Of a stretch of DNA of 64,000 nucleotides, positions 1 to 64,000 are shown piece after piece. This DNA comes from Spirosoma aureum (GTDB lineage: Bacteria > Bacteroidota > Bacteroidia > Cytophagales > Spirosomataceae), in assembly GCF_011604685.1 (NCBI RefSeq), contig NZ_CP050063.1, positions 7,977,001 through 8,041,000 of the forward strand. The letters run 5' to 3'. The first letter of the stretch is position 1. Each line of letters opens with the position of its first letter. The notes under the pieces were generated by a model that made no database searches, was not told the DNA's origin, and saw only the letters and a list, made by a program, of their open reading frames with translations. A program made the position numbers and the translations under genes.

Positions 1-1
1 G

Positions 2-406
2 CCTTCTCTGGTCAATATTTTTAAAGAAATTCAGGATGATCTGGGCAAACCAGTTCCAAAATCGGGAAACCTCGAACGCTGGGCTCGCCAGGGTGTCATG
101 TTACTCAACTCGACGCTTACCGTGCGGGCGGGGCAGGCAGGATCACATCAGGGCAAAGGCTGGGAAACGTTTACGGATGCGGTAATCAAACTGATCTCCG
201 ATGAGAAGCAACATGTCGTTTTTATGCTTTGGGGAGCTTACGCTCAAAAGAAAGGCGCTGTCATCGATAACAAAAAACACCTGGTTCTGAAAGCAAAACA
301 TCCATCGCCGATGGCTGCTCAATGGGGTGGCTGGTTCGGAACCAAGCATTTCAGTCAGGCCAATAACTATCTGGAAGGTAAAGGTCTACCGCCAATCGAC
401 TGGTAG
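2..406 (+). CDS. ung: Uracil-DNA glycosylase, C-terminal part
   Basis: The gene runs in from the left edge, so only about 134 C-terminal residues are present. The product removes uracil from DNA in base excision repair. The frame is open from base 2 and reads through the family block [16 protein letters not shown] followed by GKGWETFTD. Near the end it carries HPSPMAA, the leucine-loop region with the catalytic histidine of family 1 UDGs. The ATG at 98 is internal and is not the real start. The gene converges on the amidase gene, with a hairpin between them. Confidence 0.93.
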
Positions 407-415
407 TTTTCAGGG

Positions 416-471
416 GGCAGTCTTCAGTTGGCGGTATTTTGGCAATAGTCATTTACTTACTGAAGACTGCC
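416..471. terminator. Hairpin between convergent genes
   Basis: A 13-bp perfect inverted repeat (GGCAGTCTTCAGT at 416-428 and its complement at 459-471) with a 30-nt loop lies between the converging ung and amidase genes. The position fits a bidirectional terminator, but there is no strong T tract. The arm sequence is shared with other intergenic hairpins in the window (see 11386 and 49919). Confidence 0.5.
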
Positions 472-476
472 TACTG

Positions 477-1490
477 CTATCGTAATTTATAATCTGCCCG
501 CATACCATCGCATATCCAGTTAGCCAGTGCCTGCCGATTACCGGCCAGCAGAAAGCGACGCTGATCTTTCTCGTTTCGGATGTTGCCTAATTCAATAAAG
601 ACGGTTGGTGGATGGCTGTTTTTTACCACATACAAGCTACTCCGGTCCGATACGTTGCCCAGATAGCTCCGGTTAGGTTGATAGCGCTTATAGCCAGCGT
701 TGAAACTTCGATGAATATTTTTAGCCAGCCTTTTCCCTACTCCACTGTTCTGGTGGTGATAGAAAAACACATCGATGGTTTCGCCCGCGCTCCGGCTGTC
801 GACATGAATGGTTACCATTCGTTGATACGCCCCTTTATGTTTTCGGTTGAGACGGTTCACGGCATCCGTACACTGGCGTAGCCGAAGGGTCTGGTTTAAT
901 GGAATTGTCTGTCGGAGATACGTAACTTCGTCGCGGTCCAGCTTCAGTATTTTATCATCCCGGATGCCATCATTAGGATCCTGAAGAATCATGTAAACAG
1001 TAGCGCCATGTTCCATCAGGGCACGAGCCAATCGGATAGTTACATCGTAGGCGTATTCGTCTTCGGGTAACACATACTTGCCGTACCGGCCCAGCGCGCC
1101 CGGATCAGGCCCGCCATGCCCCGATGCCAGATAATAGACCGCTCCCCTCAACAAATGATCTTTCACCGCCACATGGGCATATCTCGGACCAAACAAGGCC
1201 ACAGTTGTTGATGAAACGACCTTCTTGTTTTCCTCCGCCAGCGCTTTTCTCTTGGTTGCTTTGCGATTGACTGCGCTTATTTTGGTGGTTGAGCGCCGAT
1301 GTACTTTTCCCGCTATTCGTTTCTTGCCGGGTTTAGTCGGAGCGACATGGCCATTGGTTGGTCTGGCCAGAATCTGCTCATCTCCCCACCGACTTAAGCA
1401 GAAAAATAGGGTTAAAAGGACGACAAAAAACTGAGTATTGATGGAAGTATTCCGTTTCTGCACTGGCGTTATGTATCTATCTATGAACAA
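477..1490 (-). CDS. N-acetylmuramoyl-L-alanine amidase (Amidase_3)
   Basis: A 337-residue peptidoglycan amidase that would cleave the bond between MurNAc and the stem peptide. Residues about 17-33 are a hydrophobic export or anchor segment. A basic Thr/Lys/Arg-rich linker follows, and the catalytic domain occupies about 115-335. Zinc-site motifs of the family are visible: SGHGGPDPGA, the acidic PEDEYAYD stretch, TIHVDS and FIELGN. The aspartate in TIHVDS replaces the more common asparagine or alanine, which is a mild variation. The gene is monocistronic on the minus strand. It probably acts in the periplasm in wall turnover or cell separation. Confidence 0.88.
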   Translation of the reverse strand: MFIDRYITPVQKRNTSINTQFFVVLLTLFFCLSRWGDEQILARPTNGHVAPTKPGKKRIAGKVHRRSTTKISAVNRKATKRKALAEENKKVVSSTTVALFGPRYAHVAVKDHLLRGAVYYLASGHGGPDPGALGRYGKYVLPEDEYAYDVTIRLARALMEHGATVYMILQDPNDGIRDDKILKLDRDEVTYLRQTIPLNQTLRLRQCTDAVNRLNRKHKGAYQRMVTIHVDSRSAGETIDVFFYHHQNSGVGKRLAKNIHRSFNAGYKRYQPNRSYLGNVSDRSSLYVVKNSHPPTVFIELGNIRNEKDQRRFLLAGNRQALANWICDGMRADYKLR

Positions 1491-1556
1491 AGTAACGCTA
1501 TCTTTCAGTGAAATGATGTAGATCTAGTGAATAAAGCGACTTCCATTTATGGAAAG

Positions 1557-1578
1557 GCCCCGAATGTACATTCGGGGC
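1557..1578 (-). terminator. Palindromic hairpin downstream of lepB
   Basis: Two 11-bp arms (GCCCCGAATGT and its complement) abut without a spacer just downstream of the lepB stop codon. The hairpin is GC-rich, with only a weak T stretch on the minus strand. It is a probable terminator for the lepB transcript. Confidence 0.55.
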
Positions 1579-1606
1579 TTCACGTCAAACTCGTATGGCA
1601 GATTGA

Positions 1607-2779
1607 TTAGTCAATCGTTCTAAACAACCGATTCCAGCGGATTTTATTCCAGATATTGGCTGGGTTTGGATCAAGCGACATCCAGACAAATACCGCTTTC
1701 CCAACGATGTGGTCTTCGGGAACGAAACCCCAGAAGCGGGAATCGAGTGAGTTATCACGGTTATCGCCCATCATGAAGTAATAATCCTGCTTGAAGGTAT
1801 AGGACGTGATAGGCTGGCCACCAATTTTAATAGCAGCTGGTGTTACTTCCACTTTCTCGTTGCCTTCATACAATTCAATAACCGGGCCGTATAACGCAAT
1901 TGTTTGCGCGTTGATCTGAATAGTAGCCCCTTTTTTCGGAATGGTGATCGGCCCGAAATTATCGTGATTCCACTTGAAAGTCGGTGTACCATAAATACCG
2001 GGCGACATCTCACCGGGCTTGTCAGCCATTGGCTCGATACCCTTCACCCAGTCGAATTCTTTAAATTTGGCCATTACATCGGCAGTGGTGTTCACCATAT
2101 AGCCAACCATCGCTGATGTTTTGGTCGAGTCATTGTACTGCTCCAGTGGTTTCCAGTTTTCGGTTGGCTGGCTTGGGTCGCGGTAGTCGTTAACGATTTC
2201 GTATTTACGAAAGAAAGTGGCATCCAGCACTTCCGTTGTTTTTACGAAATACTTTTGTTCCGAACGGGGCGGACTTGGAAACGCTTTTCCGTTCACGAAT
2301 ACCTCACGCTGACGAACTTCGAGCACATCGCCCGGAATACCGATGCAGCGCTTAATGTAATTCGTTTTCAAATCAACGGGATAATCAATATTGTCGTTGA
2401 GGTATTTAGGCGGAACATTGAAGACCACGACATCCCCATTTTTGACGTGTGTGAATCCCGGTAAGCGGTAGGATGGCAACTGGATGGCCGTACTATAAGA
2501 AGGGATTTCGGTGCCCCATATTTTCTGGTGCGTCAGCGGAACCTGCAAGGGCGTTCTGGGCGTGCGGGTGCCATAATGAAGCTTGCTGACAAACAGGAAA
2601 TCACCAACCATCAGGCTATTTTCCATCGAAGGTGTCGGAATCGTAAACGCTTCCATAAACAGCCATCGGATAAGCGTAGCCGCTACAACAGCGAACAAAA
2701 CGGAATCGAACCACTCCCGAATGGCCGATTTTTTGGGTTTAGCCGGCCTCGTTTCGGCCTGTGTTTTGGTTATCGACAC
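1607..2779 (-). CDS. lepB: Signal peptidase I
   Basis: A 390-residue inner-membrane protease (S26A) that removes signal peptides from exported proteins. One N-terminal membrane segment (about 27-45) precedes the active-site serine in PTPSMENS (Ser51). The general-base lysine lies in [11 protein letters not shown] (Lys143). The C-terminal box [18 protein letters not shown] is intact. At 390 residues it is longer than E. coli LepB because of an insert of about 100 residues between the last two boxes, as is common in Bacteroidota homologues. It is part of the conserved minus-strand group parA-parB-DUF5683-dapB-lepB. Confidence 0.95.
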
Positions 2780-2898
2780 TGTAACTAATGATGAATTATG
2801 AATGATAAATGATGACTACGTTAACTAACGGGTAACTAATTGCATGAACTTTTAACGAAATTACGAAGATGGATTGGTTTTATTTGACCTATTCCGAT

Positions 2899-3645
2899 TC
2901 ATAATTGATCACTCCCTAATAAATCGTCCATTCCGAAGATGCCCTCACGGCCAATAATCCACTCTGCTGCAACCACTGCTCCAAGGGCAAAACCCTGCCT
3001 GCTGTGGGCAATATGTTTAATTTCAATTTGGTCAACCTCCGAGTCATACCGAACCGTATGGGTTCCGGGCACGGTTCCTTCACGCAGCGACTCAATTTCG
3101 ACGGCGTCAGTCGAGTCGATTAACGAACCTTCGCTACCCGCTTCCCGATTTACCCAGCGATTTTTACCCGGCAGGTTTTCCAGAACGCCCTCTGCCAGCG
3201 TAATGGCCGTTCCGCTGGGAGCATCCCGTTTCTCGGTGTGGTGAATCTCTGTCATCGACACCTGATAGGATGGGTAATTCCGCATAAAACGAGCCAGCGT
3301 TTTATTTAACCGAAAGAACAGATTTACGCCGATGCTATAGTTCGATGCGTAGAAAAATGCACCTTTTTTTTCCTGGCATATCTTTTCGATTTCAGTCCGG
3401 TGACTTAGCCAGCCCGTTGTCCCGCAAACTACCGGCCAGCCACGCTGGAGGCAGTATTTGATATTCTCTGTGGCCGACTCAGGCGAGCTAAATTCAATCA
3501 CCACATCGACAGCATCTGATGGCGTAGTCTCCAAATCAGCACGATTGTCAGCATCGATACGAGCGGCTATCTGGTGGCCCCGTTCGAGCGCAATTTGCTC
3601 GATGGCCTTACCCATTTTTCCGTAGCCAAGAAGAAGAATATTCAT
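2899..3645 (-). CDS. dapB: 4-hydroxy-tetrahydrodipicolinate reductase
   Basis: A 248-residue NAD(P)H-dependent reductase of the lysine and meso-diaminopimelate pathway. The nucleotide-binding loop LLGYGKMGKA is at the N-terminus. The family signature EIHHTEKRDAPSGTA, with the catalytic histidine and lysine, sits near residue 133-147. The length is normal for the family (about 240-270). The gene lies between lepB and the DUF5683 gene, all on the minus strand. Confidence 0.95.
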   Translation of the reverse strand: MNILLLGYGKMGKAIEQIALERGHQIAARIDADNRADLETTPSDAVDVVIEFSSPESATENIKYCLQRGWPVVCGTTGWLSHRTEIEKICQEKKGAFFYASNYSIGVNLFFRLNKTLARFMRNYPSYQVSMTEIHHTEKRDAPSGTAITLAEGVLENLPGKNRWVNREAGSEGSLIDSTDAVEIESLREGTVPGTHTVRYDSEVDQIEIKHIAHSRQGFALGAVVAAEWIIGREGIFGMDDLLGSDQL

Positions 3646-3711
3646 AAATAGTTAATCTATAACGAAGAATGTTAATGTAGATGGCATCTAGTCGTGTACA
3701 TCATACGTCCT

Positions 3712-4488
3712 TCATTTAAACGTAAAAGCGACCCGAACGCCCGGCACAAAGCCTGCGCCTGGCACAGGCAACACACGAGGTTCGATGCGCATAGAAATAT
3801 CGTCGGATAAATCAAACGTTTTGAGGTGGGCCGCCACATTAGCCTCAATGATATTAATGCCCCAAAGCGCAACCGACAGCAAAATATTCAGGTCACGATA
3901 CCGACGATAGAGATCATAACCTGCTTTGGCCCCTGTTGTCGTGCGGATAATTTGTGTCCCGATCACAACAGAATCGACGGGCTCATATACTTTATCACTA
4001 ATTTTTCGTCCGTAGAGAAGCAAACGATAGCCTTCCTCAGCCTGATTAGCCAAACCTTTATACTTGACAAATAAATAACCCATCACACCGAAACCAGCGT
4101 AAATAAATGGGATTTTATAGTATTGTCGGTTGTAGGCCTGCCCTAAACCGGGCAGGATCAGCGAGCGAATTGTAGCCTTTCGAGGGATGATTTTTCGGAT
4201 TTGGGCTTCCTGCTTCGCTGTAACCTGAACAGTATCACTGGCCAGTGTTTCCGAACCGCCTTCTGGTGTCAACACAGAGCTTCCAACCCGAATCGGTCGG
4301 GGAGTCCCATCGGTGCCAATCCGACCCTTTTGCTGCACAGCCGGTGGAATCGTATCCGGGGTTGAACGCAACTGAGCTGTCGAATCGACTGGTGCCGGTG
4401 TTGGAGCCGGATTAATGGCTGGTTGCTGGGCAAACAGGGGCAACGTAAACAACAGAACAACTATAAATAAGGCAATAACTTGTTTCAT
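3712..4488 (-). CDS. DUF5683 family exported/membrane protein
   Basis: A protein of about 258 residues. I start it at the ATG at 4488 because a typical signal peptide (MKQVIALFIVVLLFTLPLFA) begins there. An upstream in-frame ATG at 4560 would put a basic stretch before the signal and overlap parB. After a Pro/Thr-rich segment comes the DUF5683 core, with LPGLGQAYNRQYYKIPFIYAGFGVMGY and later YDLYRRYRDLNILL, which suggests membrane-associated helices. The gene is conserved next to parB in this phylum. Its function is unknown. Confidence 0.82.
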   Translation of the reverse strand: MKQVIALFIVVLLFTLPLFAQQPAINPAPTPAPVDSTAQLRSTPDTIPPAVQQKGRIGTDGTPRPIRVGSSVLTPEGGSETLASDTVQVTAKQEAQIRKIIPRKATIRSLILPGLGQAYNRQYYKIPFIYAGFGVMGYLFVKYKGLANQAEEGYRLLLYGRKISDKVYEPVDSVVIGTQIIRTTTGAKAGYDLYRRYRDLNILLSVALWGINIIEANVAAHLKTFDLSDDISMRIEPRVLPVPGAGFVPGVRVAFTFK

Positions 4489-4556
4489 AGAAACACAACG
4501 CCCAATGCCACTTCGTCTCGACCGACGAGTCACCCTTTTAAGGTAATTTAACACGG

Positions 4557-5477
4557 TCACGCCTGTGAGTTCAGTACCTCCAGAATTTTAGTTAATTCTT
4601 CCTGAGAAGTAAACGGAATTTTGATTTCGCCCTTATGTTTTTCGTCTGCCTTAATCGAAACCTTCGTACCAAACAACGACGATAGCTTAAACTGAAGACT
4701 ACGCATCTCCTGCTTGGGCAGCGTTACACGGCGGGTGGCGATGGGTTCTTCCTCATCGTCAGACAGATTTCGAACGGCTTCTTCAACCTTCCGAACCGAC
4801 CATTCTTCGTCGACGGCGCGGTTAAAAAGGCGAATTTGCGAATCGGGGTTTTCAATATTAATGATCGCACGGGCGTGCCCCATCGAAATTTTATTGTCAC
4901 GAAGGGCAGCCTGAATTACGGGCGGAAGCTTCAGAAGCCGGATGTAGTTATTAACCGTTGTGCGGTTTTTTCCAACACGTTCGCCCAGTTCTTCCTGTTT
5001 CAGGCTACATTCGGTAATAAGACGCTGATAGCTCAGGGCAATTTCTATGGAGTTGAGGTTTTCGCGCTGGATGTTCTCAATCAGAGCCATTTCCAGCATT
5101 TGCTGGTCGTTGGCTGTCCGGACATAAGCCGGAATATGCGTCATTCCAATCAGTTTGGATGCCTGCAGACGCCGTTCGCCCGAAATTAACTGGTAGCGAT
5201 CTTTGCCCAGTTGCCGAACCGTAATAGGCTGAATAATCCCCTGAATCCGAATGGAGTCGGCTAATTCCTGTAAGGCTTCTTCATCAAAACGGGTACGGGG
5301 TTGAAAAGGATTTGTTTCAATCAGCGTCAAACTGATTTCCGTCATCGTACTGATGGACTCAAACGGCGACGGTTTCGACTGCCGATTGACCGCTTCGCTG
5401 TCGTGCAACAGGGCACCCAAGCCTCGGCCCAATCCTATCATCTTCTTATTCGGTGCTTTGGTGTTCGCGTTGTCCAT
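4557..5477 (-). CDS. parB: Chromosome partitioning protein ParB
   Basis: A parS-binding CTPase-type ParB of about 306 residues that acts with ParA in chromosome segregation. The N-terminus carries the LGRGLGALL box. The ParB/Sulfiredoxin domain follows, with NPFQPR and the GERRLQASK motif. A KorB-type helix-turn-helix (about residues 130-200) includes NRTTVNNYIRLLKLP. I prefer the start at 5477 (MDNANTK). An in-frame ATG at 5504 adds nine residues. The stop lies about 60 bases downstream of the parA end and the genes run in the same direction, so they are very likely co-transcribed. Confidence 0.94.
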   Translation of the reverse strand: MDNANTKAPNKKMIGLGRGLGALLHDSEAVNRQSKPSPFESISTMTEISLTLIETNPFQPRTRFDEEALQELADSIRIQGIIQPITVRQLGKDRYQLISGERRLQASKLIGMTHIPAYVRTANDQQMLEMALIENIQRENLNSIEIALSYQRLITECSLKQEELGERVGKNRTTVNNYIRLLKLPPVIQAALRDNKISMGHARAIINIENPDSQIRLFNRAVDEEWSVRKVEEAVRNLSDDEEEPIATRRVTLPKQEMRSLQFKLSSLFGTKVSIKADEKHKGEIKIPFTSQEELTKILEVLNSQA

Positions 5478-5537
5478 ACCTGTAGCGCGGGAGGAAGCCC
5501 GCATTTTCTCTACACTACTAACGGGTTCCCACCCGCT

Positions 5538-6320
5538 TTACACTTCATGTGGCATCAACCCGTTTTTAGCCAGAATTTCGCGGGCCAGATTCAGGTAGCT
5601 CACTGCTCCTTTGCTGTCGGCATCCTGAGCAAGTGCCGGAACGCCGAAGCTTGGCGACTCACTCAGTCGAATATTCCGCGGAATGATGGTGCTGAATACC
5701 ATCTGCTGAAAATGACTGGTCACTTCGCCAACTACCTGATTCGACAGGCGGACACGCAGATCATACATAGTCAGCAAAATTCCTTCAATGGACAAATGCG
5801 TATTTAATCGCGATTGAATAATCTTGATCGTATTGAGCAATTTACCCAGGCCTTCGAGCGCAAAATACTCGCATTGAACCGGAATTATAACTGAATCAGC
5901 AGCGGTCAGGCTGTTGATTGTAATTAACCCCAGCGACGGCGAGCAGTCGATAATGATGAAATCGTACTCGTCGCGGATGCTGTCGAGGGCATTTTTCATC
6001 TTATCCTCCCGATTTTGGAGATTAATCATCTCGATTTCAGCACCAACGAGGTCAATGTGCGAAGGAAGTAAATTCAGGTTCGGGAAATCCGTCTGAATAA
6101 TGGCATCCTGTGGACGAACTCCTTCGACCATGCACTCGTAAATGCTGTTCTCGATTTCTTTTGGATTGTATCCCAGCCCGGAGGTTGAGTTCGCCTGCGG
6201 ATCTGCATCTACAATAAGCGTCTGAAATTCGAGGGCGGCCAAGCTGGCGGCCAAATTGATTGTTGTCGTAGTTTTACCGACGCCCCCCTTTTGGTTGGCG
6301 ATAGCAATGACTTTACCCAT
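5538..6320 (-). CDS. parA: Chromosome partitioning ATPase ParA/Soj
   Basis: A 260-residue Walker-type ATPase of the MinD/ParA family. The deviant Walker A motif KGGVGKTTT is at residues 11-19. Walker A' ([10 protein letters not shown]) and Walker B ([11 protein letters not shown]) follow. It drives movement of ParB-parS complexes. It is the first gene of the parA-parB-DUF5683-dapB-lepB run. Upstream lie two direct copies of TGTTCCAC, which resemble half of a parS site and could allow regulation by ParB (inference). Confidence 0.95.
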
Positions 6321-6375
6321 GGGTCTGTGCGTTGCAGTCCCAAAGATGCCGGATAGTTTTCACGAATGCAAGAAC

Positions 6376-6395
6376 TGTTCCACGGAATGTTCCAC
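6376..6395. promoter_or_regulatory. Tandem parS-like half sites upstream of parA
   Basis: TGTTCCAC occurs twice as a direct repeat with a 12-bp period, 56 to 75 bases upstream of the parA start. The canonical parS is an inverted repeat of TGTTNCAC, so these are half sites in the same orientation and not a complete parS. They are a plausible ParB-dependent or other operator. The assignment is inferred only from likeness and position. Confidence 0.35.
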
Positions 6396-6405
6396 AAAAT
6401 TTAAG

Positions 6406-6485
6406 GAGTGAGTGGGTGAATGAGTGAATGAGTGAATAGATGGCGCAAAAACTATTCACTCATTCACTCATTCACCCACTCACTC
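6406..6485. repeat. Perfect 33-bp inverted repeat (large hairpin)
   Basis: The arms are 6406-6438 and 6453-6485, perfectly complementary, with a 14-nt loop. Each arm is built from degenerate GAGT/GAAT units such as GTGAATGAGTGAATGAG. It lies between the radical SAM gene end (6503) and the parA start (6320), both on the minus strand. There is no T tract typical of an intrinsic terminator. It would form a very stable cruciform or RNA hairpin. Confidence 0.9.
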
Positions 6486-6502
6486 ATTCAGTCACAATTA
6501 AC

Positions 6503-7525
6503 TCAGGCCCAAACCTTTGTGCCTTCTGTGCAGTTACGGCACATTTCTATTTCGGAACGGGAGCGGAGTAATGTCTGGCGAAACTCCTGGTAAGACGGCC
6601 CTTGCCAGAGGTCAGCAAATGATTCGTTCTGAAGGTTGCCAAGCCGATGGTGCGCGTCTTTATCGAAACAGCAGGGCACCACCAGACCATCCCAGGTGAT
6701 TACACAGGAATGCCACATTTTCCAGCAATGGTCACCGAAGCCATTCTTGATGGCATACGTCCCGTCGGACTGGTGAGCGTACCGGCTATACTGGTCGATT
6801 GTCGGAATCAGATCTGAACCGTGTTCATAGTCATAGATCTGCGCCGTTTTCAGGCCAACTTCATCGACGCCTAATTCACGCGCCAGTTTTTTTACTTCCG
6901 CAATCTGGTGCTGGTTGGGCTTTACGACCAGAAACTGGAACACAACATGGGGCGTCCGTGATTTCAGTTCTTTTTTCCAGCGGATAATGTTCTTCGTGCC
7001 CTCCAGCACCTTTTCGAGCTTTCCTCCTACCCGATACTGCTGATACACTTCCTGTGTAGTTCCATCGATGGAAATAATCAATCGATCCAGGCCCGATTCA
7101 ACCGTTTTTCGGGCATTGGCATCGGTTAGGTAATGAGCATTGGTGCTGGTAGCGGTATAGATATTGCGCTCGGTAGCATAGCGCACGAGTTCCAGGAACT
7201 GTGGGTGCAGATAGGGTTCACCCTGAAAATAAAAGATCAGATAAAGCAGCGTTTCGTGCAGTTCATCGATCGTACGTTTGTAGAGATCTTCCCCGAGCAT
7301 TCCGGTCGGGCGCGTAAATGACCGAAGACCGCTGGGGCACTCAGGGCATCGCAAATTGCAGGAAGTAGTTGGTTCAAACGATACTGACATGGGCAAGCCC
7401 TGGTGCATGGACTGGCCCGTTTGTCGGGAACGGTAATAGCTGTACAATACCTTCAGCGCATTAGCCACACGCTTTGGCGTTAGTTTGGAAGCAAAGTTAA
7501 GGCCGTCGAGCAGGTTGCGATTCAT
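6503..7525 (-). CDS. Radical SAM/SPASM domain protein
   Basis: A 340-residue radical S-adenosylmethionine enzyme. The iron-sulfur cluster motif is CNLRCPEC (Cys56, Cys60, Cys63), preceded by SFEPTTS. The SPASM-type C-terminus carries CWKMWHSC, VVPCCFDKD and CRNC, which would bind auxiliary clusters. SPASM enzymes often modify peptides or sugars, but no substrate peptide gene is seen next to it, so the substrate is unknown. It is a single minus-strand gene that begins just after the Uma2 gene ends (25 bases). Confidence 0.88.
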   Translation of the reverse strand: MNRNLLDGLNFASKLTPKRVANALKVLYSYYRSRQTGQSMHQGLPMSVSFEPTTSCNLRCPECPSGLRSFTRPTGMLGEDLYKRTIDELHETLLYLIFYFQGEPYLHPQFLELVRYATERNIYTATSTNAHYLTDANARKTVESGLDRLIISIDGTTQEVYQQYRVGGKLEKVLEGTKNIIRWKKELKSRTPHVVFQFLVVKPNQHQIAEVKKLARELGVDEVGLKTAQIYDYEHGSDLIPTIDQYSRYAHQSDGTYAIKNGFGDHCWKMWHSCVITWDGLVVPCCFDKDAHHRLGNLQNESFADLWQGPSYQEFRQTLLRSRSEIEMCRNCTEGTKVWA

Positions 7526-7550
7526 GGTTGTAAAGGTACAACCGAAAGCC

Positions 7551-8030
7551 CTATCGAAACACGTTCTTCAAATCAATCGAGATACCGTTGGTTGGATCGG
7601 TGAGTGTGTTGTTATGAAACACTAATTCCTCGTCGCCAGGCAACAAAACAAACACCGCTCGCAGCATCGGTTGAACGAGCCAGTATGATTTTACGCCAGC
7701 AGAAAAATAAGTTAACGATTTCTCAATCAGTTCAGTAACTGATTGAGAAGGAGACAGAATCTCAACTACCGTCAATGGTACACGAGCCACTTTAATTTCA
7801 TCTTTCGTCCAGTTGGGCGCTTGCGATGGAAAAATACTTAAATCAGGGACCGTAGGAGGATTTGGACTTTGTAGTGTCACTTCGCTAACAATGTCGAACA
7901 TATCGCGATAATGGTCCATCACCTCAAATATAATTCGAGCTTCAAGTAATCCGTGATTAAAACTTGGCATGGGTTTACCTCTCTCCATTTCGTAATCCGT
8001 CAGATCGGACTCTTCAACAACTGCTTCCAT
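7551..8030 (-). CDS. Uma2/DUF820 family nuclease-like protein
   Basis: A protein of about 159 residues from the ATG at 8030. A longer reading from 8177 would overlap the upstream gene and is less likely. The PD-(D/E)XK-type fold is suggested by VPDLSIFP, VVEILSPSQS and a downstream lysine in LIEKSLTYFSAGVKSYWLV, which is the Uma2 pattern. These proteins are abundant in cyanobacteria and Cytophagales. Their biological role is unclear. A second copy is at 51692-52273. Confidence 0.82.
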   Translation of the reverse strand: MEAVVEESDLTDYEMERGKPMPSFNHGLLEARIIFEVMDHYRDMFDIVSEVTLQSPNPPTVPDLSIFPSQAPNWTKDEIKVARVPLTVVEILSPSQSVTELIEKSLTYFSAGVKSYWLVQPMLRAVFVLLPGDEELVFHNNTLTDPTNGISIDLKNVFR

Positions 8031-8130
8031 TTCGTTGACTGATTTGTTTGAGGAAAGATACTCCGAAATACTTGTTTGATCAAGCTTATTTATGGCATTG
8101 TATGTGCTTACGGCATCAATTATCGCCAGT

Positions 8131-10119
8131 CTAAGCGTCTTCTTCCAGTCGCCAAACCCGGCATCCGCCCTCCTCAAAAACTAGCTCCATCGAAGCCGCT
8201 TCCTCCAGTTCTGGTATCGTTTCGGGCAAACTGCCGGTCATGCTGGCAGCAAAAATATAGCCAGTCGGGCCTGTGTGTGTCCAGGCAATGTAGTCACGAT
8301 CGGTGTTCTGTGCATCAGGAGCCACCAGCCAGCGGGTTTCCTGACCGGCAATGACTGGCCAGATACGTTCGGCAAACGTCCGGATACGCAGAATACTCTT
8401 GAATTGCTCTACGTTCTGGCCCCATTCATACGGACCGTGGGTCACCTTATCGGGCTGACGATCATCCTCGATCTGAAAAACGTACAGTTTTGAATATTCT
8501 TCGTTCGTTCCCCGCTCATCATGGAGATTACGCAATTCAAATCCCAGGCCGATATAACTGGGCATATCGGTTAGAAAAAGCGCCGTAAAATAGCGAAACA
8601 GATTTCCGGTCTGGTAGAATTCATCGAAGCGCGGATCATCTTTATCGGCCGAAATAACGGTAAAATTAGGCGCAAACCGGCGCGTCTTCAAGTAGTCGTA
8701 ATAGGCCGAGAACTGGCGATTAAACTCCTCCGAGCCCACAACAAGGGACTGCAAATCACCGAGTGTCGAATCAGCTTCAATAGCCTCCAGATGGTCTAAT
8801 TCATCACCATAACCCATCACATCGGGCGGAGCCAGAAACGTTTCGGCAAAGAACGCGAAATGAGGTGCCCCATTCCCCCGGACATAGCGTTTAATAGCCC
8901 GCAAAGGATCATAGTAATGCCCGATCATGTCCGGAACACCCGCTGGCCGCATCTGAACATGCGCCATGTCGCCCCGCATAAAGTCGAAATTATAGGTCTG
9001 CTGACACTCGTGCACTTTCTGGCAGATATAGGCCCAGGCCGGGTAATTCGGTCGGTCGAAGTCAAGCTCCCAGTTCTGGTTGTTATCTTTCGACTCATAG
9101 AAACGATACCGGGCCAATGGACCAAATACACGCGACATCAGTTGCGGTTCGTCGAAGGCATACTGATACCAGGTTTGTCCGTATTCGTCGACGATAAAAT
9201 CTGTTGGATCAATATGAATTCCCCGATACGGTGGGGCCATTGTCATGGGAAGTGTTTCGAGGCCCTGCGCTGTCAGGTGACGAATCAGATTAATTCTTCG
9301 CTGAAGACGCCCGCCATAGTCGTTAAAATGTCCAAACAAAATTCGTGATCGCTGATCGTCGGTCAGAATAGCCAGCTCGGTAGAAAAGAAAACATCTTTG
9401 GCGAAAGTTATAGGCGTTCCATCGGCGGCTCCGACATACTTCAGGTATTGCCAGATCGCTTCTTCTACATATTTATAAACCAGACTGGAATGATCATTAA
9501 TTTTATCGCCGTCGCGCTGAACCCACTCGAACAAGGACGGACAGGCCAGCACCATTTCCGAAAAGCGGTCGGTATGTGGAATGACATCCATCCCAACGGT
9601 GCGCCCCATAGCATGGAGCAGGTTCATAACCACCTTTAGTTGTTTTTCGACCGTATCCAGCGCCGGAACAAAGCGCGCCAGGTCGACATCAAAAAACTCA
9701 GGATTGATTTGCCAGCTTACCATACCATATAAGCTCCCAACCACACCCGGCTCCCAGATCGGTAGCAGGTGAATACTGTCATGACTGGCCGGAAGCGTGA
9801 GAACGTAATTGACAACCTGCCAAAAGGAGCCAATCGTCCGTACGTTGACACCGATCATATTACTACGCTTTATCCATTCGCCATCGGGCCGGCCTTTAAC
9901 AGGGCTGGTAATGGTTTCAACCGGATCTAACGCCCGTCGAAGCGTTTCGTTCCCTAAACGTTTGTGCAGCATTTCCAGCGTCTGATAGACCGAAAATTGC
10001 ATGGCAAATTGCGGCAACAGATTGGCAATAAACGATGAACGCCCAGAGTGATAGGCCTCCGTGTAGATTGGGTGATTCAATTGCCAATCGGCTTTTAGAT
10101 CGTTGGACAAGATAGACAT
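8131..10119 (-). CDS. Divergent alpha-amylase-family (GH13-like) protein
   Basis: A 662-residue protein with the layout of a GH13-type barrel. A segment near residues 170-185 (MGRTVGMDVIPHTDRFS) resembles conserved region I. FDFMRGDMAHVQMR near 380 resembles region II, with the nucleophile aspartate and following histidine. FFAETF near 425 supplies a candidate acid/base glutamate. SADKDDPRFDEFY near 490 may stand in for region IV. No signal peptide is seen, so it is probably cytoplasmic. The substrate cannot be read from sequence. Neighbours give no carbohydrate pathway context. Confidence 0.7.
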   Translation of the reverse strand: MSILSNDLKADWQLNHPIYTEAYHSGRSSFIANLLPQFAMQFSVYQTLEMLHKRLGNETLRRALDPVETITSPVKGRPDGEWIKRSNMIGVNVRTIGSFWQVVNYVLTLPASHDSIHLLPIWEPGVVGSLYGMVSWQINPEFFDVDLARFVPALDTVEKQLKVVMNLLHAMGRTVGMDVIPHTDRFSEMVLACPSLFEWVQRDGDKINDHSSLVYKYVEEAIWQYLKYVGAADGTPITFAKDVFFSTELAILTDDQRSRILFGHFNDYGGRLQRRINLIRHLTAQGLETLPMTMAPPYRGIHIDPTDFIVDEYGQTWYQYAFDEPQLMSRVFGPLARYRFYESKDNNQNWELDFDRPNYPAWAYICQKVHECQQTYNFDFMRGDMAHVQMRPAGVPDMIGHYYDPLRAIKRYVRGNGAPHFAFFAETFLAPPDVMGYGDELDHLEAIEADSTLGDLQSLVVGSEEFNRQFSAYYDYLKTRRFAPNFTVISADKDDPRFDEFYQTGNLFRYFTALFLTDMPSYIGLGFELRNLHDERGTNEEYSKLYVFQIEDDRQPDKVTHGPYEWGQNVEQFKSILRIRTFAERIWPVIAGQETRWLVAPDAQNTDRDYIAWTHTGPTGYIFAASMTGSLPETIPELEEAASMELVFEEGGCRVWRLEEDA

Positions 10120-10239
10120 GGAGCAAATGTAAAACGGTTTTTATAAAACCAAATAGACTTGTTAATTGTCTAATTATTTATCGAGAGCACATCAAACTGG
10201 TGAATAGCCTTCGGGGCTGAATTACTGTCGACAATCGGA

Positions 10240-11379
10240 ATGTTCAAAACAGACGTTGTCATTATTGGTGGCGGGTTGGCTGGCCTGGTCAGCGCCCTGG
10301 AACTGGCCAAAGCGGGCCATACCGTTGTGCTGGTGGAGCGTAAGTCCTATCCGTTTCATAAAGTCTGTGGCGAATATGTATCCAATGAAGTAAAACCCTA
10401 CATCCAGGCTTTAGGCGTTGATTTGGGCATTCTTGGCGCTGCTACCATCAATCATTTTCAGGTATCGGCTCCTTCGGGTCGGTCGTTATATGCGCCCCTG
10501 GATCTGGGCGGATTTGGCATCAGTCGTTATACGCTTGACCATGAGTTGTACCAGTTAGGCAAAGCCGCCGGTGTTGAGTTCCTGCTCAATCAAGAGGTCG
10601 ACAACGTACTATTCAATGACAACCTGTTTACGATTTCGGTAAGCGACCGACTCTCCGGATCCAGCCAGACCCTGACCAGTCGATTAGTAATTGGCGCCTT
10701 TGGAAAACGATCCAAACTCGACAAAACCCTCGATCGGTCTTTCATGCGGCAATCCAGCCGGTCTCCTTATATCGGAGTCAAGTACCACATCAAATGTGAT
10801 TTCCCGACGGATCTGATAGCGCTGCATAATTTCACGGATGGCTACTGCGGTATGTCGGCTATCGAAGACGGAAAATATTGTCTCTGCTATCTGACAACCC
10901 GCTCTAATTTGCGTTTATCTGGTAATATTCCCGATATGGAGCGCGCTATTTTATACAAAAACCCGCATTTGAAGACTGTCTTTGAAACTGCCGATTTTTT
11001 GTATGATAAACCCGAAGTGATCAATGAAATTTCATTTACATCGAAGCAGTCTGTCGAAAATCATATGCTTATGGTGGGCGATTCGGCCGGTCTGATCACA
11101 CCTCTGTGCGGCAATGGTATGGCCATGGCTATTCATGGGGCAAAGCTGGCCAGCGATCTCTCGACTGCTTTTTTGAGCGGTCAGCTAAACCGCTCCGATC
11201 TGGAACAACGCTACCAGCACGATTGGTCGAAATTGTTTGCTCAGCGCCTTTGGGTTGGGCGTACCGTACAACAATTCTTTGGTAATGACTGGTTAACGGA
11301 ACTAGCCGTGCGAACGCTGGGTGCATTCAAACCGGCGCTTCGCGGTATTATGCGTCAGACCCACGGAGCCATGATTTGA
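10240..11379 (+). CDS. FAD-dependent oxidoreductase, geranylgeranyl reductase-like
   Basis: A 379-residue flavoprotein. The dinucleotide-binding motif [20 protein letters not shown] begins at residue 8, followed by VVLVERKSYPFHKVCGEYVS, which is typical of the geranylgeranyl-reductase/halogenase branch. The second FAD motif LMVGDSAGLITPLCGNGMAMA lies near residue 280. Likely substrates are polyprenyl or polyketide-type lipids, but no partner synthase is adjacent. It stands alone on the plus strand, ending at a strong hairpin shared with the convergent kinase gene. Confidence 0.82.
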   Translation: MFKTDVVIIGGGLAGLVSALELAKAGHTVVLVERKSYPFHKVCGEYVSNEVKPYIQALGVDLGILGAATINHFQVSAPSGRSLYAPLDLGGFGISRYTLDHELYQLGKAAGVEFLLNQEVDNVLFNDNLFTISVSDRLSGSSQTLTSRLVIGAFGKRSKLDKTLDRSFMRQSSRSPYIGVKYHIKCDFPTDLIALHNFTDGYCGMSAIEDGKYCLCYLTTRSNLRLSGNIPDMERAILYKNPHLKTVFETADFLYDKPEVINEISFTSKQSVENHMLMVGDSAGLITPLCGNGMAMAIHGAKLASDLSTAFLSGQLNRSDLEQRYQHDWSKLFAQRLWVGRTVQQFFGNDWLTELAVRTLGAFKPALRGIMRQTHGAMI

Positions 11380-11385
11380 GAAAAT

Positions 11386-11422
11386 CGTTCTCAGTAGGCA
11401 GTGGGATTGCCTACTGAGAACG
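11386..11422. terminator. Bidirectional hairpin between convergent genes
   Basis: A perfect 15-bp inverted repeat (CGTTCTCAGTAGGCA at 11386-11400 and its complement at 11408-11422) with a 7-nt loop. It sits between the oxidoreductase stop and the kinase stop, so it probably terminates both transcripts. The core CAGTAGGCAGT recurs in the hairpins at 459-475 and 49914-49964. Confidence 0.7.
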
Positions 11423-11432
11423 GAGAACCTGC

Positions 11433-12713
11433 TTACTCACTTTTAAATCGCCTGGGAAAACGAACCCGAACCAGGGTGCCTTTGTCAGAACTGGTTTCGA
11501 TATCAAGATTAGCCTCCAGCAACTCACACAGGCGTTTCACAATATGCAATCCCACACCTTCTCCTTTCGATTTGATGGCGTTCGGTTGGCGTGGAGGGCC
11601 TGGCGACTCGCTCACGGGAAGCTCTGGCTTAACCCGACTATCAAACACTGATGCGCTATCCTGAGTAGGCTTCAGCGTACCGACTATCGAACTTAGTGAA
11701 CTATCGGGCAGTCCGGGCCCTGTATCCTGAATGCCAACTGTCCATTGGTGATCATTTTCTTCTACCCAGGAAATAGAGACAACACCCTTTTCGGTGTACA
11801 TGAGCGCATTTAATAACAGATTTTGAACAATGCGTCGAACCTTACCCGGATCGCTTTTTACCACAAGCTGTTCCGGGCCATCGGCCAGCAGTGGTAAACC
11901 CTGCTGAATGGCCAAAGGCTGAGCACCCTGCACTAATTCGTGCAACAGAGCTGCTACATCGAACTCACTGATTTCCGGGGTCTCCTGCCCTGCTTCTAAT
12001 CGAGCCAGACTCATCAGGCTTTGCAGCATGGTTTCCAGATTGGTCAGGTTTCGGTTGAGCATCGCCATCAACTGGTTACGCTCTTCGGGACTTTGATTAT
12101 CCAGATCGAGCATAAAGACAGCACCTTGCGCAATGCCTACGCTACTGCGAAGATCATGGCTGGATGTTCGTAAGAGGTCCGATCGCTGACGAGCGAGTTC
12201 ATTCAGTTGATTAAGAGCTCCCTGGAGTGCATCGGCGCGGCTAGCTGCAGCCGTTCTTTCCAGATCATCGTAGCGGGCAGCACTTCCTTCGAGCGTCTCT
12301 TCATTGATACCGATAATTTCACCATATGCCCGCGTAAGCACGTTTACATTCGTGGCCGGATAAAGTTCAGCATACGTTTTTAGTTCATCCGAAACAATCC
12401 GAAACAGATGTCCGATTTCTTTCAGTAATTCCCGTAACGTGTATCCTTTATGCCAGCGATGTAACCCATGCTCGTTAGCGACTTGCATAGGGTCCAGTTC
12501 TGCCGGTTGTCCAACCAGTCGCTGTCCCAGGATATTAAGCATGGTCGGCACCATATCATTAAACTCTTCGCGGGAGAGTCCAGACGTAGCCAGTATGGTT
12601 GTATCCTGTTCGCAGCGGGTTCGCCATCCGTTGAGTATTGCCTCACGCCGGGCAAATAAGTAGGTAGCTAAGTCTGGTTGCAACGAAGCCGCTGATAAAG
12701 GCTCATTTGTCAT
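11433..12713 (-). CDS. Sensor histidine kinase with RsbRD-like N-terminal domain
   Basis: A cytoplasmic kinase of about 426 residues from the ATG at 12713. A start at 12758 is possible but adds a poor leader. The helical N-terminus (about 1-150) resembles the RsbRD/globin-like sensor helices. The phosphoacceptor region reads SSHDLRSSVG. The ATPase domain shows NLLLNALMYTEKG (N box), QDTGPGLP (G1) and GEGVGLHIVKRL (G2). No membrane segment is visible. It is divergently transcribed from the response regulator at 13057, a likely partner by position. Confidence 0.88.
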   Translation of the reverse strand: MTNEPLSAASLQPDLATYLFARREAILNGWRTRCEQDTTILATSGLSREEFNDMVPTMLNILGQRLVGQPAELDPMQVANEHGLHRWHKGYTLRELLKEIGHLFRIVSDELKTYAELYPATNVNVLTRAYGEIIGINEETLEGSAARYDDLERTAAASRADALQGALNQLNELARQRSDLLRTSSHDLRSSVGIAQGAVFMLDLDNQSPEERNQLMAMLNRNLTNLETMLQSLMSLARLEAGQETPEISEFDVAALLHELVQGAQPLAIQQGLPLLADGPEQLVVKSDPGKVRRIVQNLLLNALMYTEKGVVSISWVEENDHQWTVGIQDTGPGLPDSSLSSIVGTLKPTQDSASVFDSRVKPELPVSESPGPPRQPNAIKSKGEGVGLHIVKRLCELLEANLDIETSSDKGTLVRVRFPRRFKSE

Positions 12714-13056
12714 AGCATTAGCAAATTTTAGTATAAGTTGAATAGTGGTTTTTATCAATTCTATTAACTGTAATAGCGTAATTGAGTTTTATAGTTATGT
12801 TGGTGAAGTCGTTTTTGTGTTGCCATAGTTATTCGAAAGGCGTTCCACGATTCTTATATTGCTTCACCAGCACACGGCTCTAAGCGAAAATCCTGGCTGG
12901 CGTAGCCAACTCTATTTCTCAGGTAAAGCTGTGACGCATTCAGCCACCCGTAACCAGTCGCTCTGGTAGCCGTCAGCGAACGCAATTGCTATTTTTTCTT
13001 GATTCTACCCCTTATATTGCCATACTAATCTTAAATTATCCTTCTCAACGCAACAA
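12714..13056. other. Divergent intergenic region, kinase/response regulator
   Basis: About 340 bases separate the kinase and response regulator starts. It must hold both promoters, but I see no convincing -33/-7 pair of the Bacteroidota type. The only structure is a weak short hairpin near 12895-12907. No small gene is apparent. Confidence 0.5.
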
Positions 13057-13542
13057 ATGAGCCTGAATCGTCACAATTTGTCAGTAAGCAGCCAGAATTT
13101 TAAGCACGCCAGTCTGCTGGTTGTAGAAGACAATGACGACCATTGGCATTTGATACAGCTGGCAATGAGCCGGTCATTGGCAGAGGTTAAAGCAATTCGG
13201 GCAGCCAACGCCGATGAAGCGATAGCCTACCTGAATAATTGCTTTTTAAATGGCTATGATTTACCAAAACTGATCCTGCTTGATTTATATCTGCCCGATC
13301 GTGAAGCAGGCTGGGGTTTATTGAAACAGCTTAAGCACAGTTCATCGGCCTTTAAACAATTACCCATTGTCATTTTAAGCTACTCCAATAACCGGGAAGA
13401 CATTTCCGAATCCTATTTCTACGGTAGTACATCCTACATTACCAAGCCTAGTGATATAGGCGAATGGCAATCCTATATTGAAACTCTCCGTATTTATTGG
13501 TGGGAAACCGTTACGCTGCCGAACGATCGCATCATCATGTAA
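13057..13542 (+). CDS. Single-domain response regulator (Rcp1-like)
   Basis: A 161-residue stand-alone receiver domain. The acidic pocket is VVEDNDD, the phosphoacceptor is Asp76 in LILLDLYLPD, the Thr/Ser switch is in VILSYS, and the conserved lysine is in YITKPSD. There is no output domain, so it would signal by protein contact, as Rcp1 or CheY types do. The divergent kinase gene upstream is the natural candidate partner. Confidence 0.88.
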   Translation: MSLNRHNLSVSSQNFKHASLLVVEDNDDHWHLIQLAMSRSLAEVKAIRAANADEAIAYLNNCFLNGYDLPKLILLDLYLPDREAGWGLLKQLKHSSSAFKQLPIVILSYSNNREDISESYFYGSTSYITKPSDIGEWQSYIETLRIYWWETVTLPNDRIIM

Positions 13543-13564
13543 GCACCCATACTGACCCCTGCTG

Positions 13565-13579
13565 CGAATCTGAGATTCG
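13565..13579. terminator. Small hairpin between convergent regulator genes
   Basis: CGAATCT and AGATTCG flank a single base between the response regulator and LytTR gene ends. It is short and has no clear T tract, so it is a weak terminator candidate. Confidence 0.3.
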
Positions 13580-13593
13580 TTAGTATTTACCAG

Positions 13594-14439
13594 TCACTTA
13601 CTGCTCATTACTTTATCAACGGGTAACGCAGCAAAGGTTAGCCAGTACCGGCAAATACGCTCAGTAGCTTCAGCAAAAGCAACATAATTGGTCTCACAGA
13701 CAACCGAATTGGCTCCGGCAGCGTAACAGACTTCAACGTCATTGCCCGACTGCTCCCGCAGAAACACAACGGTAGGAATGTGCCGGAAGCGGTTATCCGT
13801 CTTAATAAATTCAAGCGTATTCAATAAGGCCCAGCCAACCGTCCGAACTTCCAGAAATACCAGAGCAGGTAAGCGCTCGGGTACAGTCTGGGGCAATTGC
13901 CCAATTAGCGAAGTACTGGATTCGAAAAACTGAATGGCATAATGGGGGCACTTTTCGTTGATAATTTCTGCCAGCAACTGGCGTTTTCGCTCATCCTGCA
14001 TAAACGCATACACGAATCGCTCAGGCAACTCAATGCCCTGTTTTGCTCGCCCAAACCGACTCTTATCGTTCTTTTCAACGGGTTCATCCCCTAAGGCTTC
14101 CGTTAAATCCGTTTCATCGTGAGTCGTATTGGAAGCGTGCAGATCATTGGCTACCTCCAGCCATCGACGTCGACTAATCGGCAATAGAGTCCCCCCCAGC
14201 ATGGTTATAGATCCCGGCGCTTTCGCACGCAGGGGTGGGGTGATATCTTGTATATAAGCTGGATTTATCAGCGCCGTCTTATGAATTCTGATGCATGACG
14301 GCAATAACTTTTCAAAGTAAGTTAATGATTTCGACACCAACAGCCGAGGTCTGTCCTTGAAGTAGACCCACGTGTAATTACTAGCGCCTGTCAGATGAGT
14401 AATTACTGCCAAATTGCTCACTATCTCCTTCTGCTTCAT
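13594..14439 (-). CDS. LytTR DNA-binding protein with degenerate C-terminal receiver
   Basis: A 281-residue protein. The LytTR DNA-binding domain is at the N-terminus (about 10-95), with TGASNYTWVYF, KSLTYFEKLLP, IRIHKTALINPAYI and LPISRRRW. The C-terminal 150 residues look like a receiver fold, but the phosphoacceptor position reads LVFLEVRT, with glutamate replacing aspartate, and no acidic pair is evident. This is the reverse of the usual receiver-LytTR order. A pseudo-receiver that is constitutively active or ligand-driven is plausible. It is divergent from the RND pump gene and may regulate it (inference). Confidence 0.8.
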   Translation of the reverse strand: MKQKEIVSNLAVITHLTGASNYTWVYFKDRPRLLVSKSLTYFEKLLPSCIRIHKTALINPAYIQDITPPLRAKAPGSITMLGGTLLPISRRRWLEVANDLHASNTTHDETDLTEALGDEPVEKNDKSRFGRAKQGIELPERFVYAFMQDERKRQLLAEIINEKCPHYAIQFFESSTSLIGQLPQTVPERLPALVFLEVRTVGWALLNTLEFIKTDNRFRHIPTVVFLREQSGNDVEVCYAAGANSVVCETNYVAFAEATERICRYWLTFAALPVDKVMSSK

Positions 14440-14657
14440 ACTATACTAAAGCAGTGTTTGTATTTTTTTGTTTATCAGGAACGGAGACTTCGGGCTAAAC
14501 CATCCTCAGCGTACGCATTCAAAAGCACACTTCTGATCGGCCTCATTAGGACTTTTTCTGGAAATTATCAATTTAACACTCTTTTAACCGCGCCTTAAGA
14601 CCAATTTAAGTTGTTGACGGCACCTTTGCGCAGGGTCATTTAGTCCACCGCCAATTC

Positions 14658-17600
14658 ATGAATAAATTCATCAAAGGCATTCTGTCGTTCTCACTGAAGA
14701 ACAAATTTTTCATATTTTTCCTGACGGCGCTGGCCGTTGTTGCAGGGATTATTAGCTACCAGAATACGCCCATCGAAGCCTTTCCGGATGTAACAAATAC
14801 TCAGATTACGCTCATCACACAGTGGCCTGGCCGCTCGGCTGAAGAGATTGAGAAATTCGTTACGATCCCCATCGAAATTGGGTTGAACTCCGTTCAGAAA
14901 CGTACAGACATCCGATCGACATCGCTTTTCGGCCTGTCGGTCGTTAAGGTACTTTTTGAAGATGGCGTCGATGACGCATTTGCCCGCCAGCAGGTGAATA
15001 ACCTACTTAACGGCGTCGAACTTCCGGAAGGAATCAAACCCGACGTTCAGCCACCCTACGGCCCAACCGGCGAGATTTTCCGGTATACGTTGCAGTCACC
15101 TACACGCACGGCCCGCGAACTGAAAACCTTGCAGGACTGGGTCATTGAACGGCAGTTGAAGAGCGTACCGGGCGTAGCCGATGTGGTCAGTTTTGGGGGC
15201 GAGGTAAAAACGTACGAGATCTCGGTCGATCCGCGCCGGTTAAGCGACTACAACATTACACCCCTTCAATTATACCAGGCCGTAGCCAATTCCAACGTCA
15301 ATGTTGGCGGTGATGTGATCGAAAAAAATTCGGAGGCTTATGTCGTTCGGGGAATTGGACTGTTAAAAAACCAGCAGGATATCCAGAACGTCATTATTAA
15401 AAATGCGAACGGAACACCGATCATGGTTCGCAACGTGGCCCAGGTTTCTGAAGCGGCTTTACCGCGACTTGGTCAGGCAGGGCGCGATAAACAGGACGAT
15501 GTAGTTGAGTGTATTGTGGTAATGCGCAAGGGCGAAAACCCCAGCGAGGTCATTGAGCGGGTAAAAGATAAAATCAATGAACTCAATACCAGCATTTTGC
15601 CGTCCGATGTGCAGATCAACACATTTTATAACCGCGAAACGCTGATTCACTTTGCGACCCATACCGTAACGCATAATCTCATCGAAGGCATCGTGTTCGT
15701 AACGGTTATCGTGTTTCTGTTCATGGCCGACTGGCGAACTACGGTTACAGTGTCGATCATCATTCCTCTGGCGTTGCTGTTTGCCTTTATTTGTCTGCGT
15801 CTGAAGGGAATGTCTGCCAATCTGCTCTCCATGGGTGCTATCGATTTTGGTATTATTGTCGATGGTGCCGTAGTGATGGTAGAAGGTATTTTTGTGACAC
15901 TCGATGAACTGGCTCACGAACGGGGCATGGCCAGGTTCAATAAACTGGCCAAACTGGGTGTTATTCGCAAGACAGGAACTGAAATGGGAAAAGCGATTTT
16001 CTTCTCCAAACTGATTATCATTACCTGCCTTGTCCCGATTTTTTCCTTCCAGAAAGTTGAAGGTAAAATGTTCTCGCCACTCGCCTGGACACTAGGTTTC
16101 GCGCTGCTTGGGGCGCTCATTTTCACACTGACACTGGTGCCGGTACTGGCGAGTATATTGCTCCGCAAAAACGTTCGCGAAAAACACAATCCATTCGTGA
16201 ACCTCGTGACCAAATACTCGACAAAAGCATTTGGATTCACCTTCGCCCACAAGAAAATGAGCCTGCTTGTCACGGCCATTATCGTTGCCATCGGCTTATC
16301 TGGTTTTACGCTGCTTGGCACGGAGTTTCTGCCCGAACTCAACGAGGGCTCTATTTACGTCCGGGCTACGATGCCCATGAGCATCTCGCTGCCCGAATCA
16401 GTGAAACAAACGGTTCAGATGCGCCATATTTTTGAAGACTTTCCTGAAGTAAAAGGCGTCATTTCACAAACGGGCCGTCCCAACGATGGTACAGATCCGA
16501 CAGGTTTCTACAACATTGAATTTCTGGTGGATATCTATCCACAGGATGACTGGAAAAGCGGTCTGACGAAAGAACAGCTCATCGACAAAATGCAGGAACG
16601 ACTGAGTGTCTTTCCTGGTGTGAACTTCAATTTCTCGCAGCCCATCATGGATAACGTTGAAGAAGCGGTATCGGGGGTAAAAGGGTCGATTGCCGTTAAA
16701 ATTTACGGGCCCGACCAGAGCATTCTGGAAGAGAAAGGGGGCCAAATTGAAAAGCAACTGGCCACCGTGCATGGTATTGAAGACCTTGGCTTGATCCGTA
16801 CGACGGGTCAGCCTGAGATGCGGATCGAACTCGACGAGCAGAAGCTGGCTGTTTATGGCGTTAACAAAGCGGATGCTGAAGCCGTAATCGAAATGGCCAT
16901 TGGTGGGAAAGCTGCCACCGAGATATACGAAGGGGAACGGAAATTTGACCTTCGTATCCGATACGACCGCCCGTTCCGGTCAAACGAGCAGCAGATCAGT
17001 CAGCTTATGGTGCCAACAGAGAGTGGCTCGATGATCCCGATTAAAGAAATTGCCCATGTATATACCCAAACCGGGCCAGTCCTGATCTTCCGTGAAGCCA
17101 GTCAACGATACGGTGCCGTGAAGTTTTCGGTTCGGGGTCGCGACATGGGCGGTGCCGTTGCCGAAGCCCAGCAAAAAGTTACGGCAAACGTGAAATTGCC
17201 AGCGGGTTACACCATCAAATGGGCGGGCGATTTTGAGAACCAGCAACGGGCAACCCTCCGCCTGGAACAGGTCGTACCGATCAGCCTGCTGGGTATTTTC
17301 TTTATTTTGTTTGTGCTGTTTGGCAACGTGAAAGATGCCGGTCTGGTGCTGTTCAACGTACCCTTCGCGATTATTGGCGGCATTGCAGCTCTACTAATCA
17401 CGCACGTTAACTTCAGCATCTCGGCCGGTATCGGCTTCATTGCACTGTTCGGTATTTGTATTCAGAATGGCGTTATTCTGATATCGGTTTTCAAGAAAAA
17501 CCTGCATAACAAAATGTCGCTCAACGATTCGATTCACCTGGGTGTAGTTTCACGCATTCGCCCGGTGGTCATGACGGCCATGATGGCCGGTATTGGTCTG

Positions 17601-17762
17601 ATTCCGGCGGCTGTTTCGCACGGTATCGGCTCCGAAACGGCCAAACCGCTTGCGATCGTCGTAATCGGCGGTTTGATCACAGCCACACTCCTGACGTTGT
17701 TCGTGTTTCCGTTAATTTTTTATGCCTTCTATCGGAATAAGTTTGCAGCGCTCTCTGAATAA
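14658..17762 (+). CDS. CzcA/CusA-type heavy-metal RND efflux pump
   Basis: A 1034-residue inner-membrane proton antiporter subunit. The N-terminus has the heavy-metal RND pattern: a membrane helix, then TPIEAFPDVTNTQITLITQWPGRSAEEIE. The proton-relay helix is DFGIIVDGAVVMVEG. Two sets of membrane helices (about 10-30 and 340-530, then 860-1030) flank periplasmic pore domains. No membrane-fusion (CzcB) or outer-membrane (CzcC) gene is adjacent, and there is no CzcC fusion at its C-terminus. It must use distant partners. A strong hairpin follows it. Confidence 0.92.
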   Translation: MNKFIKGILSFSLKNKFFIFFLTALAVVAGIISYQNTPIEAFPDVTNTQITLITQWPGRSAEEIEKFVTIPIEIGLNSVQKRTDIRSTSLFGLSVVKVLFEDGVDDAFARQQVNNLLNGVELPEGIKPDVQPPYGPTGEIFRYTLQSPTRTARELKTLQDWVIERQLKSVPGVADVVSFGGEVKTYEISVDPRRLSDYNITPLQLYQAVANSNVNVGGDVIEKNSEAYVVRGIGLLKNQQDIQNVIIKNANGTPIMVRNVAQVSEAALPRLGQAGRDKQDDVVECIVVMRKGENPSEVIERVKDKINELNTSILPSDVQINTFYNRETLIHFATHTVTHNLIEGIVFVTVIVFLFMADWRTTVTVSIIIPLALLFAFICLRLKGMSANLLSMGAIDFGIIVDGAVVMVEGIFVTLDELAHERGMARFNKLAKLGVIRKTGTEMGKAIFFSKLIIITCLVPIFSFQKVEGKMFSPLAWTLGFALLGALIFTLTLVPVLASILLRKNVREKHNPFVNLVTKYSTKAFGFTFAHKKMSLLVTAIIVAIGLSGFTLLGTEFLPELNEGSIYVRATMPMSISLPESVKQTVQMRHIFEDFPEVKGVISQTGRPNDGTDPTGFYNIEFLVDIYPQDDWKSGLTKEQLIDKMQERLSVFPGVNFNFSQPIMDNVEEAVSGVKGSIAVKIYGPDQSILEEKGGQIEKQLATVHGIEDLGLIRTTGQPEMRIELDEQKLAVYGVNKADAEAVIEMAIGGKAATEIYEGERKFDLRIRYDRPFRSNEQQISQLMVPTESGSMIPIKEIAHVYTQTGPVLIFREASQRYGAVKFSVRGRDMGGAVAEAQQKVTANVKLPAGYTIKWAGDFENQQRATLRLEQVVPISLLGIFFILFVLFGNVKDAGLVLFNVPFAIIGGIAALLITHVNFSISAGIGFIALFGICIQNGVILISVFKKNLHNKMSLNDSIHLGVVSRIRPVVMTAMMAGIGLIPAAVSHGIGSETAKPLAIVVIGGLITATLLTLFVFPLIFYAFYRNKFAALSE

Positions 17763-17770
17763 CGAAGCCA

Positions 17771-17825
17771 GTTAAACGAACGAGCGGTATCCATTTCAGA
17801 AACGTATACCGCTCGTTCGTTTAAC
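17771..17825. terminator. Bidirectional terminator, RND pump / XRE gene
   Basis: A perfect 20-bp inverted repeat with arms 17771-17790 and 17806-17825 and a 15-nt loop, between the convergent pump and XRE genes. The arms start GTTAAAC and end with the complementary GTTTAAC. Confidence 0.75.
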
Positions 17826-17854
17826 TAAGTTGTATGGAACAAATTGCAACTAGC

Positions 17855-18268
17855 TTAAAATCCGATTCGCTCTCGAGTCTGCTGAATACCCAGCGTTCGG
17901 GCCAGCTCGAAAGCGATACGATCGTCGTATTTCCGTTTCCAGTAATCAGCTTCCAGACGGAGCTTATCCAGTTCAACCTGTTGCTTCTCAACAATCAGGT
18001 TCAGGGTTTCCAGTTCGTGGGCAATATCCTGCTCATTTTTTTGCTCGACGACCTGCGCCGGAATAGCTTCATCGGAAAGCAATACCAATGGCGATAGAGC
18101 CAGTACGCTGGCAATCTGGTTCAGGCGCGAAAGCGTCAGTTCGGTTTTACCGCGCTCAATATCGCCATAAGCTGTTGTCGACAGATTGAGCAAATCAGCC
18201 ATATTTTCCTGCGATAAACCCCGCTGGAGACGTTGCAGCCGTATTTTTTCTTCGATGGACGTCTTCAT
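17855..18268 (-). CDS. XRE-family transcriptional regulator
   Basis: A 137-residue protein with an N-terminal HTH_3 domain (about 8-62: LQRGLSQENMADLLNLS, then TAYGDIERGKTELTLSRL). A C-terminal coiled coil, about 80-125, is rich in Leu, Glu and Lys and could mediate dimerisation. It is transcribed divergently from clpP with a gap of about 190 bases, so it may regulate clpP or itself (inference). Confidence 0.85.
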   Translation of the reverse strand: MKTSIEEKIRLQRLQRGLSQENMADLLNLSTTAYGDIERGKTELTLSRLNQIASVLALSPLVLLSDEAIPAQVVEQKNEQDIAHELETLNLIVEKQQVELDKLRLEADYWKRKYDDRIAFELARTLGIQQTRERIGF

Positions 18269-18455
18269 ATCAAGTAACTACGATAAATTCTAAACCCAAA
18301 CCGACACTAATTTTCGGTAGGATAACGCAATTTTGCAAGGAAAGAATTCGGATCGGCCGGATATTAGTGTTAGGAACACCCAACGTCCAGTATCAATAAA
18401 TCCCGAACCTGATTCGCCCATTATTCGTTCTCAAACCAAAGGAGTAAACCCAATT

Positions 18456-19133
18456 ATGAATCAAGAAAAAGAATTCCGCAATTTCGCGGTACACCACATG
18501 GGCCTCAATGGCCTGACCGTAGATGGTTATATGAACCACACTGTCGAAAACATGACTCGCTCGGTTATTGAAGAACGTCCGATGAACTTCCGTGAAGTAG
18601 ACGTCTTCTCCCGGCTCATGGCCGACCGTATTATTTTCATGGGCCTGCCCGTAGATGACAACATTGCCAACATCATTGTGGCGCAGTTGCTGTTTCTGGA
18701 GTCGGCTGATCCAAAAAAAGACATCCTGATGTATTTGAATAGCCCTGGCGGCTCGGTATATGCCGGTCTGGGTATTTATGATACAATGCAATATGTTCGG
18801 CCCGACGTTGCAACTGTCTGCACGAGTCTGGCAGCATCGATGGGTGCTGTGTTGCTCGCTGGCGGTGCTGCCGGAAAACGGTCGGCTCTACCCCACGCCC
18901 GTGTCATGATTCACCAGCCATCGGGTGGTGCGCAGGGAACCTCGAAGGATATGCAGGTGACCATGAAAGAAATGCTTGAATTAGAAAAAGATCTATACCG
19001 CATTTTAGCCAGTCATTCCGGTCGTACTTACGAAGAAATCGAACAGGCTTCCGACCGAGACAAGTGGTTCAGAGCTGAAGAAGCCAAAGAATATGGCCTG
19101 ATCGACGAAGTCCTTCGCCGGGAAAAAGCGTAA
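18456..19133 (+). CDS. clpP: ATP-dependent Clp protease proteolytic subunit
   Basis: About 225 residues from the ATG at 18456. This start is chosen because AAAGGAG lies 11 bases upstream, one of the few clear ribosome sites here, and because the extra 41 residues from 18333 are not ClpP-like. The catalytic serine is Ser128 in LAASMGAV and the histidine is His153 in MIHQPSGG. Their spacing of 25 is the same as in E. coli ClpP. It forms the barrel that degrades substrates delivered by ClpX. Here clpX is 1.2 kb downstream, with a lipoprotein gene between. Confidence 0.95.
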
Positions 19134-19177
19134 GCTGATTTCTCAAAACAGGCCTGTTTTGATCAGTTGATTAACCT

Positions 19178-19217
19178 AAATAAGCGCAGATTGCTTCCAG
19201 GCGGTCTGCGCTTATTT
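19178..19217 (+). terminator. Terminator after clpP
   Basis: A 13-bp stem, AAATAAGCGCAGA at 19178-19190 and its complement at 19205-19217, ends in ATTT. It follows the clpP stop by 45 bases, so clpP is probably not strictly co-transcribed with the downstream lipoprotein and clpX genes. A smaller palindrome, CAAAACAGGCCTGTTTTG, lies at about 19144-19161. Confidence 0.65.
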
Positions 19218-19334
19218 GCGTTAAGGATCTTTTACTAACCAACCGTTCGCTAAACATTTTGCCCTAAAGAAACGTTTTCCCTACACTATAGCGTTTCATG
19301 ACCTGATAGTGCCTGCCTTCAACCAATACCCCGT

Positions 19335-20123
19335 ATGAGAATCGGTTCTATATTGATTCGGCTGAGCTATATAGCGGTTCTTCTGAAACTGACTGGCTGT
19401 TCGGCTCCGAAAACCGATGAGCCTGGCCCAACACCGCACTATCGGCTCCATAAAACAACTTCATACGCCATTGCCGGACGTACTGTCAACGTCGATACAA
19501 CGGTCTTTACGTATGACGCGACCGGGCGTCTGACCAATTACGAATCTCATGGGGTCGATCCAAAGCTTATTCGCAAAACAACCCTTTCCTACAACACAGC
19601 CGACCGAATTGATCATATTGATCAGATTCTACCCAGTAGCTACGTCGACGGAGTTAATAGAATAATTGGATTTCGGGCTGTTTACGGTTACAATGCAAAC
19701 GGGAACGCCGAAACGGTCAAACTTTCCTTAATTACAGAAGCCTTTACCCTGTTTATTCCACAAGATGAATATAGTCTCACCTATGGAGCTGATAATATAC
19801 CTACCAAAATAAGCCATGTCAACCTGAATAGCCCTTATCAGGATGAGTATAATTATGTGTATTCAGGCGGAAATGCAGTTAAAGTCCGGTATTCGACTCA
19901 CACGCAAACCGTAGACTACAGTTACCTGTATGATGATAAGCCAAATGCTTACAAAGGGATTGTAAAGCTCATTCCCACTATTGATCCGTATAATAAAAAC
20001 AATCTGATCAGCGATCTCACACCTACTTACAACGAACAGGGTTATCTCATAAAAACAATAGGATCAGGGCAATACCAGGGTAATATAGCCACCTACGAAT
20101 ACGAGCAATACCTTTCGAAATAA
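19335..20123 (+). CDS. Hypothetical lipoprotein with RHS-like beta-strand repeats
   Basis: A 262-residue protein with a lipoprotein signal ending in LTGCS (lipobox cysteine at about residue 22), so probably anchored in an outer or inner membrane leaflet. The mature part has repeated Tyr-rich strands such as FTYDATGRLTNYES, YGYNANGNAETV and LTPTYNEQGYLIKT, which resemble RHS/YD-type or DUF4595-like beta units. Function unknown. It lies between clpP and clpX and is preceded by a terminator, so it is probably an independent insertion. Confidence 0.75.
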   Translation: MRIGSILIRLSYIAVLLKLTGCSAPKTDEPGPTPHYRLHKTTSYAIAGRTVNVDTTVFTYDATGRLTNYESHGVDPKLIRKTTLSYNTADRIDHIDQILPSSYVDGVNRIIGFRAVYGYNANGNAETVKLSLITEAFTLFIPQDEYSLTYGADNIPTKISHVNLNSPYQDEYNYVYSGGNAVKVRYSTHTQTVDYSYLYDDKPNAYKGIVKLIPTIDPYNKNNLISDLTPTYNEQGYLIKTIGSGQYQGNIATYEYEQYLSK

Positions 20124-20335
20124 GCAAGGCACTACTGTAACCCGACGGCTTATTTGGCCTTTTCAATACCAAATGGTAATTTTGTTAATTACGGAGGGCC
20201 CAAATTAGCATGGGTCATTTTTTCTGCTGAACTTAGTTTAAAAAGCGCCGGGACAAACTGTTAACAAAACCAGTCAATAGCCTGCCCAGGTAGCCATTTA
20301 TTCGCATAACTACGTCAAATACACTGCAACCTTAC

Positions 20336-21567
20336 ATGCCACAAATCAGTTGCTCGTTCTGCGGACGGCGCAAAAACGAGGTACTGTTGCTGCTATCGGG
20401 CATCGACGCACACATCTGTAACTACTGCATTGAGCAGGGACACCAGGTAGTTCTGGAAGAGATGCGCCCGAAACGGAGCGAACCGACAGAGGTAAATATC
20501 AACCTCATCAAACCCGTTGAGATGAAGCGCCACCTCGATCAGTATGTTATTGGTCAGGATGATGCAAAAAAAGCCATTACCGTAGCGGTCTATAATCACT
20601 ACAAACGGTTGATGCAGCCCAAAACCAACGATGATGTTACGATCGAAAAATCAAACATCATCATGGTAGGCGAAACGGGTACGGGAAAAACTTACCTGGC
20701 TCGATCAATCGCTAAAATCCTTGAAGTACCTTTCTGCATTGCCGACGCAACCGTCATTACTGAAGCCGGTTATGTAGGCGAAGACGTTGAAACTATTCTG
20801 ACTCGGCTGCTACAGGCGGCCGATTACAACGTTGAGACAGCAGAACGCGGAATCGTTTACATCGATGAGATTGATAAAATCGCCCGTAAGTCCGATAATC
20901 CAAGCATTACGCGCGATGTAAGCGGAGAAGGGGTTCAGCAGGCCCTGTTAAAGTTGCTGGAAGGTTCTGTCGTTAACGTCCCCCCCAGGGCGGCCGTAAA
21001 CACCCCGACCAGCGGCTCATTGCCCTCAATACGGAAAATATTCTCTTTATATGCGGAGGAGCTTTTGATGGCATCGATCGTCATATTGCCAAACGGATCA
21101 ATACTCGTCCTATTGGTTTCTCGGGCGATCGTCGCCTGAATGATACCTTCGAAAAAGGTCACCTGATGCGGTATATCTCTGCTCTTGATCTGAAATCATT
21201 CGGTTTGATTCCGGAACTTATCGGCCGACTGCCTGTTCTAGCCCATCTCGAACCGCTCGACCGCGATGCACTGATGCAAATTCTGACGGAGCCGAAAAAT
21301 GCGATTACCAAGCAGTATAACAAGCTTTTCCAGATGGAGGGAATAACCCTGCACTGGGACCCCAGCGCCCTGAACTATATTGTGGATCAGGCTTTGCAAT
21401 ATGGGCTCGGAGCGCGTGGCTTACGGTCTATTTGCGAATCAATCATTACGGATGCGATGTTCGAGATGCCCTCACAAACAGGCGTTAAAGAGCTAACCGT
21501 AAGTCTGGAATACGCTCAGGAGAAATTTGGCAAATCGAGCACGTATCAGTTGCGTTCGGTAGCCTGA
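20336..21567 (+). pseudogene. clpX: ClpX ATPase, interrupted by a one-base frameshift
   Basis: The gene reads as ClpX in two frames. The first part (20336 to about 20986) has the zinc-binding domain [11 protein letters not shown]...CNYC, Walker [12 protein letters not shown] and Walker [12 protein letters not shown]. After [14 protein letters not shown] and VNVPP the frame fails at a run of seven C bases (20980-20986) and stops at 21139. Reading from 20986 in the -1 frame continues exactly as Clp[22 protein letters not shown], the ClpP-contact loop PIGFSG, LIPELIGRLPVL and sensor II GARGLRSI. With one extra C the protein would be 410 residues, the normal length. Either a sequencing error, a recent mutation, or recoding at the C run. 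Confidence 0.93.
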
Positions 21568-21582
21568 CGAAAAGAACTCATT

Positions 21583-21627
21583 AAAAAACAAGCCCCGATT
21601 TCGTCTGGAAATCGGGGCTTGTTTTTT
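21583..21627 (+). terminator. Terminator after clpX
   Basis: A 19-bp perfect stem (21583-21601 and 21609-21627) with a 7-nt loop, GC-rich in the middle (AAGCCCCGATTT) and ending in six T bases. Textbook intrinsic terminator. The A tract on the left arm could also serve the other strand. Confidence 0.9.
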
Positions 21628-21730
21628 CCATTAAATCGGATTTTATCGATGGTTCTCAACAAATGTACAGGCAGTCGGTTTACCCCTTGATATGTCTATT
21701 CGTTACACGTAAGCCAATCAATTTAACACA

Positions 21731-22348
21731 ATGAAAATCAATACTCAACGCCTGTTGGTAGGTCTCCTGTTGACCACCCTGTTCACTGCCTGCAACCGTC
21801 CGGTCGCCTATTTTCAGAAAAGCCCACGCGAACACTTTGCGGTAACCACACCAACTCCCACACCTGTAGTTACAACTGAATCCGCTCCCGTAGCTCTGGG
21901 TGCGACTACCGCTACGCCCGAAACCGCGTCAAGCCCGGTTGCCCAGGCTACCCAGGTGAACGAAGCGCTAAACCAAATGGATGCTCTGGTTCGTAACGAC
22001 AGCAAATTAGCTGCCGACAAAACCGTCCAGAAACGCCTGAACCGCATTCGGTCGTTAGTAGCCGCCACTTCGGCAAAATCAACACTAGCCCCTTCGGCAA
22101 CTACTGCTCCTAAGAAAGCAAGCCTGATGGAACGGCTCGTGCTGAAGCAGATGAATAAAAAAATCAGCAAACAACTTGCTCCGAATAACCCCAACAAAAC
22201 AATGGCGAATACCGGTATTCTGGCAACAGGTGCCGTTCTGGTTATTATTGGTCTATTGTTACTCCTGCTAACGACTGGTACCGGCGCAACCGTCGGTGTT
22301 ATTGTTCTCCTGGCAGGTGCTGTCATTTTACTGGTTGGATTGCTGTAG
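21731..22348 (+). CDS. Tandem lipoprotein paralogue 1
   Basis: A 205-residue protein with a lipoprotein signal (MKINTQRLLVGLLLTTLFTAC, lipobox Cys21) followed by the shared NRPVAYFQKSPREHF block. A Thr/Pro/Ala-rich linker comes next, then a helical segment with MDALVRNDSKLAADK, and a C-terminal pair of hydrophobic segments (about 155-205). It is paralogous to the next two genes. Function unknown. A lipid-anchored, membrane-inserted envelope protein is likely. Confidence 0.78.
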   Translation: MKINTQRLLVGLLLTTLFTACNRPVAYFQKSPREHFAVTTPTPTPVVTTESAPVALGATTATPETASSPVAQATQVNEALNQMDALVRNDSKLAADKTVQKRLNRIRSLVAATSAKSTLAPSATTAPKKASLMERLVLKQMNKKISKQLAPNNPNKTMANTGILATGAVLVIIGLLLLLLTTGTGATVGVIVLLAGAVILLVGLL

Positions 22349-22375
22349 CGAAATTTTCTGACCAGGATTACGTAT

Positions 22376-22414
22376 CCCGTTCAGCCTTCTCACACACTGG
22401 CTGAACGGGTTTTT
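22376..22414 (+). terminator. Terminator after lipoprotein 1
   Basis: An 11-bp stem (CCCGTTCAGCC at 22376-22386 and its complement at 22399-22409) followed by five T bases. Shows that the paralogues are separate transcription units. Confidence 0.85.
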
Positions 22415-22539
22415 ATTGCGATTTTCCGGTTCGCTCACTCGGATTCCAACTTTTTTCAGGCGAATACGTGACAATTACGCAACAAACCGATGGAGTTCCA
22501 GTTGTTGTGTTTGATAATTTTATGGTCCCACTAAAAAAA

Positions 22540-23169
22540 ATGTCTTCTATGAGCACAATTTCCAAACATCTTTTCGCAGCCCTGTTGGGAGCATCTATCC
22601 TTTCTTCATGCAGCCGTCCGGTAGCTTACTTCCAGCCAAGTCAGCGCGAACATTTCACGTCGCCTAAAACCGAAACTGTTGCAGCTGTCGCCCCGACCGT
22701 AGTACCAACAGCTGAGCCAACTGCAACTGAAGCGGCTCCTGTCGCTGAAGCAACACCCGCTCAAACAGCACAGGTTGCCCAGGCAAAGCAGGCAATGAGT
22801 CAGATTGAGGCCTATGTTCGCAACGATAGCAAACTGGCGTCTAACAAGAAACTGACGACGCGGATGGCAAAAGTTAACGAGTTACTCGCGACTGCAACCG
22901 ACAGGGCCGACGTATCAACAAAGGCTACATCAGCGAAGAAAATGAGCCTGATGGAGCGTGTGATGCTTAAGAAACTGGATAAGAAAATTAAAAACCATGT
23001 AGCACCTGAAGAGACCAAAGCGCTTAACCGAAATACCAAAAATGGTATTATTATCGGTGCTATCGGTCTTATTCTATCGCTCATTTTCGGTGGTGTTATT
23101 GGCGTAATTGGGCTCGTTCTGCTCGTTGTCGGTATCGTTCTGATTCTATTGGGCGTTCTGGAAAGCTAG
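22540..23169 (+). CDS. Tandem lipoprotein paralogue 2
   Basis: About 209 residues from the ATG at 22540. The ATG at 22549 is also possible, and an upstream GTG at 22468 would spoil the signal peptide. The lipobox is ILSSCSRP, then VAYFQPSQREHF as in paralogue 1. After an Ala/Thr/Pro-rich linker comes QIEAYVRNDSKLASNKKL, a basic helix (MERVMLKKLDKKIKNHV) and two C-terminal hydrophobic segments. Closest to paralogue 3 in the central helix. Confidence 0.77.
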   Translation: MSSMSTISKHLFAALLGASILSSCSRPVAYFQPSQREHFTSPKTETVAAVAPTVVPTAEPTATEAAPVAEATPAQTAQVAQAKQAMSQIEAYVRNDSKLASNKKLTTRMAKVNELLATATDRADVSTKATSAKKMSLMERVMLKKLDKKIKNHVAPEETKALNRNTKNGIIIGAIGLILSLIFGGVIGVIGLVLLVVGIVLILLGVLES

Positions 23170-23193
23170 AACCAAGTGCTTAAACTATTACTT

Positions 23194-23239
23194 AAAGTCG
23201 GCGTGACTATCGATCAGGATAAGTCACGCCGACTTTTTT
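23194..23239 (+). terminator. Terminator after lipoprotein 2
   Basis: A 15-bp perfect stem (23194-23208 and 23222-23236) whose 3' arm runs into six T bases. Strong intrinsic terminator. Confidence 0.9.
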
Positions 23240-23386
23240 GTATGCCTTCCTACCACCGCCCACACGATTTGTGGCAATTTTTAAGTGTATTCCAGCAATT
23301 TCTTATACCTACTGGTTAACAAAGTTACCGACGCGTGGTTGTTGGGAATGAGAATCAGTGATTACACGTTAAACGAAAACTGCTCT

Positions 23387-24007
23387 ATGAAAACAAGTCT
23401 CAAACACCTTTATTTTGCTCTGATTGGAACAGCCATTCTCTCGTCGTGCAGCCGCCCGATAGCCTATTTTCAACGTGGCCCGGTCGAGAGCTATCACACA
23501 TCAACGGTTGAACCAGCAGCCGTTCCTACACCCTCCGAAGTTACTCCATCACCTGCACCCTCTTCAATTACCAGCGACGTAACGATTCCAGTAGCCTCCC
23601 CCACCGAACAGGTTGCTCAGGCCAAACAGGCCGTTAATCAGATCGAAGCATACGTTCGCAATGATAATAAACTAGCCTCCAACAAGAAATTGACGAGCCG
23701 TATCGAACGGGTTAAATCAATGCTTAGCTCGCCATCCGCGAAAATGTCGCTGGCTTCAACCTCGACTGTTGCGTCTAAAAAAATGACGCTGCTTGAACGG
23801 ATAGCCGCCAAAAAGATCAATAAAAAAATTCAGCATAAACTATCACCTAAGCAGCCTATGGCTACGTCAATGCTAACCATTGGCCTGATCGTTGCCGCAG
23901 CCGGTTTGTTATTGCTTCTTATTGGCAACGGCTTTGGTGCGGTCATTGGCGCCATTGCTTTAGTGGTTGGCCTGGTGCTGATTCTGTTGGAACTTTTGAA
24001 ACAATAA
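23387..24007 (+). CDS. Tandem lipoprotein paralogue 3
   Basis: About 206 residues from the ATG at 23387, where the lipoprotein signal starts (MKTSLKHLYFALIG, lipobox LSSCSRP). It shares RPIAYFQRGP, QIEAYVRNDNKLASNKKL, a basic Lys-rich helix and two terminal hydrophobic segments with its two neighbours. Unlike them it has no terminator behind it. The alpha/beta hydrolase starts 17 bases later, so the two are probably co-transcribed. Confidence 0.77.
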   Translation: MKTSLKHLYFALIGTAILSSCSRPIAYFQRGPVESYHTSTVEPAAVPTPSEVTPSPAPSSITSDVTIPVASPTEQVAQAKQAVNQIEAYVRNDNKLASNKKLTSRIERVKSMLSSPSAKMSLASTSTVASKKMTLLERIAAKKINKKIQHKLSPKQPMATSMLTIGLIVAAAGLLLLLIGNGFGAVIGAIALVVGLVLILLELLKQ

Positions 24008-24024
24008 GCTTAGTCAACCATAGC

Positions 24025-24744
24025 ATGCAGACTCCATTTTCGGTGGTCCTGATCCACGGTCACGGTGTCGATGCATCCATCTGGGATAGCATCTACGCTG
24101 ATTTGGCCCTGGATTACCCTATTCTAAAACCTGACGTTGCCCGCCTGACTTCACATACAACCATTGAAGCTTATGCGGAAGAGCTGAACGCCCGGCTTCA
24201 GGCTGCTTCCATCAACGACGTAGTTCTGATTGGCCATTCGATGGGTGGTTACATAGCGCTGGCTTTTGCCGAACGTTACCCGGCCCAGGTGCGTGGTCTG
24301 GTCCTGTATCACTCGACGGCCTACGCCGACGACGAAGATCGTAAAGCACAGCGTCGCCAGCTCATTGAAACGATGCGGACTCAGGGCGGGGCACAATTCA
24401 TTGAAAAGCAACTCCCGAAAATGGTTGCACCCGGTTATCCTGCGGAAAAAGTAAAGGATCTGATCGATCACTACCGAGATTTGCCTACCGATGCGCTCAT
24501 TGCGGGTATGGAAGCCATTGCGGGACGCCCTGATCGGACAACCATTTTACGGGATGCCCCATTTCCGATCCTGCTGGTTTTAGGGAAAGAGGATCAGCTC
24601 ATACCCCTTGAGAAAACAAAGAAACTGGCCGAATTATCGGATCGAATCCGTGTAGCACTTATCGATAACGCAGGCCATCTGAGTATGGTCGAACAACCCG
24701 AAGCATCGCAGAAAATACTCCGCGACTTTGTGAAGCAGCTCTAA
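24025..24744 (+). CDS. Alpha/beta hydrolase
   Basis: A 239-residue cytoplasmic serine hydrolase. The oxyanion-hole motif HGHGVD is near the start, the nucleophile elbow is GHSMGG (near residue 74), an aspartate lies in LGKEDQLIP and the catalytic histidine in NAGHLSMVEQP. The fold resembles the haloacetate dehalogenase, 3-oxoadipate enol-lactonase or esterase groups. The substrate is not predictable. Probably in one transcript with lipoprotein 3. Confidence 0.88.
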   Translation: MQTPFSVVLIHGHGVDASIWDSIYADLALDYPILKPDVARLTSHTTIEAYAEELNARLQAASINDVVLIGHSMGGYIALAFAERYPAQVRGLVLYHSTAYADDEDRKAQRRQLIETMRTQGGAQFIEKQLPKMVAPGYPAEKVKDLIDHYRDLPTDALIAGMEAIAGRPDRTTILRDAPFPILLVLGKEDQLIPLEKTKKLAELSDRIRVALIDNAGHLSMVEQPEASQKILRDFVKQL

Positions 24745-24771
24745 GCAGTCATTTGACGATACCAGAGCAAC

Positions 24772-24799
24772 AAAGAGGAAGCCAACTGGCTTCCTTTTT
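24772..24799 (+). terminator. Terminator after hydrolase
   Basis: A 13-base stem with one mismatch (AAAGAGGAAGCCA against TGGCTTCCTTTTT), with a 2-nt loop and five T bases. Ends the lipoprotein 3/hydrolase unit. Confidence 0.75.
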
Positions 24800-24910
24800 G
24801 TGTTTAAACGCCGTTTTCCCCCCGATTCTCCGTAAACTTGCACTGGTTTTCAAGAACCTGGTCATCATTATCATCGTAAATGCCGGATACATTGGCTATT
24901 CGGTCTGGCA

Positions 24911-26053
24911 ATGGCTGAACTTTTTAACGTTTACCCGCTCTACGACATTGAACCCGTTCGGGCGCAGGGAAGCTATTTATGGGACACAAATGGCACCCGT
25001 TACCTCGATCTATATGGCGGTCATGCCGTAATTTCGGTCGGCCACACGCACCCACGCTATGTGCAGGCGTTGACCGATCAGCTACATAAAATTTCGTTTT
25101 ATTCTAATTCTGTCCGAATACCTCAGCAACAGGAACTGGCGGATAAACTGGGAAGCCTTTCGGAACATCCTGATTATGCCCTGTTTTTATGCAATTCCGG
25201 AGCAGAAGCGAACGAAAACGCCCTTAAACTGGCGTCGTTTCACAATGGCCGGACACAGGTAATTGCCTTTAGGAAAGGCTTTCACGGGCGTACGGCGGGC
25301 GCTGTTGCCGCCACCGACAATCCATCCATTGTCGCACCTGTCAACTATAATAAGCACGTTACTTTTCTGCCTTACAACGATGCCGAAGCAGCTCGGGAAG
25401 CGATCACAACCGAAACTTCAGCCGTCATTGTTGAAGGCATACAGGGTGTGGGCGGAATACATGTCGCCAGTGATGACTTTCTGCAAACCCTCCGTAAACG
25501 GTGTGATGAAACCGGTACAGTCTTAATTCTGGACGGCGTTCAGTGTGGTTACGGTCGCTCAGGGAAGTTCTTTTCGCACCAGTTTAGTGGTATTCAGGCC
25601 GATATCATTTCGATGGCGAAGGGCATGGGCAATGGATTTCCAATTGGTGGCATCCTGATATCTCCCAAATTCAAAGCCAGCTTCGGTTTGCTTGGCACTA
25701 CCTTTGGTGGGAACCATCTGGCCTGCACAGCAGCAATAGCCGTACTGGACATCATGAAAGAGGAAGGCCTGATCGAAAATGCCGTTCGTATGGGCGATTA
25801 CTTCATGAACGGTATTCGGCAGATTGGTGGTTATAAAGAATTGCGTGGTCGAGGGTTGATGATCGGGATCGAGTATGACTTCCCGGTTGAGTCGCTGCGT
25901 AAAAACTTATTATTTGAGCATAAGCAATTTACGGGTGTAGCGGGTAAAACGATAATCCGGTTGTTGCCTTCGCTGGCTATTGGTACAGACGAAGCTGATA
26001 TTTTCCTGGAAGCGCTGGAAAAGTGTTTAAAAACAGAGCAAACAGCGGCTTAA
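24911..26053 (+). CDS. argD: Acetylornithine/succinylornithine aminotransferase
   Basis: A 380-residue class III PLP aminotransferase of arginine biosynthesis. The start MAELFNVYPLYDIEPVRAQG and the block YLDLYGGHAVISVGHTHP are typical of the Bacteroidota ArgD. The PLP lysine is Lys237 in SMAKGMGNGFPIGG. NSGAEANENALKLA binds the phosphate and GRGLMIGIE is C-terminal. It leads the cluster argD-DUF433-argF'-argB, but a terminator and a minus-strand small gene separate it from argF'. In this phylum the substrate is probably the N-succinyl derivative. Confidence 0.92.
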   Translation: MAELFNVYPLYDIEPVRAQGSYLWDTNGTRYLDLYGGHAVISVGHTHPRYVQALTDQLHKISFYSNSVRIPQQQELADKLGSLSEHPDYALFLCNSGAEANENALKLASFHNGRTQVIAFRKGFHGRTAGAVAATDNPSIVAPVNYNKHVTFLPYNDAEAAREAITTETSAVIVEGIQGVGGIHVASDDFLQTLRKRCDETGTVLILDGVQCGYGRSGKFFSHQFSGIQADIISMAKGMGNGFPIGGILISPKFKASFGLLGTTFGGNHLACTAAIAVLDIMKEEGLIENAVRMGDYFMNGIRQIGGYKELRGRGLMIGIEYDFPVESLRKNLLFEHKQFTGVAGKTIIRLLPSLAIGTDEADIFLEALEKCLKTEQTAA

Positions 26054-26054
26054 C

Positions 26055-26100
26055 GTAAATGAGTGTTGTCGGGTTTGAGATCCCGACAACACTCATTTAC
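26055..26100. terminator. Bidirectional terminator after argD
   Basis: A perfect 19-bp inverted repeat (26055-26073 and 26082-26100) with an 8-nt loop. It overlaps the stop of the convergent small gene at 26097, so it probably ends both transcripts. Confidence 0.85.
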
Positions 26101-26390
26101 ATATCCAGTGTTTCTTTGGTAGATAGAACATCTAGATCTGATAGTAAACAGGTGAAGACTGCTAATTTATTTTTTGCATAAGCATCAACCCAATAACCAT
26201 TAATGGTTATTGGGCAGGTATAAAAAGGCTCTTCAAGTCGATCTTTATTATCCACATCAGCAATTAACAGTTTATCAAGAAAATCACAAAAATCATTGAA
26301 ATTGCGTGCATGGTTATCAGAAAATCGGTCAGCCATGCAATTCCTAATTCTAATAATTCGGTTCATATCACATTTAGTTTTTAGGTCCAT
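26097..26390 (-). CDS. Small hypothetical protein
   Basis: A 97-residue, acidic-and-cysteine-containing protein that I do not recognise. A start at 26366 (MNRIIRIRN) is an alternative. It is rich in Asn, Asp and Lys, with no signal peptide or membrane segment. The local sequence is more AT-rich than the arg genes around it, which hints at acquired DNA. It is convergent with argD and sits upstream of, and divergent from, the DUF433 gene. It may be real but has no domain support. Confidence 0.5.
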   Translation of the reverse strand: MDLKTKCDMNRIIRIRNCMADRFSDNHARNFNDFCDFLDKLLIADVDNKDRLEEPFYTCPITINGYWVDAYAKNKLAVFTCLLSDLDVLSTKETLDM

Positions 26391-26504
26391 TTTTAAACCT
26401 CAGCAAACCTATAAACGACATTAAATGTATACTAATCGATAACTTGTTTTAGTTATGACAGTCCTATAAAAAATCGAAGCTTTACCTTTGCTTAATTTAC
26501 ATTC

Positions 26505-26708
26505 ATGATAAACTGGCAGGAGTATATTTATTCGGACAAAAAAGTATTGTTGGGAAAACCTGTCATAAAAGGAACGCGCTTATCCGTTGAATTTCTGCTA
26601 GAACGCCTAGCTGACGGCTGGACGGAGCAGGATTTGTTAGACAATTATCCGCGCCTTTCAAAAGAAGCTTTGCAAGGTGTTTTTGCCTTTACAGTAACAC
26701 ATAAATGA
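26505..26708 (+). CDS. DUF433 domain protein (antitoxin-like)
   Basis: A 67-residue helix-turn-helix-like DUF433 protein, with the signature KPVIKGTRLSVEFLLERLADG. Many DUF433 proteins act as antitoxins to a DUF5615 PIN-like toxin, but no such toxin gene is adjacent. The stop overlaps the argF' start (ATGA at 26705), so the two are translationally coupled. Either it is a solitary remnant or it has been co-opted near arg genes. Confidence 0.85.
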   Translation: MINWQEYIYSDKKVLLGKPVIKGTRLSVEFLLERLADGWTEQDLLDNYPRLSKEALQGVFAFTVTHK

Positions 26709-27679
26709 CTAATTTTCTGTCCCTCGCCGATGTCGCGGACCTCGACGCACTGATACAATCTGGCCGCGATGCCAAAGCCAACCCGTTTGCTGATCAACAC
26801 CTGGGGAAAAACAAAACCATTGGCCTTATTTTCTTTAACTCCAGCCTCCGCACGCGCCTAAGTACCCAGAAAGCAGCTCAGAATCTTGGCATGAACGTCA
26901 TGATCATGAATGTCGGGCAGGACAGCTGGGGTTTGGAAATGGAAGAAGGCGTGTTGATGAATGGCGATAAAGCCGAGCATGTACGTGAGGCTGCTGCTGT
27001 AATCGGTCGTTACTGTGACATGATCGGTATTCGGGCTTTTGCTGAGCTGAAAGACCGCGAAAAGGATTACAAAGAGCAGGTCATGCACCAGTTTGCACGC
27101 TACGCCAATGTCCCGATTGTCAATCTGGAATCAGCGACACGCCACCCGTTACAATCATTGGCCGATTGCATTACCATTGAAGAAGCGAAAGCCAATTCGA
27201 GTGTGATTCCGGCCCGGCCGAAAGTGGTGTTGACCTGGTTACCTCACTTCAAGCCACTGCCACAGGCTGTCGCAAATTCGTTCTGTGAGTGGATGAATGC
27301 CCGTGCCAAATCAGGGAACGTAGATTTTGTGGTAACACATCCCCAAGGCTACGAACTCGCTCCTGAATTTGTTGGCAACGCCCGCATCATGCATAATCAG
27401 GATGAAGCCTTTGATGGTGCCGATTTTATTTACGGCAAAAACTGGTCGTCATATACGCATTATGGGCAGGTTCTCACCCAGGACCCCTCCTGGGCAGTGA
27501 CGATGGACGATATCCGCCGGACGAATAACGGTAAGTTTATGCACTGCCTCCCCGTTCGGCGTAACCTGAAAGTGTCGGATGAAGTGCTGGATAGTCCTCA
27601 TTCACTCGTCATTGAGCAGGCAGCTAACCGCGAATGGTCAGCACAGGCAGTCCTGAAAGAAATTTTAAAAAGTATATAA
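26705..27679 (+). CDS. argF': N-succinylornithine (or acetylornithine) carbamoyltransferase
   Basis: A 324-residue carbamoyltransferase of the ArgF' group. The phosphate loop reads FFNSSLRTRLSTQKA, followed by GVLMNGDKAEH, and the C-terminal loop is HCLPVRRN. In this group the residue at position 90 is reported to steer choice of substrate: Pro90 in the Bacteroides succinylornithine enzyme, Glu at the equivalent site in the acetyl enzyme. Here it is Ala90 by my alignment, which argues against the acetyl form. It is in the arg cluster with argB downstream. Confidence 0.9.
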   Translation: MTNFLSLADVADLDALIQSGRDAKANPFADQHLGKNKTIGLIFFNSSLRTRLSTQKAAQNLGMNVMIMNVGQDSWGLEMEEGVLMNGDKAEHVREAAAVIGRYCDMIGIRAFAELKDREKDYKEQVMHQFARYANVPIVNLESATRHPLQSLADCITIEEAKANSSVIPARPKVVLTWLPHFKPLPQAVANSFCEWMNARAKSGNVDFVVTHPQGYELAPEFVGNARIMHNQDEAFDGADFIYGKNWSSYTHYGQVLTQDPSWAVTMDDIRRTNNGKFMHCLPVRRNLKVSDEVLDSPHSLVIEQAANREWSAQAVLKEILKSI

Positions 27680-27756
27680 ATAGACGTTGGATACTGAACA
27701 TTAGACTTTCTAAGACGGGAGTCTATTGCCAAACACCAGCCAACGTTCTTGTGTTT

Positions 27757-28545
27757 ATGAACACCCTCACGGTTATCAAAATTGGCGGGAATGTGATTGA
27801 TGATCCAGCCGCTCTAAAACGTTTCCTAACCGCCTTTGCCTCCGTTGCGGGGATGAAAGTGCTTATTCATGGCGGAGGAAAAATTGCGACGCAGGTAGCC
27901 GACAAACTAGGCATCCAAACGACCATGGTTGAAGGGCGACGGATCACCGACCAGCCCATGCTCGATGTAGTCACGATGGTTTACGGCGGCCTTGTCAACA
28001 AGCAGATTGTTGCGAAATTACAGGCTCTTGACATCAATGCGATTGGCCTGACCGGTGCCGATGGCGGTACGGTTCTGGCAAAAAAACGCCCGGTCAGGGA
28101 TATTGATTATGGGATGGTCGGCGACATTGACGAAGTGAATTCGGGACAGATTCAGTTTTTTCTACGTCAGAATTTAACCCCGGTGTTTGCCCCGATCACG
28201 TATAGTGAAACAGGTGATTTATTGAACACCAACGCCGATACCATGGCTTCTGCCATAGCCGTAGACATGGTCAGGCACAATGGCGTTACTCTGGTTTATT
28301 GTTTTGAGAAAAAAGGGGTTCTGGCTGACCCAACCGACGACAATAGCGTTATTGGCGAACTAACTCCCTCGCTCTATGCTGAGCACAAAGCTGCTGGATC
28401 GATCAACAAAGGTATGATCCCGAAGTTGGATAATGCCTTTAAAGCACTGGGTAACGGCGTATCGAAAGTGATTATCTGCCATGCCGACGATGTAGCAGCA
28501 GCTCTTCAACAAGGTGCCGGAACAACGTTGAGACTGGGTGATTAA
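27757..28545 (+). CDS. argB: N-acetyl/N-succinylglutamate kinase
   Basis: About 262 residues, starting at the ATG at 27757 because the kinase fold begins there (MNTLTVIKIGGNVID). The longer reading from 27634 has no homologous leader and overlaps argF'. Amino acid kinase motifs include VLIHGGGKIA, INAIGLTGADGG and the late MIPKLDNAFKAL. Second committed step of ornithine/arginine synthesis. Follows argF' by 77 bases. Ends at a convergent hairpin. Confidence 0.92.
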   Translation: MNTLTVIKIGGNVIDDPAALKRFLTAFASVAGMKVLIHGGGKIATQVADKLGIQTTMVEGRRITDQPMLDVVTMVYGGLVNKQIVAKLQALDINAIGLTGADGGTVLAKKRPVRDIDYGMVGDIDEVNSGQIQFFLRQNLTPVFAPITYSETGDLLNTNADTMASAIAVDMVRHNGVTLVYCFEKKGVLADPTDDNSVIGELTPSLYAEHKAAGSINKGMIPKLDNAFKALGNGVSKVIICHADDVAAALQQGAGTTLRLGD

Positions 28546-28548
28546 CAG

Positions 28549-28570
28549 TGATTGGGTAACAGCCCAATCA
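28549..28570. terminator. Hairpin between argB and NlpC/P60 gene
   Basis: TGATTGGG and CCCAATCA flank a 6-nt loop in the short gap between two convergent genes. Small but well placed. Confidence 0.5.
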
Positions 28571-29149
28571 TTACTTACTTGTCAGTAGATTAAGTACGCG
28601 CCGAACACCTACGAACCGACGCTGATAATAAGAAGCGTGCAGATAATCGTAGCGGACGCCCCCGTTCCAGGCGGAGTGGATAAATTTGATACGGTCGCCG
28701 ACAACTTCGGTAATCAGGCCTACGTGCCCAATGTGGCTTCCGCCAGAGCTATGTCCTTTGAAAAGAATCAGGTCGCCGGGTTTTGCATCGGCTTGATCAA
28801 CTGCCTGGCCTACATTACCCTGGGCGGCACTGGAATGGGGAAGAGAAATACCGAATTGGCGGAAGCAGAACCGGGTAAAACCAGAGCAGTCGAAACCGCG
28901 TTTGCTGGATCCTCCCGAGCGGTAGCGAATCGAGAGATGTTCTTTGGCAAAGCCGATCAGATTACCTACGAGCGGAATTTGCTCATAAAACGACTTTTCA
29001 CTAGAAGTTACGGTGGATAAATCTTGGGTTACGGCGGGTTTACTGTCTGTTACGGTAGAAATGTCTTGTGTTACGGTAGGTACGGTCTGGGCTTGAACGA
29101 TGCCAAACGAGACGGCAATAAGCGCCGTCAGGAGCATTTTTTTCGTCAT
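28571..29149 (-). CDS. NlpC/P60 family cell-wall peptidase
   Basis: A 192-residue exported cysteine peptidase that would cut within the peptide stems of peptidoglycan. A signal peptide ends near VQAQ (about residue 21). Then comes a short duplicated segment, PTVTQDISTVTDSK/PAVTQDLSTVTSSE. The NlpC/P60 domain (about 65-190) has the catalytic Cys88 in FDCSGFTRFCF, a histidine in HIGHVGLI and another near HSAW. It is a single gene, divergent from the large caspase island. Confidence 0.9.
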   Translation of the reverse strand: MTKKMLLTALIAVSFGIVQAQTVPTVTQDISTVTDSKPAVTQDLSTVTSSEKSFYEQIPLVGNLIGFAKEHLSIRYRSGGSSKRGFDCSGFTRFCFRQFGISLPHSSAAQGNVGQAVDQADAKPGDLILFKGHSSGGSHIGHVGLITEVVGDRIKFIHSAWNGGVRYDYLHASYYQRRFVGVRRVLNLLTSK

Positions 29150-29372
29150 AGAAATAGGTCAAATCCAAGTTAGGTTGTATAAAAGTAGGGTATTGTGGAA
29201 TTATTGCCAAATAAATGAGGAGTATTTTCTACACTTTTAATGTAAAATAATTTTACTGATTTTTATATGATACTGGTTTCCAATGAAGTAAGTACATCAA
29301 AAGTTACATACGAAACAAAAATTTAATACCATCAACCCTGAAACAAGTAACCTATCAACACGGAAAAGCGCT

Positions 29373-29431
29373 AAAAAAAGTGTTTCACCTTGTTAATGCC
29401 TAGCAGTATGGGCTTAACATGGTGAAACACT
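29373..29431 (-). terminator. Orphan minus-strand terminator
   Basis: An 11-bp stem (AGTGTTTCACC at 29379-29389 with 29421-29431) continues after one mismatch through a further 6+3 bp. On the minus strand the hairpin is followed by seven T bases (A tract 29373-29379). No minus-strand gene is recognised upstream of it between 29432 and 29820, so an unannotated small transcript is possible. Confidence 0.65.
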
Positions 29432-29727
29432 CAAAAAGTAGTTAGCAATAGGCTATCCGTTTCGCCGAAAGCCACCCCATTCCGTATTGTCACGCCAAAC
29501 CGGTTGTTTTTTTAGGTAGAGGAATAAAATAGTGGTCTAGGATCGGGTGCCCGCGCTTTTCAATTAATAAAACATCACCTAAATGCACGCGACGGTTAGG
29601 CACATAACTTTAGCCTTCACTTCAGTTTATAACTAATTTCATAAAAGCTCAGAAGCTCGAATTTACCAGATTATATCGTAATCTGGCCAAAAATGTTCGG
29701 ATTTGGGACAAGGCATCGTAAAGAAGG

Positions 29728-29756
29728 TTGCATCTCATTTTTTTAGTCTATCTTTC
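29728..29756 (+). promoter_or_regulatory. Possible Bacteroidota-type promoter of the caspase island
   Basis: TTG at 29728-29730 is followed after 18 bases by TATCTTTC at 29749-29756, one base off the TAnnTTTG -7 element. It sits about 65 bases before the ATG at 29821. Judged by eye only. Confidence 0.25.
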
Positions 29757-29820
29757 CTTTATCAATTAGATTATCAGTTAGTTAATATGTTATTCCTATC
29801 CTCTAACCTTAGACTCACTC

Positions 29821-32800
29821 ATGAATCCGCTATCCACTCCTCCTGAGGAATTAGACCCTCATTTTAAAACCGTTACCTATGCCTTATTAGTGGGTATTAA
29901 TACTTATACCACTTCTCCACTTCAGGGACCTGTCAATGATGTCAAAAAGGTAGCTGATTTTCTAAAAACGCTTACCGATATAGATACGCACATCAAGATA
30001 TTAACAGATAGTGAAGCGACAAAAACCGCACTAATTACCGCTTTCCGCGAACACCTGGGCCAGGCAAAATCAGGAGATACAGTTCTATTTTATTTTTCGG
30101 GTCATGGCACCAGCGAACGAGTCGATACGACCATCTGGTCTGATGAATCGAGTGGTGTTTTAGAGTGTATTGCCTGTTATAATGGCGACACAACCAACAG
30201 CTGGGACTTTTTGCTGGCCGACAAGGAACTACGATACCTGCTTCAAGAAGTCGCACAGGAAGGGAAAGTGCATACCGTTTCCATATTTGATTGTTGTCAT
30301 TCTGGCGATAACACAAGAAGCCTTCTCGACCTGGACGCACAGGACACGCGCCAACGCAGTATTCAGGATATTTTTCCGCTCCGTCCCTGGACTGCTTTTC
30401 TTTTCAGCAGTCAAATTTCTGAAGAGCAGGCTCGTTCTCAGCCACTGCCGGAATGGCTTCCAGAGCCAATACATATACAAATGTCGGCCTGTGCAGCCGA
30501 CGAAAAGGCATTAGAGGTAGAAAATGAAGGCGTGTTCACTAAAAATCTGTTGTCTGTATTACAGGCTAATAGTGGGGCCGTTTCGTACGAATCTCTGGTT
30601 GATCACGCACGTCAGTACATGCGTTTTGGGTATGACCAGCGTCCCCAACTATTCGCATCAGGCAGCATTCCCGAAAAACTGAAGCGAAGCCCCTTTCTGA
30701 ACCGTTCTGTTAATACTGAATTGCCCGCCGTTCAGGCGCAGTTTAGCCAAAGTAAAAATGGAACTCAAGGTGGGTGGTATCTGAACGTCGGGGCTTTACA
30801 TGGGCTACAACCTGGTCAGGAAGTTAAGCTCCTAACGTCTATAGGCCAACCGTTACTAACTACACCTGTCTCGGAAATAGGGTTAGATTATGCACGCTTG
30901 TCTATTGATTCAGCGGTATCAGTTCAGCCCGATCCAGCGATAGTCTATCGCGTCGATGTGCCTGGGTTGATGAGCAAACCCCTGCGAATTTTCTTTTCCA
31001 GTCGAAATGGTTCTCCGGCCGAGCAGGCAAAAATGATCGCCAATCTAATGGCTGAAGCGGGCAATTGCTATGTGCCCGAAGCAGACGAATCGGCGGCTGA
31101 TTATGCACTTTATGCCCGTAATGGCTGGTATTTTTTAACCCTTCCCAACACCGAAGACCAGCCCGACAATGAATTTCGGCCATTGGTCAGTCCGGTCATG
31201 TTTACTGATAAAAATGTCAATCAAAAACTTGGAAATTATATTCGTCAGTTCTCCCGCTGGACGTATCTGAAAACCTTAAAAAATCCGGTAGCCACTGGGC
31301 CAGGGATTAAAATCGAGATTGTGCCGGAAGGTAGTTCCTCTGTTGCCAAAAATGGTTCTACTGTGCCTATCACGCTAATCGAACGAAATGAAACGCATAC
31401 AAATGAGGTTGTTATTCGAGTTACTAACACCACAAACCAGTTATTGTATTGCACTGTGGTTTACCTGACACACGGCATTGGGTCGTGGCTCCAATTTCTG
31501 GACACAAACACGGAACTGGTACCAAATCAAATGGTTATTGTCGGTCAGAATGCCTATGAAGGGGCTGATAATTCAACACGAATTTCGATTCCGATATCCT
31601 CGGCAGGAGAAAACGTTGTACACGACTATAATTGGCCCGCAGTAGACGAGCGTTTACTGTTCATTTTTACCACCAAATCAGCGAATGCGTCGGGCGTGTT
31701 GAGTGAGTCTACCCTGAATTTTCTGCAATTTGATGAACTTCCTCCACCGCCTACTCTTGCCGACCGAATGGATGGAGGAACGAAGGCCATAGCTGCATCA
31801 CGCCCATCGACGGCAGTTCCGCTACCTACCTGGTGGACACAATCGATCAACCTGCGCTGGGAAAACCCCGCGTACAACAAAATTAGCAAGTATGATCTCC
31901 ATGCGATGATCAGTCCGCAACCAGATATAGTTGCCGATGATGCGCTGGCCGATTGTGCGCTGGGTTTATATTTTACGACCAGCACCAATCAATCACCTAC
32001 ACTACAGGTTAAACCTCAACTTCAGCAATACTGGATCAGCCAACAGGATGTCCAGAAAGGCATGGGTGAAGATATCTCATTGGCGTTGGCCAGCCGAGTA
32101 TCACAATCCATTCGTAATCGGCAGTTTCAAGAAAACCGAACGGTTTACCCAAATCGGGCAAGGGTCGTCGCTAGTGGCGATTCGTGGTTTCAGTATCCAT
32201 TTCTGATTCGCGATATTGTCGACTGTTTAAGCAATGGGTATCTGGTGTATAGTCTTGCTTCGACGGATAACACACTCCAAACCATTGATCCAAACGACGT
32301 TTTGCTGGCTATTGACGAATCTGACGCTCAGTTTTTATTGTTTAGCGGTGGGTTGAATGACCTCATGGATCAGTTTCCTGATCGGTTCATTCTTGACATA
32401 ACCGATTTGCCGCAGACAAATCCGCGCCAGTGGCTGACCGACGAGTTTTTTCAAACTCTTGATGTCATGCAGGTTCAATATGAGTCGCTGTTCGAGGCCA
32501 TCCGGCGAGAAAAATCCAACGTGTATATCATTGCACATGGCTATGATTATATCCGGTCGGTCAACGCGGTATCGGAAGAGCGGAACTGGCTGGCCCCAGA
32601 ACTTACCAGAAAGGGAATCTCCAGCCCACAGGCACAGCAGGCCTTGTTGAACCTGGTAATCGATGAGTTTAATGAACGGCTCAAAACCGCAGCCGACAAA
32701 TTCGATGACATGGTAACACATTTGGATCTGCGTCACATTGTGGCCAAACCAACCTACTGGCACGACGAGACGCATCCGAATGATGCTGGCTTCCTGGATT

Positions 32801-32865
32801 TGGCCTATCAATTTGTAAAACAGATCCGCACGATTCAAAAGCCAGCCATCACAACAGTTCACTGA
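29821..32865 (+). CDS. Caspase-like protease fused to SGNH hydrolase
   Basis: A 1014-residue multidomain protein without signal peptide. Residues about 15-270 are a peptidase C14 (metacaspase/caspase) domain: His95 in FYFSGHG and Cys159 in FDCCHSG form the dyad. Residues about 490-640 look like a DUF4384-type beta domain, with VRVTNTTNQLLYCTVVYL. Residues about 780-1000 have SGNH hydrolase blocks: Ser788 in SGDSW, Asn846 in GGLND, and the Asp982/His985 pair in DETHPND. I know of no standard architecture joining these enzymes. It is the first gene of a six-gene run and is probably a protease-activated or protease-linked effector (inference). Confidence 0.85.
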   Translation: MNPLSTPPEELDPHFKTVTYALLVGINTYTTSPLQGPVNDVKKVADFLKTLTDIDTHIKILTDSEATKTALITAFREHLGQAKSGDTVLFYFSGHGTSERVDTTIWSDESSGVLECIACYNGDTTNSWDFLLADKELRYLLQEVAQEGKVHTVSIFDCCHSGDNTRSLLDLDAQDTRQRSIQDIFPLRPWTAFLFSSQISEEQARSQPLPEWLPEPIHIQMSACAADEKALEVENEGVFTKNLLSVLQANSGAVSYESLVDHARQYMRFGYDQRPQLFASGSIPEKLKRSPFLNRSVNTELPAVQAQFSQSKNGTQGGWYLNVGALHGLQPGQEVKLLTSIGQPLLTTPVSEIGLDYARLSIDSAVSVQPDPAIVYRVDVPGLMSKPLRIFFSSRNGSPAEQAKMIANLMAEAGNCYVPEADESAADYALYARNGWYFLTLPNTEDQPDNEFRPLVSPVMFTDKNVNQKLGNYIRQFSRWTYLKTLKNPVATGPGIKIEIVPEGSSSVAKNGSTVPITLIERNETHTNEVVIRVTNTTNQLLYCTVVYLTHGIGSWLQFLDTNTELVPNQMVIVGQNAYEGADNSTRISIPISSAGENVVHDYNWPAVDERLLFIFTTKSANASGVLSESTLNFLQFDELPPPPTLADRMDGGTKAIAASRPSTAVPLPTWWTQSINLRWENPAYNKISKYDLHAMISPQPDIVADDALADCALGLYFTTSTNQSPTLQVKPQLQQYWISQQDVQKGMGEDISLALASRVSQSIRNRQFQENRTVYPNRARVVASGDSWFQYPFLIRDIVDCLSNGYLVYSLASTDNTLQTIDPNDVLLAIDESDAQFLLFSGGLNDLMDQFPDRFILDITDLPQTNPRQWLTDEFFQTLDVMQVQYESLFEAIRREKSNVYIIAHGYDYIRSVNAVSEERNWLAPELTRKGISSPQAQQALLNLVIDEFNERLKTAADKFDDMVTHLDLRHIVAKPTYWHDETHPNDAGFLDLAYQFVKQIRTIQKPAITTVH

Positions 32866-32974
32866 CCGGATTTTGATGATTACAGCTATCACCCTAAATG
32901 ACCAGGGGCGATGGTAGTGATCGTATTTATAGTTTGTAAAAAGCCCAAGACAAGCTCCCTAAACCTATCTATCA

Positions 32975-35305
32975 ATGTACAGACGTTATATATCACTCAG
33001 TTTGGCTCTGCTATTCTGTTGTTATAGCTTAGTTGGACAGATAATACGTACACCTCTAAAATCGGCTTCCCAAAAAAAGTCTATCGTATCCACAACCGAA
33101 ACAAGAAGCTATTGGGTAAAACAAGGAGACGCATTCATGCGGCAACGTCAATACACCGCGGCCTATTCGGCGTTTCTGCTGGCAAAAAGTCTGGGAGCAT
33201 CCGGCATGTCGGATAAAATGCAGAATGCCCAGCAAAAAAATAGTAAACAACTTCAGGACAATGCCGTCCAACTTCGGGCTAATTCTGCCCGTCTTGCCTT
33301 TCAGGCAGGGTTGCAGCAGGCTAAAAACATAGCGGATACCAATCTCACTCAAAGTCTACGCCTGCTCGAATTTCTGCGGAATACCTACGACAGCACAAGC
33401 CGCAACGAAGCTGCCGTGCTCCGGATCATCAGTGAGGTGGTTGCTAATTCTGAGCAGGGACTTTATCAGACAAACGGAACAAGGCGCCTGTCATCCAATG
33501 AAATTGCGTCAGAAAAAGATACTGTCAGGTCAGATGCGCTTCCGCAAAAACTCCAGCAGCAAGTCGATTCTGTTTTTCGGCAACTATCTGTGCCTCCTTA
33601 TCAGCCAATAAAAGGATTTCTGGCGCCCCTCCCAATAGGAGAAAAGGAGTCAAGGGGCTACCATTTTATTGCCGCCCATCACCTCCTCTTCACTTATTAT
33701 ACTTATTTCTATTATGACGCTAATTCTAAGGAAAAGCGGGATTCATCCAATTCGGTTATTCTCTGGCGAACCGATGGTGATCATCTAATTCCTATTCACA
33801 CGTTTATTAATCAATTTGACAATTTACCACGCCTTTCGTCCGATGGCCAGATACTGGCCCTTCAGTTAAAGCTAAATAAGGGCGGGGCTACTATTAAAAT
33901 AGACAGTATCTATCAGGTAACTGATACCGAACTCATTGGCCTTAAAGGGTTTATTGGCCAGGGCTCTATCTGGTTCTCTCCCGATAACCACTATATAGTG
34001 ATCCATGGTGGCGACAGGAAAGGACTGAACATTATCTGGCGAAAGGTAAACAGTGATCTGTATTACATGCTGTCCATCAGTGGGTCTTCCCTATCGACCC
34101 GGTTTGCAGGAGAACAGATTACAATGGATATACTGAATGAAGCCAACACTTATACGGCAACCTCCCTGACCATCGATTTGAAAACGCAGCAGTTGATTCT
34201 GCCCCCCGCATGCCATTATCGAACCAAAGCAACTAACGTTTTCTTCGTGGGCGATAATTACCTGATGGTTCAGCATTTAGCAGACAAGCCTCATATTGTT
34301 CTGTATTCGATACAGGATTGGTGGCTGGCACAATGTGAGACGATCTTCTGGGGTGATTTCAGGACTGGATCAATGACCTCGAATGGTCGGTATGTAGTCC
34401 TACGTCCCCGCGATTCTGCCAAGCCCGCCGAATTATGGGAATCTGATCGATTTGGGCACTTTAACCGGGTTAGCGGATTATCGGAATCGTTTGAGAACGC
34501 CATTTTCTCGCCTGACAGCCGAATGGCTCTTTTTTCTGATAAAAAACGCTCTGGTCAGTTACGGATGCTGGACAGCACCGGCTTTCGCGTTATTCACACA
34601 TTTACTGAACGTTTTAGAGCTATAGATTGCCAGTTTTCACCGAATTCAAAATGGCTGTTCGTCGATTTTTTCGGGAGTGCTATTGATTCGCTCTGGCAGG
34701 TAAGATCGAAAGGGCTGGGGCCTGCCAAAGAAACAATATCTTTTGAGTCTACGATTACGGCAAGATTTCACCCCAACAGCCAACAGCTAGTTACGCTGAC
34801 TGGGGAAAACAATATGATAAAATACTATAAACTTGGGGCTGATGGTCTGGTAAGCAACTTATATGGCCCTACGCAGCTTCCCGCAGCCAATACCTTGTAT
34901 ATCGTTGACGATCAGATCTTTTACAGTAGTACCGACACATATTCGACAAATCGGGCCCAGCAGGATCAGGACGGTACACCCATAATGAATAAACTAAGCA
35001 AGGGAGCGCTGGAGTCGCCTGTTTATGACGACGGAGAGACCCTGTTTTTTGTGGTATATTCCGAACTATCACGCCAGCGAACATTGGTGGGTTACGACAA
35101 AATACTTCAAGAAACAGTCCTAAGCCGCGCAGTGAATGGCGCATTCGATCTGACCATGACCGATGATAAAAACATCCGTCTCGCCGATCCAACAGGGCTT
35201 TATACGATCATACCGCCCCGAAAAATACTGAGGCTACTTCAAAGTGGCAAAGTAGCTCCATTAACGGATGAATTACGCAGAAAATTTGAGCCCATTCAAC
35301 CTTAA
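32975..35305 (+). CDS. Exported TPR-like/beta-propeller protein
   Basis: A 776-residue protein with a signal peptide (MYRRYISLSLALLFCCYSLVG). Residues about 45-200 are helical and repeat-like (DAFMRQRQYTAAYSAFLLAKS). The rest is a WD40/DPP-like propeller with repeated blade motifs: FSPDNHYIVIHG, FSPDSRMALFSD, FSPNSKWLFVDF and FHPNSQQLVTL. No catalytic residues are evident. Blade sequences like these often form the C-terminal half of STAND-WD40 proteins. Here they are on a separate exported chain, 11 bases upstream of the caspase-STAND gene, so the two products probably interact. Confidence 0.78.
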   Translation: MYRRYISLSLALLFCCYSLVGQIIRTPLKSASQKKSIVSTTETRSYWVKQGDAFMRQRQYTAAYSAFLLAKSLGASGMSDKMQNAQQKNSKQLQDNAVQLRANSARLAFQAGLQQAKNIADTNLTQSLRLLEFLRNTYDSTSRNEAAVLRIISEVVANSEQGLYQTNGTRRLSSNEIASEKDTVRSDALPQKLQQQVDSVFRQLSVPPYQPIKGFLAPLPIGEKESRGYHFIAAHHLLFTYYTYFYYDANSKEKRDSSNSVILWRTDGDHLIPIHTFINQFDNLPRLSSDGQILALQLKLNKGGATIKIDSIYQVTDTELIGLKGFIGQGSIWFSPDNHYIVIHGGDRKGLNIIWRKVNSDLYYMLSISGSSLSTRFAGEQITMDILNEANTYTATSLTIDLKTQQLILPPACHYRTKATNVFFVGDNYLMVQHLADKPHIVLYSIQDWWLAQCETIFWGDFRTGSMTSNGRYVVLRPRDSAKPAELWESDRFGHFNRVSGLSESFENAIFSPDSRMALFSDKKRSGQLRMLDSTGFRVIHTFTERFRAIDCQFSPNSKWLFVDFFGSAIDSLWQVRSKGLGPAKETISFESTITARFHPNSQQLVTLTGENNMIKYYKLGADGLVSNLYGPTQLPAANTLYIVDDQIFYSSTDTYSTNRAQQDQDGTPIMNKLSKGALESPVYDDGETLFFVVYSELSRQRTLVGYDKILQETVLSRAVNGAFDLTMTDDKNIRLADPTGLYTIIPPRKILRLLQSGKVAPLTDELRRKFEPIQP

Positions 35306-35316
35306 ATCTATCGTAT

Positions 35317-38300
35317 ATGTTCCCTAACCGCCACGCTTATCTGCTAGGAGTTCAGGACTATCAGGATAGCAAAATTCCGAAACTATCAACACCCATTAAT
35401 GATATCAACCGGCTAGCGTTGATATTAAAGGAAAGGTACAATTTTACGGTTACATGTATTCCTAACCCGACGGCAGATCAGTTTCGTAACGTATTTAACG
35501 AAGACCTTAAGTCTCTGCCAACCGATGCCCAGGTAGTCATATACTACGCAGGTCATGGAATGACAGCGCAGGAATACAACCTAAACCAGTCTGATACTGA
35601 ACAGGGCTACCTACTTCCAGTTGATGTAGTATCCAACGACAATGGAGAGGCTCCAGATCTGGCCATTTCCATGGAAGAAATAGCCCACGATCTGGCCGAA
35701 CTGCCTTTTTCTCAGCTGTTGCTGATTCTCGACTGCTGCTATGCAGGTATGTTTCAGCAGGCTGCCATGAGATTTACTCCTCAAATTACCCTTAAACGAT
35801 CTGATAGTAAAATCCTAGAATTGGAAACCCCCACGGCTAGTGGGTCAAGTACTGAGCGCGCAATAGCTGGATCGCGGGTTAGTCGACAGGTAAACAAGGA
35901 AGAGTTCAATGCATTTATCGGCTACAAAGCCAGACAGATCTTCACCTCTACGGCCTATGACCAGAAAGCAAAAGACAGTTATATGAATGTTACGCTCGAA
36001 AACGGGAACTCACCGTTTGCCGATAAGCTCTGCGATGCGTTAAGCTCTGACCAGGAAACAGTAGACAGCAATGATGACATTATCACTCTTTTTGAACTAC
36101 AAAACTACATGCAGCCCCGCCTGGACCCCTTCCAGCAAGTCTGCTGCATTTTCCCTTTTTCGGGTCATGATGGCGGAGAATTTGTTTTCCTGAACAAGTA
36201 CTCAAAACAACTTACAACCGATAAACGTCGAAATCCATTTATGGGCTTGCTCGATTATGAATCGAGTGATGCACCGTATTATTTCGGTCGCCGGACCGTG
36301 ATCGACGAACTAACACCGCTGGTGCTCAACAATCCATTTGTCGTTGTAGTAGGCGCATCGGGGAGTGGCAAATCATCGTTGGTGAAAGCGGGAATTTTAC
36401 CCAAGATCGAATCAGAACCTCATTTGAAGGTGATTCGACCGGGGAAAAATCCAATGGAAGGCCTGGCAAACTTTTCGGCTCATCCTGAGCAGTTTCTGGT
36501 CATTGATCAGATGGAGGAACTCGCTACCCAGACTAACATATATGAACAAGACAAGTTACTTAAGAATTTTTTCCAGGAGGCCTTTAAACTAATCGATACC
36601 CAACAGGTTCGGGGAATCATTGGCACGTTACGGATCGAATTCATAAAACCCATCAAAACCGCCGTTGAAGCCATAAGACCAGGCTTTTGGCAGCAGTACC
36701 TGGTTCCCACCTTCAGCATTGAAGACCTTAATGATATCATACTCTGCCCGGCGGAACTCGTAAAAGTTTTTTTTCAGCCTGAACGCGAAGTAGTTGGCAA
36801 AATCATCAATGATTTCCGGCTATACCCCAATGCATTGCCACTCCTCTCACTGGCTCTGGACGACCTCTTTTCCAGTACATTCCGGATCGATCGCACGATT
36901 CGATTGGCGGATTATAAAGGCATTGAAGCTGTCCTGCAAAAGAAAGAACATGTTCTAAAAGAGATTAAGACTACCGATCTCGAATTAGATCAGCACGACA
37001 TCGATGAATTTCGAAAAAACCTGATGATTCGCTTCGTTTCGTATCAGAATGGAACCTATGTCCGACGAAGAATTCCGACTATCAATGGTGAACTATCGTT
37101 TGGTCAGAAGTATGACCAGCTAGCGAAACGCCTGATCAACGCGCTGGCAGAAAACCGGCTCGTCGAGAGAATAGAACCCAAACTCGACAGTAGTTCAGAT
37201 GCAGTTAAGCAGGAAGGCCATATTGAACTGGCGCATGAAGCGCTGATTTTTTCGTGGGATGAATTCCGGACTTCCCTGCTTGAACTGGGTTCTGATTCGC
37301 TCATCCGGCACAATAAACTAGCGGATGATACGACGTTGTATAATCCTGCCGATCCCGAACCATCTCTTTGGACCAATAGCCAAATGCTCGCCCTGCTCAG
37401 CAAAGCAGATCGAAGTATCGATACCATGGATTTTATATTGGGTAAATATATACTTCGTCCTATACTGCGTCGGTTTGGCAAAACAGTGCGTCCGCCGTGG
37501 ACCTATTTTCTGATCTTTGAGCCATTCGAGAGCGTATTTGGTACTATAAACTGGCTACTGACAGCCGAGCAAAATTTCCTTAGAGCAAGTTACAAAGCTG
37601 CAGTCGGCAGACGATTTGGAGCGGTTAAAACGACGCTGATCGCCTTTTCGTTTCTTTACGTTGCTCAACTGATGCTGAGTATATATATAGGAAGACGTTA
37701 TGAGATGAACAATCAGGAGAAAGAAATGATACGTAAAACGAAAGACCTTAAGGAAAAATTAGAGGAAAATACAAAAGATGATATTAATGATAAAATGAAG
37801 TCTGCAGAAGCGCTGACTTACATCAACGCCTACGCTGAAGCGCTCAGAAAATACAGCGAACTGGATCATTTTTTAGCGGACAATACGCTCCTCCAGAAAG
37901 ATAGTATACGCGCCAAACGGGCCGAAATCAGTCAGAAAGTCAAACAGACAAGAAGCCGCCAGACAGCGTTTAATGCCATTACGCAACTTATTAAAAAAGC
38001 TGATTCATTGAGTCAGTGGCCCCTTTTACACCCAACGTCGGAAATGGCAGAATCCTGCCTTCATAATACTTATTTTAAGATGGCCGCTGATCGCTATGTG
38101 GAGGCTAGCCAATACCTCAATGCCAATAAAATGCTATTCAGGGACAAGTTCTTTTCGCAAACCTGGAATGAATTAAACCGGCAAACCCAGAACGGTCTGA
38201 ATATATCCACTATTGAACTCAAAAACTTGCAGCGTATTTGTCTGGATGTGAGTGCCGGATTTAACCTGGTTAACGCCAACACAGGAAATTATACCCAGCA

Positions 38301-38379
38301 ACATAGTAAATACAAGAAGATTAGTCAGGCTATCGACGACTACCTGAAGCAGAAGAAACCCAAGCCGAAGAGAAACTAA
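35317..38379 (+). CDS. Caspase-STAND NTPase with membrane segment
   Basis: A 1020-residue protein. An N-terminal caspase domain (about 1-300) carries His80 in YYAGHG and Cys141 in LDCCYAG. Then YFGRRTVIDEL leads into a STAND NTPase with P-loop GASGSGKSS (about 346-354) and a Walker B-like FLVIDQMEEL. A single membrane helix at about 770-793 is followed by a Lys/Glu-rich coiled-coil or TPR-like tail of about 225 residues, predicted on the far side of the membrane. This is the pattern of a ligand-switched death or conflict protease. The tail and the exported propeller protein are the likely sensor side. Confidence 0.87.
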   Translation: MFPNRHAYLLGVQDYQDSKIPKLSTPINDINRLALILKERYNFTVTCIPNPTADQFRNVFNEDLKSLPTDAQVVIYYAGHGMTAQEYNLNQSDTEQGYLLPVDVVSNDNGEAPDLAISMEEIAHDLAELPFSQLLLILDCCYAGMFQQAAMRFTPQITLKRSDSKILELETPTASGSSTERAIAGSRVSRQVNKEEFNAFIGYKARQIFTSTAYDQKAKDSYMNVTLENGNSPFADKLCDALSSDQETVDSNDDIITLFELQNYMQPRLDPFQQVCCIFPFSGHDGGEFVFLNKYSKQLTTDKRRNPFMGLLDYESSDAPYYFGRRTVIDELTPLVLNNPFVVVVGASGSGKSSLVKAGILPKIESEPHLKVIRPGKNPMEGLANFSAHPEQFLVIDQMEELATQTNIYEQDKLLKNFFQEAFKLIDTQQVRGIIGTLRIEFIKPIKTAVEAIRPGFWQQYLVPTFSIEDLNDIILCPAELVKVFFQPEREVVGKIINDFRLYPNALPLLSLALDDLFSSTFRIDRTIRLADYKGIEAVLQKKEHVLKEIKTTDLELDQHDIDEFRKNLMIRFVSYQNGTYVRRRIPTINGELSFGQKYDQLAKRLINALAENRLVERIEPKLDSSSDAVKQEGHIELAHEALIFSWDEFRTSLLELGSDSLIRHNKLADDTTLYNPADPEPSLWTNSQMLALLSKADRSIDTMDFILGKYILRPILRRFGKTVRPPWTYFLIFEPFESVFGTINWLLTAEQNFLRASYKAAVGRRFGAVKTTLIAFSFLYVAQLMLSIYIGRRYEMNNQEKEMIRKTKDLKEKLEENTKDDINDKMKSAEALTYINAYAEALRKYSELDHFLADNTLLQKDSIRAKRAEISQKVKQTRSRQTAFNAITQLIKKADSLSQWPLLHPTSEMAESCLHNTYFKMAADRYVEASQYLNANKMLFRDKFFSQTWNELNRQTQNGLNISTIELKNLQRICLDVSAGFNLVNANTGNYTQQHSKYKKISQAIDDYLKQKKPKPKRN

Positions 38380-38480
38380 ATAACCCTGGGCTCCACTTAT
38401 ACAATTCACTCAAAATCAATTGTGTAAGAATTAGAATGTAGGTACATTGAAAACTACCTTCCTAACCTTGACTTAACAAT

Positions 38481-40472
38481 ATGAACGCTTCCACACGCAC
38501 GCTATGGACCGATGATTTTCTGAACCAGAAACGGCTGATTGGCGATCCGCTGGCCGATACCACCATTGGAACGATTATGAATCTTGGTCTAAAAGGCGAA
38601 TTAGATCAACTTTTTCGATTACTGACCCAAAACGATTCTTTCGTCACGCTTTCAGCACATAAATTTCAAGGTTTTAGCTCGGAGCTTGTGCGGGCTGTCG
38701 AGCCTTTTTTCGAGGAATCGGGTCAACTTCCGGCCGAGCTGGGCGATCCCTTCGAATTGAACACAGCCGCCGATGAATTCGAAGATCGCATGATACCCAT
38801 TCTGTTGTCGCTTCATTGCAAATCGCTCCCGCTCAGCTATGCCTGTGCCAATGGAGCTAAAGTGCTGCATCAGGCTGGCCGCATGATCGTGCATGATAAG
38901 TCACTCAAACCCTTTACACGACGGCTATTCGAAACGGCTCAGTTTGTGAATAATCTGATGGCCAAAAATGGATTTGAGCCTACGGGTAATGCCATCATCA
39001 GTGTTCAGAAAGTGCGGCTTATGCACGCGGCAATTCGTTTTTACACCAAACTTCGGCCCTGGGATGTCGGCCTGTTTGGCGAACCCATCAACCAGGAAGA
39101 CCTGGCACTCGGTCACCAGATTTTTAGTTCGGTAATTATCAGCGGGTTACGGCAACTTGGCATTGAGGTATCTGATAATCAGGAACGGTGTTATCTCTAT
39201 CTATGGCAGACCGTAGCACACATCCTGGGAATTCAACCTGATCTGGTAACGCAGACACAAGCTGATGGTGAATATTTATTACAACGAATTATGGACAGGC
39301 AAGCCGCCCCTTCCGATGAAGGAGCTGCGCTGACCTACGCCTGCATCGAATTTGTGGACGGCAAATTGCAATGGTCGTCTATCAAGCATCTGACACCACG
39401 GCTGATGCGCTTCCTGATCGGTGACCAATACGCCCGGATGTTGCAAATTCCGGGCACACCAGCTGTTGCTGAAAATGCTGATCCAGAGGATTTCAGCCTG
39501 ATTAGTACTTTATTTCCAAGATGGGATGCCGTCAATGAAAGCAATCTATTGCTTAAGTCGGCTACGCGGTTTATACTCAATAGCGGTCTCGACGTTGGGC
39601 TTAAAGCATACAACGATACCCCTCAGGATCAGTTCTTCGTACCGTCATCGCTCTCAGATTATCTCAACCAAAAGAATGCCATTCCTCTATCGGCCGGGGC
39701 CGAGGCTCAAACGTTGACCATGGCCATTGAACGGTTTGATGCTTTAACAAAGCTCCTCAAGCATCTGAATCACCCCCTTGGTTTCTTTACCATTGCCGGG
39801 AGCCACTTAACAAAACAGGTAGCCGACAACATTCAGAAAAAAGCATTCGTCAATCATTCATCGATCGGCGCACTCTACCTGAAAAGCGTTAATCGTTTTT
39901 TTGACGAGGTCAACCACGTTGGTAAAGATGAAGCCGTTGCCGGGCCCTGGCGCGTAGTATTTCAATCTGACCAACGACTACTCACTATTGATCAGCATTT
40001 GTTGCTTCCTGGCTATGCCTATCTAGCCTATGACCTGATTCGGGTATTGACCGATAACCTTCCAGCTCAACAGCAAACAGGCTTCAAATCAGATTACCAG
40101 CGCATCATTACACTATTCACCAACATCTACATGAAGCTCATCGAGCAGCTTGGCCGTATACATCCTGACTACGGTTGGCTGGCTGGCCTGACATTTGAAC
40201 CTGCCCGCGAATCTGCATTTGCCACGTTCCGGACAGAAGTCACTGGCGCCTGGTCATTTACCGCTCAACTCTCTGATTTGGAAGCTGATTCTACGTCAAC
40301 AAGACTTGCACATGATTTGGCGACGGCGACGGTAGCCGATCAAATTGCCAATCCTACTGACGACAGTCGCCAAAAATTAAACGAACTCGCTGAGCGTCAA
40401 TTCCCCGTCGATCAACCTGACCAGACAGTAGCCGCTAAACTGGATGCTTTGTTAGCCGACGAATTTCATTAA
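38481..40472 (+). CDS. DUF2236 (MpaB/rubber oxygenase-like) and DUF5995-like fusion
   Basis: A 663-residue protein that appears to join two families. Residues about 90-330 resemble DUF2236, the haem oxygenase-like family of latex-clearing protein and MpaB, with His182 in KVRLMHAAIRFYT a candidate haem ligand, followed by QEDLALGHQIF and CYLYLWQTVAHILG. Residues about 410-570 resemble DUF5995: HPLGFFTIAGSHLTKQV, AGPWRVVFQ and DQHLLLPGYAYLAYDL. Substrate and cofactor are unknown. No signal peptide. The gene is 31 bases upstream of a methyltransferase. Confidence 0.68.
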   Translation: MNASTRTLWTDDFLNQKRLIGDPLADTTIGTIMNLGLKGELDQLFRLLTQNDSFVTLSAHKFQGFSSELVRAVEPFFEESGQLPAELGDPFELNTAADEFEDRMIPILLSLHCKSLPLSYACANGAKVLHQAGRMIVHDKSLKPFTRRLFETAQFVNNLMAKNGFEPTGNAIISVQKVRLMHAAIRFYTKLRPWDVGLFGEPINQEDLALGHQIFSSVIISGLRQLGIEVSDNQERCYLYLWQTVAHILGIQPDLVTQTQADGEYLLQRIMDRQAAPSDEGAALTYACIEFVDGKLQWSSIKHLTPRLMRFLIGDQYARMLQIPGTPAVAENADPEDFSLISTLFPRWDAVNESNLLLKSATRFILNSGLDVGLKAYNDTPQDQFFVPSSLSDYLNQKNAIPLSAGAEAQTLTMAIERFDALTKLLKHLNHPLGFFTIAGSHLTKQVADNIQKKAFVNHSSIGALYLKSVNRFFDEVNHVGKDEAVAGPWRVVFQSDQRLLTIDQHLLLPGYAYLAYDLIRVLTDNLPAQQQTGFKSDYQRIITLFTNIYMKLIEQLGRIHPDYGWLAGLTFEPARESAFATFRTEVTGAWSFTAQLSDLEADSTSTRLAHDLATATVADQIANPTDDSRQKLNELAERQFPVDQPDQTVAAKLDALLADEFH

Positions 40473-40503
40473 TTCCCTTTCTCTTTTAACCATTCTACAC
40501 TGT

Positions 40504-41391
40504 ATGACACCAGCTTTAGAAGTACCTCATGAACAAAAGCGTATCAATGAACAGGAAATAATCAGCTATTATGATGACTGTCAGGTCGATTATGAGATTG
40601 TCTGGCACCTAAAGTCGAAGATGTGTATGCACTACGGTTACTGGGATAAAACAACCCGGCGGCTGCGCGACGCACTGACTAATATGAATCGAAAAGTGGC
40701 TGAATTTGCCAGAATTGCACCGGGTGAAACAATCCTCGATGCAGGCTGTGGCGTAGGTGGTATGTCTATTTTTCTGGCACGTCAATACCGATGTCAGACA
40801 GTAGGAATCACCCTTAGCGAAAAACAGGTTCGAACCGCTACCGAAAATGCCAGTAGACATGATGTTGCCCTGAACTGCCGGTTTGAGCGACAGAACTACC
40901 TGACCACCACGTTTCCTGATAACTCCTTCGATGCGGTTGTAGGCCTTGAAAGTATCTGCTACGCCTACGACAAAGCTGATTTTCTCCGCGAAGCGTTCCG
41001 GGTACTAAAACCGGGTGGTCGGGTGATGATAGCCGATTTTTTCAGCAATGGGGTCCTACCAGACACAGATGAAGCCCGGCTAATGCAAAAATGGACTGCA
41101 ACCTGGGCCATCAAAAGCTATGCAGACAACAACGAATTCTGGGAAACCCTTTCGGCGGTAGGTTTTGTGAATTGTCAGCAACAGAACGTAACCGATCATG
41201 TAGTGAAAAGTATTCGCCGATTGTATTATTCGTTCTTTCCGGGAGTTATCGTTACCAAGTTGCTCCAATGGGTCGGTATTCGCAATCAGACACAGACCGA
41301 TAATACCTGGTCTACTCGTTATCAGTACAAAGCCTACCAGCAGAATTTATGGCAATATCGATTCTACTGTGCCGAAAAACCCAACGTGTGA
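40504..41391 (+). CDS. Class I SAM-dependent methyltransferase
   Basis: A 295-residue enzyme with the AdoMet motif ILDAGCGVGGMS (residues 78-88), VGITLSEKQV for the second strand and FRVLKPGGRVMIADFF for the post-IV region. The layout, with an N-terminal YYDDCQVDYEIVW helix, resembles the sterol/tocopherol/cyclopropane-fatty-acid group, so a small lipid or terpenoid substrate is likely. Adjacent and close to the oxygenase-like gene, so the pair may modify one lipid-type molecule (inference). Confidence 0.85.
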   Translation: MTPALEVPHEQKRINEQEIISYYDDCQVDYEIVWHLKSKMCMHYGYWDKTTRRLRDALTNMNRKVAEFARIAPGETILDAGCGVGGMSIFLARQYRCQTVGITLSEKQVRTATENASRHDVALNCRFERQNYLTTTFPDNSFDAVVGLESICYAYDKADFLREAFRVLKPGGRVMIADFFSNGVLPDTDEARLMQKWTATWAIKSYADNNEFWETLSAVGFVNCQQQNVTDHVVKSIRRLYYSFFPGVIVTKLLQWVGIRNQTQTDNTWSTRYQYKAYQQNLWQYRFYCAEKPNV

Positions 41392-41500
41392 AACGTTTAT
41401 AAGCCTCGGTTTGTGGTTGCCAGCTGGCACATTACCAAGTAAGTCCAGTGTAGCAACCAAAGCTAATTAACCGCACGAGTACAACATTCAATTCCCCATC

Positions 41501-44500
41501 ATGGATACGCTATCTACACTACTTTATGAGAGTGACGAAACCCTGATCTTCCGCGAGAAAGGTCCTAATGGGACGCAAATCCGGAAGGTATTACGGGCCA
41601 CGACACCTGATCCTGACCAGATTCTTCAGTTCACGAATGAGTTTGAATACACAAAAGATCTGCGCATTTCCGGTGTTCGCAGGTCGCTTGCCCTTCACAA
41701 GGAAAATCAGCAATATTCGCTCCTGTTGGAATACATTGACGGGGCTACTCTGGGCGAAGCATTTGTTGGTAAGAATCAGCCGCTCGACACAGTGCTTTCA
41801 CTGTTTATTACGGTGTCAGGTATTTTGGGGCAGTTACATAATCGAAATATCATCCATAAAGACATTCACGACAACAATATCCTGTGGATAGAAAAAACGA
41901 AAAGCCCCGTGGTGATTGATTTCGGAATCGCTAACCGGATCGACCTGCTCTCCACAAATCTGGGCAATCCAGAACGCATCAAGGGTCGACTCACGCACAT
42001 GTCGCCGGAGCAGACAGGCCGTGTCAATCGAAAGGTCGATAGTCGATCGGATCTCTATTCGCTGGGTGTTACCATGTATCAGGTATTGACGGGTCTATTA
42101 CCTTTTCAGGCAACCGACCCGCTTGAACTGGTACACGCCCATATTGCCTGGCCGATTCCGAATGCAACATCCGCGAATCCGGCAATTCCGGCCATTGTCT
42201 CAGAAATCGTGACTCAGCTGATGGCCAAAAACGCAGAAGAGCGCTATCAATCAGCGTTTGGGCTGAAAGTTGACCTCGAACGTTGCTTGGCTCAATATCG
42301 CGAAACTGGTCAGATCAACCCATTCCCGTTGAAACAACGCGATTTTTCGGGAAAATTTCAGATTCCCCAGAAACTTTACGGACGGGCTGGTGAAGTAGAA
42401 ACGCTCTTACGGGCTTTCGATCGGGTCAGTCGGGGTAGTGTCGAACTGTTTTTGGTTGCCGGTTATTCGGGGGTAGGCAAAACGGCCCTCATAGGCGAAA
42501 TTTATAAGCCTGTCACCGAGAAACGGGGGTATTTCGCCGGCGGCAAGTTCGATCAGTATCAACGCAACATTCCCTATTTTGCGTTTAAACAAGCGTTGGG
42601 AGAATTCTGTATGCTGTTACTTACCGAACGCAGGGAAACCCTCAGTCGGTGGCAGCAATTGATACAGGAAAGTGTCGGTGAAAATGGGCAGGTATTAACT
42701 GATATGATTCCCGAATTAACGACTCTTATTGGCCCACAACCCCATGTACCTAAACTAGATCCACAGGAAGCGACCAATCGCTTCAATCTTGTTTTTTCAA
42801 AATTCATGAAGGCTATTGCCCGACCTGAACACCCATTTATTCTCTTCTTGGATGACCTTCAATGGGCCGATGTAGCCTCGCTCAATCTCATTCGCCTATT
42901 GATAACTGATGTAAATCATTCGTGCTTTCTGGTAATTGGTGCCTACCGCGACAACGAAGTGAGCGCTGGGCATCCACTGTTGAAAATGCTCGATACAGCC
43001 CAGGACGAATCGGCAGTAATCAACGCTATAGTGTTAGACCCACTACGCGAAGAACACCTGTTTCAACTCATCAAAGAATCATTACTGACCGATGATAGCA
43101 CGGTGCAGGAACTAACCAAATTGGTTTATGCCAAAACGCAGGGCAATGCATTCTTCACGCTGGAATTTCTGAAATCGTTGAATCAAATGGGGCTGGTGAG
43201 CTTCGATGCGAACCAACTCAAATGGCAAATTGATTTTGCCGGCATTCGTCGCCGGGCCATTACCAACAATGTGATTGATCTGTTGGTAGAAAAAATGGGA
43301 ATGCTGCCCGAAACCACTCAGTCGTTTCTGAAAATGGCGGCCTGTATTGGTGGCTTGTTTGATATGCAGCTGTTGGCCTATCTGAGCGGGCAGGATATAC
43401 CAGAATCATTACAGAATCTATGGGCGGCTGTCGAAGAGGGACTCATTTCACCAGTCGGAGAAAATTATCAGTATGCTGACATTATTCAGCATACCGAGTC
43501 ATTCAGGATTCAGATCGAGTTTTCACACGACCGCATACAGCAGGCTGCTTATTCGCTCATGACCAGCGACGAGCAGGCCCAGCTTCATTTACAGATCGGG
43601 CGTTTTCTGCTCCAGCACCAACTCCACGACGAAGATCATTTATTTGATCTGGTCAACCACCTCAACGCGGGTGCTGAACTACTTACGGAACCCGCCGAAC
43701 GCGCCCGGCTCACCCGCCTGAATCTGACAGCCAGCCTGAAAGCCCGCCAGGCAAGTGCGCATCTATCAGCCTTCACTTATGTCAATCTGGCCCGGCGGCT
43801 GGCAGGTGATCAAAGCTGGACCGACGATTATGGTTTTGCTTTATTGCTCCACAAAACAGCGGCTGATCTGGAATACCTCAACGGCAATTTCTCGGCTGCA
43901 GAAACCCTAATGCATGTCTGCCTTGAGCATGTACAGACCTTATCTGAAAAAGCGGATGTATATTTTCTGCTGATGCAGATTCAGAGCAATACAACCCGTT
44001 ACTACGAGGCTATCGAATCGGCCCGACAGGGACTTAAATTGCTCGATTTCGACTTCCCCGAAAATGCGGCCAACGCAGATGCGCTCATTCCGGCCGTACT
44101 CACAAAAATTCTGACGTATTTCGGTCAGCACGGGGTCGAAGGTATCTACGGCAAAGAAGACATGACCGACAAACGATTGTTGGCCATTATCAACATTCTG
44201 GACAATCTCTCGCCACCAACCTATGTAACAGGGGAGTCAAGTTTGTGGACCATCCACGTACTGTTCAAAATTGACCTGACTATTGAGCACGGCCTGACTC
44301 CACAGGGTGGGTATGCCTTTTCTGAGCTTGGCCTGCTGTTTTTCATTTTGAATCAGTATGATTTCGCTTTTCCGGCGGCTCAGCTTAGCCGAAAAATAGC
44401 CCAAAAATTCATCAAGGAATCACCCCGGCATCTGAGCCGGGTAGGCCACTTATACACCAACTACAACCTGCCCTGGATGCGCCCCATTAGCGAAACCGTG

Positions 44501-46846
44501 GCCCTTAATGATGAATTTTATCAGCTCAGCCTGGAGGCAGGCGAGTTGATTTATGCAGGATACACCAGCTTTTTTCCGTATTTTAACAGCTATTATCAGG
44601 GTAAGGAGTCGCTGAATACGTTGATCAATCGCTTACCTGAGGGGCTGGAGTTTACCAAAAAAATCCATCACGATTTAGCCCACGATTCGCTTTGGGGGCT
44701 GAATCTCGTACTAGCCTGTCTGACCGGAAAAACAGCATCGGAGAATAGCTTCGACTTACCGGAGAAAAGTGAGCAGGAATTACTGACTTATTGCCAAACC
44801 GTCAACGACGCATTCGGCAGTACGGTCTATAATGTACTGAAAGGACAGGCTCTCTATTTACTTGGACGGCTTCACGAGGCTCAGGAATGTCTGGAAACAG
44901 CACATGCGCTGGCTGGCGCGATGAGTGGCTGTGTTGCCATAGACACTTCGTTTCGGCTAACATATTGTCTGACATTACTGGCTTTACTACCTCAGGCAGA
45001 TGAGCAGACAAAAGCTTTGTACTGGACAAAAATTGACCAGTTCAGTCTGCAATTTACGACCTGGGCACTACACAACCCCGCCACGTTTACCCATAAAAAA
45101 CTGCTGATTGACGCAGAAATTGCCCGTACCAGATTAGAAAATGCCGTAGCTGTTCGGAATTATGCCAAAGCCATAACTTCCGCCGAAGCCAATGGTTATG
45201 AACGCGAACTGGCACTGATTCACCGTCTGGCAGCTGATTTCTGGCTGGGAGCTGGTTACCCGTTTTATGCTAAACCCCATATCGAAACGGCCCGATACAC
45301 GTTTTACCGATTGGATTATACACGGGTAGCGGAGACAATCGACAAAAAATATGAATCCTTGTTTGCTGCTGTTGATCCCAATAGCGACGGCGCGACTGGG
45401 CCGTACTACCTGAAAGCACGAAATTATCTGCGTACAACCGTTTCGGAAAACAGTAGTGTACTTGATATTCGGAGTGTGCTTAAAGCAGCCAGCGCATTGT
45501 CGGAAGAGTTGGTTCTGGATCGTTTGCTGGACAAAATGCTCCGGATCGTGCTGGAAAACGCGGGGGTGCAGCGAGCCGTATTGTTAGTTCCCAACATGGG
45601 TGCCTGGCGCGTTGAAGCCGAACAGAATCTATTAACTACGAATAAATCTGACTTTGAACCAGCCGATCTGGATAACATAAAATCGCTGCCTGCAACGGTG
45701 ATCAACTATGCGATTCGTACCCAGGCTGAAGTTTTTTCCAGTAATACAAAGCTGCTCAAAGCTTTCGAACGAGATCCGTATCTGAAAGCACAGGCACCGG
45801 CGTCCTATTTATGTATTCCACTGATTTTCAAGGGCGATATGGTTGGTATCCTTTATCTTGAACACCAGACTGGTTATAACGCCTTTACGTCTACAGGTCT
45901 TAATCTGCTGCGACTACTGAGCAGTCAGATGGCTGCTTCGCTTGCCAATGCCATCCTCTATCGCGACCAGGTAGCACTAAGCCGGGCCTACCAACGGTTC
46001 GTGCCGCATTCATTTATCAACGCGCTAGGTCGGAAAAACATTTTACAGGTTGAACTTGGCGACAATATCGATCAGGAAATGACGGTGATGTTCTGCGACA
46101 TCCGCGCTTATTCGAGTTTGTCGGAAGGCATGACCCCAGAAGATAATTTTCGTTTTATCAATACCTACCTCAAACGTGTCGGACCTGTAATCCGGGCCAA
46201 TCAGGGCTTCATCAATCACTACCTTGGCGATGGCTTTATTGCCGTATTCAAGAACAATCCTGAAGATGCACTACGGGCTGCTCTTCAGTTATCAGAAACG
46301 ATTGAGCAGTATAACGAAAAGCGACTGACTGATGGCCGGATACCAATTAGCGTGGGAATGGGTATTCATACCGGTCGAGTGATGATGGGCATTATCGGCG
46401 ACGAAGAACGCCATGATGCCAACGTTATTTCCGATGCCGTCAATATTTCATCACGGCTGGAAGGACTTACCAAAACATTTGGCAGTACGATTCTGCTGAG
46501 CGAAAAAACCATGACTGGTATTATCAATCCGGGCTTGTTCATGTTCCGGTTTCTGGGTCATATTCGGGTTAAGGGGAAAGAAGATGCGTTGGATGTATAT
46601 GAGATGATCAGCACAAATGCACCGGATTTACTCGAAAAGAAAATACAGACGCTCGATTTGTTTAAAGATGGATTGAATAATTATTACAAAAAGCGGTTCG
46701 GCGAGGCAGCCGTTTCGCTACGAAAAGTATTGGACATAAATCCGGCCGATAAAACGGCGTATCGGTATCTGCTGAACGCAGCGCGGTATTTAGTGGAGAC
46801 CCCATCGGAGGGATGGGATGGCGTAGAAACAATGACCGAAAAATAA
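41501..46846 (+). CDS. Kinase-ATPase-GAF-adenylate/guanylate cyclase signalling protein
   Basis: A 1781-residue protein. Domains in order: Ser/Thr kinase-like (about 1-270), with catalytic loop HKDIHDNN (Asp121, Asn126) and VIDFGIA (Asp140); an AAA/MalT-type ATPase (about 290-650), with Walker A GYSGVGKT at 321-328 and Walker B LFLDDLQWAD (Asp451); a long TPR-like helical region (about 700-1300); a GAF domain (about 1330-1490); and a class III nucleotide cyclase (about 1520-1720), with metal aspartates Asp1533 (FCDIRAYS) and Asp1577 (LGDGF). The known cousins end in a histidine kinase or cyclase. Here it would turn stress or ligand binding into cAMP/cGMP. Last gene of the island. Confidence 0.88.
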   Translation: MDTLSTLLYESDETLIFREKGPNGTQIRKVLRATTPDPDQILQFTNEFEYTKDLRISGVRRSLALHKENQQYSLLLEYIDGATLGEAFVGKNQPLDTVLSLFITVSGILGQLHNRNIIHKDIHDNNILWIEKTKSPVVIDFGIANRIDLLSTNLGNPERIKGRLTHMSPEQTGRVNRKVDSRSDLYSLGVTMYQVLTGLLPFQATDPLELVHAHIAWPIPNATSANPAIPAIVSEIVTQLMAKNAEERYQSAFGLKVDLERCLAQYRETGQINPFPLKQRDFSGKFQIPQKLYGRAGEVETLLRAFDRVSRGSVELFLVAGYSGVGKTALIGEIYKPVTEKRGYFAGGKFDQYQRNIPYFAFKQALGEFCMLLLTERRETLSRWQQLIQESVGENGQVLTDMIPELTTLIGPQPHVPKLDPQEATNRFNLVFSKFMKAIARPEHPFILFLDDLQWADVASLNLIRLLITDVNHSCFLVIGAYRDNEVSAGHPLLKMLDTAQDESAVINAIVLDPLREEHLFQLIKESLLTDDSTVQELTKLVYAKTQGNAFFTLEFLKSLNQMGLVSFDANQLKWQIDFAGIRRRAITNNVIDLLVEKMGMLPETTQSFLKMAACIGGLFDMQLLAYLSGQDIPESLQNLWAAVEEGLISPVGENYQYADIIQHTESFRIQIEFSHDRIQQAAYSLMTSDEQAQLHLQIGRFLLQHQLHDEDHLFDLVNHLNAGAELLTEPAERARLTRLNLTASLKARQASAHLSAFTYVNLARRLAGDQSWTDDYGFALLLHKTAADLEYLNGNFSAAETLMHVCLEHVQTLSEKADVYFLLMQIQSNTTRYYEAIESARQGLKLLDFDFPENAANADALIPAVLTKILTYFGQHGVEGIYGKEDMTDKRLLAIINILDNLSPPTYVTGESSLWTIHVLFKIDLTIEHGLTPQGGYAFSELGLLFFILNQYDFAFPAAQLSRKIAQKFIKESPRHLSRVGHLYTNYNLPWMRPISETVALNDEFYQLSLEAGELIYAGYTSFFPYFNSYYQGKESLNTLINRLPEGLEFTKKIHHDLAHDSLWGLNLVLACLTGKTASENSFDLPEKSEQELLTYCQTVNDAFGSTVYNVLKGQALYLLGRLHEAQECLETAHALAGAMSGCVAIDTSFRLTYCLTLLALLPQADEQTKALYWTKIDQFSLQFTTWALHNPATFTHKKLLIDAEIARTRLENAVAVRNYAKAITSAEANGYERELALIHRLAADFWLGAGYPFYAKPHIETARYTFYRLDYTRVAETIDKKYESLFAAVDPNSDGATGPYYLKARNYLRTTVSENSSVLDIRSVLKAASALSEELVLDRLLDKMLRIVLENAGVQRAVLLVPNMGAWRVEAEQNLLTTNKSDFEPADLDNIKSLPATVINYAIRTQAEVFSSNTKLLKAFERDPYLKAQAPASYLCIPLIFKGDMVGILYLEHQTGYNAFTSTGLNLLRLLSSQMAASLANAILYRDQVALSRAYQRFVPHSFINALGRKNILQVELGDNIDQEMTVMFCDIRAYSSLSEGMTPEDNFRFINTYLKRVGPVIRANQGFINHYLGDGFIAVFKNNPEDALRAALQLSETIEQYNEKRLTDGRIPISVGMGIHTGRVMMGIIGDEERHDANVISDAVNISSRLEGLTKTFGSTILLSEKTMTGIINPGLFMFRFLGHIRVKGKEDALDVYEMISTNAPDLLEKKIQTLDLFKDGLNNYYKKRFGEAAVSLRKVLDINPADKTAYRYLLNAARYLVETPSEGWDGVETMTEK

Positions 46847-46899
46847 AGTGCTGATAGGCAATTGGTCAAATCAGTTCGTACAGATCCCACCCTTAGTAA

Positions 46900-49878
46900 C
46901 TATCCGTTTCGCCGGAAGCCTCCTCCGCCCTGTCCATCACGACCGCCCGGACGCATGAATCGGTTGTTGTTGGATGGCGGTGTAAAACCGGCTCCGAACC
47001 TACGCAGGTTGTAAACAAAGCTCAGGGTAAAATACCGATTCAGAACCCGGCTCTGTACTTCTTCAACATACGTATCCGTGACGTTCCGGACAACACTGCG
47101 GTTCTGGTTGAGTAAATCGAAAACCTGAAGTCTCAATTCACCCTGCTTCTGTTTAAACAACTGGCGCGCCAATGCCATATTGAGTAACGTAAACGACTGG
47201 TTGTAACTACCCGACGTACCCCCGTAATGGTTAAAGGTAACATTGGTTGTAAACGTAAACCGTAGCGGAAGCTGGTAGTATAAATCCAGTGTTCCGGTTT
47301 GATTCAGATATGTCGTATTCTGTTGCGGTTGTAGCGAATACTTCGCCGACTGCAAACTGATATTTCCCGCCAGGTTCAGATCCAGTTTATCATACAGGTT
47401 TGTGTTCAGGCTTAGACCCTGTCCAATGAGCCAGTTCTGAGCAAGGTTTGCCCGCTCATTCACAAAACTAGTCCCCTGATTATACGTCAGATTGGTATTC
47501 AGGTTCAGGTTGACCCGCTGGTCCTGGAATTTCAGTGCCCGGCCCAGTACAAGAGAACCGGTTACCGTATAATAACCATTTGTGTTAATAGGTCGGGTAG
47601 TCTGGGCACCCGACGGATTGAACGTCGTTGAATTGACAATTTTATTGTCGGTTCGGCTGGCGTTGATCGATACGAACATATTACGGAACGTAGCCGGATC
47701 GAACCGGTTGAAATTGAGGGAAATGTTATGACTGTATTCGGGTTGCAGATCGGCGTTTCCCAACTGAATATTCAGCGGGTTGGTGTTATTGGGAACGGGC
47801 TGCAACTGGTTTACCGACGGAGCATTGATACGAGTCCGATAATTGAATCGTAGGGAGGTGTTTTTGGCAAAATTGTAGGTAAACAACGCATTCGGCAGCA
47901 AGTTCGTAAATGTGCGGCTCAGGTTCGTTTCCCGGCTCAGGTTCGTTGAATTCAGGCTGGCCTGCTGCCCATCGACACCTAACGCATACGTATATTTCAA
48001 CCGCTTGGTTTGCCACGTTAACCCACCCCGATTGGTCATGTACGTATTGATGAAATTATTGCTTAATAACGCATTCGGACGATCATATTGGCCCGTTGTT
48101 TCGTTGAAGTCCGTAACGGCCCGGTTCGATTCATTGTGGTTATTAGACAGATTGTAGTGAAATTCAAGCGTTTGTCGCATCGACAACGGCTCCGTATAGG
48201 ACGCGTTGATGCTGTTGGTCATGGAGTTCGTTTGCTGGCTGTTCTGCTGATTGATTTGCTGCGTATACAATCCATCAGTGGCGGTCTGGCTGCTTGGCGA
48301 TCCTGACGAAGTTGATAGTGGCGTAGTCGACTTGGTCAGCGACTTGTTTATACCCAGATTATCCTGATCATTGACCGCTATGTTCCAGTTCACGGAGAAT
48401 GTACGGCCCGCTTTGCGAAACTTGCGAAACAGCAACAAACTATTGTTTCCATTGATACCGCTGCCGGTCGAGTTATAGTTTGTGTTGCTCGTGTTGGTTG
48501 TAACACCTTGCCCGCTAAGCGTCTGCGACTGGCTTTGATTCATGTAATTTGACTCAAGCCACGACACGTTGGGAATCAGCCGGATGGTCGTAAGCGAGTC
48601 GAGCCGATAATCGAGCCGGAGATTGAACCGGTTATTGGTATTCGTATTCTCCGAACCGTTGGTCTGGTTGCGCACAAATGTCGAATCCGTACGAACGGAA
48701 GTCCCTGACGTGCTGGCACCGGGCAAGATATTTTCCCGGCGGCTGCTCTGATTGGTTAGGGTATTGGTATTGGATATGTTGTAGCTTCCAGCCATATCGA
48801 TTTTTTTACCGAAGCTGTTGCGGTAATTGATACCACCGGCCCATGATTTGGTAATGGCATTATTACCGACCTGACCGTTTCCGTTGCCATTCCCCCCGCC
48901 GTTGCCACTGCGTACGAAGCTCCCTCCGCCCGCGTTACCACCCGAGCCCTGTCCGCTACCGCCAAAGTTATTGCCAAGCCCTAAATCCTGCGCCGTAAAG
49001 CCCTGCTGGTTAATGTTATTGGCCATACCCAGGATCGACATCTGCTGCCCATTGCTGAATCGGTTTAAGGTGGCTTTAGCAATGTAGCGCGGATCGTCTC
49101 CTGGCTTGGGCCCTACCCCTATCGATTGTTGCCCAAATGTACCTTTACGCTTGTCTTTCTTGGTTGTGATGTTGATCGTTTTGGAACGGTCGCCGTCATC
49201 GACACCTGAAAACGCCGATTGCTCCGACATTTGGTCCAGCAGTTGAACTTTGTCGATAATATCAGCGGGTAAATTGCGGGTAGCCATTTTTGGATCATCG
49301 CCAAAAAATGGTTTTCCATCAACAAGCACCTTCTTAACAGCCTGACCCTGCGCCGTAATGTTCCCATCACGGTCTACCTGAAGGCCGGGCAGTTTCTTTA
49401 ATAAATCTTCGACCTGCGCATTTGGCTGTGTTTTAAACGACCCGGCATTGAATTCGAGCGTATCGCCTTTAACCGCCATGGGTGCTTTTTCACCCTGAAC
49501 CGATACCTCCGTCAGCGTCTGAGACTGAGCCAGTAATTCAAGCGCCCCTGCGTCGACATTGGGGTCAGCTTTGGTAACAGAAACCCGCTTTGAGGCACCT
49601 CGGTAACCAACATAGGTGACCAAAACCCGGTATTGCCCCTCTGTGACATTCTTGAAAACAAACTGGCCTTCGCCATCTGTGATTCCAAAGTTGACCAGGG
49701 ATGAATCGCGTGCCAAAAGCAAAGAGACCGATGCTTCCAGCAGCGGTTTTCTGGTTACGGAATCCACAACAGCCCCTTTGATCGTACCTGATTGAGCCTG
49801 CGCCCATGTTGCGGTCAGACTTAGGATCAATATAATAAGAAGGCCACGAAAAGGGCGTGAAGTGAAAAGGTAGTTCAT
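46900..49878 (-). CDS. TonB-dependent-receptor-like outer-membrane beta-barrel protein
   Basis: A 992-residue outer-membrane protein with a signal peptide (to about residue 28, AQA), a carboxypeptidase-regulatory-like domain (about 30-115), a plug-like domain (about 130-240: LEDLLKKLPGLQVDRDG region) and a long barrel. There is an unusual Gly/Asn-rich insert (about 300-340) and a Gly/Arg-rich tail after the barrel. Class OMP_b-brl_3. It is paired with a GLPGLI gene upstream on the same strand, as is common in Bacteroidota. Substrate unknown. Confidence 0.85.
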   Translation of the reverse strand: MNYLFTSRPFRGLLIILILSLTATWAQAQSGTIKGAVVDSVTRKPLLEASVSLLLARDSSLVNFGITDGEGQFVFKNVTEGQYRVLVTYVGYRGASKRVSVTKADPNVDAGALELLAQSQTLTEVSVQGEKAPMAVKGDTLEFNAGSFKTQPNAQVEDLLKKLPGLQVDRDGNITAQGQAVKKVLVDGKPFFGDDPKMATRNLPADIIDKVQLLDQMSEQSAFSGVDDGDRSKTINITTKKDKRKGTFGQQSIGVGPKPGDDPRYIAKATLNRFSNGQQMSILGMANNINQQGFTAQDLGLGNNFGGSGQGSGGNAGGGSFVRSGNGGGNGNGNGQVGNNAITKSWAGGINYRNSFGKKIDMAGSYNISNTNTLTNQSSRRENILPGASTSGTSVRTDSTFVRNQTNGSENTNTNNRFNLRLDYRLDSLTTIRLIPNVSWLESNYMNQSQSQTLSGQGVTTNTSNTNYNSTGSGINGNNSLLLFRKFRKAGRTFSVNWNIAVNDQDNLGINKSLTKSTTPLSTSSGSPSSQTATDGLYTQQINQQNSQQTNSMTNSINASYTEPLSMRQTLEFHYNLSNNHNESNRAVTDFNETTGQYDRPNALLSNNFINTYMTNRGGLTWQTKRLKYTYALGVDGQQASLNSTNLSRETNLSRTFTNLLPNALFTYNFAKNTSLRFNYRTRINAPSVNQLQPVPNNTNPLNIQLGNADLQPEYSHNISLNFNRFDPATFRNMFVSINASRTDNKIVNSTTFNPSGAQTTRPINTNGYYTVTGSLVLGRALKFQDQRVNLNLNTNLTYNQGTSFVNERANLAQNWLIGQGLSLNTNLYDKLDLNLAGNISLQSAKYSLQPQQNTTYLNQTGTLDLYYQLPLRFTFTTNVTFNHYGGTSGSYNQSFTLLNMALARQLFKQKQGELRLQVFDLLNQNRSVVRNVTDTYVEEVQSRVLNRYFTLSFVYNLRRFGAGFTPPSNNNRFMRPGGRDGQGGGGFRRNG

Positions 49879-49918
49879 GACTGTAGGATGACTTACTAGT
49901 TACAGTAGGCAGTTTTCT

Positions 49919-49964
49919 GTAGGCAGTCTTCCTTACTGGCCACTGCCAACTGAAGACTGCCTAC
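49919..49964. repeat. Hairpin of the CAGTAGGCAGT family
   Basis: GTAGGCAGTCTTC at 49919-49931 and its complement at 49952-49964 form a 13-bp stem with a 20-nt loop. It lies between GLPGLI and receptor genes on the minus strand. Its arms repeat the sequence found at 416-475, and a second partial copy (CAGTAGGCAGTTTTC) begins at 49914. Confidence 0.6.
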
Positions 49965-49982
49965 AACCAACTAAAGACTTGC

Positions 49983-50819
49983 TTAATTTCTTCCCGGCAT
50001 GGACGACATCATACGCTGGCGGAAATCAGCCATCGACTTCCGGCGCATCTGCTCCATTTCTTCCGATGTAATTGATTTTGCATCGGAAGGCGGTTGCACG
50101 GCTGATGCAGCTATCGCTTCCGTTGAAATTGACGAAGCCTTGTACGATTCGTTATCGGATTCGATCTGGAGAACAACGCCCGTTGGGGGTGTCAGATCAG
50201 AAACGGGTGAGTACGTAAAAGGCAGATCGGTCGTGTACCAGATCGTGTATGTCTGCTTCCGGCGGGTTGCGGTGGCTTTGTGGCAGGTGAAGCCCGCTAT
50301 TTTCTTGGTTTTGTCGCTGGCTTGCCAGTCGCTGGCAGTTGGCATTGGATTCTCGGAACGATAGGTCGTTTGGCTCGTTGAATCCTTCTTGACAGTCAGC
50401 ACATCAATGCGTTTCCGATTGCCCAGATCCAGATACGTCTGCTGCTCAAACGGGGGCGTCATCCGCGTAGTCCGTGGAGGGCCGCCTGCGTTGCCGGAGC
50501 CATCGCCTTCCCGGTTCCGGCGCATCATCATATTTTGAGGTCGATCGCGTTCTTCCTTAGCCATCGTTCCCGAGAAGACAAGCTTCTGCGTGAATGACAT
50601 TACTTCAGGCATGCCTTCAGGGGCGTCGGGGGCACCCGCACTTCCGGGTCGGACTTCCTGCCCGTTAATGACCATTCGCATTTGAGACCGATCGATCTGG
50701 CGCATTCCTTCATACGTAATCTTACCAGAAGCGTATTTATCCGGTGCGGCTGTCTGAGCTGTCGTGTGGAGCGAAATCAGCAAGCCAGCAGCCAATAGAG
50801 TGATTATCTGAGCTTTCAT
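49983..50819 (-). CDS. GLPGLI family protein
   Basis: About 278 residues from the ATG at 50819, where the signal peptide starts (MKAQIITLLAAGLLISLHTTA). An ATG at 50858 is less likely. The GLPGLI core is recognisable in KIAGFTCHKATATRRKQTYTIWYTTDLPF and TGVVLQIESDNE. These periplasmic proteins are usually found beside TonB-type receptors and are thought to assist metal or small-molecule uptake, but their biochemistry is unresolved. A Met/Arg/Gly-rich central loop is present. Confidence 0.83.
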   Translation of the reverse strand: MKAQIITLLAAGLLISLHTTAQTAAPDKYASGKITYEGMRQIDRSQMRMVINGQEVRPGSAGAPDAPEGMPEVMSFTQKLVFSGTMAKEERDRPQNMMMRRNREGDGSGNAGGPPRTTRMTPPFEQQTYLDLGNRKRIDVLTVKKDSTSQTTYRSENPMPTASDWQASDKTKKIAGFTCHKATATRRKQTYTIWYTTDLPFTYSPVSDLTPPTGVVLQIESDNESYKASSISTEAIAASAVQPPSDAKSITSEEMEQMRRKSMADFRQRMMSSMPGRN

Positions 50820-50942
50820 TAGGATAAGGAGCAAAAGTGGTATGTAAAAGTTGCACAAAATTTGTTGCTCTCCGTATCGGATTTGCTAAAAGGCATGAAA
50901 ATGCGGTTAAAACCCTATTTTTGAGTACTGAATGCCCGTTTT

Positions 50943-51695
50943 ATGCCTCCTCAACGTATCATTTCACTCGTCCCTTCGCAAACTGAATTACTCTTCGATC
51001 TTGGTCTTGACAGCGAGATTGTTGGTATTACGAAGTTCTGCATTCACCCGGCTGATAAAGTAAAAAACAAGGTGCTAGTTGGCGGCACGAAAACGATTGA
51101 CATCGACCGGATTCACGCGCTTCGGCCGGATCTGATCATCGCCAACAAAGAAGAAAATACCCGCGAAGAAATTGAGGAGCTCCAACGACAGTATCCCGTC
51201 CACATCACCGATATTATAACCATATCAGATGCGCTAAACATGATTCGGGAAGTGGGAGCGCTTGTCGGGAAAGAATCGGAAGCGGAAACAATGGCTGTCC
51301 AGATTAAAACAACGTTGGCCATACTACCCAATGATGGCCAGCAACAAACAGTTGCTTACTTTATCTGGCGCAAGCCGTATATGGTTGCGGCTAACGATAC
51401 GTTTATTCACACGATGCTGGAAACTGCCGGATTCCGGAATGTATTTGCCAATCGAACCCGATATCCGGCCGTAACCCCAGCAGACCTACAGGCTGCCCAG
51501 CCCGATCTGATCTTTTTATCGTCAGAGCCTTTTCCGTTTTCCGAAAAACACATCGACGAATTTCGGACTCTTTGCCCATCAGCCAGGATCCTGATCGTTG
51601 ATGGTGAGGTGTTTTCGTGGTATGGCAGCCGGTTGTTGCGGTCGTCGGCGTATTTTCGGAACTTGCATAACGAAATCGCCCGGCCACAACGATGA
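50943..51695 (+). CDS. Helical-backbone metal/corrinoid-binding protein (BtuF-like)
   Basis: A 250-residue periplasmic-binding-protein fold of the cobalamin/iron-siderophore class: RIISLVPSQTELLFDLGL, VGITKFCIHPAD, KTIDIDRIHALRPDLIIAN and a C-terminal FPFSEKHIDEF. There is no signal peptide, so it is unlikely to act as a normal periplasmic receptor. No permease or ATPase gene is next to it. It may be a cytoplasmic metallochaperone or corrinoid sensor (inference). The Uma2 gene overlaps its last 4 bases (ATGA). Confidence 0.83.
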   Translation: MPPQRIISLVPSQTELLFDLGLDSEIVGITKFCIHPADKVKNKVLVGGTKTIDIDRIHALRPDLIIANKEENTREEIEELQRQYPVHITDIITISDALNMIREVGALVGKESEAETMAVQIKTTLAILPNDGQQQTVAYFIWRKPYMVAANDTFIHTMLETAGFRNVFANRTRYPAVTPADLQAAQPDLIFLSSEPFPFSEKHIDEFRTLCPSARILIVDGEVFSWYGSRLLRSSAYFRNLHNEIARPQR

Positions 51696-52273
51696 TCACC
51701 GATATTTCTCAGCTCGATCCGAAAGGAACCTACACCTACGCCGACTACCTGAAATGGCAGTTCGACGAAAGTGTAGAACTGATAAAAGGAAAATTATACA
51801 GAATGTCGCCCGCTCCCAAGCGGAAACACCAGGATGCATCTGTAAACCTGGAATTTGCTCTCTTGAAGTATTTTGAGGATAAATCATGCAAAGTGTATGA
51901 TGCCCCCTTCGATGTTCGGCTCCCTGTTCAGAATCGAAAAAACCCGAACCAGATATACACAGTCGTACAGCCCGATATCTGCGTCATATGTGACCTTAAA
52001 AAGTTAGATGACGATGGCTGTTTGGGAGCGCCTGACTGGGTCATTGAAATTACATCGCCCCGAACCGCGAAGAATGATTTCAATGAGAAATACAATCTTT
52101 ATGAAGAAGCCGGTGTTCGTGAATACTGGATTGTTCAGCCCAAAGAAAAAGCAGTCAATGTCTATACGCTCGAAGATGGGCAATACGCACTGGTGGATGT
52201 GTATGAGTCGACGGATATTCCCTGCCGTATTTTCCCGGATCTGATTGTTTCGCACGAACGAATCTTCCAATAA
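51692..52273 (+). CDS. Uma2/DUF820 family nuclease-like protein
   Basis: A 193-residue protein of the PD-(D/E)XK Uma2 group: YADYLKWQFDESVELIKGK, QPDICVICDLKKL, PDWVIEITSPRTAKND and NLYEEAGVREYWIV. The candidate metal residues Asp and Glu are both present. It overlaps the end of the BtuF-like gene by 4 bases, so it is translationally coupled, but functional linkage is uncertain. The AraC gene follows after 6 bases. The second copy in this window is at 7551-8030. Confidence 0.85.
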   Translation: MITDISQLDPKGTYTYADYLKWQFDESVELIKGKLYRMSPAPKRKHQDASVNLEFALLKYFEDKSCKVYDAPFDVRLPVQNRKNPNQIYTVVQPDICVICDLKKLDDDGCLGAPDWVIEITSPRTAKNDFNEKYNLYEEAGVREYWIVQPKEKAVNVYTLEDGQYALVDVYESTDIPCRIFPDLIVSHERIFQ

Positions 52274-52279
52274 ACACCC

Positions 52280-53320
52280 GTGACTACATCCAATACCAAC
52301 AATAATACGCTCTCGATTGCTTCCGTCAATCTGATTTTGTTTGCAGCCCGGCAACGCGGAATTGATGCTGACGCGCTGGCCCGTACGGTAGGCATTAGCG
52401 TCGACGAGTTGCGTAACCCCGACGGACGCGTTCAGATTCGCCAGGTACAGGCACTCTGGCGCGAGATCGTTGCCGCTACCGACGACTCAAGTATTGCGCT
52501 GAAACTTGGCGAAATGATCAATCCGGTAGCCATTGGTGTGCTGGCTTATGTGATGATGCACAGCCCAACACTTGGTAAAGCGTTTGAGAAATTATGCCAA
52601 TACCAGGATATTGTCTGCGAAGGCGTTTCTACGCGGGGGGAGGTTGTTCGTTCCGAGCATTCAGGAGACCAGTTTGTTCTGTCGCTACACATTATCAGTC
52701 CAGACATTATTTATCCGGAATTTACCCTCAACTCCGAATTATCCATCTATCAGTCGGCGATTCGCGCCTTAACTGGCCAGCACGTTACAGCTACCGAGAT
52801 CCGGTTTGCCTATCCGCGTCCCCTGAACACGAGCGAGCATGAGCGCGTTTTTGGCCCAGCCCGCCTGACGTTCGACGCAGACGTAACGGCTTTTATTCTT
52901 GATGCATCCTGGCTTGATACACCGGTTCTGAATGCCAACCCTGCCTTCTCGGCCATGTTTGAGCAACATGCTACGGGACTGCTTAACCAGCTCAAAACGC
53001 CCTCACTCAGTAGCCGGGTGAAAGCCGAAATTGTGTTGCTCATGAAAGGCGAAGAACCTACGCTGGCAACCGTAGCCGACCGGCTGGCAATGGGCATTCG
53101 GACCCTACAGCTTCATCTAAAAGAAGAAGGTACCAGCTACCAGCAACTGCTGGACGAGATCCGGAAAGAGCTTGCTATTCAACATTTGCGGGAGCAAAAT
53201 CTGAGCACAACAGACATCGCTTATCTGCTGGGTTTTGCCGAGCCGAGTGTTTTCTTCCGGTCGTTTAAAAAGTGGATGGGCGTAACACCGGGGGCTTATC
53301 GACTGGCTCGGGCGGCTTAA
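52280..53320 (+). CDS. AraC family regulator with Arabinose_bd-type domain
   Basis: A 346-residue transcription factor starting at a GTG (52280). The N-terminal ligand-like domain (about 25-210) is of the Arabinose_bd type (LKLGEMINPVAIGVLAYVMMHSPTLG). The C-terminal AraC DNA-binding domain shows DIAYLLGFAEPSVFFRSFKKWMGVTPGAYR. It is just downstream of the Uma2 gene and converges on the DUF4260 and epimerase genes, which it may control (inference). Confidence 0.88.
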   Translation: MTTSNTNNNTLSIASVNLILFAARQRGIDADALARTVGISVDELRNPDGRVQIRQVQALWREIVAATDDSSIALKLGEMINPVAIGVLAYVMMHSPTLGKAFEKLCQYQDIVCEGVSTRGEVVRSEHSGDQFVLSLHIISPDIIYPEFTLNSELSIYQSAIRALTGQHVTATEIRFAYPRPLNTSEHERVFGPARLTFDADVTAFILDASWLDTPVLNANPAFSAMFEQHATGLLNQLKTPSLSSRVKAEIVLLMKGEEPTLATVADRLAMGIRTLQLHLKEEGTSYQQLLDEIRKELAIQHLREQNLSTTDIAYLLGFAEPSVFFRSFKKWMGVTPGAYRLARAA

Positions 53321-53340
53321 TCGCTCTGGCAATCCTGGCT

Positions 53341-53685
53341 TTAAAGCGTTTCCAAACTGGTGTGTTTAAAACTGTCCGGGTATTTTAAACCGTACCCCAT
53401 AGTACGATCCATACTTGAATGCGCAAACAGAATGATTCCTGCCAGCATCAGATTCTGATTACCCATCATCAGGCCGAGTAATCCGATTACAATGCCTAAC
53501 CCTTTGTGGTGAAAAATATTATAGAAAACCGCACCAACAGCCGGATTCACGACATAACCAATCATACTCAGATCGGGTAGCAACAACAGGGCAGGAAACC
53601 ACCACCAGGAAAAATCAAGGCGCGAGAACAGGTAAATAGAGCCTAAAAACTGTATCAACTCTTCGGATTTCAATAGCGTTTTCAT
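53341..53685 (-). CDS. DUF4260 membrane protein
   Basis: A 114-residue small membrane protein with about three or four hydrophobic helices and the motifs FSWWWFPALLLLPDLSMIGY and HSSMDRTMGYGLKYPDSFKHT, which are characteristic of DUF4260. Function unknown. It is convergent with the AraC gene and lies 60 bases downstream of the epimerase-like gene on the same strand, so probably an operon of two. Confidence 0.83.
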   Translation of the reverse strand: MKTLLKSEELIQFLGSIYLFSRLDFSWWWFPALLLLPDLSMIGYVVNPAVGAVFYNIFHHKGLGIVIGLLGLMMGNQNLMLAGIILFAHSSMDRTMGYGLKYPDSFKHTSLETL

Positions 53686-53746
53686 GAGTTTTTGATTTAA
53701 AAAGTAGGGAGTTGGGGGCTTTCAATCAGCAATGGCAAATTGCCTG

Positions 53747-54787
53747 CTAAAAACCAGGAACTGAAGACTGGCTGGCGACTGGCTTAAATGGCTGTTTCAA
53801 CTGGTGTTTTGCAAACCACGTTAAGGTTTCAGTCAATGCCTCGTTCATGGGTGTAGGCTGAAAATCAGGAAATAAGGCCATCACCTTTCGATCGTCGAGC
53901 AGAATGGTGTTTTCGTAGAGGTACAGCATTTCTTTTACCTCCCGCATAATGGGCATAAACAAACCCAACACGGTAATCAGAAGATGGCTATACACCTGCA
54001 CTTTCAGCGGGTTGCCGGTCAGCGCACTGATCTGCCCAAACCATGTCCGAATGGATGGCAACGTGATTCCACCATAGTTCCAGACTTGATAGGGTTGTTC
54101 AGTAGATTGTTCGCCTAAAGCCCATTCGCGCAGCATGAGCCTGACAATAATTTCGCCCGCATCTTTCGTGAACACCAACTGGTGTGGCACATCGGCATTC
54201 AGAATCCAGGGCATGGCTTTATCGGTCAGTGCATTCTCAAAAATTGGTGCAATACCTGCATTCAACACATTAGGACCCCAAAAGTCGGGGAGTCGTACGT
54301 TCATCACCCGGCACTGGCCAGCGGTTGCAGCCTGTTCCAGAAGGGATTCAATCTCAACACGTAACCGGCCTTTACGAGTGCATGGATTTGGGCGGCTATC
54401 TTCCCGGATCGGCTCTTTTGTATTGCCGAAATTATATACATTGCCGGGAAAAACGATGGTTGCTTTCGTTGGTCTGGCGGCATCGATTACTTTCTGAGTG
54501 GCTACGTCCATCGTGCCAAACCACTTATTGTAGGGATAGTTGATGCCATGAAAAATAAAGTCTTTATCAGCCGCAAGCCGGTTCAGCAAATCAGCATCCT
54601 GTACATCACCCTCAATAATGGTTAATGTCGGTTGATTCGGAAACAAAGCCTCGGCCTTTGCCCGATTACGGACAAGGATAGTAACAGGCAGTTGGCGATC
54701 GAGCAGGTTAGCCGTTACGGCATAACCGATGCTACCCGTAGCACCCAGAACAAGAATAGTTGGCAGTTTGTCAGCAATTGCGTTCAT
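53747..54787 (-). CDS. NAD(P)-dependent epimerase/dehydratase-like protein
   Basis: A 346-residue extended short-chain dehydrogenase. The Rossmann motif is LVLGATGSIGYAVTANLL. An NmrA-like or isomerase-type function is possible. The expected catalytic YxxxK is not clear: the best candidate is VYNFGNTKE, where Tyr and Lys do not fit the standard spacing. So it could be an atypical reductase or a redox-sensing regulator. Paired with DUF4260 and AraC. Confidence 0.8.
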   Translation of the reverse strand: MNAIADKLPTILVLGATGSIGYAVTANLLDRQLPVTILVRNRAKAEALFPNQPTLTIIEGDVQDADLLNRLAADKDFIFHGINYPYNKWFGTMDVATQKVIDAARPTKATIVFPGNVYNFGNTKEPIREDSRPNPCTRKGRLRVEIESLLEQAATAGQCRVMNVRLPDFWGPNVLNAGIAPIFENALTDKAMPWILNADVPHQLVFTKDAGEIIVRLMLREWALGEQSTEQPYQVWNYGGITLPSIRTWFGQISALTGNPLKVQVYSHLLITVLGLFMPIMREVKEMLYLYENTILLDDRKVMALFPDFQPTPMNEALTETLTWFAKHQLKQPFKPVASQSSVPGF

Positions 54788-55018
54788 GATGGTTGTGAAT
54801 CAATTAGTACATGACAAAGGTCTGATGAACTCATCGGGCGGTCGCTGACAAACGACGCAAATCGACTGACCAATTGCGAAAAAGTGCAGGAAAGCAGTCA
54901 ACCTATCCTGCATACGCTGATTCCGCTATTTTATCACAACACGCAACTCTTTCCATAAACTAATTGTATTTTGCGCATCTATAATTAAGTTTATCTAATT
55001 ATCGTCCTCTACGAGTAA

Positions 55019-55654
55019 TTGGTTGTCAGCAGCACAGTGGCCAGTCTACCTTCCTCCCGGATTAACTCCACCGATCAGCAACTTTGGCGTAGCCTTCGCG
55101 ACGGAGACGAATCGGCATTTACGGCCATTTTTGACCGCTATCATCGCACCTTATACAACTATGGTACTAAATTAGTGAGTGATTCAGCACTGACTGAAGA
55201 TGCCGTTCAGGAGGTATTCATCGATGTCTGGCGCATGCGGGCAACGCTGTCGGAAGACATCAATTCCATCAAATTCTATCTGTATCGATCCTTACGTCGC
55301 CGGATTCATCGGATGCAGGACAAATATCAGACAGCGGAAAGCATCGATGACATGGCTGATGATGAGAAGACGCCAATGTCTATTGCCGAAGAAGCCGTAC
55401 AGATCGAACAGGAATCGAAAGATTTAGTAAGTCGGCGCATTCAGGAGTTGCTTACTCACTTACCGAAACGGCAGGTCGAAGCCCTGACACTGTATTATTT
55501 CGATGATTTCGGTATCAGCGAAATTGCCCAGATCATGGACGTTAACGAAAAATCGGTCCGTAATTTCATCCATCGCGCACTCACTTCACTTCGCCAGAAC
55601 CGGAACTGGCTCATCGGTTCGCTCCTGATTTTCTGGCTATTACTGAATCTGTAA
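55019..55654 (+). CDS. ECF RNA polymerase sigma factor
   Basis: A 211-residue sigma-70 family factor from a TTG start (a GTG at 55037 is also possible). Region 2 is visible in AFTAIFDRYHRTLYNYGTKLV and EDAVQEVFIDVWRMRATL. Region 4 reads LPKRQVEALTLYYFDDFGISEIAQIMDVNEKSVRNFIHRAL. A hydrophobic C-terminal tail (WLIGSLLIFWLLLNL) is unusual and may tether it to the membrane. It is the natural partner of the FecR anti-sigma factor encoded next and would drive the downstream SusC/D genes. Confidence 0.9.
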   Translation: MVVSSTVASLPSSRINSTDQQLWRSLRDGDESAFTAIFDRYHRTLYNYGTKLVSDSALTEDAVQEVFIDVWRMRATLSEDINSIKFYLYRSLRRRIHRMQDKYQTAESIDDMADDEKTPMSIAEEAVQIEQESKDLVSRRIQELLTHLPKRQVEALTLYYFDDFGISEIAQIMDVNEKSVRNFIHRALTSLRQNRNWLIGSLLIFWLLLNL

Positions 55655-55770
55655 AATTTTTAGAAAAATTTCTATCTACAAAAGAGGTCAACGGGCCATT
55701 TTCTGTTTCTTTCTTTATGAAGGGGAAATAGTTCTATAACTTCTTGCGTAGATCCCGTTTTTGTCATGTT

Positions 55771-56895
55771 ATGAAACAAGCCTTCTACTCGCTGATCGAA
55801 TTTCTGGAAGACCCGGACTTTATAGCCTGGGTGAAGTATCCTGACGAAAAACAGGAGGCTTACTGGCAGCAATTTCTGGAAAGCTATCCGACTCAGAAAC
55901 CAGTGATCGAGACGGCCCGTCAATACATTTTGGTACTGTCCGAACAAACGGGAGCAAACCTGCCATCGGAAGCACAGAGTCAGTCGATGCGCCAGACCAT
56001 TCAGAAACACGTTCGTCAGGAAGAAGCACCCATGCCTTTTGTTCAGGTTACACGAACCGGCTGGAGCTGGATGCAGATGGCCGCTTCCATTGCACTGGTG
56101 CTGGGATTAGGTGCTACGGCCTATTGGTATAGCCAGAAGACAGATCAGCCGGAAGGTTATCGTCACTTTACGCAATCGGTGCCCACCGGAACGGCTTTGA
56201 AAGAAACCCGAAACGATGACGATACTCCACTGACGATTTCTCTGAGCGATGGCAGTTCAGTTGTGCTCCAGCCGGGCAGTCGGCTCAGTTATCCAAACAA
56301 GCTTCAACAACGCGAAGTGTATCTGGTCGGGAAAGCCTTTTTTGAAGTGGTGAAAGACCCGGCAAACCCTTTTTTGGTCTACACGCGCGGCATAGCAACC
56401 AAAGTGCTGGGGACCAGCTTTTTCATCGACGCGCCCGACACAAATCAGCCCATTGAGGTCGCGGTCAAAACAGGGCGAGTAGCTGTTTATTCACTTGAGA
56501 AATCTGAATCGACCAATCCAAAAACCACTGATTCTGAACAAAATAGCCTGGTATTGACGCCAAATCAGAGCGCTGAATACCTAACAGACAGTCATCAACT
56601 GGTTCGCAAAGCGGATACTCTCTCAACCTTCGCTCAACCCGGAACGCTGACCGTTGCCAAGCAATCGTTTGATTTCGATGAAACGCCGGTGTCGGCGGTG
56701 TTCAGCACGCTTGAAAAGGCCTATGGTGTCGATATCGTTTACAATGAATCGGCCCTGGGCAACTGTTCACTATCGGCCTCACTGGTTGGTCAGCCTTTCC
56801 ACGAAAAACTGTCGGTCATTTGCAAAGCTCTCGATGCCCAATATTCCCTACAGGGCAATCGGGTCGTTATTACCGGCGGGCAACGGTGTCAATAA
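55771..56895 (+). CDS. FecR-type anti-sigma factor
   Basis: About 374 residues from the ATG at 55771. Cytoplasmic N-terminus, membrane helix near residues 93-115 (MQMAASIALVLGLGATAYWY), then the FecR domain with SLSDGSSVVLQPGSRLSYP, REVYLVGKAFFEVVKDPANPFLV and TKVLGTSFFIDA. The C-terminal DUF4974 domain (VSAVFSTLEKAYGVDIVY) is like the STN domain. It would bind the sigma factor inside and receive the signal from the SusC STN domain in the periplasm. Confidence 0.9.
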   Translation: MKQAFYSLIEFLEDPDFIAWVKYPDEKQEAYWQQFLESYPTQKPVIETARQYILVLSEQTGANLPSEAQSQSMRQTIQKHVRQEEAPMPFVQVTRTGWSWMQMAASIALVLGLGATAYWYSQKTDQPEGYRHFTQSVPTGTALKETRNDDDTPLTISLSDGSSVVLQPGSRLSYPNKLQQREVYLVGKAFFEVVKDPANPFLVYTRGIATKVLGTSFFIDAPDTNQPIEVAVKTGRVAVYSLEKSESTNPKTTDSEQNSLVLTPNQSAEYLTDSHQLVRKADTLSTFAQPGTLTVAKQSFDFDETPVSAVFSTLEKAYGVDIVYNESALGNCSLSASLVGQPFHEKLSVICKALDAQYSLQGNRVVITGGQRCQ

Positions 56896-56960
56896 TACTT
56901 TATTCGTATTCCTAATCGTAAAAACCCTTGGCAAACCAAAAATGAATACCTCCATCCAGT

Positions 56961-56995
56961 AAAAAAGGTCAGCTATGTTCCCGCATAGCTGACCT
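56961..56995 (-). terminator. Hairpin upstream of SusC gene
   Basis: A 12-bp stem (AGGTCAGCTATG at 56966-56977 and its complement at 56984-56995) with a 6-nt loop. The A tract at 56961-56966 makes it a terminator on the minus strand. On the plus strand there is no T tract, so it probably weakens or regulates readthrough from fecR to susC. Confidence 0.5.
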
Positions 56996-57106
56996 CTGAA
57001 ACTCCCCTACTTACTGACCTGACAAGCCGAAGTCATTCACTGACAATGAATGGATTAGGGGGATTTTGTCGAATTTTCCGTTCACCCAACAAATCCTGAC
57101 AAAGGT

Positions 57107-60100
57107 ATGAAAAAACTATCACTGGCAGATGACAGTCTTCTAACAATCATGCGTATCACCCTCATCCAATGGTTTCTGGTCTGTGCTTTAGCCGGAATTT
57201 CGTGGGCGCGCGATGGGAGGGCTCAACAGCTCCTCGATCAGCGAATTACAATTCTGATTGAGGGTCAGAATGTTAAAAAAGTGCTGCACCAAATTGAAAA
57301 ACAGGTTGATGCCCGATTTGTATTTAGCCCTGAACTGATTCAATCGAATCGTAAAATATCCGTGCGTAGCCAGGCCGAACCGCTGGCCGACGTACTCAAT
57401 CGGGTCTTAAAACCGCTCCAGTTAACGTATGAAGTAAGCGGAAGTAACATCATTATCAAACCCGATCATCCGGCAAAATCTGCCCAGCTCGACGAAGCCC
57501 AGGCCGTGCTACCCAGTGTACCCGAAGTAGCCGTACGTACGGTTTCGGGAACCGTCTCCGATCCCGGTGGCGAAACCCTGCCCGGTGTCAATGTTCTGGT
57601 CAAAGGCACCCAGAAAGGTACGACAACCGACGCTCAGGGTCAGTTTAAGATCGACATGACCGATACCGAAACAACGCTGGTTTTCAGCTTTGTAGGTTAT
57701 TTGAAACAGGAGGTTGTGGTCGGCAATCAGTCAACGCTGGCCGTCATTCTGTCGACCGATAATAAATCGCTGGCCGAAGTGGTTGTGGTTGGTTATGGTA
57801 CACAAAAACGCTCCGACGTAACAGCAGCCATTGCTTCGGTACCGATGGGCGAAGTGAAAGATATGCCCGTATCGAACGTTGCTACGGCTTTGCAGGGCAA
57901 AATTCCGGGTGTTGTTATCCAGCAAAGCAGTGGCGCACCCGGCAGTGCGCCAACCATCAAGGTCAGAGGGTTTGGTTCCATCAGCGCGGGGACATCACCG
58001 CTGGTCGTTGTCGATGGAAACATTGTTGGTGCCGGGGTATTCGGTTTGCTCAATAGCGTTGATATCGAAAGCATCGACGTATTGAAAGATGCCTCTTCCA
58101 CCGCTATTTATGGTTCCAAAGGATCTAACGGTGTGCTGCTTGTTACCACCAAACGGGGTAAATCAGGACGCACACTGGTGAATTTCGACGTGTATACGGG
58201 CTTTCAGGAAGTAACGAAGAAAATCGACCTTCTCAACTCGCAGCAATACGCCGAATTTGCCAAAGAAGGGTCAAATAATGCTTACCTCGACAATGTTCCG
58301 GGCGCAAAAATTACTGACCCAAACAGCGTTCGACCAGCGAGTTACCTTCGCTATCGCTACCCACGGGGCGACCTGTTCGACTGGTTTAACTACGATGATC
58401 CGGCCAAAGTAGCCAACCTGCCTTATACCGACTTTCAGGATCTGATTTATCGAAAAGCCAAAATGAGCAGCTACCAGCTTTCGGTATCGGGCGGAAACGA
58501 AAAAGCGCGTTATCTGGTCAGTGGAAGCTATATGAAACAGGATGGTATTATCCTGAAATCGGGCCTCGATCGGTATATTTTTCGGGCCAATGTTGAAGTA
58601 AACTTATTGCCGACATTGAAGGTAGGGCTGAATCTGAATCCGTCATACCGTACCACACAGGAGGTTACGGCCGAAAATCAATGGTTCAATCAGGGCATTA
58701 TTACCGCTGCTTTGGCCGCTATACCGATGGCCCCGACCTATGCAGCCGATGGATCGTATTCATCACAACTGGCACTGGCAGCTCCCTACAACCTGCCGGG
58801 CGTTACAAACCCGTTGGCAAACATTACCGAATATAGCAGTCCCTATACGTCAGGGAATCTGTTGGGAAATGTGTATGCAGACTATGGCTTCCTGAAAAAT
58901 TTCAACTACCGGGCATCGGCTAACATTAACTTTAGCGACAATCGCCGAAATACATACCGGACTTCCCGAATGCCACTGAGTAACCTGTTGCCGCCTACTA
59001 CAGCTATGGGAACAGCCTATTCCGATCAGGGCCTGAGCTGGCTTTTCAATCAGGTAGTCGGCTACAATAAAACCATTAAATCGGTCCACAACATTGAAGC
59101 ACTGGTGGGTATGGAAGCCACCTCGACCAAGTTTCAGTCGAGCAGTGCATCGGGGAGTTCCTACGCCAATGATGTGGTCGAAACGCTGAATGCCAGCGCT
59201 ACAGGTTCAACCACAACGGCCTGGTCATTCAAATCGGCCAATGCATCGGTTTCGTACTTTGCCCGGGCTAATTACAACTACAAAGGCAAGTACCTGGCCA
59301 ACCTCTCTGTTCGTCGCGATGGGTCGTCCATTTTCGGTCCCGAAAATCGCTGGGGTACGTTTCCGGCCGGTTCGCTGGGCTGGCGTGTCAGCGAAGAGTC
59401 GTTTATGAAAGACATTCGGGCAATCTCGGAAACAAAGCTCAGGGTTAGCTATGGCCTTTCGGGAAACAACGCCTTTTCGGATAATTATCCGTATGTGGCC
59501 CTGCTGCGACCCGACAACTACAGCTTCAACAATAACCTGATCAACGGATTAGCCCCGTCGTCATTAGCGAACTCGAAACTGGGTTGGGAAAAAAACCAGC
59601 AATTCGACGCTGGTGTCGATCTTGGTTTGTTCAATAACCGCATTTATCTGATCGTCGATTATTACCATCGGATTACCAAAGACCTGCTTCTATCGGTCAA
59701 TGTACCGTCGCTTACGGGCTTCACAACGGCCTACAAGAACATTGGCAAAATGGAGAATAAAGGCTGGGAGTTTGGTATTAACACCCGCAACTTCACCAAA
59801 GGATTTATCTGGAACACAACGCTCAATATTTCCTTCAATCGGAATAAAGTGCTGGCGTTGGGGCCCAACGGTGATCCCATCCGGACAGCCAGTGGCAGCA
59901 TTAGCGACCTCAATATTACGCAGATCGGCGCACCCATCGGTAGTTTTTATGGCTACAAGCAACTCGGCATTTTCCAGAATCAGGCGGATCTGGATGCCAA
60001 TCCGCACGATGCTACGTCCAAACCCGGTGATGTAAAATATGCGGATATCGATGGAGATGGCAAAATCACGGCCAACGACCGGACAATTCTGGGAAACAAC

Positions 60101-60607
60101 CAGCCCGACTTTATTTATGGTTTCACCAATTCGTTCAGCTACAAAGGTTTCGATCTGAACATTGCCATACAGGGAACGCAGGGCGGCAAAATTCTGAATC
60201 TGGGTCGCCGGTATTTCGACAACATGGAAGGCAATCAGAACCAGTTGACTACGGCTCTGCATCGCTGGCGTTCGGAGAGTGATCCGGGCGATGGCATCAC
60301 GCCACGGGCGAACGAACGAACCACTGGTAACAACAACGCCATTTCATCGCGCTGGGTAGAAGATGCCAGTTATGTGCGGATTCAGAACGTTAGCTTAGGT
60401 TATCGGCTGCCAACAACCCTGCTCAGCAAGGTCAAACTTCAACAGGTACGGGTGTACGTATCTGCACAGAACCTGTATACCTGGACGAAGTATCTGAACT
60501 ACAACCCCGAAGTGAGCAACTATGAAAGTCCGCTATCGGCTGGTATCGATTATGGCGCTTACCCGCTGGCTCGTACGCTCACGTTTGGTATCAGTGCAGG
60601 ATTTTAA
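57107..60607 (+). CDS. SusC/RagA TonB-linked outer-membrane protein with STN domain
   Basis: A 1166-residue outer-membrane transporter. A signal region (about 15-38) is followed by the STN signalling domain (about 43-110: ITILIEGQNVKKVLHQIEKQ), a carboxypeptidase-like domain (about 145-225: VSGTVSDPGGETLPGVNVLVKG), the plug (VVVVGYGTQKRSDVTAAI, PTIKVRGFGSISAGTSPLVVVDG) and a barrel ending in ISAGF. It imports a large substrate with SusD and signals through FecR and the sigma factor. Substrate is unknown. Confidence 0.95.
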   Translation: MKKLSLADDSLLTIMRITLIQWFLVCALAGISWARDGRAQQLLDQRITILIEGQNVKKVLHQIEKQVDARFVFSPELIQSNRKISVRSQAEPLADVLNRVLKPLQLTYEVSGSNIIIKPDHPAKSAQLDEAQAVLPSVPEVAVRTVSGTVSDPGGETLPGVNVLVKGTQKGTTTDAQGQFKIDMTDTETTLVFSFVGYLKQEVVVGNQSTLAVILSTDNKSLAEVVVVGYGTQKRSDVTAAIASVPMGEVKDMPVSNVATALQGKIPGVVIQQSSGAPGSAPTIKVRGFGSISAGTSPLVVVDGNIVGAGVFGLLNSVDIESIDVLKDASSTAIYGSKGSNGVLLVTTKRGKSGRTLVNFDVYTGFQEVTKKIDLLNSQQYAEFAKEGSNNAYLDNVPGAKITDPNSVRPASYLRYRYPRGDLFDWFNYDDPAKVANLPYTDFQDLIYRKAKMSSYQLSVSGGNEKARYLVSGSYMKQDGIILKSGLDRYIFRANVEVNLLPTLKVGLNLNPSYRTTQEVTAENQWFNQGIITAALAAIPMAPTYAADGSYSSQLALAAPYNLPGVTNPLANITEYSSPYTSGNLLGNVYADYGFLKNFNYRASANINFSDNRRNTYRTSRMPLSNLLPPTTAMGTAYSDQGLSWLFNQVVGYNKTIKSVHNIEALVGMEATSTKFQSSSASGSSYANDVVETLNASATGSTTTAWSFKSANASVSYFARANYNYKGKYLANLSVRRDGSSIFGPENRWGTFPAGSLGWRVSEESFMKDIRAISETKLRVSYGLSGNNAFSDNYPYVALLRPDNYSFNNNLINGLAPSSLANSKLGWEKNQQFDAGVDLGLFNNRIYLIVDYYHRITKDLLLSVNVPSLTGFTTAYKNIGKMENKGWEFGINTRNFTKGFIWNTTLNISFNRNKVLALGPNGDPIRTASGSISDLNITQIGAPIGSFYGYKQLGIFQNQADLDANPHDATSKPGDVKYADIDGDGKITANDRTILGNNQPDFIYGFTNSFSYKGFDLNIAIQGTQGGKILNLGRRYFDNMEGNQNQLTTALHRWRSESDPGDGITPRANERTTGNNNAISSRWVEDASYVRIQNVSLGYRLPTTLLSKVKLQQVRVYVSAQNLYTWTKYLNYNPEVSNYESPLSAGIDYGAYPLARTLTFGISAGF

Positions 60608-60679
60608 ATCAGGTTTTTCTCAGAAACCCGTGCCACAGTTTCAGTGAGAATCCGACAATTAACCAACGCATTCGCAATC

Positions 60680-62131
60680 ATGAAGACCTATAAAATCCTT
60701 ACGACTCTGCTGATTTCGCTGACGATCTGTTCATGCAGTCAGCAATTTCTGGACTTAAAACCCATTTCGAACGCCACAACCGACAATTTCTACAAGACGG
60801 GCGACGATATCCGAAACGCCGTGAGTGGTAGCTATGCGGCTCTACAGGCCGACGGTGTTGCAGGAAATAGCTATGTATTCGCCGAAATAGCTTCCGATAA
60901 TACTTTGCCGGTGGCGTCGGGGTCAATCACCGATCAGGATGAATTCGACCGTTTCTATATTAAAACGACCAATCCGTACATAAATGGTCGCTGGAATGAT
61001 AGCTACACGGCCATTGCCCGCTACAACACGATTCTGGATAAAATTGGCGGTATCACCATGGACGAAAGTCTGAAGAGCCGCAACATTGGTGAAATTAAGT
61101 TTCTGCGGGCGTTGATCTATTTTAATCTGGTGCAAACGTTCGGCGATGTACCGCTGGTTACCAAGGCCATCAATGATCCTGACGAAGGCTACGCCTACTC
61201 CCGGAATCCAAAAACGGAGGTTTATGCGCAAATTGAGAAAGATCTCGCCGATGCCGAAGGCGCCTTGCCGGTTTCCTACACGGGTGTCGATATTGGGCGG
61301 GCAACCAAGGGTGCCGCCAGGGCCCTCTTAGGCAAAGTCTATCTTACAGAAAAAAAATATGCGCAGGCGGTTGCCAAACTCAAAGAAGTCATTGATCTGA
61401 ACGTGTATACCATTCTGCCGAGCTACGCCGACGTGTTCAAAGTGAGCAATAAAAATCACAAAGAATCGGTTTTCGATGTGCAGTACAAATCGGGTGGATC
61501 GGGTGAAGGCAACCCCTGGCCCAACTTGTTTGCTCCCCAAAACTCGGGTAATTCAGTCATTGCGTTTAGTGGCAACGGCAACAACCAACCCACCGATGAT
61601 TTGATAAAGGCTTTTGAAACGGGTGATGTACGCAAAGACGTTTCGCTGGCTACGTCCTACGTCAACGCAAGCGGGCAGACGGTACAGGCTAACTATGTAA
61701 AAAAGTATTTCGATACACCAGTTGTCAACAACGACAATGGGAACAACATTCCGATCATTCGCTACGCCGACGTGCTGCTGATGTACGCCGAAAGCCTGAA
61801 CGAAGTCGGTTATCAGGCAACGGGTGAAGCGCTGACGTACCTGAATCTGATTCGGAGTCGGGCTGGCCTGAAACCTAAAACCGCGACCGACATTCCTGAT
61901 CAGCAGTCGTTCCGGCTGGCGATGGAACAGGAACGACGCGTAGAGTTTGCGTTTGAAGGCCAACGTTGGTATGATCTCGTTCGCACCGGGCGGGCGGTTA
62001 CGGTGATGAATAGCAAAAAAGACCAGATTCGGCTGGTCAATGTACTGACCAACAACAATCTGGTTTTCCCCATTCCACAGAGCCAGATTGACATCAATAA
62101 AGACAAAATCAAGCAAAATCCTGGGTATTAA
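60680..62131 (+). CDS. SusD/RagB family nutrient-binding lipoprotein
   Basis: About 483 residues from the ATG at 60680. The lipobox is ISLTICSCS, followed by FLDLKPIS typical of SusD starts. TPR-like helices include FLRALIYFNLVQTFGDVPLVTKA and the C-terminal RVEFAFEGQRWYDLVRTGRA motif. It caps the SusC barrel and binds substrate at the cell surface. The gene starts 72 bases after susC ends. Confidence 0.94.
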   Translation: MKTYKILTTLLISLTICSCSQQFLDLKPISNATTDNFYKTGDDIRNAVSGSYAALQADGVAGNSYVFAEIASDNTLPVASGSITDQDEFDRFYIKTTNPYINGRWNDSYTAIARYNTILDKIGGITMDESLKSRNIGEIKFLRALIYFNLVQTFGDVPLVTKAINDPDEGYAYSRNPKTEVYAQIEKDLADAEGALPVSYTGVDIGRATKGAARALLGKVYLTEKKYAQAVAKLKEVIDLNVYTILPSYADVFKVSNKNHKESVFDVQYKSGGSGEGNPWPNLFAPQNSGNSVIAFSGNGNNQPTDDLIKAFETGDVRKDVSLATSYVNASGQTVQANYVKKYFDTPVVNNDNGNNIPIIRYADVLLMYAESLNEVGYQATGEALTYLNLIRSRAGLKPKTATDIPDQQSFRLAMEQERRVEFAFEGQRWYDLVRTGRAVTVMNSKKDQIRLVNVLTNNNLVFPIPQSQIDINKDKIKQNPGY

Positions 62132-62194
62132 ACCGATATACTGGCCTTTTATAGGCAACTCTTACAAGGCCAGCCTAACTTAATCAATAAGCGA

Positions 62195-62749
62195 ATGAAC
62201 AGACGGGAAGCAGTAACGCACGTAGCCTGGATACTCGGAGGAGTATTTTCGGCCCCAACTCTACAGGCCATGAACCGCTGGGAACAGATTGGCAGCCAGG
62301 CCACTGCTCTTCGCCAATCAGGTTCATTTCTGACTGAAACGCAGCATGAGATCATGGCTCGCGTTGCTGAACTGATCATTCCACGCACCGATACCCCCGG
62401 AGCCATCGATGCGGGTGTGCCCGATTTCATGGAGGTTATGCTTCGCGACTGCTACCGAAAGCCCGCTCAGGATACGTTTTTGGCCGGAGTAGGCGCACTG
62501 GAACAGAAAGGCTTCCTGAAGTTATCGGCCGATCAGCAAACGGCCCTTCTAAAACAGGTCGAAGCGGAAGCGCAGAAAACTAGTGATTCGTCGTTCTGGC
62601 TCATCACCAAAGAGTTGACTCTCCTTGGCTATTACACCTCCGAAGTGGGCGTTAAAGCATCGTTCGATTACCAGCCAATACCGGGGCGATTCGAAGCGAT
62701 TAAAATCAAACCGGGGCAAAAAGATTTCATGTACGGCAATCAGGCCTAA
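62195..62749 (+). CDS. Gluconate 2-dehydrogenase subunit 3-like protein
   Basis: A 184-residue small subunit of membrane sugar dehydrogenases. The N-terminus MNRREAVTHVAWILGGV has a twin-arginine-type export motif. The body has IMARVAELIIPRTDTPGAIDAGVPDFMEVML, characteristic of this family. It accompanies the GMC oxidoreductase 66 bases downstream and would help export or couple it in the periplasm. Confidence 0.9.
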   Translation: MNRREAVTHVAWILGGVFSAPTLQAMNRWEQIGSQATALRQSGSFLTETQHEIMARVAELIIPRTDTPGAIDAGVPDFMEVMLRDCYRKPAQDTFLAGVGALEQKGFLKLSADQQTALLKQVEAEAQKTSDSSFWLITKELTLLGYYTSEVGVKASFDYQPIPGRFEAIKIKPGQKDFMYGNQA

Positions 62750-62815
62750 TCACTGAACATCACCCTGTCAACGTCCGTTGCGGCAATCCTTCACTCTTTC
62801 ACCCATTTGAACACG

Positions 62816-64000
62816 ATGAACCTGAATATCAAAGCAGATAAAGCCCAGACCTACGATGCCATTGTTGTTGGATCGGGGATGACCGGGGGCTGGGCCGCTA
62901 AAGAACTGACCGAAAAAGGCCTGAAAGTACTGGTGCTCGAACGAGGCTATGAACTCAAGCACGTCGAAGATTACAAAACGGCCATGAAAGATCCGTGGGA
63001 GTTCGAGCATCGCGGCAAAATACCCATTGTGGCCGCCGAAGAGCATTATGCGACCATGTACTTTTCGGCCAAGGAAGGTTCGCAATACCTCTATAGCAAC
63101 GACAAGGAAAATCCATACATCCAGAAGCGGCCTTTCAACTGGATTCGAGCCTACCATACGGGCGGGAAATCACTGTTGTGGGGCAAGCATACCTACCGCT
63201 GGAATCGCGAAGATTTTCTGGCGAATGCGAAACAGGGGCTTGGTGTAGACTGGCCGATCCGGTACGATGACCTCATTCCCTGGTACAATTACGTCGAAAA
63301 GTTTGTGGGAATCAGTGGCCAGGCCGAAGGATTAGCGGTGTTGCCCGACAGCAATTTCCTGCCGCCCATGGCCATGACCGCGCCCGAAATTCATCTAAAA
63401 AAATCGGTAGCCCAGAAACTGAATCGCCCGATCACCATTGGTAGGGTTGCCCACCTGACCAAGCCTCAGCCGTGGCATACCGCCGTTGGCCGGGCTAGCT
63501 GTCAGTTCCGAAACCGGTGTTCGCGCGGCTGCCCGTTTGGCGCGTATTTCAGCTCACTGGCTGCAACGATACCGGCGGCTCGACAGACCAATCGGCTCAC
63601 CATCGTGCACAATGCGATCGTCAAGGAAATTATTCTGGACGATAAAGCCCAGAAAGCCAAAGGCGTACGGGTTATTGATCAGAACACGCTGGAAGTGCGT
63701 GAGTTCTACGCCAAACTGATTTTCCTGAATGCCGGAACCATTGGCTCTACGTCTATCCTGATGAATTCGAAATCGGCCCGTTTTCCGAATGGGCTCGGCA
63801 ACGACAGCGATCAGCTAGGTCGTAACCTGATGGATCATCACCTGGCCATTGGTGCGCGGGCCGACATCGAAGGATTCGAAGACGACTACTTTTTTGGGGC
63901 GCGGCCGGGCAGTTTGTACATACCCCGTTTCCGAAACTGGGGCAACGACAAACGCGATTACCTGCGGGGCTTTGGGTATCAGGGTGGAGCCTCCCGCGCC
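62816..64000 (+). CDS. GMC oxidoreductase (partial)
   Basis: The first 395 residues of a flavoprotein cut by the right edge. The FAD motif YDAIVVGSGMTGGWAAKEL is followed by VLVLERGYELKHV, the substrate-side HTGGKSLLWGKHTYRW and IFLNAGTIGSTSILMNS. This is the large subunit of a sugar or polyol dehydrogenase of the gluconate 2-dehydrogenase type. It follows subunit 3 directly. The ATG at 62816 is the first in-frame start. No Tat signal is seen on this subunit, which fits piggyback export with subunit 3. Confidence 0.93.
   Translation, partial: MNLNIKADKAQTYDAIVVGSGMTGGWAAKELTEKGLKVLVLERGYELKHVEDYKTAMKDPWEFEHRGKIPIVAAEEHYATMYFSAKEGSQYLYSNDKENPYIQKRPFNWIRAYHTGGKSLLWGKHTYRWNREDFLANAKQGLGVDWPIRYDDLIPWYNYVEKFVGISGQAEGLAVLPDSNFLPPMAMTAPEIHLKKSVAQKLNRPITIGRVAHLTKPQPWHTAVGRASCQFRNRCSRGCPFGAYFSSLAATIPAARQTNRLTIVHNAIVKEIILDDKAQKAKGVRVIDQNTLEVREFYAKLIFLNAGTIGSTSILMNSKSARFPNGLGNDSDQLGRNLMDHHLAIGARADIEGFEDDYFFGARPGSLYIPRFRNWGNDKRDYLRGFGYQGGASRA

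Follow-up and report, generated by a model that had tools for sequence, protein, structure and literature searches.

The analysis of a 64,000 nt stretch of the Spirosoma aureum chromosome (the window) indicates that six plus-strand genes at positions 29,821 to 46,846 form an acquired, rearranged variant of a Spirosomaceae module. The core of this module is a unit made of a caspase, an SGNH esterase, an oxygenase and a DUF5995 domain, encoded as one chain in several relatives and divided between two genes here. The window variant lacks the 7TMR-DISM receptor and carries gene 6 downstream of gene 4, and its two core genes are separated by genes 2 and 3. The best single reading, to which a probability of about 0.4 can be given, is that the module acts on lipids as an effector under protease control, that its sensors can be exchanged, and that it perhaps serves in cell death or defence. 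That the domains are joined and co-inherited is observed; all steps beyond this we infer.

Comparison with the list of open reading frames showed the ends of the six genes given by the initial annotation to be exact, as were the gaps between them (109, 11, 101, 31 and 109 bases). Only three other open reading frames of at least 120 aa lie within the block, all antisense, and no terminator-like sites were found within the five intergenic gaps, which would be compatible with a single transcript. Gene 1 (29821–32865, plus strand, 1014 aa) codes for a caspase (C14), a central beta-rich region and an SGNH/GDSL hydrolase. Gene 2 (32975–35305, plus strand, 776 aa) specifies a probable propeller preceded by a start that, by eye, resembles a signal peptide, while gene 3 (35317–38379, plus strand, 1020 aa) contains a caspase, an nSTAND1 NTPase and, by eye, a possible transmembrane stretch. 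Gene 4 (38481–40472, plus strand, 663 aa) combines an MpaB/Lcp-type oxygenase domain (MPAB_Lcp_cat) with DUF5995, and gene 5 (40504–41391, plus strand, 295 aa) codes for a class I SAM-dependent methyltransferase. Finally, gene 6 (41501–46846, plus strand, 1781 aa) contains a Ser/Thr kinase, an AAA_16 ATPase, a TPR-like region, a GAF domain and a class III nucleotide cyclase. The domain types initially proposed for genes 1, 3, 4, 5 and 6 are backed by Pfam. The proposal of a propeller for gene 2 stands in part: likeness to propeller-type proteins and inspection by eye favour it, but no Pfam, PADLOC or NCBIfam matches were obtained. The initial annotation had included neither the esterase domain of gene 1, nor the fusion of genes 1 and 4 found elsewhere, nor the edges of the insertion. 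Each of the active-site motifs sought was found: those of the two caspases, of the esterase, of the ATPases (STAND and AAA), of the kinase and of the cyclase.

Gene 1 matched PF00656 with 86.6 bits (cutoff 21.4) and PF13472 with 34.4 bits (cutoff 32.9). Its caspase part shows FSGHG at residue 92 and DCCHSG at residue 157, so that the His-Cys dyad is present, and its SGNH/GDSL blocks (GDSWF at 786, SGGLND at 842 and DETHPND at 982) provide the complete set of Ser, Gly/Asn and Asp-His residues. The predicted structure (pLDDT 78.2) matches both metacaspases and GDSL esterases. Gene 4 matched PF09995 with 59.5 bits (cutoff 23) and DUF5995 with 66.2 bits (cutoff 27), and shows the Lcp fold and conserved haem-site residues: H182, R148 and T152 align with the proximal haem residue His198 and the active-site residues Arg164 and Thr168 of Lcp and are invariant in 48 aligned sequences. 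Since Glu151 replaces Lys167, the distal haem ligand of Lcp, the gene 4 product is best assigned to the wider MpaB/DUF2236 family and not to Lcp itself. The DUF5995 motif NAHIxxDL of canonical module members is changed to YAYLAYDL in gene 4 and in its 96% identical relative, and this domain may therefore be inactive in the window protein.

Genes 1 and 4 form a single open reading frame of 1667–1696 aa in six loci (L034, L035, L036, L037, L051 and L054) and are near neighbours in nine (L032, L033, L038, L056 and L057–L061). The window's own genome contains a second, canonical fused copy (approximately 137,784–142,730) whose Pfam matches are caspase, SGNH, MpaB and DUF5995. At this locus (G000:C1:137784-144958; L036, 6770–13962) the fused 1,673-aa protein is followed by a 7TMR-DISM histidine kinase and then by CHAT and TPR genes. 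In a tree of 33 gene 1-type sequences the window pair grouped with the 17 MpaB-linked rows (support 100/98); the branch leading to it is long (1.43). The corresponding tree for gene 4, also with 33 sequences, placed it within 23 MpaB-DUF5995 rows with a support of 88/88, which is below the tool's star; one MpaB-DUF5995 protein, P0109, grouped with the standalone MpaB rows. For two pairs of gene 1/gene 4 orthologues (P0205/P0087 and P0208/P0089; 59–73% identity) the longest contigs were of equal length (5,607,638 and 51,343 bases), which is suggestive of linkage but not proof of it. Protein searches returned the best 120 matches at most. Among the matches listed, three of the window-type gene 4 relatives P0086–P0093 had a gene 1 relative on an equally long contig, and five (P0088, P0090, P0091, P0092 and P0093) had no such partner, the contig in two of these cases being no longer than about 5 kb. 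Genes 1 and 4 belong together, in a core that is older than the full six-gene set.

Some arrangements of the core deserve mention. In five Larkinella genomes (L057–L061, approximately 12000–13800) a pair of opposite-strand genes lies between the two genes of the core; in L058, the one scanned, the pair codes for a LytTR regulator and a histidine kinase. Of the 11 named module loci all but one are from the Cytophagales; the exception, L056 in Flavobacterium sp. SUN052, suggests transfer or mislabelling. An MpaB-DUF5995 protein (P0106) on a 3.6-kb contig labelled Oxalobacteraceae is possibly a binning error.

The initial annotation had treated the block as one unit, and it does behave as a single insertion, with empty sites in relatives and a repeat at its edges. 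The flanking argB-like gene and outer-membrane-protein gene (46900–49878, minus strand, in the window) are convergent on one contig in seven of the 36 genomes of the genus; the remaining 29 are uninformative (another arrangement, genes on separate contigs, or one gene unmatched). In five of these seven (G022, G005, G029, G017 and G014) the two genes are 0.8–2.1 kb apart, while in the window and in G018 they are 18 kb apart. Four of the five empty sites were aligned, G014 being left out. Homology of G022 and G005 to the window ends at 29282 and restarts at 46901, which delimits an inserted segment at 29283–46900; the two arms are separated by 166 bases in G022 and by 151 in G005. For G029 and G017 it ends at 29254 and 29253, respectively, and restarts at 46905, the arms being separated by about 0.2 and 1.25 kb. 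A direct repeat, identical at 22 of 24 bases, is present at 29453–29476 and 46900–46923; the right copy is the 3′ end of the outer-membrane-protein gene, which the left copy duplicates. The same edge repeat in G018 is an 87-column gapped alignment. This repeat resembles a target duplication. As initially noted, there is no transposase inside: the six proteins gave no transposase or integrase domain match in Pfam. The ~17-kb block is thus a discrete insertion in a Spirosoma chromosome, probably an acquired one. Near the island, the product of a minus-strand gene (49983–50858) matches the PNGase F-II N-terminal domain, and a SusC/SusD-type pair is found at 57107–62131.

An orthologous 7TMR-DISM sensor gene lies next downstream in all 15 canonical loci opened. 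In this count L034/L052 and L035/L053, which represent the same two genomes, were counted once, L055 (on a short contig) was dropped, and eight further loci from the family screen (L096–L103), some perhaps repeats of named loci, were not included. The sensors are 47–97% identical, over 409–435 residues, to the copy in the window's own genome (that copy excluded). Their output domain is a histidine kinase in ten loci and a nucleotide cyclase in five, all of the latter in Larkinella. The sensor slot seems, therefore, to be exchangeable. The window island gave no matches to a 7TMR-DISM sensor gene; gene 6 is the second gene downstream of gene 4. It matched PF00069, PF13191, PF01590 and PF00211, with kinase, Walker and cyclase motifs present, and its cyclase domain is 25–29% identical to the Larkinella cyclase domains. 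In L118 and L119, which belong to two genera of another family of the order, an MpaB gene is followed by a DUF6989 gene and then by one for a gene-6-like protein, 31–32% identical to gene 6 over ~1,500 residues, that ends in a histidine kinase. A kinase- or cyclase-type transducer beside an MpaB gene is thus a recurrent arrangement.

In other caspase-SGNH proteins the added domain is an amidase at the N-terminus or a CHAT domain at the C-terminus, and some have both (P0053, P0058 and P0069 are such relatives). A related caspase (P0235) carries a vWA/CoxE domain, and another (P0222) is named for vWA. Among the caspase-SGNH loci L086–L094, CHAT relatives are near in six of nine and STAND relatives in three of nine; CHAT genes are located downstream of the canonical loci L033 and L036, and nSTAND1 genes near L033 and L034. 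The PADLOC 'caspase' model PDLC02987 matched gene 1 with 194.8 bits (7.6e-58), and the PD-T4-6 models matched the gene 6 kinase (best 4.1e-44; 149 bits for PDLC04047); these are matches to single proteins or domains, from an output without cutoffs and to which system rules were not applied. The NCBIfam defence models scored far below cutoff. The values were 48.1 and 57.7 bits for caspase_w_EACC1 (cutoff 140) and 73 bits for the MAD6 kinase of the MADS system (cutoff 460; other mad matches were to single domains). Gene 6 scored 122.1 bits against the TOMM kinase-cyclase fusion TIGR03903 (cutoff 705.75). From the domain types and the CHAT and nSTAND neighbours we infer a possible role in defence or cell death.

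If the module is a protease-controlled lipid effector, gene 2, gene 3 and/or gene 6 would sense a cue that leads to activation of the caspases. Proteolysis, either self-cleavage of the fused chain or cleavage of a partner in the split version, would free or turn on the esterase and the oxygenase. These would then attack ester bonds and C=C bonds in membrane lipids, the most plausible targets being isoprenoid lipids, for example polyprenyl carriers, menaquinone or carotenoids, and growth would stop or the cell would die, limiting an invader. Several observations count in favour of this proposal: the fusion of genes 1 and 4 in six loci and the tree placement of both; the equally long contigs of their orthologues in two sources; the 7TMR-DISM genes at the 15 canonical loci together with the gene-6-like kinases of L118 and L119; the Lcp fold with its conserved haem-site residues; and the amidase and CHAT relatives, CHAT/STAND neighbours and PADLOC matches. 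The insertion edges also count for it, as does the patchy presence of gene 4, found at E ≤ 1e-60 in 16 of 222 genomes of the family. At the same threshold, gene 4 was found in 12 of 390 genomes sampled from the order (for five of these, from outside the family, the match is confined to the MpaB half) and in two of 395 sampled from the phylum, both sets being subsamples. Counted against it are the finding of the six-gene set in only two genomes, which are closely related to each other, the altered DUF5995 motif and the distal Lys to Glu change, the restriction of the PADLOC matches to single proteins or domains with NCBIfam scores below cutoff, the five gene 4 relatives among P0086–P0093 without a listed gene 1 partner, and the placement of P0109 together with the long branch of the window gene 1 pair.

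The neighbourhoods of standalone MpaB genes bear on the same question. These comprised 35 distinct loci, 20 from a first screen and 15 added by a second (28-locus) screen; of those added, ten had 1.5 kb flanks and five were picked as strong MpaB matches in the order sample; the counts do not provide an unbiased rate, and kinases unrelated to the queries of both screens would escape notice. Among the first 20, a sensor or transducer gene adjoins MpaB in five (L039, L067, L068, L072 and L079), and all but L072 also have a Pyr4-type transmembrane terpene cyclase-cluster gene. The ten added loci with 1.5 kb flanks showed no such neighbours. The five strong-match loci (L115, L118, L119, L120 and L121) all have a terpene-cyclase-like or DUF6989 gene, accompanied by a transducer in every case except L115, which ends at a contig edge. 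A partner is thus present in ten of the 35 loci, and absent by the tests used in 25. For L039, L067 and L121 Pfam matches confirm the terpene cyclase family, while in L068, L079 and L115 the assignment derives from clustering or from a profile built here. In L039, L067, L068, L079 and L121, all from Cytophagales, MpaB, a Pyr4-type cyclase and a sensor kinase or SpoIIE-type transducer form operon-like sets (the L121 transducer consists of two overlapping open reading frames). Similar operon-like sets of MpaB, DUF6989 and kinase genes occur in L118, L119 and L120, the kinase in two of them being a gene-6-like Ser/Thr kinase-ATPase-GAF-histidine kinase. Further, six proteins (P0081–P0083, P0193, P0195 and P0201) fuse squalene-hopene-cyclase domains to MpaB. 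The terpene-cyclase neighbours and these fusions suggest isoprenoid substrates for MpaB-type enzymes.

The main rival explanation, a strong one even if we consider it somewhat improbable, is that an MpaB-type enzyme and a partner such as a terpene cyclase, a DUF6989 protein or a methyltransferase make an oxidised isoprenoid or lipid messenger that the adjacent kinase or cyclase perceives, for example in development or a stress response. The caspase-SGNH protein would then release or end the signal. This agrees with the five Pyr4-type and three DUF6989 sets containing a transducer, the kinase alone beside MpaB in L072, the terpene-cyclase-like gene at the contig end in L115 and the six squalene-hopene-cyclase fusions. 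It also agrees with the position of gene 5, between genes 4 and 6, which is the place of the terpene cyclase or DUF6989 gene elsewhere. Standalone MpaB genes beside terpene-cyclase-like genes point to a biosynthetic rather than a destructive role, and this counts against the effector proposal. However, 25 of the 35 standalone loci lack such a partner (ten of them with only 1.5 kb of flank), and the caspase, the esterase and the CHAT/STAND neighbours fit conflict systems better.

The initial annotation had proposed one coordinated six-gene system, to be checked by whether the genes stay together in unrelated Cytophagales. A conserved six-gene set is not supported: gene-by-gene searches of 119 relatives found the complete set only in the window's genome (G000) and in its close relative Spirosoma endbachense (G018; genome names were inferred, the others being G023, S. 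pollinicola; G042, Fibrella rubiginis; G050, Larkinella soli; and G052, Fibrisoma montanum). With the best few candidates per genome scored (up to six for gene 3 and four for gene 6), relatives of gene 1 (E ≤ 1e-20) were found in at least 22 of the 119 genomes, of gene 2 (E ≤ 1e-10) in at least two, G000 and G018 only, of gene 5 (E ≤ 1e-25) in at least six and of gene 6 (E ≤ 1e-50) in at least 22. Gene 3 relatives (E ≤ 1e-30) were present in at least three, all three beside the module, two of which share the island by descent. Gene 4 matches (E ≤ 1e-3) occurred in 86, mostly to the MpaB half alone. Except in G000 and G018, none of the listed places of genes 5 and 6 in the 119 genomes was near a listed place of gene 1.

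About 100 residues at the N-terminus of gene 2 share 40% identity with the propeller-type protein that adjoins the module in L035/L053, and 32% with the one that adjoins it in L056. Gene 3 matched PF20703 with 180 bits and PF00656 with 59.7 bits (cutoff 21.4), with Walker A and B and His/Cys motifs present, and a 32% identical relative adjoins the module in L035. A caspase-STAND gene and a propeller-type gene lie beside the module in Fibrella rubiginis, as do genes for a caspase, a papain-like peptidase and a propeller-type protein in Flavobacterium sp. SUN052; the window additions therefore have parallels elsewhere. Gene 5 matched PF13847 with 80.6 bits and PF02353 (CMAS) with 64 bits, shows the motif ILDAGCGVGG, and resembles CMAS- and GPP-methyltransferase-type enzymes. 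The idea of a coordinated system is thus favoured by the single insertion, the tie between genes 1 and 4, the presence of gene 3 and, in part, gene 2 relatives beside the module elsewhere, and the recurrent transducer, but not as a conserved six-gene set, since gene 5 shows no linkage and, outside G000 and G018, the gene 6 relatives listed lie away from gene 1.

These distributions also bear on an unlikely explanation, namely that genes 1 and 4 are the sole system and that genes 2, 3, 5 and 6 are passengers in a shared insertion site. Such a patchwork would account for the unlinked relatives of genes 5 and 6, for the separation of gene 1 from gene 4 by genes 2 and 3, which among the loci opened is seen in the window type only, and for the absence from the island of the usual 7TMR-DISM partner. 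It agrees less well with the gene 3 relatives, all beside the module (albeit two of the three by shared descent), with the partial gene 2 relatives beside it in two further lineages, with the recurrence of a kinase or cyclase transducer beside MpaB, and with the common orientation and close spacing of all six genes. A lipid-modification or secondary-metabolite cluster, in which the esterase, oxygenase and methyltransferase act sequentially on a lipid under the regulation of the signalling genes, would fit three possible tailoring enzymes in one block and the similarities of gene 5, but is very improbable given that the esterase shares a chain with a caspase and, in related proteins, with CHAT or amidase domains, that Pfam gave no carrier, synthase or exporter matches among the six genes, and that gene 5 is not conserved with the module.

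Caspase-linked conflict proteins are already known. Searches of open-licence literature, outside which most subscription papers lie, yielded no description of such a protein that also contains a lipid esterase and a rubber-oxygenase domain, none of a link between MpaB enzymes and receptor kinases or cyclases, and no paper dealing with DUF2236 and a caspase together. A broader scheme, which we regard as rather doubtful, would make a rubber-oxygenase-type haem enzyme a bacterial signalling or death effector: MpaB-type enzymes, together with a terpene cyclase or a comparable partner, would process membrane isoprenoids, a neighbouring receptor kinase, kinase-ATPase or cyclase would read the result, and in the Spirosomaceae a caspase-esterase would have captured the pathway, converting it into a proteolysis-controlled, isoprenoid-directed death or alarm signal. 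If the enzymes are active, the module would make it possible to test whether bacteria attack isoprenoid lipids, or signal with them, under protease control, and would hint at what DUF5995, DUF6989 and the bacterial Pyr4-like cyclases may do. That one orthologous sensor carries kinase output in some loci and cyclase output in others constitutes a natural experiment in signalling design.

Parts of the island resemble known systems. Gene 6 shares the kinase and ATPase architecture of the TOMM-type kinase-cyclase fusion (TIGR03903), and no TOMM-type genes were found among ten flanking proteins scanned. Its match to the PD-T4-6 kinases is limited to the ~240-residue kinase part, to which gene 6 adds an ATPase, a GAF domain and a cyclase. 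Gene 4 has the fold of the Lcp/MpaB oxygenases (PF09995) and their haem-site residues (R164, T168, R195, H198 and R202 of Lcp), but differs from Lcp in being fused to, or located beside, a caspase-esterase and in the change of the distal Lys167 to Glu; Lcp acts outside the cell, while the start of gene 4 shows, by eye, no signal peptide. The t-anethole oxygenase has a role in small-molecule metabolism. Gene 4 and this enzyme (PDB 8s1j) are 12% identical. Craspase/TPR-CHAT, as described in excerpts of PMC11089037, likewise involves a caspase-like protease in a bacterial response system; the island, unlike it, has no CRISPR component among the genes scanned. For the EACC1/EACC2 conflict systems, the authors of two papers (PMC7159879, eLife 2020; PMC8195603, eLife 2021) propose caspase-driven activation or release, and neither text contains SGNH, lipase or oxygenase as a word beginning. 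In those systems, as in the module, the caspase protein is constant and its effector-like C-terminus variable; the module is set apart from them by its esterase, rubber-oxygenase domain, DUF5995 and 7TMR-DISM partners.
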